Source: Lichina pygmaea
Lineage: Eukaryota > Ascomycota > Lichinomycetes > Lichinales > Lichinaceae
Reading direction: 5' to 3'
NCBI GenBank assembly: GCA_963422465.1
Contig: OY730173.1
Location: forward strand, 372,001-436,000
Length of the DNA stretch: 64,000 nucleotides
The translations under genes and the position numbers were made by a program. The notes under the pieces are model-generated. The model had not been told where the DNA came from and made no database searches. It saw only the letters and a list, made by a program, of their open reading frames with translations. Every line of letters begins with the position of its first letter. Position 1 is the first letter of the stretch. Positions 1 through 64,000 of the stretch are shown here, piece after piece.

Positions 1-70
1 AAAACCATGTTCTGCTATTGATCTGTCTTTTATTTCTTCTTCTCTTTCTAACTCTCTGATTTTCTCTAAA

Positions 71-2665
71 GTGGCTCTTCAGTTCTTTCATGGGTCTGAC
101 CACAGACCTGTACTAACCTGCCTGGACCTGGATCCTCCAAGGAAAATCTGGAAACCAGAAAGAAACTGGAGAACACTGGACTCAAACCTTGCAAGAGTAG
201 AGTGTGAGAAGCTACACCTGCCCTTCCACTTCCAAGACAAATATGAAGTGGATGAGTACTTGGAGTATCTTGACAACTTTCTCCAAGAAATAGCAAGCAA
301 ATCCACACAGCTCCAGAAGCAATCTGGCCACTCAGTTCCCTGGTGGAATCAAGAGATCCAAAACAAAGTTAAAGAGGAAAGAAGAGTAAGAAGAAAAGTG
401 CAAAAAAGGCAAGCAAGTCAAGAGGAACTTGAGCAAGCAACTAAGCTCAAGAAAAAGGCAGTCAGAGATGGAAAACAGAACACTTTCAGACACCAAATCC
501 ATGAGCTGGCCAGCTCTTCAAAGTTCTGGAAGCTTGCAAAGTGGGGAAGGTCCAAAGCCAACAAGACTCCTGATCTTCCTCTGGTTCCTGACCTGGAAAC
601 ACAAGAAGGAATAGCCAAAACCTTTGAGGAAAAGACTAAAGCCTTCTCACAGCAGTTCTTTCCAAAAGCTCTAGTTCCAGAACCAGGCTCAGAAAGCTCC
701 CAGACTATCTCTGAGATACAGCTCTCCCAGGAGGTAACATGTGAAGAAGTGGAGCAAATTCTGGCCAAGAAGAAACCTTTCACAGCAGGAGGGAGAGATA
801 AGCTGCCAAATGGATTTCTGAGAGCTCTGGGGCCTAGGTTCTGCCAAGCTCTAGCTATTCTGACTTCAACATGCTGGAAACTGGAGTACTTCCTTGAAAG
901 ATTTAAGAGTGCAAAAACAGTCTGCTTGAGGAAACCTGGCAAGGGAACCTACAATCAAGCTAAAGCCTGGCGCCCTATAGCTCTGCTAAACACAACAGGC
1001 AAGCTGATGGAAGCTATTGCTGCAGCCAGACTAAGCAAGATAGCAGAAGAAGCTGGACTATTGCCAGATATCCAGATGGGCTTTAGGAAAGGAAGATCCA
1101 CAGAAGCAGCACTTTTCCTTCTAACCTCCCAAGTGGAAAAAGTCTGGAAGGAAGGCATGGTTGCATCCCTACTCTCACTGGATATCTCAGGAGCCTATGA
1201 CAGAGTTCTCCCCAAGATACTACAGCAAATTCTGAAAAGAAAAAGAATACCTGCCTGGCTAGCTTCCTGGATCTACTCCTTCTGTGATAAGCGCTCGACC
1301 ACTCTTGTCTTTGATGATTCTGAGTCTTGTTCAATTCCTATTCATTGTGGAGTTCCTCAAGGTTCTCCATTATCCTCTATTCTTTTTCTATTCTACATTT
1401 CTGAATTGCATGAGACTGTGCATACTCCCTCTTCTGGTGTATCTGCCCTGGGGTTTGCAGATGATACAAATCTGCTTGCTTTTGGTCACTCCTTGAAAAG
1501 TAACCTTCTGAAGTTAAAGAACACACACCTCAAATGTCTATCATGGGCTGCAAGACATGGAATGGTCTTCTCTCCTGAGAAATATGAAATACTTCATTTT
1601 TCCAGAAGAAGATCAGACAATCTTCAGCTCAAGCTCAGACTGGGGAATGTGATTCTCAAACCAAAAGAAGAAGTGCGAGTACTTGGAGTGTACCTAGATG
1701 CAAAGCTCCACTGGCACAAACACCAGAGGATTATTCTTCAAAAAGCACAGAAAGCACTCTCTTCTCCTTCTAGAACTTCCTATTCTACTTGGGGCTTTCC
1801 AGTTCACACATCACGTCTGGTGTACACTGCTATACTGAGATCTCTACTGAGCTATGCAGTGGGGATCTGGTTTAACCCTCTAAGAAAATCCTCCAATATC
1901 TCTTCTCTTGTTTCATTTCAAAACAGATGCCTAAGACTTATTGGGGGTGCCTTGAAAGCCACTCCTTCTTTTCTATTAGAGAGTGAGCTTTTTCTTCTAC
2001 CTCTAGACCTATACTTTAAATTTCACACTGCCCGTTTTCTTTCTTCTATTCAAAACTCCCCTCTCAAATACTTTCTTGACAGTATCTTTTCCACTATTTC
2101 CAGCTATGCCTCTCTCTTGAAGAAACCTTTAAAGGAATCCTCAACTATCTCTCCTAAGTGGAAATTCACTTGGTTAAGTCAAATAACTACTAACCAGGCT
2201 AGTTCAAAGAAAGAACTACAAAAGCTCTTTACTAAAGAGTGGGAAGACCAATGGGAAGAGAAGAAAAGAAGAAGCTATCCAGGCTGGCAGACTTTCTGTC
2301 AAAAGCCACACAAAAACAATCTGAAGCTCTACAAAGAGTTACAGAAAGCTGAGGCAAGTCTGCTACTGCAAATCAGGACTGGAAGAATTGGTCTGGCAAG
2401 TTTTCTTTTCAGAGCTGGAGTTCCTGACTTCCCTACCCCACTATGTGTGTGTGGCCAAGCAGAAGAAACTGCAAAACATATCACCTCTTCATGCTCTCTT
2501 TATTCAAGACAAAGACAACAAGTCTCTTTTAATCCCCAAGACTTCACCACTATTATTTCAAACCCAGAGCTACTACAGAAGTTCTTGTACTGGTTTATGT
2601 CTTTGAAAAGACTAAACCAGTTTAATCTAGCTTTCAAACTCCACTATTCCCAATCCAATACCTAG
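71..2665 (+). CDS. LINE ORF2, end of endonuclease plus reverse transcriptase and terminal zinc knuckle
   Basis: 864 open codons with no stop, beginning inside a longer ORF that is cut by the window edge. The first residues are the end of an APE-type endonuclease (SDHRP). The RT core follows: KAWRPIALLNTTGK, GFRKGRSTE, LDISGAYDRV (first catalytic Asp), GVPQGSPLS and the active-site box GFADDTNLLA near 1450-1475, then SPEKYEILHFS and LGVYLDAKLHWH. The C-terminus has a C-x-C..H..C knuckle (CVCGQAEETAKHITSSC) at about 2444-2495. I see no RNase H signature. It would copy element RNA at a nicked target site. All RT motifs look intact, so this part could still be functional; the 5' half cannot be judged from here. 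Confidence 0.9.
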   Translation: MALQFFHGSDHRPVLTCLDLDPPRKIWKPERNWRTLDSNLARVECEKLHLPFHFQDKYEVDEYLEYLDNFLQEIASKSTQLQKQSGHSVPWWNQEIQNKVKEERRVRRKVQKRQASQEELEQATKLKKKAVRDGKQNTFRHQIHELASSSKFWKLAKWGRSKANKTPDLPLVPDLETQEGIAKTFEEKTKAFSQQFFPKALVPEPGSESSQTISEIQLSQEVTCEEVEQILAKKKPFTAGGRDKLPNGFLRALGPRFCQALAILTSTCWKLEYFLERFKSAKTVCLRKPGKGTYNQAKAWRPIALLNTTGKLMEAIAAARLSKIAEEAGLLPDIQMGFRKGRSTEAALFLLTSQVEKVWKEGMVASLLSLDISGAYDRVLPKILQQILKRKRIPAWLASWIYSFCDKRSTTLVFDDSESCSIPIHCGVPQGSPLSSILFLFYISELHETVHTPSSGVSALGFADDTNLLAFGHSLKSNLLKLKNTHLKCLSWAARHGMVFSPEKYEILHFSRRRSDNLQLKLRLGNVILKPKEEVRVLGVYLDAKLHWHKHQRIILQKAQKALSSPSRTSYSTWGFPVHTSRLVYTAILRSLLSYAVGIWFNPLRKSSNISSLVSFQNRCLRLIGGALKATPSFLLESELFLLPLDLYFKFHTARFLSSIQNSPLKYFLDSIFSTISSYASLLKKPLKESSTISPKWKFTWLSQITTNQASSKKELQKLFTKEWEDQWEEKKRRSYPGWQTFCQKPHKNNLKLYKELQKAEASLLLQIRTGRIGLASFLFRAGVPDFPTPLCVCGQAEETAKHITSSCSLYSRQRQQVSFNPQDFTTIISNPELLQKFLYWFMSLKRLNQFNLAFKLHYSQSNT

Positions 2666-2847
2666 ATTCTCTTCTCTTACCAGAAACTTCAAGATTCCTT
2701 TTGTTACATTCCCTAGTCACACCCTGCCTTCAGTTTTTATCCCTTCAAAGGTTTTCTGAAGGAGTTCACTATTAGCTAGAAGATCTGCATGGCTGTAAAG
2801 CTACTACCAGTGTAAGAATCAAATAAAAATAAAAATAAAAATAAAAT
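2666..2847 (+). repeat. LINE 3' UTR and AAATA tail
   Basis: Non-coding 3' end of the plus-strand LINE. The stretch 2760-2820 (GGAGTTCACTATTAG ... AGCTACTACC) recurs in reverse orientation at 35.8 kb, which identifies it as the element's 3' terminus. The array of AAAAT/AAATA units at 2821-2846 is the tail. Confidence 0.85.
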
Positions 2848-2853
2848 ATGTAC

Positions 2854-3162
2854 TCAGAACACTTTTGCTTGCACTCTTATCTCCAGTGATGTTAAATCCT
2901 TGCTCCAGAACACAGGGGTTATAGCTGACCTCTGTATTCTTCTGTTGATTAGAACCAGAGTTCTCCCTAACACTTGGTCTTGAAGAGGGTAGAAGGCTGA
3001 GAAGACTGTTGAGGTACTTGTTTCCTGGTATGGATTTCTCCAAGGTTCTTGAAGTGCAATCAGATCCACTTCCTGGAGTCTGGGGTTAGCTAGTAGAAGA
3101 TCTTGGCATGTCTGGCTTTTCTGCACATTATACTGGAGAAGGTTGAGAGTTGGTGTACTCAT
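2854..3162 (-). pseudogene. LINE ORF2 N-terminus, APE-type endonuclease fragment
   Basis: Starts at the ATG overlapping the ORF1 stop. It shows the beginning of an exonuclease-endonuclease-phosphatase fold: LLQYNVQKS (metal-binding Asn) and DLIALQEPW (catalytic Glu). It breaks off after about 100 residues where the sequence runs into the A-rich tail of the neighbouring plus-strand LINE, so only a quarter to a third of the domain remains. Confidence 0.75.
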
Positions 3163-4262
3163 CAAACCTCTGGGTTAGAATCCACAAGTATCTCAAAAGA
3201 GGTTTGTTTTGGAAGATTAGTGGTAGTCTTCAGGTTTTGCAGAGAGGTTGCTTGAGAGCTAAGTCTTGCACTTGATCTAGTTCTCACCAGCTCTCCCTGT
3301 TTTCTTTTCTTCCCATCCTCTCTATCAGATAGATTAGGGCCACTTCCAGTATTAGTGGTCTGGCTTGGAGAGAAGATAAAAGTGGAAGAGATGTTTTCTG
3401 GAGTGGTGTATCTTCCAGGTCTGGTGAGCCAGGATTCTCTAGCTTTCTGTGTAGCTTCCTGCTTTTTAGGGCAGGCTTTTTCCCAAGCAGAGTGCTTCCC
3501 TCCACAGTTAGCACATTTGGGAACTAGCTTTTCTTGAGGATTTGGGCAATCTCTTCTGGCATGTTTTCTTCCACATGCCAGGCACTGTGCTTGAGCTTGG
3601 CAGGTTCTTGCCTGGTGTCCAAACTTTGAGCATTTGTAGTATTGGACCACTGATGTATCCAGAAGTGCTGGTTCTACTTCATGGATCATGTGGCCAAGTA
3701 CAACTCCTCTCTTGATTAGTAGATTAGCTTGCTCAGGTGTTGCAAGATCTATGTGCAGAGATGTCACAGATTTCTTAAGAAGTTTGGACTTTCTGGTCCA
3801 GTAGGTTCTCAGGATTTTGACCTGGTTTTCCATACCAGGGTTTTGTCTGAAGATAGTCTTAGTTGTCTCTTCCAGGTTATCTGGGTTAAAGTCCTTTGTT
3901 TGAACTCCATGAACCATGACTGGGAAGATTCTGGAAGAGATCTTAGCTTCTTCAGAGAACACTGCAGAGATCCAGTCTTTGTTCTGTTCTAGTTGGGTCT
4001 TGGCTGAGGGAGATTCCAGAGAGATGATAATATCACCAGAAGGAAGCTTTCTGACTGCTCTGATATCTTTCTGGCAAGATGTAGGGACTTTGTTCTTGAT
4101 AGCCTGCACAAGCTGGGAGGGTGTTCTGTTTCCTGTCTGTGCTATTTGGACTCCAGGTCTGATAGTAATCTCGCTGAAGATTCTCTGGGGAACTGGAATT
4201 TCCTGAACTGTAGCTTTCTGGACTGCTTGAGCATAGGAGAGATTAGATGCTGGTGTTTGCAT
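3162..4262 (-). CDS. LINE ORF1, gag-like RNA-binding protein with zinc knuckles
   Basis: 366 codons from the first in-frame ATG; the frame is open for about 125 more codons upstream (Q/S-rich, then SQIVEVWLNQSKASPKVQ). The C-terminal half has three Cys/His clusters: YKCSKFGHQARTC (first Cys of the usual CCHC replaced), CLACGRKHARRDC and CANCGGKHSAWEKAC. It would coat element RNA. Its TGA overlaps the ATG of the downstream ORF as TGATG at 3160-3164, a layout used for termination-reinitiation in LINEs. A true start codon is not visible because the copy seems truncated near 4647. Confidence 0.8.
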   Translation of the reverse strand: MQTPASNLSYAQAVQKATVQEIPVPQRIFSEITIRPGVQIAQTGNRTPSQLVQAIKNKVPTSCQKDIRAVRKLPSGDIIISLESPSAKTQLEQNKDWISAVFSEEAKISSRIFPVMVHGVQTKDFNPDNLEETTKTIFRQNPGMENQVKILRTYWTRKSKLLKKSVTSLHIDLATPEQANLLIKRGVVLGHMIHEVEPALLDTSVVQYYKCSKFGHQARTCQAQAQCLACGRKHARRDCPNPQEKLVPKCANCGGKHSAWEKACPKKQEATQKARESWLTRPGRYTTPENISSTFIFSPSQTTNTGSGPNLSDREDGKKRKQGELVRTRSSARLSSQATSLQNLKTTTNLPKQTSFEILVDSNPEV

Positions 4263-4647
4263 ATTTTTCTCAATTCTGTCCAGTCTCTGGAGAACTTTCT
4301 GGATCTCTTGTCCAGTGGTGGAAGGTGTAGCTATATGGCTTGCTAGCTGGGTGGTGATTTTCTTCCATGCTGCCTGTACCTTTGGGGAAGCTTTAGACTG
4401 GTTTAGCCAGACTTCAACAATCTGGGATACTGGCAGTGTGTTTTCTCCAGCTTGTTGGTCTGGTGTTGCCAGAGAGGTATCTTGTTGGCTTGCCTCTGGG
4501 GGAATAGATAAAGAAGAAGAGCTGGATTGGATGTTGGGAGATCTGGAAGCCAGTATAGAGGTTGCTTCTCTAGAGTTGTATTGGGGATGACTGGGTTTTT
4601 TCTTTTTTGAGGCTATAGCTCTGGGTTTCCAGTAGTGATACCTTTAG

Positions 4648-5770
4648 CCACAGTCGTACTATGCCAGAACATAGTGTAGAGTTGGCACCCCCCCACAGGG
4701 TCTCTACCACGCTTTCCCACAGTCCCGAGGTTTCTTGCACTCCGCCGTACGTGCTCACCCCTGGGATCCTGCTTCAGAGCGCTGGGTCACCAGCCCAGAG
4801 CCCACGCTCCAACTGTAGTTTGCTCCCTGAGCTTGTCGTTTGCAGCCTAAGCCTGCACTCCGTACGAACCGGCATGCGCATCCGTCCTCTCGGGCTATAT
4901 AGACAGTCTCGTAGTAGGCCCAGGCCCTACCTCCGTCACTGCCATTATATGCCACGCCTCGCAGTTGTTAACTGTTTCACGTTACCTTCGCAGATCTCTC
5001 GTACGAAGGCCGACCATGCCTCGCAGGCCTTACGGACCCTGCAGGCCGTGCCAGCACCTGCAGGGCCGCCTTTCCAGCCCACTAACCAAGTAGGGAGGAG
5101 TTCTCCTTGGTCCGCTGTCGCCTGTGGGGCCCCGGTTGCACCTGTTGGCCCACTGGATAACCCAGTCCCCTGGCCCCAGATTGTGGATCGTACGAAGAGA
5201 CTTCGTGGCAAGGCCTTAGGCAAAACCATCAAGCCAGCACTTTGGCTATCACACGGCCCTTAGGCACTGGAGCGGCGACGTCTCCTCGTACGACCACTCT
5301 CCTTCTTTAACAGGTGGTCCGCGTTCGATTAACAACACCGCGGTGCCAAGGCCACTCCCCCCCTAGCAGATCCTCACGCGTTAGCTGGAGACTCTGCGAG
5401 GAGGGTGACGTGACGAGAACTCCTCTCGACTACTCCAGAGGTGCCCTATCAGACGCCTAGACTTCACATCCACCAGCTGTGGGGCTGGCTTCGGGCCGTA
5501 GCGTACACGGTAGTCGTCTGTCGGGTGGTTTTCATCTCCCAAGCTTGGTCGCAGTCCTCTGTTCTGCTGTAGCTGTTTCACGGGGGTGTCCAGGGTGCCT
5601 GCGCGACACCTCCGGTGGCCCGTCGCTCCGCAACACCAGCAGCTCGACCGGTGACTCGATTAGCTCTCGGTGCAGCGACTACGAGCAGCCTGGGAAGCCG
5701 CCCGCCATCGACTGCCCCGAGGTTCCCAGCCTGCACCACGTGGAGGTTCGAGTCGTTGCAGGCCCGAAAT
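4648..5770. other. GC-rich island of unknown origin between two LINE fragments
   Basis: About 1.1 kb of GC-rich, CpG-rich sequence with abrupt composition borders to the A-rich LINE pieces on both sides. Open frames of 200 codons (plus, 4661-5263) and 95 codons (minus, 4945-5232) resemble nothing I recognise. The word TCGTACGA recurs at 4999-5006, 5188-5195 and 5286-5293, with CCGTACGA at 4860-4867. It could be host DNA trapped between insertions, the 5' UTR/promoter of one of the minus-strand LINEs, or part of another element. I cannot decide between these. Confidence 0.5.
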
Positions 5771-7290
5771 TTGAAATAGAGATCTAGAGGTAAAAGAAAA
5801 AGCTCACTCTCTAATAAGAAAGATGGAGTGGCTTTGAAGGCACCTCCAATAAGTCTCAGGCATTTGTTCTGGAATGTGCTAAGAGAAGAGATATTAGAAG
5901 ATTTTCTTAGAGGATTGAACCAGATCCCCACAGCATAACTCAGTAAAGATCTGAGTATTGCAGTGTACACAAGACGTGATGTGAGGACTGGGAAACCCCA
6001 AGTAGAATATGAAGTTCTAGAAAGAGAGGAAAGTGCTTTCTGAGCTTTTTCAAGAATAATTCTCTGGTGCTTATGCCAGTGGAGTTTTGCATCCAGGTAC
6101 ACTCCTAATACTCGCACTTCTTCTTTTGGTCTTAGAATCACATTCCCCAGTCTGAGCTTAAGCTGAAGATTGTCTGATCTTCTTCTGGAAAAATGAAGTA
6201 TTTCATATTTCTCAGGAGAGAAGACCATTCCATGTCTTGCAGCCCATGATAGACATTTGAGGTGTGTGTTCTTCAACTTCAGAAGGTTGCTTTTTAGAGA
6301 GTGTCCAAATGCAAGCAGATTTGTATCATCTGCAAATCCCAGAGCAGAAACACCAGTGGAGGGAGAGTGTACAGTTTCATGAAGTTCAGAAATATAAAAT
6401 AGAAACAGAATAGGAGATAAAGGGGAACCTTGGGGAACTCCACAGTGAATAGGAATAGCAGAAGACTCAGAGTCATCAAACACAAGAGTGGTAGAACGAC
6501 TGGTGCAGAAAGAGAGAATCCAGGAAGATAGCCAGAGAGGAATTCCTTTTCTCTCTAGGATTTGTTGGAGGATCTTAGGTAGAACTCTGTCATAGGCTCC
6601 TGAGATATCCAGAGAAAGTAGAGATGCAACCATGCCTTCCTTCCAGACTTTTTCCACTTGGGAAGTTAGTAGGAAAAGTGCTGATTCAGTTGATCTTCCT
6701 TTCCTGAAGCCCATCTGGATTTCTGGCAAAAGTCTAGCTTCTTCTGCTACCTTGCTTAGCCTGGTTGCTGTAATAGCTTCCATCAGCTTGCCAGTTGTGT
6801 TTAGCAAAGCTATAGGGCGCCAGGCTTTAGCTTGGTTATAGCATCCTTTACCAGGTTTTCTTAGACAGACTGTCTTTGCATTCTTGAACCTCTCTGGAAA
6901 GTATTTCAGTCTCCAGCATGTTGATGTGAGAACAGCCATAGCTTGGCAGAACTTGGAACCCAGAGCTTTCAGAAATCCATTTGGCAGCTTATCTTTTCCC
7001 CCTGCTGTGAAAGGTTTCTTTTTGTTCAGGATTTGTTCCACTTCTTCAGCAGTAACTTCCTGAGAGAGCTGGATCTCTGGAGTACTCTGGGTACTCTCTG
7101 TACTTGGTTCTGGAACAAGTGCTTTGGGGAAGAACTGGACTGAGAATGCTATTGTCTTCTCCTCAAAGGTTTTAGCTAGTCCTTCTTGTGTTTCCAAATC
7201 TGGGACCAGGGGAAGATCAGGAGTCCTGTTGGCTTTTGTTTTTCCCCACTTTGCAAGCTTCCAGAATTTTGAAGAACTGGCTAGCTCATG
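5771..7290 (-). mobile_element. LINE fragment, central reverse transcriptase, minus strand
   Basis: A reverse transcriptase segment matching the plus-strand LINE from about 500 to 2020 (from HELASSSKFWKLAKWG to LPLDLYFKF), in opposite orientation. It is open through all RT motifs, including LDISGAYDRV, GVPQGSPLS and GFADDTNLLA. Both ends are broken: upstream it joins unrelated sequence near 7290, downstream it stops within the thumb region at the border of the GC-rich island. The frame runs on about 50 codons into the island by chance. Protein identity to the plus-strand copy is about 90 percent by eye. Confidence 0.85.
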
Positions 7291-7459
7291 GTAGTACATG
7301 TCTGATACCGGTATGTGTGAATGCTGTGCTCACTGATGGGGTCTTGGTAGATCTGCAAATGTAGAGCTACATCCATGGAGCTGGAGCTGGAGCTAGATCT
7401 AGAGCTAAAGGAAGAGAACATACAGGCTTTAATATTGCTGTCTGGCAGTGGCGGCAGTG

Positions 7460-7503
<44 letters not shown>
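7460..7503. repeat. (AGC)n microsatellite
   Basis: About fifteen tandem AGC units in non-coding sequence just beyond the LINE pile. Confidence 0.9.
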
Positions 7504-7505
<2 letters not shown>

Positions 7506-7837
7506 GCTATCCTGTATTCCGTATTTCAACACCTCTCGCTCCGTGAAACATCCCGCTCTCTACTAAACCCCCCCCTCCCCCCTCTCCTTTTCTCTTCTCT
7601 CTTCTCTTCCCTTCTTCCTCTCTCTCGGCAATCCCTGACAATCACTCTCAACAAGTGAGCTTTTGACCAGGTCGCGAGGTAGGCAGATACGTTCACATGG
7701 TCGAGTGGCCAGCTGGCCAGATATATCCACATGACAAGGAATGTAAGGGAAAAAAGAAGCCTCCCTCTTGATCACTTGTTCTTTCCTCTCCCAACTGTTG
7801 ATCTTACTTGATGTCAGGAGCTAGTTGCCCGACTGGG

Positions 7838-7868
7838 TGCTTAGTCAGCCTAGTCACCTGACTAAGCA
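7838..7868. repeat. perfect 11-bp inverted repeat (hairpin)
   Basis: TGCTTAGTCAG at 7838-7848 and its exact reverse complement CTGACTAAGCA at 7858-7868, with a 9-nt loop. Similar TTAGTCAG words occur in the dispersed repeat at 8213-8345. Function unknown; it may be a remnant of an inverted-repeat element. Confidence 0.6.
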
Positions 7869-8136
7869 GGCGGGTGCAGCCGCACTTATCTATCGCTAGT
7901 ACAGAGGTGTCGGGCACTAAGCCCAGACATAGTAGTCTTTTGGCTCAGTTCCGCTCTAGCCTACTCCGTACGGCAGCGTGCGACACTTGAGCAGTTTGAT
8001 GTGGTACTCCAAGCGTTCACGGTATTAAAAACAAAGATAACCCCCCCTGAGCTTTCAGCTCTGTGAGATTAGTCGTCTTTTTTTCTGGTTGAGGGGAGGC
8101 TTTTGGATCACATCTGCAGGAAACAGAAGAAGGTGT

Positions 8137-8171
8137 CGATGATGATGGTGATGATGATGATGATGATGATG
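8137..8171. repeat. (GAT)n microsatellite
   Basis: A run of GATGAT units with one GGT interruption in intergenic DNA. Confidence 0.85.
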
Positions 8172-8212
8172 TTTTTAGGAGAAAATCCATCTAGCACTTC
8201 AAAGAGCTGTCC

Positions 8213-8345
8213 AGGGCTGAGCCTGGCTTAGTCAGTAGCATTAGTCAGCTAGATAGGGGGCCGTATACGTAGCCCTCGGGTCCGAGAGGGCGTCAATGAT
8301 CATCTTCTCCCCTCAGAGCAGGGCCATTGCCTTTTAGCTCCAGCA
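8213..8345 (+). repeat. dispersed ~135-bp repeat, copy 1
   Basis: Begins AGGGCTGAG and ends TAGCTCCAGCA. A second copy lies at 36267-36409 in inverted orientation and shares long blocks such as GATAGGGGGCCGTATACG, GGTCCGAGAGG and CATCTTCTCCCC, with a few substitutions and short indels. No ORF. Likely a small non-autonomous element or a conserved fragment of a larger transposon. Confidence 0.75.
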
Positions 8346-8467
8346 CCGTCTTACTGACTAAAATACAACCCGAGGGGAGAGTAATATTTAGCATGTGACA
8401 GTGTGAGTACTTGACATGATCTTCCGGCAGTCTTTGACTTGATGGTTTCACGTCCCTGTCTTCGAAA

Positions 8468-8520
8468 GTGCCAACAGTGTCGACAGTGTCAACAGTGCCA
8501 ACAGTGCCAACAGTGCCAAC
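8468..8520. repeat. 9-bp minisatellite
   Basis: Six or so tandem units close to CAACAGTGC, degenerating at both ends, in a region with no gene. Confidence 0.8.
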
Positions 8521-8529
8521 CATTACCAC

Positions 8530-9762
8530 CTTACCAACAGTGGCCAACTGGGTCACTATCAGCAAACACTCGTACCGTACCGTACCGTCCCGTTCATCCT
8601 GGAATCCGACTAGCCTATCATCCCGAGCAAGATCCTTTGTCGAGCCCCCGCCGATCCTTTACCGTACCGGTACTACGCACGCCACGTACAGCATGTACTG
8701 TACAGCAGCTTGGATCTAAGAAAGATGTGCTTTCCCACTGTTGCATCGTCTTTCTCTCGATGACAGGATTCCGCGAGCAAAGGCCCGAGTGAGTCGTACC
8801 GCACAGTAGAGATCTACGTGTAGCTTACGTGGTACGTACAGTACGTACCGTACTGTACCGTGAAGGTCTGAGGGTCTTGTACGGTATTGTTGAAGAGGGG
8901 CCGCGACCGAGATCTTGGTACGTATGTACATACGTACCTACTGTACTGTTGGTCACGTACGAGTATGGTAGGTCAAATCGATGGAAGATGGACATTATCG
9001 TAGTAGTGTATGAAGTGATTACAGTACGTACGGCAGGAGCAGGAGAAGAGAATGGGAAGATTTGTGTTGGTGGCCTCTTGAGTCTTCCATCTGGCCGTGG
9101 CAGTGTAGTGGTGTTACGGTAGAGAATGGTGCTGTGACCTGGCTGATGGGTTTGAACGTCTACTGGCCGTTCCGCATGGATGGCTGATGAATTAGATATG
9201 CTCGTAAGTAGCTTGTAAAGACATCTGCGAGGCTGTACGTAGAGGAATGTCACTCTGTCAAAGCCATGCTGTTGCTGTCTGGCCCATGTGCCGTGTGCGA
9301 TGAAGGAAGATTGCCAGTTTCTAGACGGTAGATCGTAGGCGGCCAGGTGTGTGGGTTGGCGTGGTCAAACTCTTGAGAGATGGGAGGCTCCCCGACGCAT
9401 CGACCTGCGTCCATCGACGGGCTGTGGAGAGCAAGGAGAGACGGAGGGAGAGATGACGGACAAGTGCGCTGGTCGTGATGCCATGATTCATGCGAAGCGG
9501 GGGTTTGACGTTCGAGGTTCGACATACGAGATTGGGAGAAAGGACGTGCTAGCCCAGAGACGCCGTCGCTATGGTGGTAAAGAAGATGCAGGAACACCGG
9601 TCGTGGAGAGGTAGATGCAATGCTAACCTTGGAGAGAAGATGCGCTTTCAGAAGCAAAGAAGGCGGCAGATTCAGACGGAAGAGAACCTGCCGACGGGAG
9701 TGCAAGAAGAAGAGGTGCGGAAGGGAGCCTGATGAGACCGTCGAGGACGACGATGCCAGGCC
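8530..9762. other. gene-free spacer rich in GTAC words
   Basis: I see no gene with recognisable domains or splice-consistent frames here. The left half (8570-9030) is crowded with GTAC, TACGTA and CGTACCG words. The right half is ordinary GC-rich sequence downstream of the cyclin stop codon and probably includes its 3' UTR. Confidence 0.5.
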
Positions 9763-11771
9763 TCAGCGGCTACCGTTCATCTGCGGGAGCGCTATCCACG
9801 GCAGATACGGCTGCGAACCGGCCCATGCGTCGTAGGGCACGACCCCGGTTCGATACTCGGACCTCGCCTTGGCCAGCGGTTGATAGTGCATCTGGTGCTG
9901 CGACAGCGCCGGCGGCGCCATGGGCGTGGGGACCGACTGCGGGGGCACTAGCAGGGTCGAAACCTCGCGCACAGGTCGATAGGGCGAGCCGCGATCCGTG
10001 AGAATGTAGGATGGGGACATGCTGCTCGAGGTTGGCGTGAGCGAGTACATTGTCGGTGTCGCCGTCGAGGCCAGCGGAAGATGGTTCGGCGCCGAAGTCA
10101 TCAGGGGATGACGGATCGGCTGGAGATGGCTGACCCCGCTGGTTGACATGCTGGATGCCATGCTGGACGCCATGCTGGACGCCATGCTGGACGCCATGCT
10201 GGACGCCATGCTGGACGCCATGCTGGTTGACATGGGTGCCATGCTGGGTACCATGCTGGATGCCATGCTGGATGCCATGCTGGATGCCATGCTAGGTGTC
10301 ATGCTGGGTGCCACGGTCACTTGAGGAAGCATCGCCGGCGGCTGGGTGCTGTAGACGGACGAGGCCGAGCTGCTTCCTGGACGGGGCAGCCGTGCGGACG
10401 GGACCAGGGTGCCAAAGTCCAGGTTGGTTCGCATCGCCGATCCAACGAGGTTCGGCGCCTGCATGCGCGCCATTTGCGCCGACAGGGTCGTCGACGGCAC
10501 CGGCGTCGAACGTGCCGGCCTCTTCGGCGGTGGTGGTTGTTGAGACTCGAGCGCGGGATGGTGGCCGTGGCCGTAGACGTCGCCGTAGCCGTGGTCGTCG
10601 TCCCGGCTGCGCTTTCGGCATCCGAGGTCCATCTCCGGCACGCGGACGAGGGGTGACACGACGGGCAGGGCCAGCTGCACCGGGGTCGAGAGCGAGGCCG
10701 TGCCTCTGGGCCGGGTCTCGGCGCCGTACGAGGCAGTCGCGTACGGTGACGAATGCCGCGTCGACATCGGCGGAGTCGGCAGCGACGTCGGCAAGTGCGG
10801 GATCAGGGGCGGGGTCGGGGTCGGGCACGGGGTCGGCGGCGCCGACGGCTTCTGGCGATGCTCGGGCGAATGCCCACGCGTGATCGTGGATAGGGACGAC
10901 GACGCACGCTCGAAGTAGTTCCAGAAGCGGCCCAGGACGACGTGCCACTGCCGCCATTGGCCCTCGGACACGAACAGGCTGTAGCGCATGTTGCTGAGGA
11001 ATTCGACCTCCATGACGTGGATCTCCTGCACCGAGATGCCCGAGACCTCGGCCCAGGTCTTGTTGGTGTACGTGTTGTCGTCAAGGACTGCGAGCAAGAG
11101 GGTCAGCGGTGAGAAGGAGGCTCTCGAGATCGTGGACGAGTCTCACATTTGTTCCCTAGCATGAGGGCCACGGTGAGAAGGCGGAACTCGCTGCCCGGTC
11201 GCCCCTTGACCGCAGGATTGATGTTCTTGAGCCGGAAGACGAAGAGCAGGGCCAGCACGATCACGTTCTGCGTCACCTGCGTCGTTGACAGGATCGTCGT
11301 CACCCACTTTCGAAAGCCCGTCGTCGGGGCGGCCTCGGGCACGAGCGGCGTCAGGGGCATCGTCGTCGCCTCGCCATCCTCGACGCGGCGGAGCAAGACC
11401 GACGACTCGAACCAGAAGAGGCACGTAATCTGTCATGTCGCCGGGGCGCAGGCCTCAGCACCGTCTCCCTGATCGCCGATAGGACATGAACTCACTCGAG
11501 CGGCAAACTCGGCCAGGCTGCCCTTGCTGTTGTTGATGGTGTCCGGAATCTGCAACGACGGCGCAATGGCGTTGTTGGACGAGCTCTGGCGGCGCCGAGC
11601 CTTCTCTGCGGCGACCTGCTGGGACGCCTCGGCCAGGAGGTTCCCTCTGCAGAGTCGGCTGCCCCAAGTGGAACAAGATATGTTGTGCCCCGCCATCGTC
11701 AATTGCAGACTCGGACTGTTGAAGCTGTCACAATCAACGACAAGAAAGGCCGAGATCTCAGAATGCAGCAT
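9763..11771 (-). CDS. clg1: Pho85-type cyclin (Clg1/Pcl-like)
   Basis: Three joined exons: 11771-11496, 11429-11147 and 11087-9763 (627 aa if the ATG at 11771 is used). Junctions restore family sequence: LAEFAAR|ITCLFWFES and MLGNK|FLDDNTYTNKTW. The cyclin box spans about residues 95-210 with VIVLALLFVFRLK and GSEFRLLTVALMLGNK. Such cyclins bind and direct the CDK Pho85. The long C-terminus is Ser/Pro/Met-rich and holds a run of SSMA repeats (10139-10312). The start is uncertain: relatives often have extra N-terminal exons, and a second ATG lies at 11696. CLG1-type function is inferred from the cyclin box; the low-complexity tail is not conserved as far as I know. Confidence 0.8.
10139..10312 (-). 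repeat. 12-bp coding minisatellite in the cyclin gene
   Basis: About fourteen units near GCCATGCTGGAC (plus strand), each encoding S-M-A-S or a variant. The unit length is a multiple of three, so copy changes keep the frame and would lengthen or shorten a Ser/Met-rich linker. Confidence 0.9.
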
Positions 11772-12697
11772 GCGTGTCCTCCTTGCCGTACCCCTCGTTC
11801 GATTTCAAGCTCAAAGACAAGGCCATCGATTCTGCAGTGTCAGGGACAGGAGCACTGAGATGTAGCGTCGCACCTGCTGCATCCAGTCGTTCAAGCTACA
11901 TGTACGTAACGTAGAGTAGCTTCATTGCTAACTCTGCCTCGTCTCGCATGTGATCGGACAAGGAACTAGATTTCTACGTTGTTGTGCTTGTATATAAAAT
12001 TCACCTGCTCGCTTATCTCACGCTACCAATCAACTTTCTCAACTACAGCCTCTGACAATTGAGCCTACAATCACCTTGCGGGGGGAAACCTAGATACCTC
12101 CTGCAAAGCTCAAGCTCTGATGTTCTTGCTGATACGGTATGCCTCAGGCCTCCGAAGACTAGTAGTGTCTATCTGACCTTGTATTATGGCCACTTATTGT
12201 CAGTAACATATTTTTTAGCTTTACTTCATGACTTCTTACCTCAGCAAGCCTCACGTCACAACCTTTCATGGCACAGCTACTAAAGACAACACCCTAACAT
12301 CAACAAGGGAAAAGCTGCTTGTTGAAATTTCTGAGGGCTCGAGGCCTGTACAGTCAGCCCTCCCTGCTGGCCTACAGCCACAACATTTTACCTCAGCTTG
12401 CGCATGTCAGAGTGGGTACTTGGAAACTTGGCACTACAGTATGAATCAAGTGCTAAGAACTCACTGAATACCAAGAACTGAACACAAAGAACCGACTACC
12501 AAGACAGAGGTGACAGAAGTGAAATAAGTATAATGTAAAAATCAAGAAAAACCAAGTGGCAAAAAGCAGCAAATAGTTGGCAAGCACTTAGTACTAATTA
12601 CTATACCAAAGGAAAAAACAGCTACCAGCACAAAAGATAAATCTCCAGCAATTGTCCATGATACCTGAAAAGTCATCCCCCAATGCCACCCCACCGG
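11772..12697. other. spacer upstream of the cyclin gene, no gene seen
   Basis: The part next to 11772 presumably contains the cyclin promoter or further 5' exons. From about 12240 on the sequence is A-rich with many CAAG/AACC words and resembles the stretch at 13380-13520, on the other side of the LINE fragment. No ORF with recognisable features. Confidence 0.4.
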
Positions 12698-13246
12698 CCC
12701 CCCCCCCCCCCCCCGATCAGTGTGGCAGGCACGTCAGTTGGCAGAGCAGTGGTGCTGGGAGCGATGGAACAAGCTGCACGGAGGCCCACCACCAAGAGTC
12801 CAACTGCTGGACCCAGACCCCGGAGAAGGGGATGACTGGAAGCCTGACAAGATGCCCTACCTGGCATCCCTCCGACTTCGCGCCGGCTTGTCAAAGGTCC
12901 AGAGCAGCATCCTTACACAGGTCCGCACAGGTAAGATTGGGCTGGCAGCCTTCTTCTGCAAGCGACAAGTCCCTGGCTTCCCGACGCCGGCCTGCAGCTG
13001 CGGAGCACAGTGGGAAACAGCTAGACACATAGTTGTTGCTTGCCCCCGCCTCCAGCGTGCCCGCCGTAGCCTATATGCGGCAGCATCCACTACTGACTAC
13101 CAGGTGATGGCCTCAAGACCACGGCCCGCCGCCGCCCTTACAGCGTGGATCCTCCGCCATGGTGTCCTTCCCCAGTTCTCCTGGGCTCAGGAGCAGCTGG
13201 AAGCTGGCTACTAGGTAGCCACCCCCCCCCCCCCCCCCCCCCCCCC
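12698..13246 (+). mobile_element. 3' fragment of a second, GC-rich LINE family bracketed by poly-C tracts
   Basis: The frame 12720-13214 encodes the C-terminal end of a LINE polyprotein: SILTQVRTGKIGLAAFF, then VPGFPTPACSCGAQWETARH and HIVVACP, which aligns motif by motif with SLLLQIRTGRIGLASFLF and the knuckle of the LINE at 1-2847. Base composition is GC-rich, so it is a different and distant family. A run of 17 C precedes it (12698-12714) and a run of 25 C follows the stop (13222-13246). No reverse transcriptase core is left; it is a relic. Confidence 0.75.
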
Positions 13247-13706
13247 TATGTTCTACAGTGACTCGACAGGATAGCGCTGGTGAGGCGCTGCAGGGAGAGG
13301 TTTTTTTACTTGTTTCAAGTTTTCCTAGCCTAGTTTTGTAGATGAACCCAGCATAGCCTAGTTACACTAGTGCTAGAATGGTCAATCAAACCTGAAGAGT
13401 CAAGAACCAAGAACTAAAACCCAAGCAATAAACACCCAGCACTAAGTACAAACCAGGCAGCAACAAAGTCGACACCCACTAGCAAAGGCGAGCCAGGACA
13501 GTGTTTAGCAAGAGGTAGTACTTACATAGGTGAACACTTCACCTGAGCAGATATACAAATGTGCAATTAACGTCTTTTCTAGGATAGCGATGGTGAGGTT
13601 ACTTCCTACTTTTCCATCAGACTCCTCGATCACAGTCCTCCGTAGAGGTAGCACACCTCCATCTCATCGCTTGTCATCAATCTCATCATTTGTCATCGGC
13701 GAAATT
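13247..13706. other. spacer, no gene seen
   Basis: AT-richer non-coding DNA with A-rich CAAGAAC-type words between the LINE relic and the 3' end of the hydrolase gene. No ORF of note. Confidence 0.4.
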
Positions 13707-16064
13707 CTAGTGCTGACCCATGGCACCAGCGCTCAAGCCTACTGCACTCCTGTCGTCCGGTCCGACACCACCGCTCGTTGGCATTTGTGAGTGTCCCTTC
13801 TGCGTCGTATCTTCAGCTTGTGCTGCGCCGCGCGACTCTGGTCCTTGCACGTCAGCGTGCCATCCGTACTCGCGGGCTGTTTCAGCTTCGATCGGGTTGG
13901 CGCGCGACGGGTGAGATGCAGACGGAGGCGGGGAAGATGAAGAGGGTGAGGCAGATAACACCGCTGAAGACCAGTCGTCGAGCACCCAGTCGACAATCAA
14001 CGTCTTGGCTTGTTCGGCCATGCTGTAGTAGCTTGGGTTGTCGCGGGGGAAGAACATGCCTTTTCGTGTCAGTTGATCTTGGACGGATTGTTCAGGGATG
14101 GAGAAAGAGGGAGAGGGGAAGAAAGATCTAGAGGCCAGAAAGAAGACAAAGAAGACAAGTGATGGCAAGAAAGAGAAAATACGCATAAAGAGTCACGAAC
14201 AAATGCAGATGAGAGGATTTGACTGGGACGACGTATGGAGATAGAAAGATATGAGAGAAGGAGGGAAAGCTGGGGAAGCGAGTGATAGCCACAAACACTG
14301 CGAATCGTACGTGGAAAGAGGGAAGGGATACAGTGATAGTAAAACAGATGGATGGGGGATGTCAGGAGAGAGAAAGGCAGTTCGTAGAGAGAAAACACGC
14401 ACTGTCCGGACAACGTCCAAGGACCGTCACGTTGTGTTGAAAGACGCTCAAAGGAACAAGAAAAATATAGCATGCCAGAGAAAAGCGAGAAAAATGACAT
14501 GGAACTAATATCATGCCCACAGATATTCATGCCCGAGCAAGCTCGATGCCGGGATGGACACACACTTACTCATATGAGCCCACGTCTCATCCTTCGCCGC
14601 GTCGTTGACCTGCGGGATGAAGCACGCTTTGAACCTGTCAGACGTCGGGAGATTGCAGAACACTCGTTTCTGGCCGACGCCGGCGACGGCCATACCACCT
14701 CCACCTCCGCCGCCGCCGCCGCCGCCGCCGCCGGTCACGGCTGCCTTCCCCAGAACGGTGTACACGTCCGCGAACCCGAGACCACGACTCTTCAGGTCGA
14801 CGACGCGAGCGAGCCTCGTCCTGAGCTCTTCACCGCGCACGAGACAGCCCACGAATTCCAGGTGGCTGCCGACCCAGGTCCAGCTCTCGGATATCTGATC
14901 GCGCTTGAAATACGCGGCCGCGCCGCCGGCCGCCACCGCACCCGCGGCCCCGGCGTACATCGCCATCTTACCCCATCGCTGCCACGGCGGTGATGCGCCG
15001 GTGTCGCCGTCTCCAGGAGCGCTGCTGGCCTGGGCGTACGCCGTAGCCGCGGCCGCGGCGCTCGCGCCAGGCGATGACGTCGATGGTGGACCGGGTGCTA
15101 AAAGTCCTTTTGGCGTGACCGCGTTGTTGTTCGGCCTGCTGCTGCCCTCGGATGACGACGCATGCGTCGCCGCCTTCCCACCCCACGTTCCGCCCACAAG
15201 CCCCGAAAGTTGCGTGAGGGCGGTCGAAGCGGTGTTGTAGTGACCCTCGGCGCCGAATGCGATCACGCCCGGCGCTATTCCTAGATACGGAGTGTCGAAG
15301 GCCAGGACTCCCTGGATGTAGGGAAACATGAGCGGGTCGGGCCTGCCGTCTTCAGCACCGGACTGCCCCGTGACAGGCTGCTCGGACGTGATTTCGAGGA
15401 CCGTCTCGGCCGCGACGATGCCCCTGCCGGTGGATCGTCCCAGACGCGGTCTCAGCCACCCAATCTCCCCTATGAAGCTGGGGAAGGCGTGCAGGAATCT
15501 GGTCCATCCCCACAGAGAGGCACCGATACGTGCTTGGGACTTTCACCTACCCCATCGAGTGCCCGACAAGCACGGTCCGCACGGAAGGATCCACCGTCGG
15601 CGACGGCGCCTCGTTAGCAACCTCTAGGTCGATGACCTTGTTCAACAGCCTACGTTCATCTTGCCGCCCGTGAGCGGCGTAATCCTGAAAGATAAAGAAG
15701 CAACGCCAAGGAGCCCAGGGACTGTCTAACCCACCAGTCTCGAAAGCGTCCAACGCATTCCTTCAGATCCCCCCTCGTCTCAAACTTTGGATACACCTCC
15801 ACGACGACGTCGAGGTTCGGCGGCAGCGAATGGCTCGCCATCACCCGTAGATGCTCCGGGAACGCTCCGAACGTATCGCCATCGCCCTGAGACAATGTCT
15901 GTTAGCCTTGAACTCCTGTCGGCCAGCCGGCGCGGCGTGGGGCAGATACACGACAGGCTCACGACGACGCGGTCCGACTTGTCTGGACTTCCCAACGAAA
16001 ACATAGATGCTCTCACCTTGAATCCATGAATGAAGCATAGCAGCAACGTCTTCTTCCTTTTCAT
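13707..16064 (-). CDS. alpha/beta hydrolase, DUF676-type serine hydrolase
   Basis: Five exons: 16064-16017, 15886-15735, 15649-15551, 15423-14570 and 14059-13707, giving 501 aa in one frame. Junctions rebuild a classic fold: LLLCFIHGFK|GDGDTFGAF (oxyanion strand), FRDW|LLNKVIDLEVAN, and VLVGHSMG|GIVAAETVL with the nucleophile elbow G-H-S-M-G, followed by GVLAFDTPYLGI. A Gly/Ala-rich hydrophobic stretch, MAMYAGAAGAVAAGGAAAYF, in the middle may be a membrane segment. A polyglycine run of about 14 follows. The C-terminal conserved block MFFPRDNPSYYSMAEQAK is on the last exon. Family members are putative lipases or esterases; substrate unknown. The acid and His of the triad are not assigned. Start chosen as the ATG that directly leads into the first beta-strand. 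Confidence 0.85.
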
Positions 16065-17546
16065 CTTGAGAACTGACCGGTCTCGCCTTCAATGCCGTCG
16101 TACTCCGTACATGAAGCTACTTGTCTGTTGCCTACGGTACCGGGCCGGCGAGCTGGATGTTCCGACGGTGGCTTACTAGCCCTGCCGTCTGCAGGTGAAA
16201 GGTGGGGCAACTGTAGATTCGATATCAGCCGCCTATTACCGTATGGCACACACGCCAGGCATCCCAAGAGGATTACTACTTTCTTATTAGCTCGTTGTCA
16301 TCCAGTCTTCTCTACACTCTCGTATTATCTTGGCCGGCGTGTTCACCAGTCTGGCTTGTCTCGACCTGGACAGTCAAGCCACCGCTCGACAGGGATCTTT
16401 TCTCGTCTCCGTCAGGTCTTGGACATCTCTCTCAAAGATCGACGGCGTGCTTTGCTTGGCCATGACTCTTGTGGAGTTCAACATCTTGACGGGCTGTAGA
16501 TCATGCCGTCTGCTCTTTCCCAGGTGTCTATATCGGTAGCCTGCTCAACTCCAGGTAGCTCTGCAATGCTGCTGTTGAGCCCTACAGGCTCAATCCATTT
16601 CTCTATGATCAGTTGTGATCCCGAGTCGGCACCAACCACTGCTGTTCAGAAGAACGCTGGCTATCCGCTAGCTCCACTAAGTCACTTGTCTTCCGGGCAG
16701 GATGACCATTGGCTACGAGGTCTTTCAACAGCCCTGCCCGCAAGCACTCTCGGGTCCAGACACGATCTTCACGGAAAACAGCATTGTCTTGTGCGCTGTG
16801 ATAGCCATACCTGCTAGTCGGGAGAGCAGTTTTCTGTTGCATCGTGCCAACCCACAAAACTTGTTGACAGCTGTATAATATTTTACAGATACAAAGATGT
16901 GCGTGGATCTGTTGACTGAGCTGGCTAAACAACTCACTCTTTCCCCCACTCGACACTACAGATCTAGTGGAGTTACTTTCCCTCGTCTCTTCTCTTCGTC
17001 ACTTGTCTCTCGAGAGATATTGTTCCTATCTACCACCCACGGGACGCTGTGTCCAATTGAACGTGCAGGAGCCATGGCTTGTTCGAAGGTACCCAATCTA
17101 CAATTAATCACCCGCATCACGAGGCTCGGGCAACTCTTTATGCCTTTCTAGAATATCAAGTCTGTTGTGCATTTCACGTCCAACAATTCAACGTTTGGAC
17201 TCGCTCACACCCTCAAGAAACGTTCATTGCTAGAGAATCTCAACGACAGGAACGCATGAAAGAGAAGGGTGTTAAAGCAAAGGCCAATAGAATGAGTGAA
17301 CAAGAAAGAGAGTGAATGAGCCTGTCATGATTGATGCAGCACAACAGCAGTCCATACCCAAGCGGAATTATACGAAAAAGCGAGTACACCAAAGGCTCAT
17401 GTTCGAGGGACCGTCATTCAAGCAGGCGAAAGAAGCGATAAAAGAACTTGAGCAAGGAGAACATCTGTGGTGGTAACAAATTCGATTCGCCAAAGCATGG
17501 GCCGGAAACAGAACCAAAACCCAAACCGCTCAAACCGCTCAGTTGA
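16065..17546. other. spacer between hydrolase and chs7, no gene seen
   Basis: Scattered ORFs of 60-135 codons on both strands lack domains and overlap each other. The part next to 16065 is the promoter side of the hydrolase; the part next to 17546 is the chs7 3' UTR. Confidence 0.4.
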
Positions 17547-18698
17547 TCAATAAGCAAACCCTCCATAGTTGGAGTTGCGTCGTGTCGACTGGGGATACAT
17601 GCTGCTCGCGTAATCTGATGGTGCATCGTTGTAGAGCGTCTGCCGTCGATCTTCGTCTGCCAACAGCTCCTTGACCTCCCAGTTGTTGGCCTTGGTTCCG
17701 ACGCTGAACTCCAAATCCTCCTTGGTGATGGAATCCCAGTACTACGGAATCGGGTCAGCCTCGTCCTGACACGAGAAGAGCCAAGGGTCAGACGGCATGC
17801 CTAGGTGGTGATCATACCTTGTAGACCATCATCACTCCGAGCAGATTGCAGATTGTCGCGACGATCAAGCCGTCCAAGTAGTGCTGAGCGCTCTCGCAGA
17901 TGGCGTTGCCGGCAACGTAGAGCGAGACCTGGCCGCCGACGAAGAAGAAGACGCCAAGCACAATGTGTCCCAGGGGCCATCGATCCTGGAGGGTGTTGAC
18001 GACGAGGATGATCTGCAGCAGCACGTAGATGAAGATGCAGATGCCGCTGAAGAGGTAGAGGACGACGAACAGCCCCACGGTCTTCGTCGGCCCCAGTCCT
18101 GCCCAGCCCTTGAACGTACACAGCGAAACCACAGCGCTGATGACGAACATGGCGATGGAGGAGCTGCGCAAGAGCCAGACGGAGAGCGTCGTCCCATCCT
18201 CGTACAGCTGGAATCCCACGAAGCCGTTGACCAGGAGACACATGCACAGCGCCGACGTCAGACCGTTCTGCACCGCCGCGATGAAGGGATAGACGGCCGA
18301 TCCGGGAGCGCTGACGCCCGAGTCCAAGATGAGGGAGGCGATGGTGAGGCAGATGTAGATGTAAAAGAACGTCAGGATCTCCTTTCGACCTGTCCGCGCC
18401 AGGTGTTAGAGGTGAGGCATGGGCGGAGAGACACTGAGTAGCGTCATGAGGATCACCGACCAACAGCCGTGAACTTGGACCGCACATGGATGACCATTAT
18501 CGCCGCCATTATCAAGGCGAGGATGTGCATGGCGTCCGTCGCACCTTGGAAGATGATGGTGTTGGCGACCTCGATGCTCCTCGAGTAGCAGTCAGGCTGG
18601 ATGCCCGCCTTGCCCGAAATGGCCGACGGCGGCCCCACCAAGGCGCATAGTGGGACCGCCGTCTTCCGACATATCGTGTCAAAGTCGCCAAATCCCAT
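17547..18698 (-). CDS. chs7: Chitin synthase export chaperone Chs7
   Basis: Exons 18698-18461, 18389-17818 and 17741-17547 give 334 aa ending NSNYGGFAY. The N-terminus [20 protein letters not shown] and the block [14 protein letters not shown] (rebuilt over the first junction) are hallmarks of Chs7. About seven hydrophobic helices follow (for example [20 protein letters not shown] and [19 protein letters not shown]), then a cytosolic tail [24 protein letters not shown]. In yeast this ER protein lets chitin synthase III (Chs3) leave the ER. Length matches the family. The first donor is GTCGGT, a weaker site than GTGATC four bases downstream, but only GTCGGT keeps the conserved GRKEI frame. Confidence 0.95.
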
Positions 18699-21600
18699 TG
18701 AAGCCCGTTGCGCACGATACAAGTCTGTGTATATATATCCTGCGTTCCAACTCCCGCCGATCAAGCAGAGACGCGAGGAAAGACGCGCGGGCGCCGGCCA
18801 CGAAACCAGTTCGGGCACGATCGACCTAGAGCGAGACCGGATGGATGAGAAGTCACAGCTGAGAATGGCCAGTACAGTACGGAGTATGAATGATCAACGT
18901 TGAGATGTTGAAAGGTCGTCGTTGGGCTTGAGGGTGACTACGGCGCACTGATTGAGGAACTCCTTACCGTAGCAGGCTCGGAAGTACGTACCCTCGTACG
19001 GGAGTACGGAAGCACTCCCGTACGTACTCAATTCTCCCAATCGGGTATTTTAGCCTCGTCTTGCTCCGTTGCCAACTCGTACGTACTACGGAAGTACTCC
19101 GTACGAAGGTACGTATTTACCTGGACACTGTACTTTATGAGTAAGCGAGACAGACGACTGATTGGTCATCAATTAGTCACCATCCTTTTGATGACTAAGC
19201 ATACTTTTAGACAGCTAGTATTACGTAGGTATATCACCAGCCGCGACATGAGTACTGTACATACGTAGATCATTTTTGATGGTATTGAAGATCGTAGGTA
19301 GCAAGTCGGACAACTCAATAGTCTGAAGAATCTAGACAGGTTTTACGTACGAGTATCTTCCTACCCTTGGGCTTTCACACTCATTGACACCCACCGGGTA
19401 TTGTCTCACCGCCTTCCTCGACGTTTCTCCTTCAGCCGTCCTTGCTTATCCTTTGCAAGTGCCAATCCTATTGATTAGGCACTTGCGTACCTCGTGTAGG
19501 ATCTCTCCACAGGTCCTGCGAGCATCTTGATCTGTTCGACACGGAAGATGAAAAGATCCTGCCCAACGTGTCCAGGATGGGGCATACCTTACTGCGGAGT
19601 TACAGCATCCTTGTCAGACCACCGTTGCTCTCACGATCGTGATACCTTTCTTCGTTGGTAGTAGTAACCAATACTATCGTTCCTGCTGTTGCCCGAGTGG
19701 CGCTTAATCATAGAATTCTCCCGCTTTGCCAATGCCTTTCGTTCTGGCATGGTGTCCGGAACATGCAGCGAAGAGCACGTCCTGAGACCTGCATCGCAAG
19801 AAGCTTTCAAGTCAGGAGCTCCGAGGCGTGGGTGGCTCTTCTCTGTCGTCATAGCTTTGCCAGAAAGACCCCTGGAACATTCGTCATCCCATCAACGTAG
19901 CGTCTTCCTCGGGATCATCGTCATCCTCTATTGGAAGATTGCTGCGATTCACGGCGGAGCAGTGATTGCGATAGAAGATTTACCGGATCCGAGACCTTGC
20001 CCTTCTGTTATTTTCCGGTGCTATGAGTGGAGGAGTTATCTTTGGCCTGAATGCTCGGTGCTAATTTTCATACCCGGTGCTGGTACCGTACGCCATCATC
20101 CGCGGTGCAACCGCACGCTTGGGGGTGTGCCCGCCGCTGCCCTTGAAGATGGAACCTCCTCTTGCTGCCGTGTCCTAGGCGAATCGAGACGGTCTAAGTT
20201 AGGGTTGGATATTTGCCGGACCAGGCGCGCCAGGGTACAACTGGGCACGCTGGGGTTGCTCGGTGCGGAGCTAGTACGTGGTCGAAACGTCGTGGTGGCG
20301 CAAGTTCGACCCTAAGCTTCTGGTACCGGGCTTTGAGCCCGAGTCAATCCCTGATGTGGCTGCACACCAAGGGGGACCGAGCTCCTGCTTCTGAGATCTG
20401 ACAGGACGCTCATGTCGCCAATGGATTGCGCTTTCAATCGTTCTGGACGACTCCGACTGGCCGGATGCTCGTCTGCGACATTGAGTGTCTTCTGACTTTT
20501 CTTTTCGTGCCTTCCCAGATGCTTCTCTCGCACTGGGTTCGCCGTGATGCTGTTTGCTGTTTTTCTGTATAAGAAGCATGGCCAGATGCTCGTGCCTCCG
20601 TCGGTCAACCCTGCTCTGGCGTCTCGAACAGTCTCTCGCGTTCACCGGTTCTCAGTCCCTTTCTTGGTGTGTAAGTCCCCTCGCCGTATCTTGGGACGAT
20701 GCTGAGAGCTTGCAGGTCGACAACTTCCAGGGGAAGCCGAAACGGATCAGCCCTGAACCACGCCGCATGCAGGCGATCGGACAGCTACTCTCGATCCAGG
20801 CGATGTGCCAATACACACGCTTCCTCTGGGTCTACTCGACCTGTTCGAACCAGGGCTCGCATTACTTTCAGACGACTCTCGATGGCGACGGCAGCAAGGC
20901 GTGCTCTCGAGCACCGCATCCAACGTTCATCGTCGTCGAGGGCAGCTGCCCCATGTGCTGAGGCGCATACAGTCTTCCTGGCCCGGCGAGGAAGGACGGA
21001 TGAGAGAAAAAGCAAGCAAGCACCGACTTCGTCCGGCCTTGGACGCTGGCAAATTCGCACCGATGGCGGCCGCAGCCGACGGACCCAAGCGACCAACGAT
21101 GCGATGCAACGCGAAGCAGCCGGCAAGTTTAGGCCCAGCCGGTGCACGTCTCACGGACGATGGGTTGGCGCACGCCCCCGCTGATGCAGCAATCAGATGG
21201 GTATCGGCAGCGTCGGTCGCTGTTGGCGGTAATGATAGCATTGAACGGGAGGGCCGGTGTCTTTGGATCTTTCCTCGTTGGCATGTAACGCATCTGGGTC
21301 GCTCTCTCCCCAGCCTTCGGTATACCTTATCACTGCATAGTTTTGTCCTTTCCATCTCTGTCGTTCCGCTCCGAGACGATCTTTCGGCTTTCAAAGCGCA
21401 ATGACGCCGTTGGCGTGACAAACGGCCGACAACACGGTCGCATGACGTTGGGTCCCGCCGTGTCAAGTTCGGAACTGCAGCTTACTGTCTAGTGCATGTG
21501 GGTTGCAGTACCACAAGGATGAGAGACGGAGAGGGAGAAGGAGAGGAGGGAGAGGAAGAGAGAAGGTAGGTGCGTATAGGTGTAATATGACGCTGCTGAT

Positions 21601-24600
21601 GACGTCGTGCTACGTTGGGGGCATAGGCTGGTGTCTTGGTCTGCCACTACATCTCAGGCCACGGCGTCGGGGGATCCCTGCAGTGCGAACGACTGCCGGG
21701 GGGAGGTTCAACCACGTCCCAGTTTCCCGGTCCGCGCTGTCAAGCATCCGATTACGAGCTCGATCCGGCTCCGCCGAAAAGGACGCGACCCGAGACAGCA
21801 AGACACGTACTGTATGCCGGCCAGCGGGACAGGCCATCGTACAGTACGTACGCACCCTACGCATCAAGGCGTGGGATGAATTATGTTCAGCGGATTGCAA
21901 GGCATCTGGCGCGCAGGCCAGAGCTCAGGCAGCCTGCGCGTCTTTCTTCCGCTGTTAGGCCAGCATTTTTTGCCTAAACAGGACTGCCTTTGTTTCTTTC
22001 CTTTTTCACGATATTGCCAGTGCAAAACTTGCACACGTGCCCGTGTGCCGCTGCAAGCGGAGCCGTCAAGCACGGCCGTGCTCGGCCGAGAAGCGGTAAT
22101 TCCCGCACGGACAGCTTCGAAGCTTCGATTCCATCACTTGGCGGAACCCCTCGTTTCACTCCCGGGAAAGGTTTCGCACCCGTCGGACCCCTGTGAATGG
22201 AAGAAGGTTGATGATGATGATGCTAATGCGAATTCAGACCAGGCACAGCTTGACATCTGGGTTGTTCACGTCCGAGTCAGACTCGGCGCAGCGCAATTGG
22301 CCAGTGGCTATCGAAGACAGCAAGAGAGGGAAAGGAAGAGAGGAAAATACCCAGCCTCATGCTGCACGACGATGTAATAGCGTGGGGGGCCTTTGGCTCC
22401 CTCTTGTTTCTGCGACCCCTCTGTGGGAGGACGTTATAACCACCTTCATGTCGTCACAGCCTGCTCGCGGATGATCCGCCTTGTCCCGCCCGGGCCATCG
22501 CCCGGGGACAGACACTCCATTCGCTGCTGTGTGACCTCGAGCCCGAGGATGAGGCTCTCTCCCCGCGGGGGATGCATTTCAAGCCTGTCTGTTCCCGGCC
22601 CCGGGCCAGGATGCTGATGATGACGACGATGCGCCGGACATGCCGACAGGGCCCACCCGTGCGCGGACGACCGTGACTGCCGGATCAGCCAGCGTGTGTG
22701 GGCCGACGGGGTTGCCGATCCCGTCAATCGGCCCAGCACCACCGCCACAACGGGAGAGCCAGGGCTCGCAAGCCACCCACGCCTTGCGAGGATCACCTTC
22801 CCCCCCCCCGCGTCTCGCAAAGGATTCTGATCGAACCGCGGCCCAAGCCGGCCCCGGCTCTGCTCGGCGAGTGGGCGTAACCGCTGCCGGTGCAAGGATG
22901 GTCCCGCGCTTCGAAATGCTATTCGGTTCCACGGAATCTGGCTGTCGTCCCCCCAGGGCGCAAACCGTTGGACAATGATAAGATTGCGATTCTCTTCTGC
23001 AATTGCCGCCAAGGCTTCAACGGCATCATCAGTACTTATGTACTAAGATGTATCACGCCGGAAGCGTCGAAGCAGCGCTCTTCTTCGACGCCGATTAGCC
23101 TTTTCCAGTTGTCGCCACGCCGGCCTCGTCCCCCTTGGGCCCCTTTGGTCACAAGATTGGGGATGAGAGGTCTGGTTTGCTGCATGGGACTGCCGTCTCT
23201 CGCTTCAGGGAGTGGTGACAGCCTATCACCCTGCTCATGCGCTGCGGGGCCGAGGAGCGCTGGATGTGGGACTCTAGATAGCTTCAGCCGGAGACAATGC
23301 GCTTCGGTTCCCTCCCTCGACATTCAGCTTGCGAAGGGACTATTCTCGAGAACGACCCCAGCGGAAGTCACACCGCCAATGAGGTCTTTGAGGGGAGTGA
23401 TTTGGCGCGACGCATGGATTGGGATGGAATCCATCTGTCGATGCATGTCTTGGCTCCCCCTACGGTATGCTCGGACAACGAACGCAGCGTTGTGGCATGG
23501 CAATGGTCTCCCAACCAGAAAAGGACTGGCTGATCCTTGTGTCGGCCGTTCTATGCCTTGGCAATGTCGTGCCTGCCTCCCTCCAAGAGGCAGCCATCCA
23601 TGTCGACCAGACTTGAGATAACACACGTGACGGGGCGATGAAGACGTCTCCGTTGCTCTGTACCTGACCGGACCCATATCCCGCGGGTTGCGAGGGCTGC
23701 GCTAGTGGTCCGATCAATTCTACGAGTGTTCGTTCGCATCAGCGTGGTCGGGAACGGGATCCGATGAGAAGCGATGGTGGTTCTGGTAGACGACGCAATC
23801 CTGCAAGGCTTGCAGAGCGCTTTCACTTGCGTGCCGTACGGTACCAGCTTTGAAACGGGACTCTACCAGTGCCGTTGGTCTCACGTCTTTTCTCCGAGCT
23901 CACCAGAAGGACTTACAACAACAAACCAGGATGACAGGCCGACAGGGTGACGGGCTAACAGGATGATGGGATGGCAGGATGGCCTGGTCCACAAAGCGCT
24001 CTCTGCCGAGTCATGCAGAAATCAAAGCAGCCTGTATAAAGATCTCTACATATCAAGTTCCGTAAGCCGGGAAGACGTACGTGCACCAACAGTTCACAAG
24101 CCTACGTAGGTAGACTTGTTTCAGCTAAGAAGAAGCACACCTTCCTCCGACAGGCCCGTTCGTACTCCCGTAGTCATGACAGGTACTTACGTACCGTAAT
24201 TACTAGCTACCGGTACCGGTACAGTACAGTACACACCAGCCAAGCTCCTGTACTCGCCTGTAAATCCACATCAACCCACATTCTTAGCAATGCTACTTAC
24301 GCAGCAGACCGCAACATCCATCTTCACTTATAAGTACTTACTACTCACCGCTCGTACAGCCAGATGCCACAACTGACGATCCAAAACCCCCCAAATTCGA
24401 ACATGTCAACCGACACTGGAGTCAAGAAGGCGACTTCCCGACGAAGGAGCCTCGAGATTAGGCACTTCCGGAAGCTTCCCGGGTATGGGAGTTGCGGAGA
24501 CAGGCAGGTCCTAGAAGGTTCCTCTTTCGTTCCGTCCGTCCGTCATTACGTAGATCTTTCTAGATTCTTCATGGATCCAGGCTACGGTAACGCCCGAGCA

Positions 24601-25832
24601 GAGCGACTGTCTACGCAGTCACACTTCTTTGTGGGGAGCAAGGATCATCGATACGATGGCTGATCGCGCTCTTCCTGCGTCTCGGTCAACGTAAAAGTAT
24701 CGTAGGTGCTTGAAATGGTGATCTCCAGAAGAGTGATATCCGGTGGGATGATATTCTGTTCTGCGATAAGGACCACTCGGTCTTGGTTGACTGGTTATAG
24801 CAGGATAGAGGCTTAGTCTTGACCACCAACACATTGTCCTTCAGATGATATGATCAGTCGGAGGATTCCTTCTGGTGTATCAATGTAGTGCCGTTTGCCT
24901 AGTCTTGTGATCGTCTTGTGGTGCTTTCAGTTTTTCTTCGGGAGGAAGAGGCCGTGGGGGGAGTGTGGAGGGGGGGGGGGGGGGGTAACAGGGAGAAGAG
25001 GGGTATCACACAGCTAGTGAGTAAGAATGTTGGTTCAGGAGAATACTCAACAAGATGATTCCTCGTGGGTGCAGTGCTAGACACGGCAAGTGGTCCAGGC
25101 AAAGACAGGGGGAAGAGTGTTTACGTGACATGTATCCTTGACCTCAAGATCGTGGAAGCTTGCGCACACTCGAACCAGCACGACCGTGAGAGGAGCCTGT
25201 ACCGTACAGTATAAGGTGCTTGTACGATGCGTCCCAGGACTCGGACGAGGACGCTACAGTGCTTCGTGCAATCGTAAAACCGTGTAGCAGGTATATATAT
25301 GTGTGCACTTGGGAGACAACTCAAGAGGCTCAAGACTAGAATACCACGTCGAGAGAGAGACAGTTATTGCCAGGTCGGACCCAAGAGATAAAAAGCACAG
25401 AAACGAAAACCAGGATTGCGAAGCAATATCGTGACATTCCTCTCCTTCTAATTGTTTGCTCTGGCCCCTTTCTGTCTGGCTCAAACGTGATTCTGCAATT
25501 CTGCTCAAAGTGCCCTCCCCAAAACTTCTCTCCTCTAGCATAGAATTCCGGTTCGATCGTCTCGTGACTGACATGTGGGCTTGCCCTGGGCGTGTCCTGA
25601 AGAACATACTCCGTCTGCTACTTGGCTGACGGTTGAAAAGGAAAGAAAGGAAGGTTGAAACGTCGGATGACGGTTCAAAACGACATGGATACATCCAACC
25701 GTCATGGCTCGCAGCCCGCTTTCATCCCCCACTCGCGGAAGGAAAGAACGCTGGAGGTAGCAGAAAAGAATACAGGGAGCCGGTGGCCGGACGGTGTTCG
25801 TTTCCAGAGTAGCCTCTCTAGTGCGGACGTGG
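18699..25832. other. 7-kb gene-poor region
   Basis: No conserved domain, splice-consistent chain of exons or RNA gene was recognised. The longest frames (243 codons plus at 22890-23621, 208 plus at 19689-20315, 188 minus at 22446-23012) overlap opposing frames and show no family features. 18900-19350 and 24050-24240 are dense in GTAC/TACGTA words. A run of 16 G lies at 24970-24985. 25700-25832 is the 3' flank of the phosphatase. A lineage-specific or decayed gene could hide here. Confidence 0.4.
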
Positions 25833-28092
25833 TCATGATGTGGACGTTGACGATCCCTCGTTTCCCGCTCCCGGACCGGGTTCTTGATCTCGCCTCGGTT
25901 CGATCGTGGGATTGTTGCTGACGAACGAGAGTGTCGTGGCGGCGCTTCCGCCGCCCGTGCCAGGTGCGCCGCCGCTGCGTGCCTCGTTGCCGCTGCTGCC
26001 TTCGACCGCGCCCTCTCCGCTCTTCGTCGTTCCAGCCTCTTCCCGGCCCGGCTGGTCCTGTGTCGGAGCTTGGCTTGGCGCCTTCTCTTTGCCGTTCGGT
26101 TGCTGCGGATCGAGGCCCTTCCCCTCTTCTCTCAGGACCTTCTCTTTGGCCTCGAGCACCTTGGCGTCTGCCTCGGAGATGCCGCCGGGCTTCGACATGC
26201 CCGGATCGCCCTCGACCCCAATCGGGTCGGAGCGCCGCTCGACCCTCTCGCGCAGAGCGCTGCTGTCGAGACGCACAATCATGCAGGACAGATTGTCGGT
26301 GCTGAACCGCGACAGGGCGTGGTCCACGAGAGCCTTGCTTGCCGCTTGCGGATCTTGGACGTTTCGAACTAGATCCACCGCTTCCTGGTCCTCGCAGACG
26401 TCCCAGAGCTGTCGAGCCAGACGAAGTCAGCTCGGCGAGGTGGTAGTACGGCGCTCAGAAAGGAGGAGATCTTTTGGCAACCGGATGGGGCGAAAGACTC
26501 ACGCCGTCACACGCAAGAACGATGAACTCGTCCTGATCGGGTTTGATGACCGTCTCGGTCGTGTAGGGATGACCGGTCACCAGGTCCTTCATGTAAGCGT
26601 CGCCTAGAGCTCTGGTCACGGCGAGAACGCCGTTGACGCGATTGTTGAGGATCAGACCGCCAGCGCTCGAGACGCGCTTTCCCTCGTTCTCGTCGCTGCC
26701 CTTGTGATCGTACGACAGACGGAGGGCTTTCCCGTTCCGACAGAGGACGATCCGTGCATCTCCGACGTTGGCCGTGTAGAGAACACGTTGGCGCGTCGCA
26801 TCCTGCTGCAGCCGACTGGTCGGATTCGATGCCGAAGGGCTGGCGTGCGAGCCTTCGATCGATCTCGCATTTGTGGGTTGGCTCTGACCGGACTGTGAAG
26901 CGGGATCGATGCCGCCGCCGCCGCCTGATTGCGATGTATCGGTAGCGGCAGCGGCAGCGGCGGCGGCAGCAGCGGCGGCGGGACCGAGCGCCGACGAGCC
27001 CGTCGCGGACTGCCCGCCCGGGATCCGATCCTCCCAGCGCAGCACGGCGATGACGGCGGTGCAGCCACTGTTCTTCAGCGGCAGCTTCTCGAGCTCGTGA
27101 TCCACAGTCACGAAGGTCTGGTCGAGCAGCTCCGGGATGGGCGTGTTGGGGTGCTTTCGGATGGCGTCCTCCAAGATGCTGTGCAGCTTCTTGCCGCACC
27201 AATCGGCGGCGAAGGTGCCGGCGTGACCGTCAAAGACGGCAAAGTACCCATTGTCAGTCTCGACAACCTTCGAAGCCGGGTCGGCCGTGTCGGACGCGTC
27301 GGCATCGGGATCGCAAGCGGCGCCGGCGGCGCCGGCGGCGCCGGCGCCGGCCGGCTGACCATGCAGGTGGGGGGCTGGTGTGCTCAAGAAGTTGTAGAGG
27401 TACGAATGCGTGTCTTCCATGGTCCGACGACATTTCTTGTTGCGGTCCTCGGTGACGCCGACGGTGAAGGTAGATCGCGCGCCCGGGAGGGACTCGCCGG
27501 CGGAGTTGTTGTGCGGGCCCTGCGGCACGGCGAGGGCGGGATCCTGCTTGCCCAGCTGCTGAATGGGGTTCTGCTGATCGTCTTCGGTCTCGGCGGTCGA
27601 CGGAGCGCCCAGATGGGACGACGCGGACGATCCGGACAGATGCAAGGAGCTTCTGGCGCTCGCCAGAAAGGAGCTCGCCTTTCCGCTGCGGCGCTTCTTC
27701 TCCCCGCTCACGACGGCGTCGTCGGTCGATCTCCGGCCCGGCGATCCGTCGCCGAGACTGTGGCGTTTCTCTCCACCCGACGACGAGCCGTCCACGGCGG
27801 CACCATTCGGACCGTTGCCGGCGCTGTCGTTGCCGTCGTCCTTGTCGTTTGTCGCGAGCGACGTCCCCGCGCCCCTCTCGTCACCGTCCTTTGGCTCGGA
27901 TGGAGGAGAATGGCCGAACATACGGTTCAGCAACCCTCCCTGGCCGGAGAGGCTCCTCCGTTTGCTTCCTGCCAGCTTGTCGAACGTACCGCTGTCGTGC
28001 CTCCCACCGTGGTGCACTAGGCCTCGCTTCAGGAATCTCTTCGCTGCCGACGACGTCGAGTCTTGATTCCTGACAGCAGCTTTTCGGCGCAA
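25833..28092 (-). CDS. ptc1: Protein phosphatase 2C, Ptc1-like
   Basis: The main exon runs to 26503 and joins 26408-25833 ([20 protein letters not shown]). PP2C motifs are complete: [52 protein letters not shown] and [11 protein letters not shown], giving the Asp ligands of the two-metal centre. It removes phosphate from Ser/Thr; in yeast Ptc1 damps MAPK pathways such as Hog1. A long Ser/Gly-rich N-terminal extension (about 190 residues) and an Ala-rich insert (26940-26985) interrupt the fold. The frame extends upstream to 28092 without an ATG and meets a stop near 28113, so the start is either in an unseen upstream exon (possible acceptor GTCAG near 28074) or the ATG at 27921. The low-complexity C-terminal tail ends TSTS. 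Confidence 0.88.
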
Positions 28093-28982
28093 ACAGAGTC
28101 TGTTCTTGCGCTACCGGACAAGCCTTGGGCATGCGAAGCCTGTGCGGAGGTTAGGGAAGTGATGGCAGATTGGCCGTCCCAGGCCGATCAGGCTTGTTGG
28201 CGACGGAAGGTGCAAACCTCGAGGCGCCCGAGACCGATTGGGATGTTGCTTCGCAACGAGGGAATGCCGCATCCGATCAAGGACCCAGAGGTGCCCAGTC
28301 CTTCCGAAGCGCAAACAGCAGTAGGCTGGAACGACTAGAAGAGAGTCGTCTCGGCGATGGAACACTCACCACCGGATGTGTCAGTGCTTTCAGGTCAATG
28401 CTCAAGAGCACAGATTACCATGCGCGGGCCTCGGATTCGCGTCCGAGGGTCCGGTGATGATCCTTCGGGGAGTCTTATGGTGTTGATGCTGAGGACTGTG
28501 CCAAGTCGAGTGGCCGTGAGTCGTGATGGCGAGGAGCGGGATCCCATCTGGGTCCCGTGATCGTTTGGGTGCCTGGCTGCCTCTCTGGCTCCTTACAACT
28601 CTACCGGTACACGTACTCCGTACATACGCACGTAACGTACACTTCTTACCGTATCGAGACTCGGAGAGATGGCCGTACGAATCCTGGTAACTACTGTTGC
28701 TATTTCTGCCTACAAGATCTACGTCATGTTGGTTCTATTGCCGCCGACGCTGTCGCCGTCGCTACTCAGCGTCTCCACCGTCGTCATCGTGCCCTTTATT
28801 TATACGAGTGGTACGTTGCGTAGTTGCTCGGGTTGGGACTGCGTAGCACAGCCAGTGCACGACTCCCGCTTTGGGCCTAGCTAGTGCTCGATGACGTACA
28901 TTTGCCGCTTGCGGTCACGGGGTTGCAAGCGCCCTACGCTGAGGAAAACTCGGCAGGCCTGCGAGAAAAAAGACTTGTGAAA
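28093..28982. other. spacer upstream of the phosphatase, no gene seen
   Basis: Probably promoter and 5' leader of the PP2C gene on its left. 28570-28680 is rich in GTAC/TACGTA. Nothing else recognised. Confidence 0.4.
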
Positions 28983-30174
28983 TCAGTGATTGCAGGCTAG
29001 GAAAACAGGCCGAATAGTGGTGAAAGCACCTATAGCACAGCGGCTGACATCTTCTAGACTAGGCGGAGGCTCTACAACTTTTGTAATCACCCGGCTGACT
29101 GCGTGCACCCAACGGTCCCCTTCCAGCAGCGCGCTTTCGACCTGGACTGCAGCCGACTTGAGAAAAGGCGCTGCGTTGTTAGAATCGCTTATGGTCGGAT
29201 CGACGATGGATCTGGTGTCTGCAGATCTGCAGTGAGCTATTTTTTGCTGGTTGAGGTCAGAATACAGCACATCGAACATGGGTTGAAAGGAAGCATACGC
29301 GCCTGCCAGCTGTGCCGCGGCGGTCATGAGTCCTAAGTAGCTGACCATACGTAATGGGCTGAAAATGATATAAATAAAGTGTCTGAGCTCAGCCGGGATG
29401 TTAAACGCTTCATGCACCTTCTTTGTCGAGCGGTGAAAGCATGCAGAACAACATGGTGATGGGGCTGCTACATGCCACGTCCACAGCAAGTCGTGATTTC
29501 AGGCAACGTACAGCATTCATCGCAACGCGGCCTATCTTGTAGTCGAACCTACTCTGAGGAAGTGGAGATATAACAGCTCGATGGCAGTTCATCCTCCTTG
29601 CGACAAGCGAGGTAGGTCCTGACCCGGCATAGGATCATGTGATGGCCATCCCTGGTGCTCTTCGATCCATCTCGATGGCATAAGGAAGCTCCTGACTTAA
29701 GGGCAGCTCGGTTGGAATTAACTGAAAGCGTAATATGTGCTCGCTGGTGAACCGACTCCGGAGACGTAAGGCCCGGCATGAGTGAGATAAGTAACCTCAG
29801 CATCCCGCTAGACTGCTGAATGGGGGTCTGTAGGACGTCTTTCACGCGGTCCAGTAGAAGACCACCGTGAGGAGAGCAAGAGCTCTGTTTGCATGTACCC
29901 CGAAGAAGGCGCCGATGCCTGTCGACATCGAAGCAACAAGAATCACAACCACGGTACAGGGCCTTTCTGAAGATGTGCTGAAGGGAAACCGGAGAAGTCG
30001 AGCTGGGTCCCAAGTTCGGGGCGCGTATTGCCGTCGCCATTGCAGCTTCTCTCGGCCCGGAATGAAGACGGCCTCCTCTCCGGTAGAAACGTACGAGGCC
30101 CGAGGGAGGAAGGAGGTGGAAGTTCTTCGCACATATCCGAGCAAGAGGAAAGCAACGGCCAGCAGGCCATTCAT
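28983..30174 (-). CDS. doubtful multi-exon gene for a membrane protein
   Basis: Not recognised. A frame starting at 30174 reads MNGLLAVAFLLLGYVRRTST, which looks like a signal anchor, and continues to a second hydrophobic stretch (VVVILVASMSTGIGAFFG, ALALLTVVFYW) before a stop at about 29842. A second open frame at 28983-29489 has SPLRMVSYLGLMTAAAQLAG and a helical region (SAAVQVESALLEGDRWVHAV). I could not join them with convincing splice sites. It may be a lineage-specific secreted or membrane protein, a decayed gene, or chance frames. It lies tail-to-head with vps2, which ends 43 bp to the right. Confidence 0.25.
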
Positions 30175-30216
30175 CGTCGTGGTCGCATGAGGGTCTCAAG
30201 CCGGTCTTCCGCAGCG

Positions 30217-31160
30217 TTACCGCCTGAGATTGTTCATCCTGGCCTGAAGATCGTCATCTGGATCCCCACCACCAACGGCCTCGGCGACAGGGTCCTCGGC
30301 AACCGCGGCTTTCTGTATCCCGCTTGGTGTCTCGCCGAGCTGCTCGGGCGGGCCGGTCAGCGGACGAACTGCAGGTTGGCAAATCCACACGACGCATGGC
30401 GGACGACATACCGCTTGTCCCAAGTCGACCCCGATCTCGTCTAGAACCTCCTTGACGACCTCTTCACCCTCGGCCTCGTCCTCGAGCCCCGTGACGTCGT
30501 CAATGGCATCGTCCATCATCTCCTGTCGCTGATCCATGACGTCGTTTTCCTTCTCAAACTCCATAGCTATTCGTTGTAGCGCCGGCAGGTTCATGCTGCG
30601 GTTCATGCTCCCTAGAAGTGTGGTGGCGCCTTTCATGGACTGCATCATCTGCTCGTTGCTGCGAACGGTCTGATGGTCGTGTCAGCCTTGAGGTACGCCG
30701 CCTTCGCAGGAGACCCCCTGACCTGTATCCGCAACGAGATTGCCTGAAGCTGTGTCCGCATCTGATAGAACTTTTGGATGTACCTGTCAAGTACAGACTC
30801 GGAAATCAGCAGCCGAAGCGGCAGGTGTAGGACGCGCTCGTCGATGTCTGGGAAGCGGCGGTCGAAACCATCGAGCTATGCTCACCGTCTCGTCCGCACC
30901 AGATCCTTTGCTTGAATCTTGCACGCTCCGATTTGGCCGTTTTTGGCGCTCTTTTTGATGTCTTGGACCAGCTTCTTCTCCTGGTTCTCTAACTTCACCC
31001 TCTCTCTATCCAACTCCCTCTGCGTCTTCTCCAGCGCCCGTTGATGTTTTCTCAGCCTTTCGGCCGGCGTCATCCGCCTCCCGAAGGCCCATTCTACGAT
31101 CTTGCTTCCACTCGTCAGCCGCGCACGAGGAGTAGCCGGCGATTCCAGACTTACGTTCAT
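30217..31160 (-). CDS. vps2: ESCRT-III subunit Vps2/Did4
   Basis: Five exons: 31160-31155 (only ATG AAC), 31100-30886, 30783-30723, 30669-30412 and 30339-30217, giving 220 aa. Rebuilt sequence is typical: IVEWAFGRRMTPAERLRK, KSAKNGQIGACKIQAKDLVR, R|YIQKFYQMRTQLQAISLR, TVRSNEQMMQSMKGAT, DLGQA|LGETPSGIQ, and a C-terminal MIT-interacting motif DDDLQARMNNLRR. The charged N-terminal core binds membrane and Vps24; the tail recruits Vps4 for disassembly in multivesicular-body sorting. Two introns (54 and 72 nt) are multiples of three and stop-free, so they look like coding insertions but are absent from the family. Length fits the family. Start is divergent from fzo1. Confidence 0.93.
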
Positions 31161-31449
31161 TTGGGCGGCCTTGAAACTCGTACGACGACAGGCTCACATG
31201 CAGAAGAAAATCTAGCTGTTGGAGGGACTGTCAAGCTGCGGATGCTCTGTAGGCGCTAACCTTAGGGGATTGTACGTAAGTCGGAGCCCGTGACGTCTCG
31301 CCTGAGGGGAATGTCTCCGACCCTTTTTCGAACTCACCTTCGCAAAATCCTCTGACCATCCAACACCACACTCGTTCGGCACGCTCACGACAGTAGCCCG
31401 GCGCTCGTTAGATGCGCAACTTGGCCTGAAGACGGCGGAGGTAATCACG
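31161..31449. promoter_or_regulatory. shared divergent promoter of vps2 and fzo1
   Basis: 289 bp separate the two start codons, so both promoters and 5' leaders must lie here (or overlap the partner gene). No clear TATA box seen. Confidence 0.6.
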
Positions 31450-34400
31450 ATGACGGGAAACGGGAAACGCGTGGATCGGCCGCCAGCCCGCGCCGAGAGT
31501 CGCTCGAGCTCCAGAGATGGCAGGCCATCAACGACGATAGATCGACCGAGCTACATGATGGTCGGATCGGCGGCGCCTTCTGCAAGTGCCGACGCTTTGA
31601 TGGCGACGCTGGACGACTCGGGCTACGGAGGTAGCTTGATGGGGGAGAGCTCCACCGGTCCAAGTGCGAGTGGCGGCGGATGGCGGCCTCATCTGGAGGA
31701 CCCTGAAAGGCACAGCGTCGCGAGCCATATCCATCAGCTCCACTTGTACGTCTGGAGAAGCGCTTCTACGATGATGGAACTGGCTGACGTTGGTAGCAAT
31801 CATAACCGGGTGGCTCTGGGTCGCGCCATACATCGAACAATCGAGACGCTCAAGGGCCTTCAAGAGATGAACGCCGCATGGCCCGCTCACTATCCATCTG
31901 TGCAGCGACCAGAACGACCTGCGCCGTCGCACCGTCCCGAGCCTCGACCAGGTCTTCCGCACACTCAAACGACGGCGGGCGCGTACGGCCGTCAAGGCGC
32001 TTTGGGTGGTTCGTCGGCACGACCACAGGGGGTGCGGCGGGCGTGGTCGATGGACACGGAGGACGAGGTGCAAGCCGAATCGAGTTCGGCCGCGGAGAAG
32101 AAGGCAGCACAGGAGCCTCCTCGACTGATCACGCCGCAAGTGGCGCAAGAGTTTTCCGTCCTCAAACTGGACCTGAAGCTCGGAGCGCTTCCGCACGCCG
32201 AGCTAGTGCACTCGCTGGAGAAGCACTCGATCGCGTCTTTGCTCGACAACAAGATCAGCCAGAGCGTGCGACACCTGCTTGCGCTTCGAGACCGGATCGA
32301 GGATACGGCGAGCAAGGTCTTGGTGACGGGCGATCTCAACGCCGGAAAGTCGACCTTCTGCAATGCGCTCCTGCGGAGGAAGCTGCTGCCGGTCGACCAA
32401 CAGCCTTGCACGAGCATCTTCTGCGAGGTGCTGGACGCGCGAGAGAACGCTGGGCTGGAAGAGGTCCACGCCGTACACAAGAACGGCCAGTACGATCGCC
32501 ACGACGAAAGCACCTACGACGTCTATCGTCTGGCCGAACTGGAGAGGATTGCGATCGATAGCAATAGGTACATGCAAGCGAAGGTGTACGTCAAGGACAT
32601 CCGGACCATGGATGAATCTCTGCTCAACAATGGCGTCGTCGACATTGCGCTGATCGACGCGCCGGGCCTGAACATGGATTCGCTCAAGACCCATGCCGTC
32701 TTCGCGCGGGAGGAGGAGATTGACGTCGTCGTCTTTGTCGTCTCGGCCGCGAACCACTTTACGCTTTCGGCCAAGGAGTTCATCTGGAACGCGGCGCGCG
32801 AGAAGGCATACATCTTCATCGTCGTCAACGGGTTCGACATGATCCGGGACAAGGACCGCTGTCAACGGATGATCCTCGAGCAGGTCGCCAACCTCAGCCC
32901 TCGTACATTCAAGGAGTCGGCCGAGCTCGTCCACTTTGTATCGAGCAACGCCATACCGGTGCTGCCAGCCCCGGTGGATGTTGGCGGTCGGGACGGCGGC
33001 GGCGGCGGCGGCGGCAACGGGGGTGTCGGCAGCCGTTTAGGAGGGCCGGGTTACGGTGACGATGACGACAAGGACGGAGACCCCGACGACGATCACACCG
33101 CAGGGAAGCACGGAGAAGCGGGCGACCGAGACTCGAAAGGCAAGGGTAAGCAAAAGGAGAAGATGGAGGAGTTTGAGAATCTCGAGCAGTCTCTGCGACG
33201 GTTCGTCTTGGAGAAGCGTGCGCGGTCAAAGCTCGCTCCGGCAAAGACGTACCTGCAGAACGTCCTCGGCGATCTGAACACGCTGGCGACGGTCAACCGG
33301 GACGTGGCGCAGACGGAGCTCGACCGGGTGACGAGGGAGCTGAGCGAGCTCGAGCCGGCATTTGAACGGTCCAAGCGGGCGGAGGTGCAGGTCAGCGAGG
33401 ATCTGGACCGGACGATCGAGGAGACTTGCTCGGAGATCTACGACGACACCCGGGATGCCATCTCGACGGCGATCGCGCGGGTGGCGGAGGCCGACGTCGG
33501 GATGCCGTATCCTGGGATATGGAACGCGTTTCAGTACGCCGAAGACCTCAAGGTCGCGATGCTGGACCAGATCTCGGACGCCGTGAGGGCGTGCGAGGAG
33601 CACACGCGGGAGCGGACGGTCGAGGGGGTGCACGGCATCACGGCCTTGGGTGCGCTGCATCTCGAGCAGCACCATCACCGTCTCGAGGACGACGACGGCG
33701 GCGGCAACGGCAACATCGACGGCGACGAGCCGACCAACATGGACATGACCTTCCGATCGGATCTCATGTTCCGCCGCAGAAAGGACGCTCTGGCACGACA
33801 GGTCGATGCTCCGATCGAGATGTGGGATTTTGTCGACGTCTCGTCCTTGTTGCACCGCCAGGAGAAGGTCGCTGCGGGCACGGGCATGGCCATGACCGTC
33901 GTCGGTCTCGTCGGCAGCCGGGTCGTCGGCGGCGGGCTCGGATGGATGGACGGTGCGCTCGGCGCCGCCCGCGTGCTAGGTCGGACGAGCGACCTCAGGA
34001 GGCTGATCGTTCCGGGAATCATCTTGACCGGTAAGGAACCGTATCTACGTCTGGAGCTCCGTCTCCGGTTGGATCATCTTTCGCCCACAATCTCCCGACA
34101 GTTCCATCCCCCTACATCACACCTTTCCCTTTTTTTTTTTTTTTTTTTCCTGGCGCTCGAAACTAACAACTAACCCGCGCCCCAGTCATCTTGTCGACGA
34201 GCTACGTCGTGCTCTCGCTGCCGTACTCGCTGCCGCGACGGCTGTCGAGCAAGATCCAAGACTCGCTCGACCAGCTCAACTACACGCACGCCAACTCGCT
34301 GCGTCTGTCGAACGAGGTGCGCAAGGTGCTGCGCTACCCGGCCGAACAGCTGCGACGCAACATGCACCGCTCGCTCGACCGGCTCGGCACGCGCAAGCAC

Positions 34401-34676
34401 GAGACGTCCAAGATCAAGACGGAGAGCGACGTCGCGCGCAAGTACTTTGGTAACCTCGTGCGCGACTCGGCCGATCTGCGCCGCGCCGTCGAGGACGTTG
34501 ACCTCGACGGGCCGGCGAGCCATGGAAGTATGGTTCTCGGTGACGGTGACACCGGGTCTTCCCTGCCCCTTTCTTCTCTTGAATCATCACCATCATCTTC
34601 ATCTCCATCGTCGCCGTCCCATCCACCACGACACGAGCAAGGAGCTATTCTTCGCGAAGCACCAGAGGAGCGGTAG
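31450..34676 (+). CDS. fzo1: Mitofusin Fzo1, mitochondrial outer-membrane fusion GTPase
   Basis: Exons 31450-34030 and 34186-34676 (155-nt intron with CTAAC branch site and T-run) give 1,023 aa. GTPase motifs: G1 GDLNAGKS near residue 294, G2 Thr in QPCTSIF near 319, G3 DAPGLN near 403, G4 VVNGFD near 457 (the variant usual in fungal Fzo1). A Gly/Asp-rich acidic insert follows (33000-33120), then coiled coil (TELDRVTRELSELEPAFERS). Two membrane spans near the intron: AMTVVGLVGSRVVGGGLGW and IVPGIILTGVILSTSYVVL. The C-terminal heptad region ends RKYFGNLVRDSADLRRAVED, VDLDGPASHG. The N-terminal 230 residues are low-complexity. Beyond GPASHG the frame is simple sequence to TAG at 34676; a donor-like GTATGG at 34527 means the true tail may be spliced differently. 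Confidence 0.92.
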
Positions 34677-35172
34677 TTCCAAGTCGAACCTTTTCTTCCC
34701 CATTCTTTTCTTCTTCTGCATCTTCTCTCTTCTTCCTCCTCCTCCTCCTCCTTCTTCTCCTCCTTCTTCTTGTGTGTCTTCTCCTTCTTCTCCTCTTCCT
34801 CCTCCTCCTCCTCCTCCTCCTCCTTCTTCTTCTTCTCCCTCTTCTTCTTCATCTGCATCACCTTCATCACCTTCATCATCTTCAACCTTGTCCAAGTCGC
34901 CATACCTTCCACCACGACACGAGCAAGCACCTGTTCTTCGTGACCCACAAGAGGAGGCGTAGTTACAGTACATATTTACTCCTAGGTCGATCATGACCTC
35001 TCCACACCCCGTCTCGTCCTACGTATAACCTATCACGACGGTAATGCGCTCTCTCCATCTCCCTGACTTACCGTACGTACGTACGGTACTTCTTCCCTTC
35101 TCGAATCGCGATACGACCAAGGCGCATTTTCTTTGTGACCTGTTCTTCGCGACCCCCAAGAAGAAGCAGTAC
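34616..35172 (+). repeat. three imperfect copies of a segment spanning the fzo1 stop region
   Basis: Copies at about 34616-34680, 34899-34966 and 35104-35172 share CACGACACGAGCAAG, then a TTCTTCG core, then AAGAGGAGGCGTAG-like ends. Copy 1 contains the predicted fzo1 stop. Copies 1 and 2 are also preceded by similar CATCATCTTCATC pyrimidine-rich DNA. Copy 3 is more diverged and carries an extra ~18 nt. Between copies 1 and 2 is a long CTT/CTC-rich tract (34700-34890). Confidence 0.65.
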
Positions 35173-35644
35173 TCACCTAGTGGAGGAGTAATCATACGTA
35201 CGGACACAGTAGTGAATCCTAGTCACTCGTGACTTTGTCTCGTCTCGCCTCCTCTCCTCTCCTCTCCTCGTTGTCCCGGCTTATTTCCGTACGGTACGTA
35301 TGTACCGTGCCGGTGCGTCCGTCCCGTACCAGTAGTGTCGAGCCACATACTTCCGTACTTCCGTACGTATTACGGATCTGAGCAACTACAAAGATCACAG
35401 TCTGGACCGTGGGGAACGGACCCGATGGCATTGTTTTGTTGCTGTACCGTAGGTGGTGGCAGAGTGGTGGAAGGGCAGAGAGGCAGGCAGGGTGCCAGAG
35501 GGACAGTAGGTCGTGGTAAGATGAGAACTCTTTGTATTGTCTACGAGTAAGGTGTGGTATGATGGAGGTGCTTTCTGGTCTTCTCGGCATGTCAAGACCG
35601 TAGGCAATGGAAGAAATATGGTGGTTTGTCTTGACTGACTGGGG

Positions 35645-35792
35645 GGTTGGGTTGATGGGTGATGGGGTGATGGGGTGATGGGGTGATGGGTGATGGGTTG
35701 ATGGTTGATGGTTGATGGATGATGGGTGATGGGTGATGGTCGGATGGACAGATGGACTGGCTGACTGACTGACAGACTGACAGACTGACAGA
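35645..35792. repeat. GATGG(GT)-type minisatellite followed by ACTGACAG tandem
   Basis: Degenerate tandem units of GGTTGATGG / GGGTGATGG from 35645 to about 35735, then GACTGACTG and GACAGACT units up to the LINE tail at 35790. Confidence 0.85.
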
Positions 35793-35887
35793 CTATTTTT
35801 TATTTTTTAGTCTTTATTTGATTTGATTCTTACACTGATAGTAGCTTTACAGCCATGCAGATCTTCTGGCTAATAGTGAATACTCCC
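35790..35887 (-). mobile_element. orphan LINE 3' end (heavily 5'-truncated copy)
   Basis: The reverse complement reads the same ~70 nt as 2760-2830 (TTCACTATTAGC, GAAGATCTGCATGGCTGTAA, CAGTGTAAGAATCAAAT), followed by an A-rich tail (AATAAAGAC..AAAAAATAAAAAAT). There is one substitution or so per 20 nt. This is a very short, 5'-truncated insertion of the LINE family found at 1-2847. Confidence 0.85.
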
Positions 35888-36266
35888 AGACTAGAAGACC
35901 CAGACTAGAAGACCAGACCAGACCAGACCAACCCAGACCACAGCAGCCAGTCCCACCAACTAGATCATACGCCGATTGCAATGACCACTGTACACAGCTC
36001 CTACGGTACTCGTACTCACGTACGTATGTACATATGTACAATACCCCAACCGTGCCAAAGTACGGGAGTACTGTACCCAACTGGTGCCAACGTTCCACGT
36101 ACTGTAATTACCTCTCACTGCCTGGGTCCGTACTGTACGATCCAGTGGCTTCCCCACAGTAACCTTCCCCACAGTACTCCGTACTTCGTACACGTTCCCC
36201 GCAGTAACTAATTACCTTTCCTACCGTACAAGAAGAAGAAGAAGAAGCACCATCAAAAACCATCAT

Positions 36267-36409
36267 TGCTGGAGCTACAAGGCAATGGCCTGCTCTGAGC
36301 GGGGAGAAGATGATTATCATTGACGGCCTCTCGGACCAGAGGGCTACCGTATACGGCCCCCTATCCAGCTGACTAACACTACTGACTACGGTAAGCCAGC
36401 CTCAGCCCT
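36267..36409 (-). repeat. dispersed ~135-bp repeat, copy 2
   Basis: Inverted copy of 8213-8345; see that entry. It differs by a few base changes and by small insertions such as an extra AT in CAATGATAATCATC. Confidence 0.75.
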
Positions 36410-37444
36410 GTGGCCGCAACAATCATACATCTCCACAATGATTTGTACGTAGAGAGAGAGGCTGGTCTATGGCAAAGCAAGACTTGGATACCACATGCAT
36501 ACATACATACCTTTTGGGGTGGGTGAAAACATATGTTTGAGAAGATTGGCCGGCCTGCAGCAAAGCAGTGAGGAAGTACCTCCGTAGTTGGAAAGTAGTT
36601 GGAAAGCAGTGAGAAGGTAGCGGGAGCGGTCACTGTAGGAAAACCGTGGCAAGGCTTACTCTCGGATGGTTTGTAGGGAGTGTATCGTGAGGGGTGGATG
36701 GTATGGAGTTGACTGTACGCTCCGTACGGATGGACTGTAGGGGATGGACCACAGGGACGAACTATACGGACGTATGATCCTCTTTGTTGTCAGTCAGTCT
36801 GGAGATGAACCGAGACGTCTACGAGAAGAGACAATGTCCAAAGACGTCCAGGAGACTAGAAGACATCCAGAGACATATAGCCTCTGCCGCAAGCAAGGAA
36901 ATGCACCGTTCTTTTCCTCTGATTTGATTTGATTTGATTTGTGAGGGGTGAGTTAGGGGAGGGGGGTTGGTGACTGAAGCAAGTGTGAAAAATGTGTACG
37001 GGACGTGGCTGGGAGAATCGAGTCTGACATGACACGGGATGATATGACATGACATGAGACGGGACAAGAGAGACAGAGAATCCAGGGAGTGCACAAGTAA
37101 CAACCTCCACCCCTGATGGCTTTTGACGCCCTTCGACACAGCGCCTGGCTGGTGATTAAGTTATACGAGAGAGAGAGAGAGAGAAAGCCGCCGACATGCA
37201 ACTTGGTTGAACCATCAAAAGCGCGGTCAAAATCGAGAGTGGGTATCGATCCAAGAGGAGCCATCATGACGTGAGCTTGTAATCTCCACTCGACAGAAGA
37301 AAGTATAGAATAGCAAAAGGGGGGAAGAAGGTATTACGGCTCTCGTGCCCGGAAAAAAATGACCGCTGGGCGAAATGAAACTCGTAGAAACATCATCGAA
37401 CGGAGAGACGAAGAGAAAAGGACGGGGTCGAAAAGACGACGAGG

Positions 37445-39379
37445 TCACCGGCTGACCGTCCGGCTCGGCGGTCCGAACCATGCGTCGAGATCTTCGCTCC
37501 TGATCTTGTCCGCTCGATCGATCTTGACCTCCTCGCCCGGATGGTAGTTGAACACCGTGGCCTCGCTCTCGTGTTTCTTCTGCAGCGTGGCCGGGTCCAC
37601 GACGATCCGCCGACTGGACGGGCCGGCCTTGTCTGGCGGCGATGGCGCGACCGAAGCGTCCGGGTCTGAAGGCGCTTCCGACGTGCGGTCCACGGCGGTG
37701 CTAGGTCCAGCCGGGTGGTAGCGCGATGCGGCCCGTGACTTCTTGGCGCTGTGCAAGCGCCGCGGGGGGTGGAAGGGCTGGTACGTGACCACCTGAGCGA
37801 TCTCTTGACTCGACGCCGGCGACGGAAGAACCGGATGAGAGCCGGTGGCTGCGCCCGGAGTAGGCGCCGGTAATGACGACGGTGACGATGGTGCTGGAAC
37901 TGGAGCTGGGGCCGGTGTCGGTGTTTGCGTTGGAGCTGGTGTTGGCGCTGGCGGTGACGGTGCCAGTGGCGCTGGTGCCGCTTGTGCTGGAGGGGATGGT
38001 GCTGGTGCTGGTGCTGGTGCTCTTGCTGTTGTTGGAGATGGAGCCGCTGATGGCGCTGGCGGTGAGGCGGCGAGGCCTGGCGTGGTCGGCGTGAGCGGAG
38101 AGACGGTCGGGTCGACATCCGGTCGATGCCACTGCACCTCCTCGCCCGGGTGATAACGGAAGACGGCAATGGTGCTGTTGCTGTCTCGTCTCCCGACCGA
38201 GCTCGCGGTCGAATCTCGGTCCCTGAAAGCCTGGCTGTACTCCCCCGACGTCATGGACCGGTCGCGCTGGGCCATTCGGCTCCGATAATCCGCCCAGTGA
38301 TCGACTGAGCGGAATCGATGCGCCGCAGCGTCTCCCGGCACGTGCGACCTTTCCCACCGGCCGTCGGACGACGTCGGCGTAGATGGCTGCGACGGCGCCG
38401 TCGTCCACGATTCGCTCGTGTCCGGTCTGGGCAACTCGAGCTTGCGCGGCTCCAGAGGCGCGACGGCGTAGGTCGGATCCAGTTCGTTGGCCGAGGCGAA
38501 GGCGACCGGTGTCGCCGTCGTCGAGGCGTGCGACTCGGCGGACGGTGGACTTCGCATGCTGATGGTGATCGTCTGCAGCGAGTGCTCCGGCATCGGCGGT
38601 GCCTGCGACGGCACCAGCTCGCTCTCGTACTCGTACAACGAGTGCTCGTCGAGGGTCGACAACTGGTGTCGATTGAGCGACGCTCGGACCAGGTTGTTGT
38701 TCCTCTCGCGGCCGATGAAGGTCGTGTTGAGTCTCGCCGGCGCCGGCACGACGACCGGTCTGATGTCGGGCGGCGGGCTGGCCACCATCATCATCACCGG
38801 GGTCGAGCTTTCGGACCGACACTGCATCGAAGACTTGCGGTCCGAGGACTCGACGTTGCGCGATTCCCAGCCGCCGCCGTGGCTGGGCGAGTGCAACTGT
38901 CGATAGTAACTGTCGGTGTTTCGCTTTCGCGCGCAGAAGCCGGGCAGGCCGTTCCTGGACCTCCGCCTCGCGCGGTACCAGACGAGGAAGGTGGCGAGGA
39001 CGAGTATGAAGGCAACTGCGACGGACGGACGGACGGACGGTCAGAACGGCACCGAGGGTCAGAAAGACGACCGGGACCGGAGTCGTTCCCTACCTGCGCA
39101 TCCCAAGCCGATGAGGAGGTTTCGGATGTTGCCGGGTATGCCAGGGCCGCTGGCGGAGCTTGATCCTCCCACAGAGTCCGACGTCGCCGTCGACGTGCCT
39201 TGATCCGCCGCGGTCACCATGGCAGAAGGCGGCGGCGGAGCCGAGTCACTTGCGGTCGCGAGTGCCGGCGGGCCCGTCGGCGTTGCAACATTGAAGCTGC
39301 TGTGGGTCAGAGTAGAACTGGCAAAGAGTCGATCGAACGAGTTATCCTGGGCCGGCTCCGACTCCCCCGGTGAAGCCAT
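37445..39379 (-). CDS. single-pass membrane protein, Skg6/Mid2-like architecture
   Basis: Exons 39379-39094 and 39015-37445 give 618 aa. The N-terminal ~85 residues are Ser/Thr/Pro-rich (likely exposed and O-glycosylated). The one membrane span is rebuilt across the junction: IRNLLIGLGCAG|VAFILVLATFLVWY, followed by RARRRSR (positive-inside rule puts the long C-terminus in the cytosol). The cytosolic part is low-complexity with Pro/Ala/Thr runs and two copies of an F-x-YHPGEEV motif (VFRYHPGEEVQW and VFNYHPGEEVKI), the second near the C-terminus before DAWFG. No signal peptide is obvious at MASPGESEP. The topology resembles fungal cell-wall sensor or polarity proteins; the specific function is not known to me. 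Confidence 0.75.
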
Positions 39380-39427
39380 GACGGCGAGGAGCCGAAGGGC
39401 GAGCAGTGGCCGCTGCCGCCGCCGCCT

Positions 39428-39464
<37 letters not shown>

Positions 39465-40970
39465 CGTTGTTGGTTGAGACGAGCCCTTTGTCGAGACCCA
39501 ACTCCCCAGGTCTCAACCGACGGACGGATACATTCGTCCTGCAACACGACAAGGTCGTCCGGTCTTGGTCGTATCGTACCGTACTGGATCCTCCACGTTT
39601 GTCGTCGCGCTCAAGCGATCGCGATCCTGCCGATCTGTCGACCGGCTGCCAAGAGAAGCTCGTTCGGCGCCCTGCCTTCGGAGGGGGGGGGGGGGGGGGG
39701 GGGGGCCGGGCCGGGAAGCAGAGCGGATCGTCGGTGCGCGCAGATCAAGCGAGGGAGACGACTCCGACAGAGCGATCTCGCGCCCGTGGCCCAACGAGGA
39801 AGAAGAGGCGTAGGAGCCCGAGCTGAGAGGGGCACGACTCGGCACTGCAGGTGATGCTGACACGGACTTTCGGGACCCTGGCATGGACGATTCCACCGCA
39901 GCTCGCCGACACGTCGATGAACGAGTACGAAAGGGGGACCAGCGACCGAACGCGCGCCCCTCTCTCCCGACTACCAGCGCAGGCAGCAGAAGCGACGCGG
40001 GAGGGCGAAGAAGGCAGAGGCGACCGGAGACTGGGCTCGGCGGGAGAGGGTGCGTGCGACGATGGCCGGGCCGAGTCTCGTATCCATCTCGCATGAATGG
40101 TTCAGGTAAGCCGTCTCTCCAACGTCCAAGCCGCTTCTTTCCCTGCTCCAGAACATCCTTTTATTGCGACGACCAGCCACGACCTGGGCCGGTCCAACGA
40201 GACGTCGCCGTGCCTTGCGGATGTGACGCCAGGCCCGTTTGACGGCACGGTCAGAGCCTTACTCGTGTATGTCCGCCTACCGTCCGTCGACGAAGGGCCT
40301 GGATTCTGTGCAGGACGTTTGTGACCGCGTCTTTGCTTTTTCTGTGCTTCTGCGCATCAGCCCCGGTGCAGGTACCAGCGGGCTCCCGGGGGGGTCTCCA
40401 TGTCCGGAGGAAGGTCTGGTACGTACGTGTTCCGGCCGTGATCGACCTCCGCTGAGGTGGTCGTCGTCGTCGTCGACCCATCCGGCCACGCCAGTCACGC
40501 CGGCCACGCCGGCCACGCCAGCCAGGGAGGGGCCGCGGAGTCGGTTTGCGACAGCTGCTCTTTCGTTTTTCCAGCCTCCGGTTTCTTTTTTCGCGTCTGC
40601 CCCGGTCGGCGAGATGGGAGTGGTTCCTCGTCGACTCTGAGCATCTCGTCGGGAGCGGAGCTCGTCCTACCGGCACGTACTGCACGCGACGTGGTGATAT
40701 GCGGAAGAGACGTTCGAGGCGTGCATGGCACCGACAGATCCGCCATCACCGACGATGCCGTCGTCGACATTGAGACAAGTCGAGTCGGGTCGAGGCGACC
40801 TTGCGCCGTCCGATGTCTAACTCGATGCGGAGGTCGCAGCTGCTCGGCCGCCTGCCGGTTGGTGTAACTCAACGCGCCATATCCCTGCGCAAGGAGCTCT
40901 CGTTCGAGCGCCGTTCCAGCAAAAACAAAGCATGGTGGAGAGACCCGGCGGTTCGACGAATACGAAGGGC

Positions 40971-41019
40971 GCGGACGAGCGCGGACGAGCGCGGACGAGC
41001 GCGGACGAGCGCGGACGAA
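40971..41019. repeat. 10-bp minisatellite GCGGACGAGC
   Basis: Five near-perfect tandem copies in non-coding DNA. Confidence 0.9.
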
Positions 41020-42808
41020 GAAGTTAAGCGATGCGACAAGGACAGAAGTTCTTCGGTCCGATCAGGCCACTCCAAACACTTTGTGCCATCGAAGCCGGCT
41101 TCGAGACCGGCCAAGGTTCAGAAAGAGATTGTCGCGATGCGTCTTCCGTCGTTCGAAGTAGCATCTCCACGCGACCGGGCCTTCTGCCCTACGACGGCCG
41201 ATCGGTCGCGCTGAATCGGCCCCCCTTGACGGCTGATCGCCGGATGCGGCGGGTCAGGGCACGTTCAGCCACCTGCGCTTGTCCGTGGTCAATGGTGATC
41301 TTCCAGCGGTCGACGTGGCTTGGCATTGAGTGAGATTGAAAGCACGTGACTCGAGTCATGTGATCACGCTCCTTTCCTCTGCAATCTTCATCGTTCACAG
41401 GGGGTGGGGCCCGTGTGTCTTGGTGTTCCTTTGGCGGACTAACGTCAGCAAAGCTGCAGGTGATCGTAGGAGCTGTAGAATCCAATGTTTTTCGTTAGCG
41501 GAGCCTGGCCAACGTACGTATGTAGCTGAGCACGACCAGCTTGGCAGGTCGGAGCCGTACCAGATCCATATGATCTGGCGTGCTGAGAACATGGCCTGTC
41601 CTCGAAACGAGCGGGAGGTATACTAGCCAGTCTAGTACATCTTGACACGCAATCTAATTAGCTGATGAGGTTACACATTGCCGTTCTGATGGCGACGTGT
41701 TTCCATCCGATACGTACGAATTTCAGCAAGACCTCGGTCGTGATGCCCTCATCATGCCGCCGTAGGTCCTCCTACCTCTGCAGCTGTCGAGGCGCAGCCA
41801 TTGCTCATCAAAGCTCTGATATGTACGTACTCTGCACTACAGACCGCACCAGTGCCACATATCTCTCGAAAGGCTTGCCGTCTCAAGGGCGTCGCCGAGG
41901 AGATCGCAAGAGGAAGGAGCGCCTCCTTGGCCGTCCGTCTCTTGACGGTCCTGCGGTCAAATGACGATCAAGGTCACTCTCCACCATCACTACCCGCGAG
42001 CGTGCTCAGATCCGTCGACCCATTTCCCGAGAACAAGTAGCAAAGGTGTCATGTTGTAGGCATGAGACACTCACGACTCCCTGTTTGCGTCAACACACCC
42101 TCTCGCCATTCTTCGGACCGTCCTATCTTTGATTGTTATCCGATGACGATACGTACGAGGTGGGTGACAGATATAATGTTACGGAAGTAGGCATGTACGT
42201 ACGTACAATCAGAAGTTATCAGCAGAGCCGCATTACCATAACTCTCAAGACATCTAGGCACTTGGTCTCGCGGAGGCGGCTCAGTGTTTTGACATGGTCG
42301 TTGATTTCTCAGCTTACTAATAGTACTGCGGTAACATTGTATCCGTCACGCACCTCGCGTGTACTGAAACCTGCGGTGTCGGCGCCGGGTGGGGTTGGTG
42401 GTAGTAGTGGCGGCGGCGACGGCGACGATTGAACGATCAAGGTGTGGTATGACCTTTTATCTTTGTAAACCGGGCTTCGAACCTGAAGTCTGGAAGCTGA
42501 AGCCTCAAACCGAAGTACCGGTATGCAAATTGGAGTCTGAAAACTGAAGGTCTCGAAAATGAAGTCTGGAAATGCATCTGAGGCTCCCCCAGGCAAGAAG
42601 CAGATATTCCTGCAAGTCCCCCACTGCTCCAGCCATTGTCCCATAGACGATACCCTGGCTTTGACAGTGCCAAAGTGCGACGTCGAGCTGGAGTTGAGCT
42701 TAGTCTGAGGTGCTAATCCCCGTATCAAAGTACTCGTACGTATGTACTGTACGGAGGTACAGTACAAAGTACAGTACCTCCCCACCCTAGTCTTCCCACC
42801 CTGATGTA

Positions 42809-42951
42809 CCAGTCAGGGTCAGGAGGTTTGAATCAACCCTCCACTACAGAACGTACAACTGACTATCATACAATTTTAGTGCAGGGGCTAGTACAGAATT
42901 CAAATCACTCGTAGTCGAGGCTTGATTCAAATCTCCTGACCCCGACTCTGT
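42809..42951. mobile_element. MITE-like element with ~38-bp inverted repeats
   Basis: Left arm 42810-42847 and right arm 42911-42950 are inverted repeats sharing GGTCAGGAG, TTTGAATCAA and ACTAC at matched places. They start CAGTC / CAGAGTC. About 63 bp of unrelated sequence lies between. TA dinucleotides sit symmetrically outside (42807-42808 and 42952-42953), as for a TA target duplication of Tc1/mariner-pogo type elements. No coding capacity. Confidence 0.7.
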
Positions 42952-43689
42952 TACAATCTAAACCGTATGGAGTACCTTCCGTACGAGTGCTCCGTACAGC
43001 GCCACGACACGAGTCTGCGCACACCGGTACAAGCCGTTGGCCGCCCATCCTCATGAGTAATGCGACGCCGATGTACGTAACGTACTTCCGTAGACTTACG
43101 TATGTACGTACGCACACCGACGGCAATAAGCCGGGGGGGGGGTGGGTATTGATTTTCTCCGGAGCTACCACGAGGTTGATTTTGTTTGGAGGCGTCACGC
43201 AGACCTTGTGTCGTGACACCTGTACGGAGTAATTAGCCCACCCTACCCTAATCAGCCCACCAACGCTGATCTACGGATTACCCCACTGGTTAATTATTGC
43301 ACGTTATCGTGTTACCATGCCTAACTACGGAATAGTCCGGCTATCAGTACGTATGTACCGTGGGTGTCACGAGTACGTACTTCTGTACACATGTACGATA
43401 ACTACAGTGACTACAGTACCTAACTACAGCGCAGGAGTACAGTGACTACAGTACTGTACCTAACTACTCTGTACTCGTACAGATTGTACAGTACAGTACA
43501 AATGTACTAGTCCGATGTCGGACACGCCATCTGATCTCTCACGATTATTGAGCTGGCACCTCTTCCGCCCTGTGCCCCCCTCCACTACCCCCTCATGCAC
43601 CCCCCCTCCATGCCCCTTGTCCCCCCCTACCATACCCCCCTCCATACGTACGTGCGTACGTAACGGACTGTACGTAACACCCGCAAACT

Positions 43690-43710
43690 CCCCCCCCCCC
43701 CCCCCCCCCC
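43690..43710. repeat. run of 21 C
   Basis: Homopolymer directly followed by the 7-bp minisatellite. Confidence 0.9.
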
Positions 43711-43711
43711 A

Positions 43712-43768
43712 AATCTGCAGTCTGCAATCTGCAATCTCCAATCTGCAATCTGCAGTCTGCAATCTACA
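43712..43768. repeat. 7-bp minisatellite (CAATCTG)n
   Basis: About seven tandem units of TGCAATC with single-base variants in GTAC-rich spacer. Confidence 0.9.
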
Positions 43769-44281
43769 CTTACTAAATTATTAGCAACCAGCTACTGTAC
43801 CAAACACACAGTACCTTCAGCACTGTACATACAGTACGTACCTTACTCGTACGTAGAGTACGGTAGAGTGGAGAGGAGTCACTACGGTATGTAACGTACG
43901 ATAAGAATCTCCAAGATAAGATAGGAATCTTGAGATAGAGAGCCTACGTCTCTCGATGAATCACTCCTTCTTCGTGGTCTTGAGTATTGACTTGATCGTC
44001 AGCTACGGTACGTACGGAAGTACGTATCGTGTGCTGTATGCGGGCACTGGTGGGCATGACATGGTAGGTACGGCACGTGCAGATGTGACCTCGTCACCGC
44101 ACGACCGAAGCTGCAGATCATGTACAGTACGCGTTTCGACTGGCAATTCTGGGGGTTCTATACGGTAATACACACCCATAACGTAGATACAAGTAGATGT
44201 AGACAAGTACAAATCGTAGATGTAGACCGGCTGTCTTCGACGCAAAGAGCCGCTTGTTCGATGGCTCCAGCAGCCTACGCC

Positions 44282-46134
44282 TCATCTGCCGCTTTCTGGC
44301 TTCTGTCCGTAGACGGCGTACCTGCAAAGCCCCCCAGAATCTTAGCGGTCGCGGTCCAGAAACACACGGTACGTACGAACCAAAAAAAGGGAGTGACGTA
44401 CACCGGCCAGTAGGAGTGAACCTTTCTGGATTTGAACTCGTTCCGCACCATGGCCAGGAACACCGACACTTCCTCGGGCTTCCAGCCCAGCATTCCGACC
44501 CAGAACGCAATCGTCAGGCCCTCGAGCCCTTCGAGCATCGTGATGAGCTGAGCGCAGCCAACCTCTCTCATCTTCTCGTCGGCCGGCCACACCCCGATCG
44601 GGATCTTGAACTTGCGCACGACGACGTTGATGAATCCTGCCGCCCTCATCTGCTGCTCGAGAACGTCCCCGTAGATCCGGAGTGTGACGCCGGCTTTCTG
44701 TGCGGCGGTCTCTTGGTTGGCACACCACCTCAGGATGGCGCTGTCGTCCGGGAAGGAACTGTCGTCGCTCCGGGCGTCGACATCGAGCTCCTGGCATTCA
44801 ACCCATCCACCGGGCTTGCAATGCCTGCAGAACACTGTCAGTGACGTTGCGAGAAGGAGCTTGTTGGCCTCGTTGCGCTTCGGGTCACGCCACGCACTTG
44901 AAGCTCTGTCGGAACAGGAGAGGCCAATCGCGGATGCCGCCACTCATGAGGCGGGTGTGAACGAGGTCAAAGTGATCGGCGGGAAAGAGCCACGTCTGCT
45001 CGGCGTCGTCCACCTCGAACTAGCAGGACCGGAAACTGTCAGCGACGGAGCAGTAGCGCCAAGCAGGAAGGATGTCGACGGCCGAACCTTGACGTTAGGT
45101 GGTACCCTGAGGCAATGTCAGTGCCAGCTCTCGCAGGGATTACGCTGCACAGAAAGCGTACCATTTTGGTTGGATGGGGCTGAGATCGGTGCCAATGACC
45201 TGTATCCTGTTCAGTGAATGCGACGTGCAAGATGATGGCAGCACCCACTTCAGCGGACGGGTACAGATCGCCTGCGTCGTGTTGTCAGTAGAAAGCGTAC
45301 GCGACGGGGCATTCTCTCTCTCGAGCTAACGGACCGAAATCGATTGCCCATATACCTTCGACAATCAGCAGCTGGACACTTCGAATTGCGTCTTTGGAAT
45401 CTCGAGCTTTCAATTCCAGCAATCCCTCGATGCTGGTTGACCTCGACCTCGCATTCATGCTTCATACCTGTTCCAGTCCCGACGTCAAGCACCGCCTGTG
45501 GAGAGTCTCCGATCGGAGCAAAGAACAGCTTGTCGTCAAACGCCAACCGGAGGGTGAAGTATTGCATGTCAAGGCTATCGCGCCGTCAGCGCGAGACAAA
45601 GCTGAGGTAGATGCGCCAAATCCATACCGATCTTGCTCTTGCTGTTTGAGCGGTATCAATTATCGACGTTGGTTGCACCGCAATTGAGCGGGGCCGTGGT
45701 GCTGACCTCGTCGTTGGGTAGGGGGTATCCTATCGTGCCTGTGAGTCGGAGCTCCTAGAAGCATGTGCGAGCCGACCCACTCCCTGCCTGATATGCGTGA
45801 TATCGGCGCCCGTGCCGGAACTCGTAGGCGGTGATGCTCGATTTCAGGGATGTCGTGTAGGACTCGCTGTGACATTTGCGGCTCAGCACTTGCACGTTCG
45901 CCAGGGACCGGCTGCCCCATACTCATCGCTATATGCCGAGTCTCCAGTGTCGCTCTATGCGCTGATATCAGCGAGAACATCTGCCGAGCCGACGCCGAGG
46001 CGCTCATGTTGGTATTGAGTGGCTCTGCGTACCTCAACGTCGTCCTGAGCCGCAATGATGTTGGACTCTCCTGCGGGTTGGGCTGTATTGCTGGCGGCAG
46101 CCGTAGCGGCAGCCTGATCGGTTGGAGTAGCCAT
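44282..46134 (-). CDS. SAM-dependent methyltransferase, TAM/LaeA-like, with micro-exons
   Basis: Twelve exons: 46134-46033, 45862-45781, 45729-45707, 45641-45628, 45574-45468, 45355-45335, 45271-45249, 45199-45162, 45106-45088, 45019-44898, 44824-44402 and 44321-44282. They sum to 1,014 nt (337 aa), and every junction rebuilds family sequence: YEFRHGRRYHAYQAGRYPLP, NDEQEQDRLDMQYF, LDVGTGTGIWAIDFGDLYPS (SAM motif I), AEVIGTDLSPIQPKWVPPNV, HFDLVHTRLMSGGIRDWPLL and FRQSFKHCKPGGWVECQE. The end is VHSYWPVYAVYGQKPESGR. Nucleo-cytosolic Rossmann methyltransferases of this family include the secondary-metabolism regulator LaeA, but most members have unknown substrates. Seven exons are 40 nt or less (14 nt the shortest). 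It sits 471 bp behind the stop of the giant DUF3638 gene, same strand. Confidence 0.88.
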
Positions 46135-46605
46135 GATCGAGAATCTCGATCGAGGACAAGAATGGCTTGCTGGTGGGAGAAACAGAATGTTCGACGACAG
46201 GCTGGAGGCGGGGAAGGCGTTGGGTCTGATACGCGCCGTGGCGGGGTACAGCTGTACTTGCAAAAGTTTCCGCCGCCCAGGTACTCCTTTGTCAAAATAC
46301 ACGCGCAAATATTGAAGGCTACAGGGACTCCTACAGGGACTCCCCTCGTATACCACGAAGTGTCGCCCTCGTACCACTTCTGTCATACACTTCTAGCCCT
46401 CACCCCTTTTATGCACCAACTCAACCGCACACGTTCCAAGCCGACGACGGCTTCTATTAGCGCCGGTAGCGCCAAAGAACCCACAGGCCGAGTCAGAAGA
46501 AACACCTCATTGGGAAATGTGTCAATCTGGGTATCGAGCAGGCTCATCTACGTATCGTACAGCACATTCTATCCGGGACAGATGTAACCCTCCTTCCTTC
46601 CAGCC

Positions 46606-49600
46606 TCATAGAAGCAGATCCGGCTGTTCTGCCGCCGACTTGGCCGTCTCCGCTTCATCGTCATCGGACCCATTCCCCATCCTCGCTCCTCCGAAGCCCA
46701 TGTCGGACAAGGCATCGTCGTGATCACTACCGCCGTTCGAACGACCTTCCGCATCGACGTCGTCGTCGCTCGCTTGGAGGTGCCGGGTTTGATCCATCGT
46801 GACTATAGCCGCAGCTGCTGCGTTCTGATCGACCTTTGCGAAGAAGTGATGATCCGCCGTCAACCTTTTCCCCTGACAGACGTAGCCCATCGGGGTATGG
46901 GTGAAATCTTGATCTTTCCGGCGGATGGCCAACCATTCTTGGAGGAACGTCAGAGGCGTCGAGGTGAGGACTGGTGTCTGTCGCGTGCCGGGGCCGACGT
47001 CTTGCATGCTGGGTGACATTTGGCCGTCGGACTCGCTCCCTCTAGCTGCGGCTGAGACTCCAGGGATGAGTGCTACCTCCACGGATTCCGAAAGGTCCTG
47101 TCCGAGTCCTAGGTAGTCGCGCAGACCGTCGTACTCGTCGAACTCGAAGTATAGACGCCCGGCAAAGATGCCTAGCTCGACGGTCAACCAAGTTGGAGCT
47201 CTCCAGTTCCCTGGCAGAGCAGGGACGGCGTAGTACGTGAGGTCGTTGAAGTGAAGCATCCTCCGTGTGGTTGGGGTGGCGAACGTGAGTAGGTGGGTAC
47301 GGGAGTCGACGCTATCGCGGAGTAGACGCAGCAAGACTTCGGCCTCCTCCGGGATGATCACCAGCGCTGTATCGGTGAGGGTGCTCCAGAGGATCCAGTT
47401 GACGGGGCGCTTTCAGAAACCGGGAGGTTAGCCTGCGTTGCCGACGTCGTCCCCACCGTCGATCGTCGTCGAGGAGAACGAAACCGGACAGCAGACGAGA
47501 CTCACCAAGAAATTGTCGTTCGGTCGACCGGGCGGCGTGTTCACCGTTCTCGAGAATTCCCTTGACACGAACAGCCTCGACATCATGGCCTCGCTGCTGA
47601 TACCATACTTCTGGCCCAGAGCCGTACGTCGGACGGCCATCAAGGCGTGCTCGTAGCCTTCGTATCCCGCCACAAGCCTCCCCGTCTTCGCGAACTTGAA
47701 TATATCCGGGTGCACGCCTGGAAACGACAGAGGCGCATATCTCACCGGCTTCTGTACCTCGCGCACGCTCTCGACCTCGAACGAAACCTCTCTTTCTTGC
47801 TCGACCTCCTGCAGAGCGGAGCCGTTGACGGCATTCCCAAAGTCCTGGAAGCCCTTGCGCCGCGTATTGAGCTCCTTCACGAACGCGGCGATCGGCGGGC
47901 AAAAGGGGCCCGAGGTCGTGGCAGACTTTGACTTGTGCCTCGGCCTGTAAAGCTGCTCCAACGTCTGATGTTCCGTTTGCCGCAACGCGCGTAGGTACGC
48001 TCCACGCTGGTCCTCTTGCGAGAGAAAGTCTTGATTGTCCAGGGCCGCTTGGGTGCGTCGACAGAAATCGATGCCTTGCGAGAAGTACAGCGGCTGGAGT
48101 TGCTCAATGCTTGCACAGGTCTGATGCAGCAGCCAGTGGACAACGTCCGACGAGTCGATATGATCGAACTGGTTCTTCTTTCGAAAGTCAAGGATGCTCT
48201 GATGCACCTCCGGAGGAGCAAAGAAGACGATTGACTGTGACGTAGCCAGCTGTCGGAGTCTCATCGCCGCTGTTCACCGGTTAGTGCTCGATCACAGTCG
48301 CTCAACCGAACAAGAGTTTTCACGTACCTTGCACGGTGTTGTCTTTCGTCTGACCTAGACCCAGAGTGAGAGCTCCCCTGGCATTAGCTGGCATCTTCAG
48401 ATCCGTGCCGCGAGTATGTGCTTCGTCCAGGTAGACGAGGCAGTCCGTGAGGTTATCGGAAAATGGCGACGCTACAAGGGGAATCTCGAACCCGTCTCGA
48501 TATAGAGCGACGGGCTTGTTTTCGGCATTGAAGTACACGGCCGCCGAGGCTGCGTGGTCGACCGAGAGCCACTTCTTCACGAGGCTTTGATTGTCCATCT
48601 CTAGGATCTGCGCCCCTGCATCGATGAGCATTCGGATGCCCATCCTGTGGAGCGTTCTCAGAAGATTGAGCTCAGACAAGCGCTTGCCGGAGCGGTCGGC
48701 GGCCAACACGTATCCTCGATTCCGCGGCTGCAGCAAGTATGTCAGCACCTCTGCGTTGGTGTGCGAGAGCCGGCTGAGATCCTCCTGTCTGATCGTCAAC
48801 GGCAGCAGTGCTCTATTGTCGTTTGTCCCGCTGAAACCTGTCGTCAGCGGTTTCGGATACGCCGTCGAGGTCGTCTTCCCGTCCGATGATTGATCCTTGG
48901 GCGTGAAGAGAGGAATGTCCCAACCAGAAGCCTGTAGCTTCCTTTGGAACTGTTTTGCGTGCCCTGGGAAGACAAAGGTGTTCAAGAAGTAGTCGATGAC
49001 CACGATCCTGTGGCGGACATGCTTCCAGATCTGCAGAAGTTGCTGCTCGTCGTTCACATTGATGATGTTCCAATCCCGTAGCGAATCTGGCATGTTGCCC
49101 GAGACGTGAGTCCAACGATCGTATTCGCTGGAAGGGTCGTCGGATTTGACGAGGTGCTCGAGGCTTTGCCGTAGCTGAGCGACGTTGAGACCGCCGAAGT
49201 AGAAGGCGAGACAGGTCAAGAGGATGGCCACGTCGGGATGACCCCACTCGGCCTGATCGGACGGAACGCCTTTGGCGTGGAACGGGACCGCAATCGGGTC
49301 TCGATCTGGATGCAATCCGTACTGCACGTTCCATCGTTTCTTGAGCGTGAGCAGCAGTATCCGATGAACGAACAAGCCTCTGACCAAGTACAGTGTCTTC
49401 TTGATGACGGGCTTGTCGGGAAACATGCCGTCGATGCGTTCGGCAATCCCTGGATGGGTGACGGGTTCGGAGACGAACCGCCTGATAGCGTGACAGTCGG
49501 ACTTGCTACATTCTCTGGTCGGCACGATTGGCGTCCGACCGCCCACAATGTCTTCCACCAGTCGCGCTATCAGCGCATCCTCAGCGTCCTGCCGCAGAAA

Positions 49601-52600
49601 GTACACCATTGGAAATCCACCGTCGGTCCGTTCGACGACATCGATGCTTCGGAAGAATTCCCGTTGCAGGTTCCACAGGTGACCTTTCACCAGGTGCAGC
49701 AGCGTTTCAATCGTCTCCCACCGACGAGGATGGCCGTCGACGGTGGTTTGCGATCCCGACGGATATATCAACTGTGTTCGTACCGCAAGAGTGAAGTCGC
49801 ACTCGTCGAGCACATCGCGACAGACCTTCCGCAGCCACCCCTGCACTCTGACCATCTGGGTCGCCTCACGAACGCGGTTGTCCGACAGGCGTTGCACCCC
49901 ACTCAACATGAAGGACAGTATATGCTCCGGGAGAGCCACGATCACACCTGAGGATGCCTTGGCCTCCTTATGGATGTCGAAGAAGGCCTTGATGACCTCT
50001 GAGCCCGTCGGCGTCTTGCGAGAGAAGGGTATGTGGTTCACTTCGCGGCCCAGCAAGCCTCCTAGCCGAGCCTGCAGTATCTGAGCGGTCTGCAGCAGCA
50101 ACGCCTTGGGGACGACAACTCTCAGGAGCTTCTCCGTGTCGGCCAGCGATGTAGCAACCATCGGCATGATGCAAGAAGTTTTCCCTGTGTAGCCACGTGT
50201 CAGCTTCATCTGGTCACCGCTTCAAACGCCTTTGACGATCCTCATGAACCAATTTTCGCTTACCCTGTCCCATGTTCATCTGCAGCACAGAGTTGGAGCC
50301 AGAAGCCGGCGTGATCGTAGCGAGGGCGACGTCAACCTGGTCCGGACGTATCATGATGTCACCGTCCACCTCCAAGAGGAGCCAGTCGGGATACTGGAGC
50401 GGTTGCCAGTTGGTGTGACCCTTGTTCTTCTGCTCGTCAAGTAGTCGCTGGTGATCCTGCTTCTGGATGGCGCTCTGTATCCTGAGCACGCGTTGCAGGT
50501 TAGTGATGGCCACCCCGTAAGCAACCAGACCTTCCTTCATCCCAGTCCCGAATTGGGAGGTTGATGTAGACCGCAGCTGCTCTAGAAGGGTGAGTGGGGT
50601 AAGACAGGGCCACAAGCCGCCTTCTTTTAGCCATGGAGCACGAGAGTCGTCGCGTTCAAACGCTTCACAGAGGTGGCGGAAGCGTGTGCGTGCAATTTCT
50701 CGTGCATTGAAAATCTCCATGTCTACCTCCGCCGGTAGGATCGGCCTCTCCTCGACTTTTGGCATTCTCTTAAGTGCCTTCAAGGCGTTGATGCTGTGCA
50801 TCAAGTCTTGCGCGTACTGCTTTTGCAAGGCCGACGGAGACTTTGCGATGCCTGCGATGATGCTCTCTAGCTCCTGCACGTCTTCGGAAGTAGATGGAGG
50901 TTTCTTCTTGGGCAGGAGAACATCTGATCCGACTCCCTGAACGTTTTCCTTGATCTTATCGGCATACAGCGTCTTGTCGGTCCTGATGCTCAGAGGCCTT
51001 ACGTCCGTAAAAGGCATCGTCGGGAACACCGCTCCATATTTGTTTGGGTTCTCCTTGCGCAGAAGATCATGCGGAAGCGTAGGAAGCTGGCCTTCGCGAC
51101 GCCTCACCGAGAGGATTGTCTCGGCGCAGGTCAGGAACCGAGGCGGCTCCTCTTTGAGATTTGCGCAATAAACGTCGAGAACGATCTGCACTTCCTGTAT
51201 ATGCTGTGACAGCTCGTAGTTCTGATACAGCCGCAACCACTCGGCCCGAATGATTTCCAGCGCTTTGGGAATATTGAGAAGCACAGCTCTGGAGAATCCA
51301 GTCATTTGTGGCTCGGCGCATGGCCACTGCTGGATAAGAAATTGAGCGAGGGCTTTGCAGTCACCGGTAGTTTGTTGCTCGTGTGCCAACTCGGCGGCTT
51401 CAAGCTTCTTGCGATGTTTGGCGCTGAGGCTGTTGTGGAAAACACTCCTTTCGTCTCCAGGGTAAGGAACGCAACAGGATTCCATCAGCTGCAGAAGATA
51501 GTCTGCGGTCGGGGGCTGGTTCAGCCGAAATTGCATGTAGCAAGGCCACATCGGAGGTTCGAGGGTCTTGAGGTCCCTGAGGACCGAGAAAGCGATCAGA
51601 ACGCGAATCACATCCATTTCAGCGTCGTTGCGGAAGGACATGATTGCGAACAAGAACATCAACCGATACCGGTCGGCGGTGCCTGACTCGCGGCAAAGAT
51701 TGACCAGTGATCCCCACTCCAAGGGTAGATTGACGTCAAGAAGGTCGCTTAGCAGGATCTTGCTGAACGAACCCTGGTACCCTCCAATCGTTGGCCATTC
51801 CTGAAGGATCGCCGCCAAGCCAGAGGTTGTAGGCATCTCGGGAAACTGATTCCGGATAAGCCACACGCTCTCAGCTGCATTTGCACATGCCTTGCCAGGT
51901 TCGGCACGATCTCGCGCAGGATATACCGTGTCAGGAACTGCATCAAGCACACGATAGTCCGGGTTGGGCCGCTCGTAAACGTGGCGCCGTACGCGACTTC
52001 GATTCAACAGGTGCCGAGGACCGCCGAAGGTCTCGATCGAGGGCCCCGTGGGCCCGTCCCCTTTGGTCAAAGTGAACAGAGACAGCTGATCTGACTTCTG
52101 CCAGATCGATTCGACGGCCGGCCTGAAGTCGTCATTTTGGATGGTCGGAGTCAGGTTTGCGTCCCAATAGACGTGCTGCATGGCCTTGGCATCCCTTGGA
52201 TAGTACTCCCTCTTCGGACTTAGTCTCGCGATCGCCTTGAGAACGACGAGGGGTCCAGAATTCAGCGGCGTCCACGGCTGACAGTATCCCGCGCTCAGGC
52301 AACGTAAGGCCTCCTCCGTGCCCGTACGTCCCGTGAGAGCATCCGGCACAACGAAGGACGTGTAGGCATGCAGCTGAGCCTTCAAGTACAGGAGCCGCGG
52401 CTCGATTGGACAGTCAAGCCGTCCAAGAACCTCGTTGATGGCGAACCGGCCGTAGCTCGAGTGATTTTCGATCCTGACCGAAACGTGGAACCTGTTCGGT
52501 ACGCATTTGGCTTCACCAATCGGCACGATGATGCTGCGTTGAGTGCGGTTGAGGACATCCCGCAGCACGAGCATACTTCTGAGCCCATAGAAAGCTCCCG

Positions 52601-55600
52601 GATCTTGATCGGAGTCTATCTCGGCTCGTAGCTGATGGCACTGAAGGAGATTCCGCTGATTGACGGTGAAGAATAATTCCAACCGCCGGAGCTCTAGGGA
52701 TAGCGGCCTGGATAGTGGTTGGAAGACCGTGAGATGCTCGCGATGCTCAAAGTCGTCAAAGATCCGTGTGATGCGCTGAAACAGCGCACTATGCGGATTC
52801 ACCAGTCTGCTCGTCCGACGGTGTGCTATATGGGTGTTGAGGTCAACGAGCCAATTGCTCGATTTTGATTTCCAGATACTCGGCCGCTGCCTGATCTCCA
52901 GGACTCCGGTCCGTAGATTGAGCCAGTGGACGCAGTTGTGAACAAGGGAGCCTGGTAAATCCCGATTCGACAATCCACCGAATACCTCGGACGGAATGAA
53001 CTCCATGACGGCATCTCCGATGTATGCATGAACGAAGAGGCTTCCGTTGCGGAACCCCATATGTACCTGGTGCTTGCTGATCGCAAAGGGGAGGGTGTAA
53101 GCCATGCCGCGAAGGGCCGACGGATACGTGAGAAGATTCTGCTGGCCGAAGAGCTGCTTCACAGTCACCGATCCTCGATGTTCGGCGGGCAGCTTGCCGA
53201 GCGGTTGGCCGTCGACGAGCAAGTGGCCTTCGAGTACGTGGTAGTGTATCTTCTGCTTCCTGGACTGGAAGGTCGCTGCAACGGTACACTCGATCCACCA
53301 CTTGTTCTGACCGTCGAGAAATCTGACTGCCATTTTGGATCTTGAAAAGTCTCCGCCGAGCTGCTGCCAAACGTCCTTCAGAGCGGCTCCAACGCTCTCT
53401 ACGCTGGCTTCGACCGATCGACGAAGTAGAAAGCGCATCCGATGGACCATCTGCAAGTCGCGGATGAGTGCGTTCTTGACGTTAGTCGGCATAAGGGCGG
53501 GATCACCGCTCATGTTATCCTGCAGCGTCACCGAGCACTCGATGAATCGACGCAAGGCTTCGGGGTACAGCCTCAGGGTATCGGCATGTTCGGCGTAGAC
53601 AGTAAACGTTCTCCTGCACAGCATGGCGGCCAAAAAGGCATGGCGGGAAAATCGTTTGGAGGCCTCGACGTCTGTCGACTTGTAGATCTCCTCCCGTAAG
53701 TGTCTCATCCAACTTCCCGTGATCCTTCGAGCAGTTTCGAGCAGGCCGAGAGCTTCGCTATTGATCGGCTCGGGCGCAAAGGAGCACAGCCTGATAATCA
53801 AGGTGATTAGCATTGCCATGCAGTTCGTCTCATGCCAATTGGAAGAGATGTTGTCCATCCGGCGGGAAATCTGCTCCGACAATCTCTTGCCAAAGGAAAC
53901 GTCCCGCAACACCTGGTGTATCATTCGGAAAGGATCTCCTTCGGGAGAAGGCCCTGCTTGTAGCACCAACTGCGTTATGAGGGAGGTGACGGCTTCGGTG
54001 CTGAAGTTCAGGTTCGACGAGCCGAGCTCGATGAGGATGGAGAGCCAACGACTGCGCTTGCCAGAGAAGAGCGTCTGGAAGGCGAGGAACTCGTGCACGC
54101 TGACCCCGGTAGGACACCTGGTCTGACTTGCGACGATGTCGTACGAAGATGGACCGTTCGATTCCGCCGCAAGCGCAGGTGAGTTCTGTAGCGAACTAAA
54201 TGGAGATCCTGCCGGTATGACGATCGGACAGTGGTGGGCAAAGTTTGGCCTGCCGGCCTGACGTCCAGGCCATATCCCGGTCGAGGTATCGAAGTAGCCT
54301 AGTTTCAGTCCGTTGGGTAAACAAACCTTCTCGAGGTTGACGGGAAAGGAAACGCTGTTGTAATGAGTGGAAAGAAAAGGCTTGGTGGTCGAAGCGAGCG
54401 TCACGGCGCCTCTCTTTCCTCCCCGGACGAAGGCCCCGAGCTCCGCGTAGTCGTAGAGGGTCAGGTAAGGCGGACGGCCCGCCATCCGGTCTGGACGAGC
54501 GAGGATGCCCGATATCTTCCAGGTTGCGTCGCGGTAGGCGACGAACGCCTTCGGGCAGTTCAGCTCAAAGAGCACCGCTTTCACGTGTATAGGATCGGAC
54601 GGTAGAGGGTGCTCGTGTATACCAATCCTCATGCGCCTAGCTCTGCGCTGGATGTAACACTTGCTGCATCCTTGATCGTCGTGATGGACCAGTTGATTCT
54701 CATCGGTCGTGAAGACGCAAGTGCTCGTCGCGACTGCTCTCTCGAGTTCTTCGAACTCGGCACTCAGCCTCCGCCACTCATCTTCCTTCCTCTCGCGTGC
54801 AGCTTCGGCTTTCGCCTCGATTTTCCGGCCAAGTGCCTCGAGGGTTCCGGACTCGTCCCGTTCGTCAAAGTAACGCTGAGCAAAGCAATTCTTGCCCGGA
54901 TCGTCGAAGATGGTCTGATGGACGAAAACACAATCCCGGTGACGCACTCTGAGATATTCCTGCAGCGTCTCAAGGCGAAAGATGTGTGCGATGTGCTCCA
55001 GTTGCAGAACATCCAAGGCCTCGGGAGAGATGCCCGGGCTGTACGCCGACAGCAAGGGAAGCAGTTCAGTGGCACGCTGGTCCAGCTTCATCCAAAGCTG
55101 CATGACTCTGAGCAACATCATGCTCTTGTGCTCGGGGCTAGAATCATATGCGGGCATTGCAATGCTCAGATACCTATCGATGCGGTACTGAATGTCCAGA
55201 CAGTAGTCAGCGCCGCTGGTCGTCGTGGCCGGCGTGGTCGAGCAGAATGAGTCGATCTCTGCCTCCATCTCCGTCAACGAGGAGTAGCGAGCCCCGAAGA
55301 CCCCAAAGGGCCTGGTGGTCGCTTTGGCGAAATCAATTCCGACATTGAGCCGGTTGCTCGAGTCCGACTGAGTTGCGGCACAACTCTCCTGGTGCCACGT
55401 CAGGACCTGCTGGAGATAGGCCTCGCTGTTCGGGAGAGACAAGATAAAGTCTCGCGGGTCCGCTCGGCGGGGAAGGAGCGGCATAGGCCGTCGGACAGAT
55501 CGCTTGAACTCATCCCAGGTCCTTCCTAGGCTCTGGTTTGCTTTCTTGAGGGTATTCCGGAAAAGGGTCCCAAGAGCGCCGAGCGTTTTCTCATATGCGG

Positions 55601-56631
55601 GACACACATCAAGTGAAGCCCTGCTTTTGTCGAACTCCAACTTGGCAAGGCGGCGCGCAAGTTTTGCCTTGAGAAGGGCCACCAAGTCTGGCTTCAGCTC
55701 ATCCAGACCATCTTCTATTAGACGGGCCAGCAGGACGCAGATCAGACTCTTGTAATATGCCCTTCCCACTTCATGGCCGTGGAGAGTCTGCAGGAACCTC
55801 TGAAGGGCTACGCGTAGCACCAGCCAGAACGCAGATCTGCGCCAAGGCTTCTCCGCTCCGTCGGTCCAGCAGACGTCGTCACGAACACGTTTGCGGAGCC
55901 GCGGAGGAAAGATTCGGCGACCGTTGACTTCGAGCAATGTCATCAGCAAATGGCTGACCAAAGCAGGATCCACGGTGTCGCGACTTTCGAACGCAGAGGA
56001 ACCGGCTTTGTGAGTGTATGCTGCAAAGCGCTTGATCGACTCTCTGCTAGCCTGCTCAAGGAAAGTGGCCAGCTGGTGCTGAAACGAGAGTTTGACAAAC
56101 TCCTCGTAGGGAAGTGCGACCGCGCATCCGGGAAAATCCCACTGCAACGCTGCCTCGGCCGCCAGAACCTGTTCTGATGCCGGTGATGCCTCGAACGCTT
56201 CGAAAACGACAACATCCTGACCGAGTCTGCGGACGATAGGAAAATGTGTGAGCTTGCTAGGGAGGATATGGAGGATAAATGCACCAGAAGAAGACCTACT
56301 CGATACGCCGTGTGATGAGTAAGCCGGCGTTTTGGGCTGAAACATGCAGAATCAGGATATCCTGTTGTTCGAGCCTCTGAAATGCATCCGACAGAGAGCT
56401 CCTTTCCAACCGGCCGCCAGCATTGACGGCCATGCAGTTTTGAAGAGCAAGGCGGACCCAGTCCCACTGACGGCTGAGCTGGCCATCGTTCAGGTCTCTC
56501 AGCGTCCGGCTAGCGTCCAGGAGGCGGTTTGCGAGGTGATGTTCGATGTCTCCGATCCTGCTGTCAGACTTTCCAGGGAGTTGCGGAGGTAGTGCGACGT
56601 GGTTGATGATGGCTTCCAGCTTGGGAGCCAT
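46606..56631 (-). CDS. giant DUF6606-DUF3638-DUF3645 protein with SF2-like ATPase motifs
   Basis: Exons 56631-56309, 56226-50264, 50184-48328, 48269-47506 and 47409-46606 total 9,711 nt (3,236 aa). N-terminus is DUF6606-like (HVSAQNAGLLITR, VVVFEAFEASPASEQ, CWTDGAEKPWRRSAFWL). DUF3638 lies around residue 2,030-2,200, with its known LLE (WLLLEVDGD) and NMG motifs; the latter reads LQMNMGQG|KTSCIMPM, a Walker A loop. VVVPKALLLQTAQIL and DVLDECDF (DExD) follow. Then come DUF3645 and VYLDEAHTRGTDLKMP with QAAMRLRQL, which resemble motifs V and VI of SF2/SecA ATPases. Relatives are often auto-annotated as ubiquitinyl hydrolase; I see no basis for that here. The first junction works only as a GC..AG intron (CG|GC at 56309). 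The C-terminus is acidic. Function unknown. Confidence 0.85.
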
Positions 56632-56730
56632 GACAGTTTCAGTGTATTGCGTGAGAGTTTTATCGTACGGACTGTGGACGGGGGATGTTGACGTCGATGT
56701 CAAGCATGTCCGTGTGAATCCACAGTTTCG

Positions 56731-56775
56731 CGAGGAGAAGAAGAAGAAGAAGAAGAAGAAGAAGAGAAGAGACGA
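56731..56775 (-). promoter_or_regulatory. pyrimidine (TTC)n tract upstream of the giant gene
   Basis: On the coding strand this is a CT-rich run 100-145 nt before the ATG, a common core-promoter or leader feature of fungal genes. It is also a plain GAA microsatellite. Confidence 0.45.
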
Positions 56776-59330
56776 GAAACGAGTAGGAAACAGTAAACAA
56801 CAACAACTAACACCCGTGACAGTTAATTGAAAGTGGAAACCCGTGACCGCGGCATGTAGCCGGCCATTGCCGGTCAGGCCAAACACAACATGGACCCAGA
56901 GCAAGTTCACATGTTCGATTGGGAAACAACAGCTGAACGCGAGGACGCTAGGACGCGTCTCAGCTAGAGCACTCATTCTGACGGCTCTTGCCGGCTGCCT
57001 CTTGACATACGGTAGTCGACTCTACCGTATGATAGAGGCGCTGCGGCCCAGCTTGTCCGAGCCTCGAGAAACCATTGCAGTTGAAAACCAGAAGAGGAGC
57101 TATGGCAGGTCCACGGCGTAGGAGCCATGTTCTGCGCCCAAAGTGCTCTGGAAAGAACCACACCAGGACAGTTGCGGAAGCCTCGAATCAGCTGAATAAG
57201 CAGCGAAGGGCCTCGATTCGAGCTGCGTCGCCCAGGCTCATACATCGTCGACATCTTATGGAGGAGCTTGAAGCAGGAAAAGCTTTCCCGTTCTGTGTAT
57301 TCAGTAGCTACGTTCGTAGCGCCGCTACTTAGGGGACACGCGGGGATAGTGCCGTCTCACATGACTCCAGATCTGATGTCGAGGTACGTATGTACCGTAC
57401 CGTACCGCACAGTACGGTAGTACGTATTACTTCGTACATACCTTGTAGCCAGCGAGGACTCGTGCTACTGTCAACAGATGTGCTAAGAATTGCTACGACT
57501 GCCTCGTAGCTTCAGACCGTATTTACTCTGATATCTCCAAAGGACTCTACAGACACACTATAGCCATCCTTGGTGGAATCTTGTCGAGCGGGGACTCTGG
57601 ATACGTAGTTCCCGGGGATTTGCAGGGGTGTCGAGATCAGCCTCCCCCTGAGCGACGGCTAAATTGTTGTAGCGCACGTGACGGTGTGCAGAGTTTTCCT
57701 CTTCTTCTTCTTCTTCGTCGTCGCTCCTAGATTTCAGTTGGTTAGACCAATCTGAACACTCATTCAGTCGACCAGTTGTCGGCTTTCAAATCTAGTCTCG
57801 AGGTCTTCTCCTGGTGGAGGACAATGGTGCCTCCCCCGAGGACGATTTTTTTCGATCGAGTGGCTGACCGATACTGGATTGTATGGGCCGATAATTACAC
57901 AGTCGCCCGTACACTAAATCCTCTATTGGCCAAGCTGTGATACCGATAAAGCTCTTCAGCGAGCAATTTCTTCGTTGTGGGATTCACATGAGCAAGACAC
58001 CTGTACGATGATACCCTTTGTATCTCTGAGAGCATGGACTTCGTGGCTAGGTACGGAACGTACCATGATTTCACTCTGCACAATGCGAGATATTCAGGGG
58101 ATGAAGACACAAACGTTGGCTCGAGGAACCTGCAATCTCTTGTTGTTCGTCTCTCTCCCTCTCTCCATTTCTCTCCGCGCCCCAAGTCCTCTCGCAAGAA
58201 CACCTTCATCATCGACTCATCCCCCTTTGACTCGATGTATGCGCCGGCAGCCTGTGCATGGGTTGGAGAAAGCATAGCGCCCCTGATTGGAAGTACGGCA
58301 CGCAACGTACCGTAGAGCTAGAAAATGGAATTGGTCTGACAGCCACAACCGTGTCCATTGTTCTGTCTTCTTCAGCCCCTGAAGGCTCGGTCGTGTGCTC
58401 GACAGGGTCTCGCAGAGAGTGTCACGCCCGGCTTTGGTCTTCCCTGCCGACTCCTTCAGTCAAGCCACCTAGGGACAGTGTGGTACGTATGTACCGTCGG
58501 TACTCGAAGAATACTTGAACACTCGGTTTCGGTATGGCGGAAGCCCACCTGAGCACCCACAGCAACATGAGGTCACATTAAAGTAGCTACGGTACATACG
58601 GTACGTGATTAGCAGCTGAGACAAACCATTGGCCAGAGACTGCCAATAGCCAGTCGAATCCGACAGCTGGTGAAGGCACTTTTGGACGATGATTGAAGAA
58701 ATGGATGGAATCCCGCCCACCAACAGAACACAGCAGCAGCACACGATGCCAAAAAGGGGCGGGGCGATACCCTGCCGCACCGTACGGAAGAAAGTTCACG
58801 TGGCATCGTGTCTCCTTCACAAAGTCGTCCACAAAGAAACATCGAGGAATGATCGGCTGGGCTCGACACTCGCTTTCGCATCTGGCTTTCGAAAACAGCC
58901 CTTCCATCGATCAACCCAAATTGGGTAGAATGGAATGTCGGGGAAAGGAAAGGGAAGATATCCGCAGAGATGGCCACGTACGAAAACCGGATGCTGGGCG
59001 GACCGCAAATCGTCAATCGTGGCCTCGCCCGAAACGATGCCCGGGCGTGTTGTTTCAGGCCGGGGCTAGGGCTGAACGTCCGTCCGCCATGACGTAGTCG
59101 GATGAGTAAGCAGCGAGAGGCGACGTCGGTCGGGTCGCAAGAAAGGCGTTGAGTGGCGAGGTTGCATCGTTGTCGTCGTTGCACGTAGCGGGTTCCAGAC
59201 AGCCGCCAAGATTGGAGCAGTAGGTCGGGTCGGGCACGGACGTGCGACGACCTCGTTGGATCGAGGGAAGAGAATCGCGAAAGGACACGGTCGCGCTTCC
59301 CCCCACAGGCGGGGTGACGGTTCCGGACGA
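56776..59330. other. spacer without a recognised gene
   Basis: 56776 to about 57300 is the promoter side of the giant gene. 57370-57450 and 58480-58610 carry GTAC/TACGTA clusters. 58700-59330 is probably the 3' flank of the bZIP gene. Frames up to 241 codons (58609-59334, minus) run antiparallel to others and end inside the bZIP coding region, without domain features. Confidence 0.4.
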
Positions 59331-59946
59331 TCACGAGACGGGGCCGACGGAGCTTGGCCTCGAGACGTTCGGACGCTCGCCATGGCCAGGCCGGTGCTCG
59401 CCGCCGGCATCGTCGAGGAATGATGACAGGTCGGCCACGGGAGACCGTGTCGCGTCGGCGAAAGCGGTGTCGTTGGCCATGGGCAGGTCCATGCCGTCGA
59501 GGTCGACGTCGAACTCATCGATGCTCTGGCGCCTCGAGGGTACTGCCGACAGGGTGGACCCATCGGTCGCGGCGGGCGACGGCGACGGAGGCGCAGGCGA
59601 GCGCCGCTGCCGAAGCTGCCGAAGCTGCCGCCGCCACGCCGGGTCCGGAACCGGGGCCAGGTTGTCGGCCTCGCGGTTCAGGTAGTGACGGATGCGTTCG
59701 CAGCCGCAGTTGCTGTGCTTGAGCATCTCGCCCTTCAGGAAGAGCACCTCGTCCTTGAGCGAGCCGACGACGATGCCCAGCCGATCCCTCTCCATCTGGA
59801 GCGAACGCGCTCGGCCCTCGAGCTTGCTGGTCCACTCCTTCTTCTTCTGTCGGCACTTGCTCGCCGCGACGCGATTTCGCTCGAGGAACCTGTTGCGCTT
59901 CCGCTCCTCCTCCGCGGGTGCGACGGACGACTCGGCTTTCCCGGCC

Positions 59947-59981
<35 letters not shown>

Positions 59982-61043
59982 CACGGACAGTGACGACGAT
60001 GGTAGGGCAGGTACGGCCGGTAGCGGTGGCGGCGGCGGCGGCGGCGGCGGTGACGTCGACGGTGTTGCCCGGGCGTGTTCGGTCGACTCGGCACCGTGGC
60101 GGCGCCGACGACGCTTCGCCGGAGGAAGGGCCGGCTCGGGCTGGCCGAACGGACGGTCCGTCGACAGCGCGTCCGATTGCCGGCCGCGTCGCCGCTTGGG
60201 ATTTTCGCTCGGCGGGTCGGTCGCTTTGCCGGTGCGGGCTCTGGTCGCCGTGGTCGGCCGTCGCGCAACGTCCGGGGATGCTGCGGCCGGTTTGCGCTCG
60301 GGCTCGCGCTCGGGCTCGGGCTCGGGCTCGCGCTCGCGTCGACCGACGTGGTCCTGCCGGCGATCGACGACGCTCGGGATGTCGTCGTCCGGGGGCGTGA
60401 CCTGCCCGTACCGCGACCAGATCGGGCCACACGCCGTTTCGACGGCGAGCGGCAACGGCGACGCTTGACGGGTCGTCTCGGCGGTGGCGCGCGGCCAGGC
60501 GCCGGGAAAGGCACCCTTCGTCATCATCATCATCATCATCGTCATCATCAACGTCGTCGGTGGCACCGGCGAGCGTTCCTTCGGAGGCGACAGCATGCCG
60601 GGCGCCGGGGCGATTCCAACGTCGGTCGGCGGGCCGGTCCACATGGCGGCCGGGGCGATGGCGGCAGGGAGGGTCGGCGCCGCCACGGCCGTCGAGGCGT
60701 CGGCGACGTACTTCGAACCCGATCCGAGCCCGTCGTCTGCCATGTCCGCACCGAAGATGGGAGGCGACAGCACGGTCGAAGACAGGCCAAAGAACGGCGA
60801 CAGAGCATCGGAGTCTTCCATGGCGCGGACGAACGGATCGAGCGAGGCCGCGATCGCCGGCTGCATCGCACACGGCTCGCGCAGCGCCAGTTCGGCCCTG
60901 GCGCCAGCGTCGGTCAGGCTCTTGCCGCCGTTCAAACTGGCCTGGCCCGCCCTGAAGGACTTCTCGAACAGGTCGTGTTGCCCGTCCATGTCGAGGTCGG
61001 GCGTCAGCAAGGTCGGCGTCCGGCTCTGGACAGCCATGGCCAT
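59331..61043 (-). CDS. ATF/CREB-type bZIP transcription factor
   Basis: A single exon of 570 aa from MAMAVQSRTPTLLTPDLDMD. The bZIP is at about residues 380-445: basic region KRNRFLERNRVAASKCRQKK, then a leucine zipper (LEGRARSLQMERDRLGIVVG, LKDEVLFLKGEMLKH) and the ATF-type extension SNCGCERIRHYL. The NxxAAxxCR signature is complete. Flanks are low-complexity: a poly-Met run from (ATG)n at 60525-60550, an E/P/R run (60300-60350), poly-Pro and poly-Ala (59945-59985). SRYGQVTPPDDD resembles a motif of Atf1-like fungal factors. Such proteins act in the nucleus downstream of the stress MAPK and bind CRE-like sites. The exact paralogue (AtfA, AtfB or Atf21 type) is not settled. Confidence 0.88.
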
Positions 61044-63757
61044 CCTTCGTCGACGGAGGCGCCGACGAGGTTCCCGACGCGGTCTGGAACGTGTTTCTCC
61101 CCGCTCGCGACGGGCTCGAACCGAAGAGGCGCGAGCCGGTCGTACGGACAGTCAGTCTCGGCGTCGATCCGACGCGATCCGTACCGAGCTTTCATAACAT
61201 CGGCCCCGTCAGCTGCAAGTTCTCCAGACGTTCGAGGCGGCACGGCGGGTGGTCACAACCTGGCGGAGGGAACTCGAGAGGCAAGCGGACGTCTTCCTGG
61301 TGCCGAACGGACGGTGGCGGACCCAAGAACGACCGTTGCCCGTCAGGCTCCGATGACGGTCGAGAAGCACTTCAAGAGACTAGGGGGCCACCGGTCGAGG
61401 ACGGTTGTCGCCGTCGTCCTCCGAGCGTTACCACCTGACGGCCCGGATGGAGGAAGGAGGATCCGAACGACGAATCCAGAAGCAGTTGAAAGTCTTGCAG
61501 ACGAGTGGCGCCACTCCGTGAGCCAAGGGCAAGATGGGGAAGATGGGAAAGCCAGGAGGGTGAGTGGGGAGCCAATTCCGCCATGCGCGTCCAGGCGTGT
61601 CGGGCCCGCACGGCGCCGTACACCGTACGAAGTACGGAAGCGGTCGGGACGAATCGGTTGACGTCGGCTAGACGGCGGAGCCGCTATCCGACAGCAGCGA
61701 CCTCACTCTCGTGGTCGTGGTCGAAGCTCGTCACAGACGTGCACGGGGATGGGTCTCGCGACGGTGTCGATCTGGTTCTGCTCGGCCGAGAACCGGTGCG
61801 ACGCTTTCCCCGGAGGCTGTGGTCGGCCGTCGCGGTCTTTGGCCGGTCAGAGGCCTGCTGGATCAACGCAGCCGGACCAGACGGTTCAGCACCAGCAGCG
61901 GCCGCAAGCAGCTCCAGCAGCAGCAAGGACAGCAACAACAACCACGGTCCGTCGCTGCTGTCGCTGCTGTCGCCACCGGGCCTTGGCCGAGAGAGCTCGG
62001 ACGAGGCTCCCCGTTCCGCGACGCCTCAAGCACCCTGCACCGTCCCGGTGCAACCCTCTCGCTATCAGGCAAGTCTTTTCTTAAGGGGAAGGTGAGCCGA
62101 TAACCCGAGTGGAAACGGAATCAAGTCGAGCTGACTTCCTTGGCTTGGCTTGATCTGACCGAGCTACTGTACTATGAAAGCGTAAATAGGTGGGGGTTAA
62201 GGTCTAATCTACCCCGCCAACGATTTGAGAACGACGGTGCTCCTCCAGCGAAGGGACGCCCAAGTCCAGGGGCGCTCTAGGTGCAATGAATGCCAAGGCT
62301 GTCACTAGCCGCCCCATCTTCCCCGCCTATCTGACCGCCCGCCCTTTCGCCCCTCCCCTCCCCCTCAAGGTGTCTCCCGGACCTTCAAGAGCGCCACTGC
62401 CCCACCCACAGTAGTCGCTGTGCTACGCGCAAGCGGCCACCCCGCACTCGTACCTTCGCGCCTCGTTGGGGGAGGGAGGAAGTCGGGTCTGCTGAAGGAC
62501 CTGCTGGTCCGTGGGCTCGACGCGTAACGTATGTACGGAGTATCACGTACAGTACGAGTGGGTCCAAGATTCCATCGTCTTCTCCGGGTCACGTGATCTG
62601 AGTTGAGCCTCGGCATCTCAGATGCGGGGTCGCATGCATGGCATTTCATCGAGAATGCGATCGGTCTTGGACGCTTCGGACCACAACTCCGAAAGACCCT
62701 TTGGCGAGCGGAAGATTCATCCGGAACGGAGAACGCCGAAGCCGACTAAGCTCCACAGGTACCACGGTCCCCCCGGTCCACCCCCCGGTCCACCCCCCGG
62801 CCCACCCCCCGGCCTGAGAGCGTATCGCCCACGTCCGAACCGCGAACGATGGAAGGGATGGTGTTCTTGTGCGCCTCTCGTGTGGAGCACGTGGGCTTCT
62901 TGCGACTTTCGTACTTGTTTCAATCTCCACGCAATCAACCCAGCAGATCCACAATGAATGCCAGAGGTCCCGAGGACTGGGTTTTCGTCGTTGCTGGTCC
63001 GGCGTACAGTACGAGTACGGGCAGGTTCCGCCGAGCTGTCTTTCTTCCAGGGCCACGTCATTGGGGAACTGATATCAGTGCCGGCCAACCGAGCCCTGTT
63101 GTGCTGGTTCGCGTCGTCGACATGGCTTTTTCGCTGCTGTTATCAAGACCTTGGCAGAGACGGAGTGCGGGGGAGAGAGGTGATGGCGGCTGTCCGAGTT
63201 GCCAACGATGGAGGACACGAGGGCGGGACGGCGCACCAGAGGAATCCGTAGCAGCAGTACTTACGTACATACGTACGAGCACTTTCGTAGATTGCCTGTG
63301 TCCAGCTGGTGAACGATCCACTTGTTGCTGCTGCAAAGCTGCAAAGCTGCAAAGCTGGAGGTACGAGTATCATGATTACGGGCCATCAGTCGTGTCCGGT
63401 CGTGCCGGTCTGGCATCCAGACTATTTGATATCTCTACACGCTCTGGTAGATGACTTTCTCCGCAGGATATTTAAACCCGGCCCCTCGCGGTCAGCTGCC
63501 AGAATCACTACTCGTACGGTATGCAGGAGTACGGAGCTCGGAGCTCGGAGCCCCGTCGGCCCGACCAGCTGCCGTGGCCGAGGGTCACTCTACTCGTAGG
63601 AGAAGATCGAGGGACTCGGAGGCTGTAGAAGTAGCTACTGTACGGAAGTACTGTACATACGTACGTAGCTTCGTCGTTGTTGGTAGGAGGCCAATCGATC
63701 CTCCACTCATGATTAATTATTGCATCTGTGAGATTGCCCAGGATAACCCTGCCAAAC
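61044..63757. other. spacer upstream of the bZIP gene, no gene seen
   Basis: 61044-62100 is GC-rich and may be a long 5' leader or promoter, with CAG-rich words near 61900-61950. 62520-62560 and 63250-63290 hold GTAC clusters. Frames up to 201 codons (62849-63454, plus) have no domain features. Confidence 0.4.
62774..62815. repeat. 12-bp minisatellite CCCCCCGGTCCA
   Basis: Three to four tandem units in spacer DNA. Confidence 0.85.
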
Positions 63758-64000
63758 TCACTTTGAATCCAAGTTTATTGTGAAGAGAGGATACACTACG
63801 GAGTACCCTGCAGTAGAATAGGATAACAGTAGGGTAGGTTCACCATGGCAGATGAGGAAGATGAGCCATGCAACATTATAATCAACTTTACTGGTACGGT
63901 GGAGACACTTCCCGTTCTCAGACCCGAGAAAGATGAAACCCTTCTTGTCCCTCCATCTGGATGTCCAACCAGGACAGCGCATTCAAAGAACAGACAAAAA
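63758..64000 (-). other. AT-rich edge sequence, possible end of another element or gene
   Basis: Composition turns AT-rich in the last 300 bp. A 74-codon minus frame (63758-63982; FIFLGSENGKCLHRTS, VAWLIFLICHGEP) enters from the right edge. It is not recognised and is cut off by the window. Confidence 0.25.

Follow-up and report, generated by a model that had tools for sequence, protein, structure and literature searches.

DUF3638 and DUF3645 look like parts of a SecA-like SF2 motor core carried within giant proteins, based on the analysis of one such protein encoded in a 64,000-nucleotide stretch of Lichina pygmaea DNA (the window) together with its distant relatives. We consider it reasonably probable that residues ~2050–2830 of this protein constitute a SecA-like SF2 ATPase whose clamp grips and pulls polypeptide outside the Sec pathway. 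A preliminary description of the window had read the protein as a large SF2/SecA-type ATPase, and the motif conservation and predicted RecA fold described here support and sharpen that reading. On this view, a domain that had no assigned function can be tested as a motor, with its catalytic residues named.

Gene structure and family membership

The gene occupies positions 46606–56631 of the minus strand, comprises five exons and encodes a 3,239-residue protein with the domains DUF6606, DUF3638 and DUF3645. The preliminary description had counted 3,236 residues, and the span it had given, 46606–50290, covers only the 3' part of a gene model that runs from 56631 to 46606. Exon 1 (56300–56631, residues 1–110) contains the start of DUF6606, matching positions 1–100 of the Pfam profile (E 7.6e-23), and the match resumes at profile position 101 in exon 2 (50264–56226, ~1,987 residues), which carries the remainder of DUF6606 (Pfam 1e-57), the N-terminal body and, at its end, the first 51 positions of DUF3638 (Pfam 5.1e-20) up to the NMGQ of Walker A. 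Exon 3 (48328–50184) encodes the GKTS of Walker A, motifs Ia, Ib, II, III, IV and V, and a PPXD-like insert with DUF3645. Motif VI and the region after it were assigned to exon 4 (47506–48269) on the basis of the gene model and tblastn of a paralogue, and exon 5 (46606–47409) encodes the C-terminal tail through the stop codon; the acceptor of intron 4 was picked from five AG sites as the one giving the longest open frame.

Two of the introns interrupt catalytic motifs: the Walker A loop is split by the 79-base GT-AG intron 2 (50263–50185) and motif VI by the 58-base intron 3 (48327–48270). Both lie at identical codon positions in a paralogue on the same contig (L005, 41–58% identity across its tblastn pieces) and in a third copy, L006. 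The latter comes from a 'Deltaproteobacteria' MAG, and its classification as bacterial was rejected because its introns fall at the same two codons; we take it to be a fungal contig within that bin.

Membership in the family is direct. Exon 3 alone matched DUF3638 at E 8e-67 and DUF3645 at E 8.7e-17, and the bit scores for DUF6606 (196 and 81.6), DUF3638 (225.3 and 72.2) and DUF3645 (60.6) were all above the curated Pfam cut-offs. Exons 4 and 5 had no Pfam match, exons 2–4 had none in NCBIfam, and the PHROGs and PADLOC searches also gave no match. A phmmer search of exon 3 against the PDB sequences returned six hits, the best at E 0.46, all of them unrelated.

Conserved motifs and predicted fold of the core

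All of the motifs quoted in the preliminary description were found on the minus strand after splicing, with NMGQGKTS starting at residue 2095, VVVPKALLLQT at 2121, DVLDECDF at 2222, HTRGTDLKMP at 2688 and QAAMRLRQL at 2717. The segment resembling motif Ia begins 26 residues past the start of NMGQGKTS rather than the ~40 that had been reported. Conservation was assessed in a core alignment of 64 rows, 3 fungal and 61 bacterial, that were picked by the DUF3638 profile. A Q-motif-like residue, Gln2074 (50337–50339), is present 26 residues upstream of the Walker Lys in 64/64 rows, as are Gly2099 and Lys2100 of motif I (NMGQGKTS, residues 2095–2102; 50174–50276, interrupted by intron 2) and Asp2225 and Glu2226 of motif II (DVLDECDF, 2222–2229; 49793–49816). 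Motif Ia (VVVPKALLLQTAQIL, 2121–2135; 50075–50119) forms an alignment block. Motif III (GFSGTN, 2548–2553; 48821–48838) resembles the GMTGTA of SecA and has Thr2552 in all 64 rows. In motif V (YLDEAHTRGTDLKMP, 2683–2697; 48389–48433) the Gly is kept in 57/63 and the Asp in 52/63 rows, and in motif VI (QAAMRLRQL, 2717–2725; 48247–48331, interrupted by intron 3) the Gln is kept in 63/63 and both Arg in 62/62. L056 is truncated by a contig end and is a gap at motifs V and VI, and L005 is a gap at motif VI in the alignment, where tblastn reads AAMRLRRL.

Since motifs III, V and VI are outside the profile by which the rows were selected, their conservation is free of selection bias; that of motifs I and II was partly selected for. 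Conservation of the Lys, DECD and RGTD residues had been proposed as a test of the ATPase reading, and it held for the Lys and for the DE pair of DECD, but the first position of RGTD varies across the family, with Arg in 11 rows and Thr in 25. The bacterial relatives that keep the motifs share only 15–21% identity with the window exon, and this retention, together with the Pfam E-values for exon 3, indicates that the motif set is not a product of chance. On the sequence evidence, motifs I, II, III, V and VI with their catalytic residues would place the protein within SF2.

The fold was predicted with AlphaFold2 for window exon 3 (pLDDT 87.2, pTM 0.87; a model without the first strand and motif VI) and for a bacterial homologue, m21f98865e307, that includes all motifs (pLDDT 93.1). 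The first AlphaFold2 alignment held 62 of the 64 rows (L056 and L083 excluded) and the second 51 (L097–L107 also excluded, purely for length). RecA-like domains were predicted at high confidence, as judged by structure matches, and a fold without RecA domains was not seen; the models point to two tandem RecA-like domains, as in SF2 proteins. SecA topped three of four structure rankings, Foldseek and VIA-align having each been run with the window exon and with the bacterial model. For the bacterial model, it accounted for all of Foldseek ranks 1–11 and VIA-align ranks 1–16. For the window model, VIA-align placed SecA first, with only the top two SecA rows >1 above the helicases, and Foldseek gave INO80 first and SecA second, followed by Brr2 (Ski2 type), MDA5 and RIG-I, none of them significant.

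The feature that most resembles SecA is the insert between motifs II and III (~2240–2500; 48980–49762), which is PPXD-like in position, spacing and fold. The two motifs are ~300 residues apart, with the insert at the site of the SecA preprotein clamp, versus 30 residues in DEAD-box proteins (the distance was measured in 11/16 SecA and 8/11 DEAD-box sequences, simple patterns having missed the rest). In both the window and bacterial models, the insert contributed additional aligned residues only with SecY-bound SecA. Sequence homology between the insert and SecA is suggestive (hhalign E 0.012), and the DUF3645 match (2390–2422; 49214–49312) overlaps the segment that hhalign paired with SecA; the SecA registers were taken from these local alignments, in which motif VI is one residue off. 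The predicted models thus have a large domain between motifs II and III, as SecA does. After motif VI, the bacterial model has a 42-residue helix (725–766) and aligns with the SecA C-terminal region, and from this helix we infer a possible scaffold-like region at ~2756–2794 (48040–48156) of the window protein.

Taken as a motor, the protein would have its first RecA domain broken between motifs II and III by the clamp-like insert, followed by the second RecA domain and then by helices positioned like the SecA scaffold. ATP would most likely be bound and hydrolysed between the two RecA domains while the clamp, acting outside the Sec pathway, grips and pulls a polypeptide; selecting or receiving this client may be the task of the first 2,000 residues. 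What the analysis establishes directly is the structure of the gene, the conservation of the motifs, the predicted fold and the spread of the family; ATP hydrolysis, a polypeptide track, the part played by the N-terminus and the cellular location are inferred.

Alternative readings

The sequence of the core leans towards helicases. In hhalign, the first RecA domain was nearest to DEAD-box proteins (E 7.7e-6, probability 84%), with E 0.002 for a group that we take to be Mfd and E 0.0036 (probability 9%) for SecA, whose other two segments had probabilities of 3.5% and 1.5%. A profile search of the PDB sequences at E<=10 returned 11 hits, among which were nine SF2 helicases (best 0.047), with HamB, XPBII, MJ0669, MDA5, DinG and RAD25 among the matches, and no SecA. 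These affinities count against the SecA reading, as do the absence of a Pfam SecA match in any of the five exons (E<=5), the absence of a Foldseek match for the window model at E<=1e-3 and a fold that reveals no substrate. The helicase affinities would fit a giant SF2 enzyme that binds RNA or DNA through its insert and N-terminal part, working as a translocase or helicase on nucleic acid, as would the closeness to SecA of eIF4A, FANCM and RIG-I in VIA-align with the window model and of DEAD-box, RIG-I, LGP2 and MDA5 rows with the bacterial model, some of the SF2 helicase structures below SecA also aligning past motif VI. However, the SecA-type insert is missing in the DEAD-box proteins measured, and SecA comes first whether the complete core is ranked by Foldseek or by VIA-align; we regard a nucleic-acid substrate as rather unlikely.

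The protein might instead belong to the ubiquitin system, as the hydrolase of the database label or as another enzyme to which the ATPase is accessory, for example an unfoldase coupled to an N-terminal peptidase. Two giant-virus relatives bear the name ubiquitinyl hydrolase 1, and a protease joined to an ATP-driven unfoldase would be a sensible combination; no Pfam peptidase was detected, however, in any exon (E<=5) or in three bacterial giants (E<=1), and we judge this improbable. The giant size might also suit a protein that serves as a scaffold or regulatory nucleotide switch and translocates nothing, but even very distant members retain without exception the Walker Lys, the DE pair, the Thr of motif III and the two Arg of motif VI, residues that a mere scaffold could do without, making this explanation very improbable.

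Distribution and relation to known systems

In a phylum that we take to be Chlamydiota, 94 of 232 genomes carry the family above the Pfam cut-off. Several of these genomes have many copies, versus sub-threshold matches only in the three Pmp-rich chlamydial genomes checked, a pattern that would fit a role inside protists. Weak DUF3638 matches (E ~4e-4 to 1e-3) were found in 0.8–1.3 Mb genomes of the same phylum; two similarly weak matches in other genomes were to RecG-like proteins, named by eye. Giant chlamydial frames matching SecA_DEAD were rejected as DUF3638 members, given that they reached <=11.3 bits with the core profile and that the match was confined to the Walker loop (E 3.5e-5 for eight sequences).

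Giant-virus proteins from Harvfovirus, Fadolivirus, Hyperionvirus and Hokovirus matched the fold of the bacterial model, which was the only query in this comparison. A search of viral_contigs with one sequence and a fungal pair as queries found no relatives, a blank that may reflect the short exact patterns used, since giant-virus relatives do exist; tblastn of plasmids and phages also found none. Others have reported the domain in ciliates and microsporidia (among PMC12615304, PMC5423893, PMC6237848, PMC6627653 and PMC3482391). No functional account of DUF3638 was found in a literature search whose coverage excluded most subscription papers and preprints. We tentatively suggest, as possible rather than probable, that SecA-type protein-pulling motors exist outside Sec as an engine in giant proteins of fungi and other eukaryotes, of Chlamydiota, with large expansions, and of giant viruses of protists, that they were probably exchanged within shared protist hosts, and that the fungal motor is unconnected with plastids. 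If the SecA likeness covers function, eukaryotes would own a plastid-independent protein-pulling ATPase of the bacterial Sec type.

Among known systems, the window protein is a direct member of the Pfam DUF3638/DUF3645/DUF6606 proteins. As had been stated before, the Pfam descriptions name no function for DUF3638 and DUF3645, whereas here DUF3638 corresponds to Gln2074 and motifs I–II of the first RecA domain and DUF3645 to part of the motif II–III insert. The predicted core fold of the bacterial homologue recurs in seven giant-virus proteins named 'ubiquitinyl hydrolase 1' or DUF3638, which match its model at E 1.1e-27 to 2.0e-19. With SF2 helicases (DEAD-box, RIG-I/MDA5, XPB and DinG) the protein shares RecA domains and motifs I–VI in order, but it differs from the eight DEAD-box proteins measured in the distance between motifs II and III, and SF2 helicases score below SecA in fold for the complete core. 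It differs from SecA in the missing Pfam match, in an identity of 10–17% over the structure-aligned residues of the SecA rows (window-model VIA-align) and in the placement of its core inside a fungal 3,000-residue protein with DUF6606, and resembles it in the predicted core fold, the position of the insert, the GMTGTA- and RGTDI-like motifs III and V and, in the bacterial model, the long helix after motif VI.

The window gene and its surroundings

The gene lies on the minus strand at 56631-46606, and its five exons encode 3,239 residues, with the Pfam domain DUF6606 over exons 1 and 2, DUF3638 spanning the border of exons 2 and 3, and DUF3645 within exon 3. The motifs NMGQGKTS and QAAMRLRQL, on which the preliminary description had relied, were indeed regained when introns of 79 and 58 bases, respectively, were spliced out. 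In the window genome (32.5 Mb, 8 contigs) the search recovered two DUF3638 copies, the second of which (L005, G000:C5:1712500-1722400) lies 1.3 Mb away on the same contig, on the strand opposite to the window gene. This paralogue is 41% identical to the window gene in exon 2 and 56% in exon 3 (41-58% across tblastn pieces), the introns in the two motifs fall at identical codons, and its motifs II, V and VI include the variants DESD, RGID and MRLRRL.

No functional link to the DUF3638 gene was evident for the neighboring frames, which encode a PP2C phosphatase (26458-28092, minus strand), a dynamin-family GTPase (31450-34170, plus strand) and a bZIP factor (59334-61043, minus strand). Two RVT_1 reverse-transcriptase frames by the window start (71-2662, plus strand; 5581-7299, minus strand) are probably retroelements, and the intergenic stretch 42700-44100 (plus strand) appeared by eye to be rich in GTAC/TACGTA words, with a C run near 43690.

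Relatives in bacteria and other hosts

A DUF3638 search of 192 genomes gave four matches at E<=0.001, two of which, in G001 and G168, were above the Pfam cut-off. G001 is a public 'Deltaproteobacteria' MAG, and we do not regard its DUF3638 genes as bacterial; they appear to be fungal contamination of the bin, because L006 (NYXK01000198.1) has introns at two codons matching the window gene and L014 (G001:C138) is split near the first of these two positions. Within the phylum of G001 the domain was found in 1 of 52 genomes, G001 alone. In the bacterial genome G168 there is an intronless frame of 2,701 residues that reaches the contig end. By eye, this protein (L015 1651-9756, minus strand) has hydrophobic stretches at its end that resemble a paired, chlamydial Inc-type membrane anchor.

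Across the phylum of G168, DUF3638 was found in 110 of 232 genomes at E<=0.001 (94 above the Pfam cut-off), with a closely similar result when 236 genomes were searched, and in 0/14 named control genomes. The maximum of 11 copies scored per genome is a lower bound; frames reach 4,471 residues, many being of 2,500-3,700 and some shorter. We take this phylum to be Chlamydiota because of outer membrane protein and Pmp matches in its members: in G207, G248 and G276 the major outer membrane protein of chlamydiae was matched at E 2e-230 to 1e-210, alongside between 13 and 36 matches to Pmp. Pieces of the porin, 26 in all, were found in G168, and of the controls 0/14 were positive for porin and 1/14 for Pmp. 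Counting against Chlamydiota, none of the eight other DUF3638-bearing genomes tested matched the porin, giving 4/12 positive overall, and Pmp was found in 4/13 genomes, G168 not among them.

In three bacterial giants that were scanned (two cut at the contig end), DUF3638 was matched and DUF3645 was matched below threshold; ankyrin repeats lie close to the start of one of the three. The Walker motif begins 1,429-2,407 residues into seven giant frames not cut by the locus end, and at 2095 of 3,239 in the window protein. In a three-sequence search, a profile of ten giants (each >2,600 residues) matched the window core over 2019-2744 at E 1.7e-61. Since a weak match in the same order was also obtained outside the core, at residues 978-1348 (E 7.5e-4; 3.5e-8 in L006), homology of these sequences may extend beyond it. 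Adjacent pairs of giants on one strand (L115 95-19135; L114 3-14741) suggest local duplication. Large frames at L167, L168, L169 and L170, from two of these bacterial genomes (G277 and G343), are not DUF3638 members; they match SecA_DEAD, have TGEGKS loops (the three biggest are of 3,010 to 5,178 residues) and are possibly a second SecA-like giant family.

With the predicted bacterial model as query, nine giant-virus proteins in BFVD shared the core (E 1.1e-27 to 2.9e-14); five of the nine are named DUF3638 and two ubiquitinyl hydrolase 1. In the passages cited here, DUF3638 is placed on two proposed new genes of Tetrahymena, with the mechanism termed undefined (PMC12615304); among the Pfam domains in a figure legend on large microsporidian gene families, selected by the authors for signal peptide or membrane domain enrichment (PMC5423893); within the top five expanded gene groups of Hypomyces perniciosus, with 9 genes (PMC6627653); and, together with DUF3645, on one lineage-specific gene of Aspergillus oryzae (PMC6237848). 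The literature found contained no ATPase assignment for DUF3638. A passage on Amoebophilus effectors names 'SecA-like helicase-related domains' (PMC3482391), which may be an earlier record of related proteins from a symbiont of amoebae.

Motif conservation and superfamily

Sixty-four cores, 3 fungal and 61 bacterial, were aligned with MAFFT; each of the 60 bacterial regions retrieved for the alignment was a single uninterrupted open frame. Bacterial rows were picked by the DUF3638 profile, which spans motifs I and II alone, and motifs III-VI are therefore an independent test. Gln2074, Gly2099, Lys2100, Asp2225, Glu2226 and Thr2552 (motif III) were conserved in 64/64 cores and Asp2620 in 62/64. 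For motif V the Gly was present in 57/63 and the Asp in 52/63, the motif VI Gln in 63/63, and Arg2721 and Arg2723 each in 62/62. The window protein is almost certainly an SF2 ATPase, and the SF2/SecA-type interpretation proposed previously is supported in a more specific form.

By sequence alone, SecA is not singled out among SF2 relatives. Over the first RecA domain, hhalign gave E 7.7e-6 for DEAD-box proteins (probability 84%), 0.002 for a group of proteins some 1,100 residues long taken for Mfd, and 0.0036 for SecA (probability 9%), values that are not strictly comparable because the alignments differ in diversity; in a PDB profile search, 9 of 11 matches were other SF2 enzymes, all with weak E-values.

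The insert and the comparison with SecA

Among the 50 structural matches listed for each predicted model, SecY-bound SecA entries (5eul, 6itc, 3dl8) aligned over at least 95 more residues than other SecA rows: 554-570 versus 337-459 in 21 others (two of them truncated constructs) for the bacterial homologue L048, and 385-394 versus 264-280 in 13 others for the window model. Given this longer alignment, we read the insert in the predicted DUF3638 structures as occupying the closed-clamp position. Part of the window insert, adjoining and overlapping DUF3645, was paired by hhalign (E 0.012) with a SecA segment that we take to be the end of the preprotein-binding domain. In the L048 model there is a 42-residue helix after motif VI and, among the matches listed, 22 of 24 SecA rows align up to residue 823-827, DEAD-box rows end at 734-737, and RIG-I, MDA5 and LGP2 rows at 762-792; the modeled region after motif VI is consistent with a helical scaffold like that of SecA but does not prove one.

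Judged from the models, SecA is very probably the nearest architecture to the window core. That this core is a nucleic-acid motor we consider rather unlikely, and we lean toward a motor moving polypeptide. SecA differs from DEAD-box proteins in having a preprotein-binding domain between motifs II and III. At the strand entering the insert, the window protein has DECDFTLAVRTQLIYPSG and SecA has DEVDSILIDEARTPLIISG, and the distance from motif II to III, which is 269-369 residues in the DUF3638 family (326 in the window protein), is 183-335 in SecA (n=11) but 30 in DEAD-box proteins (n=8).
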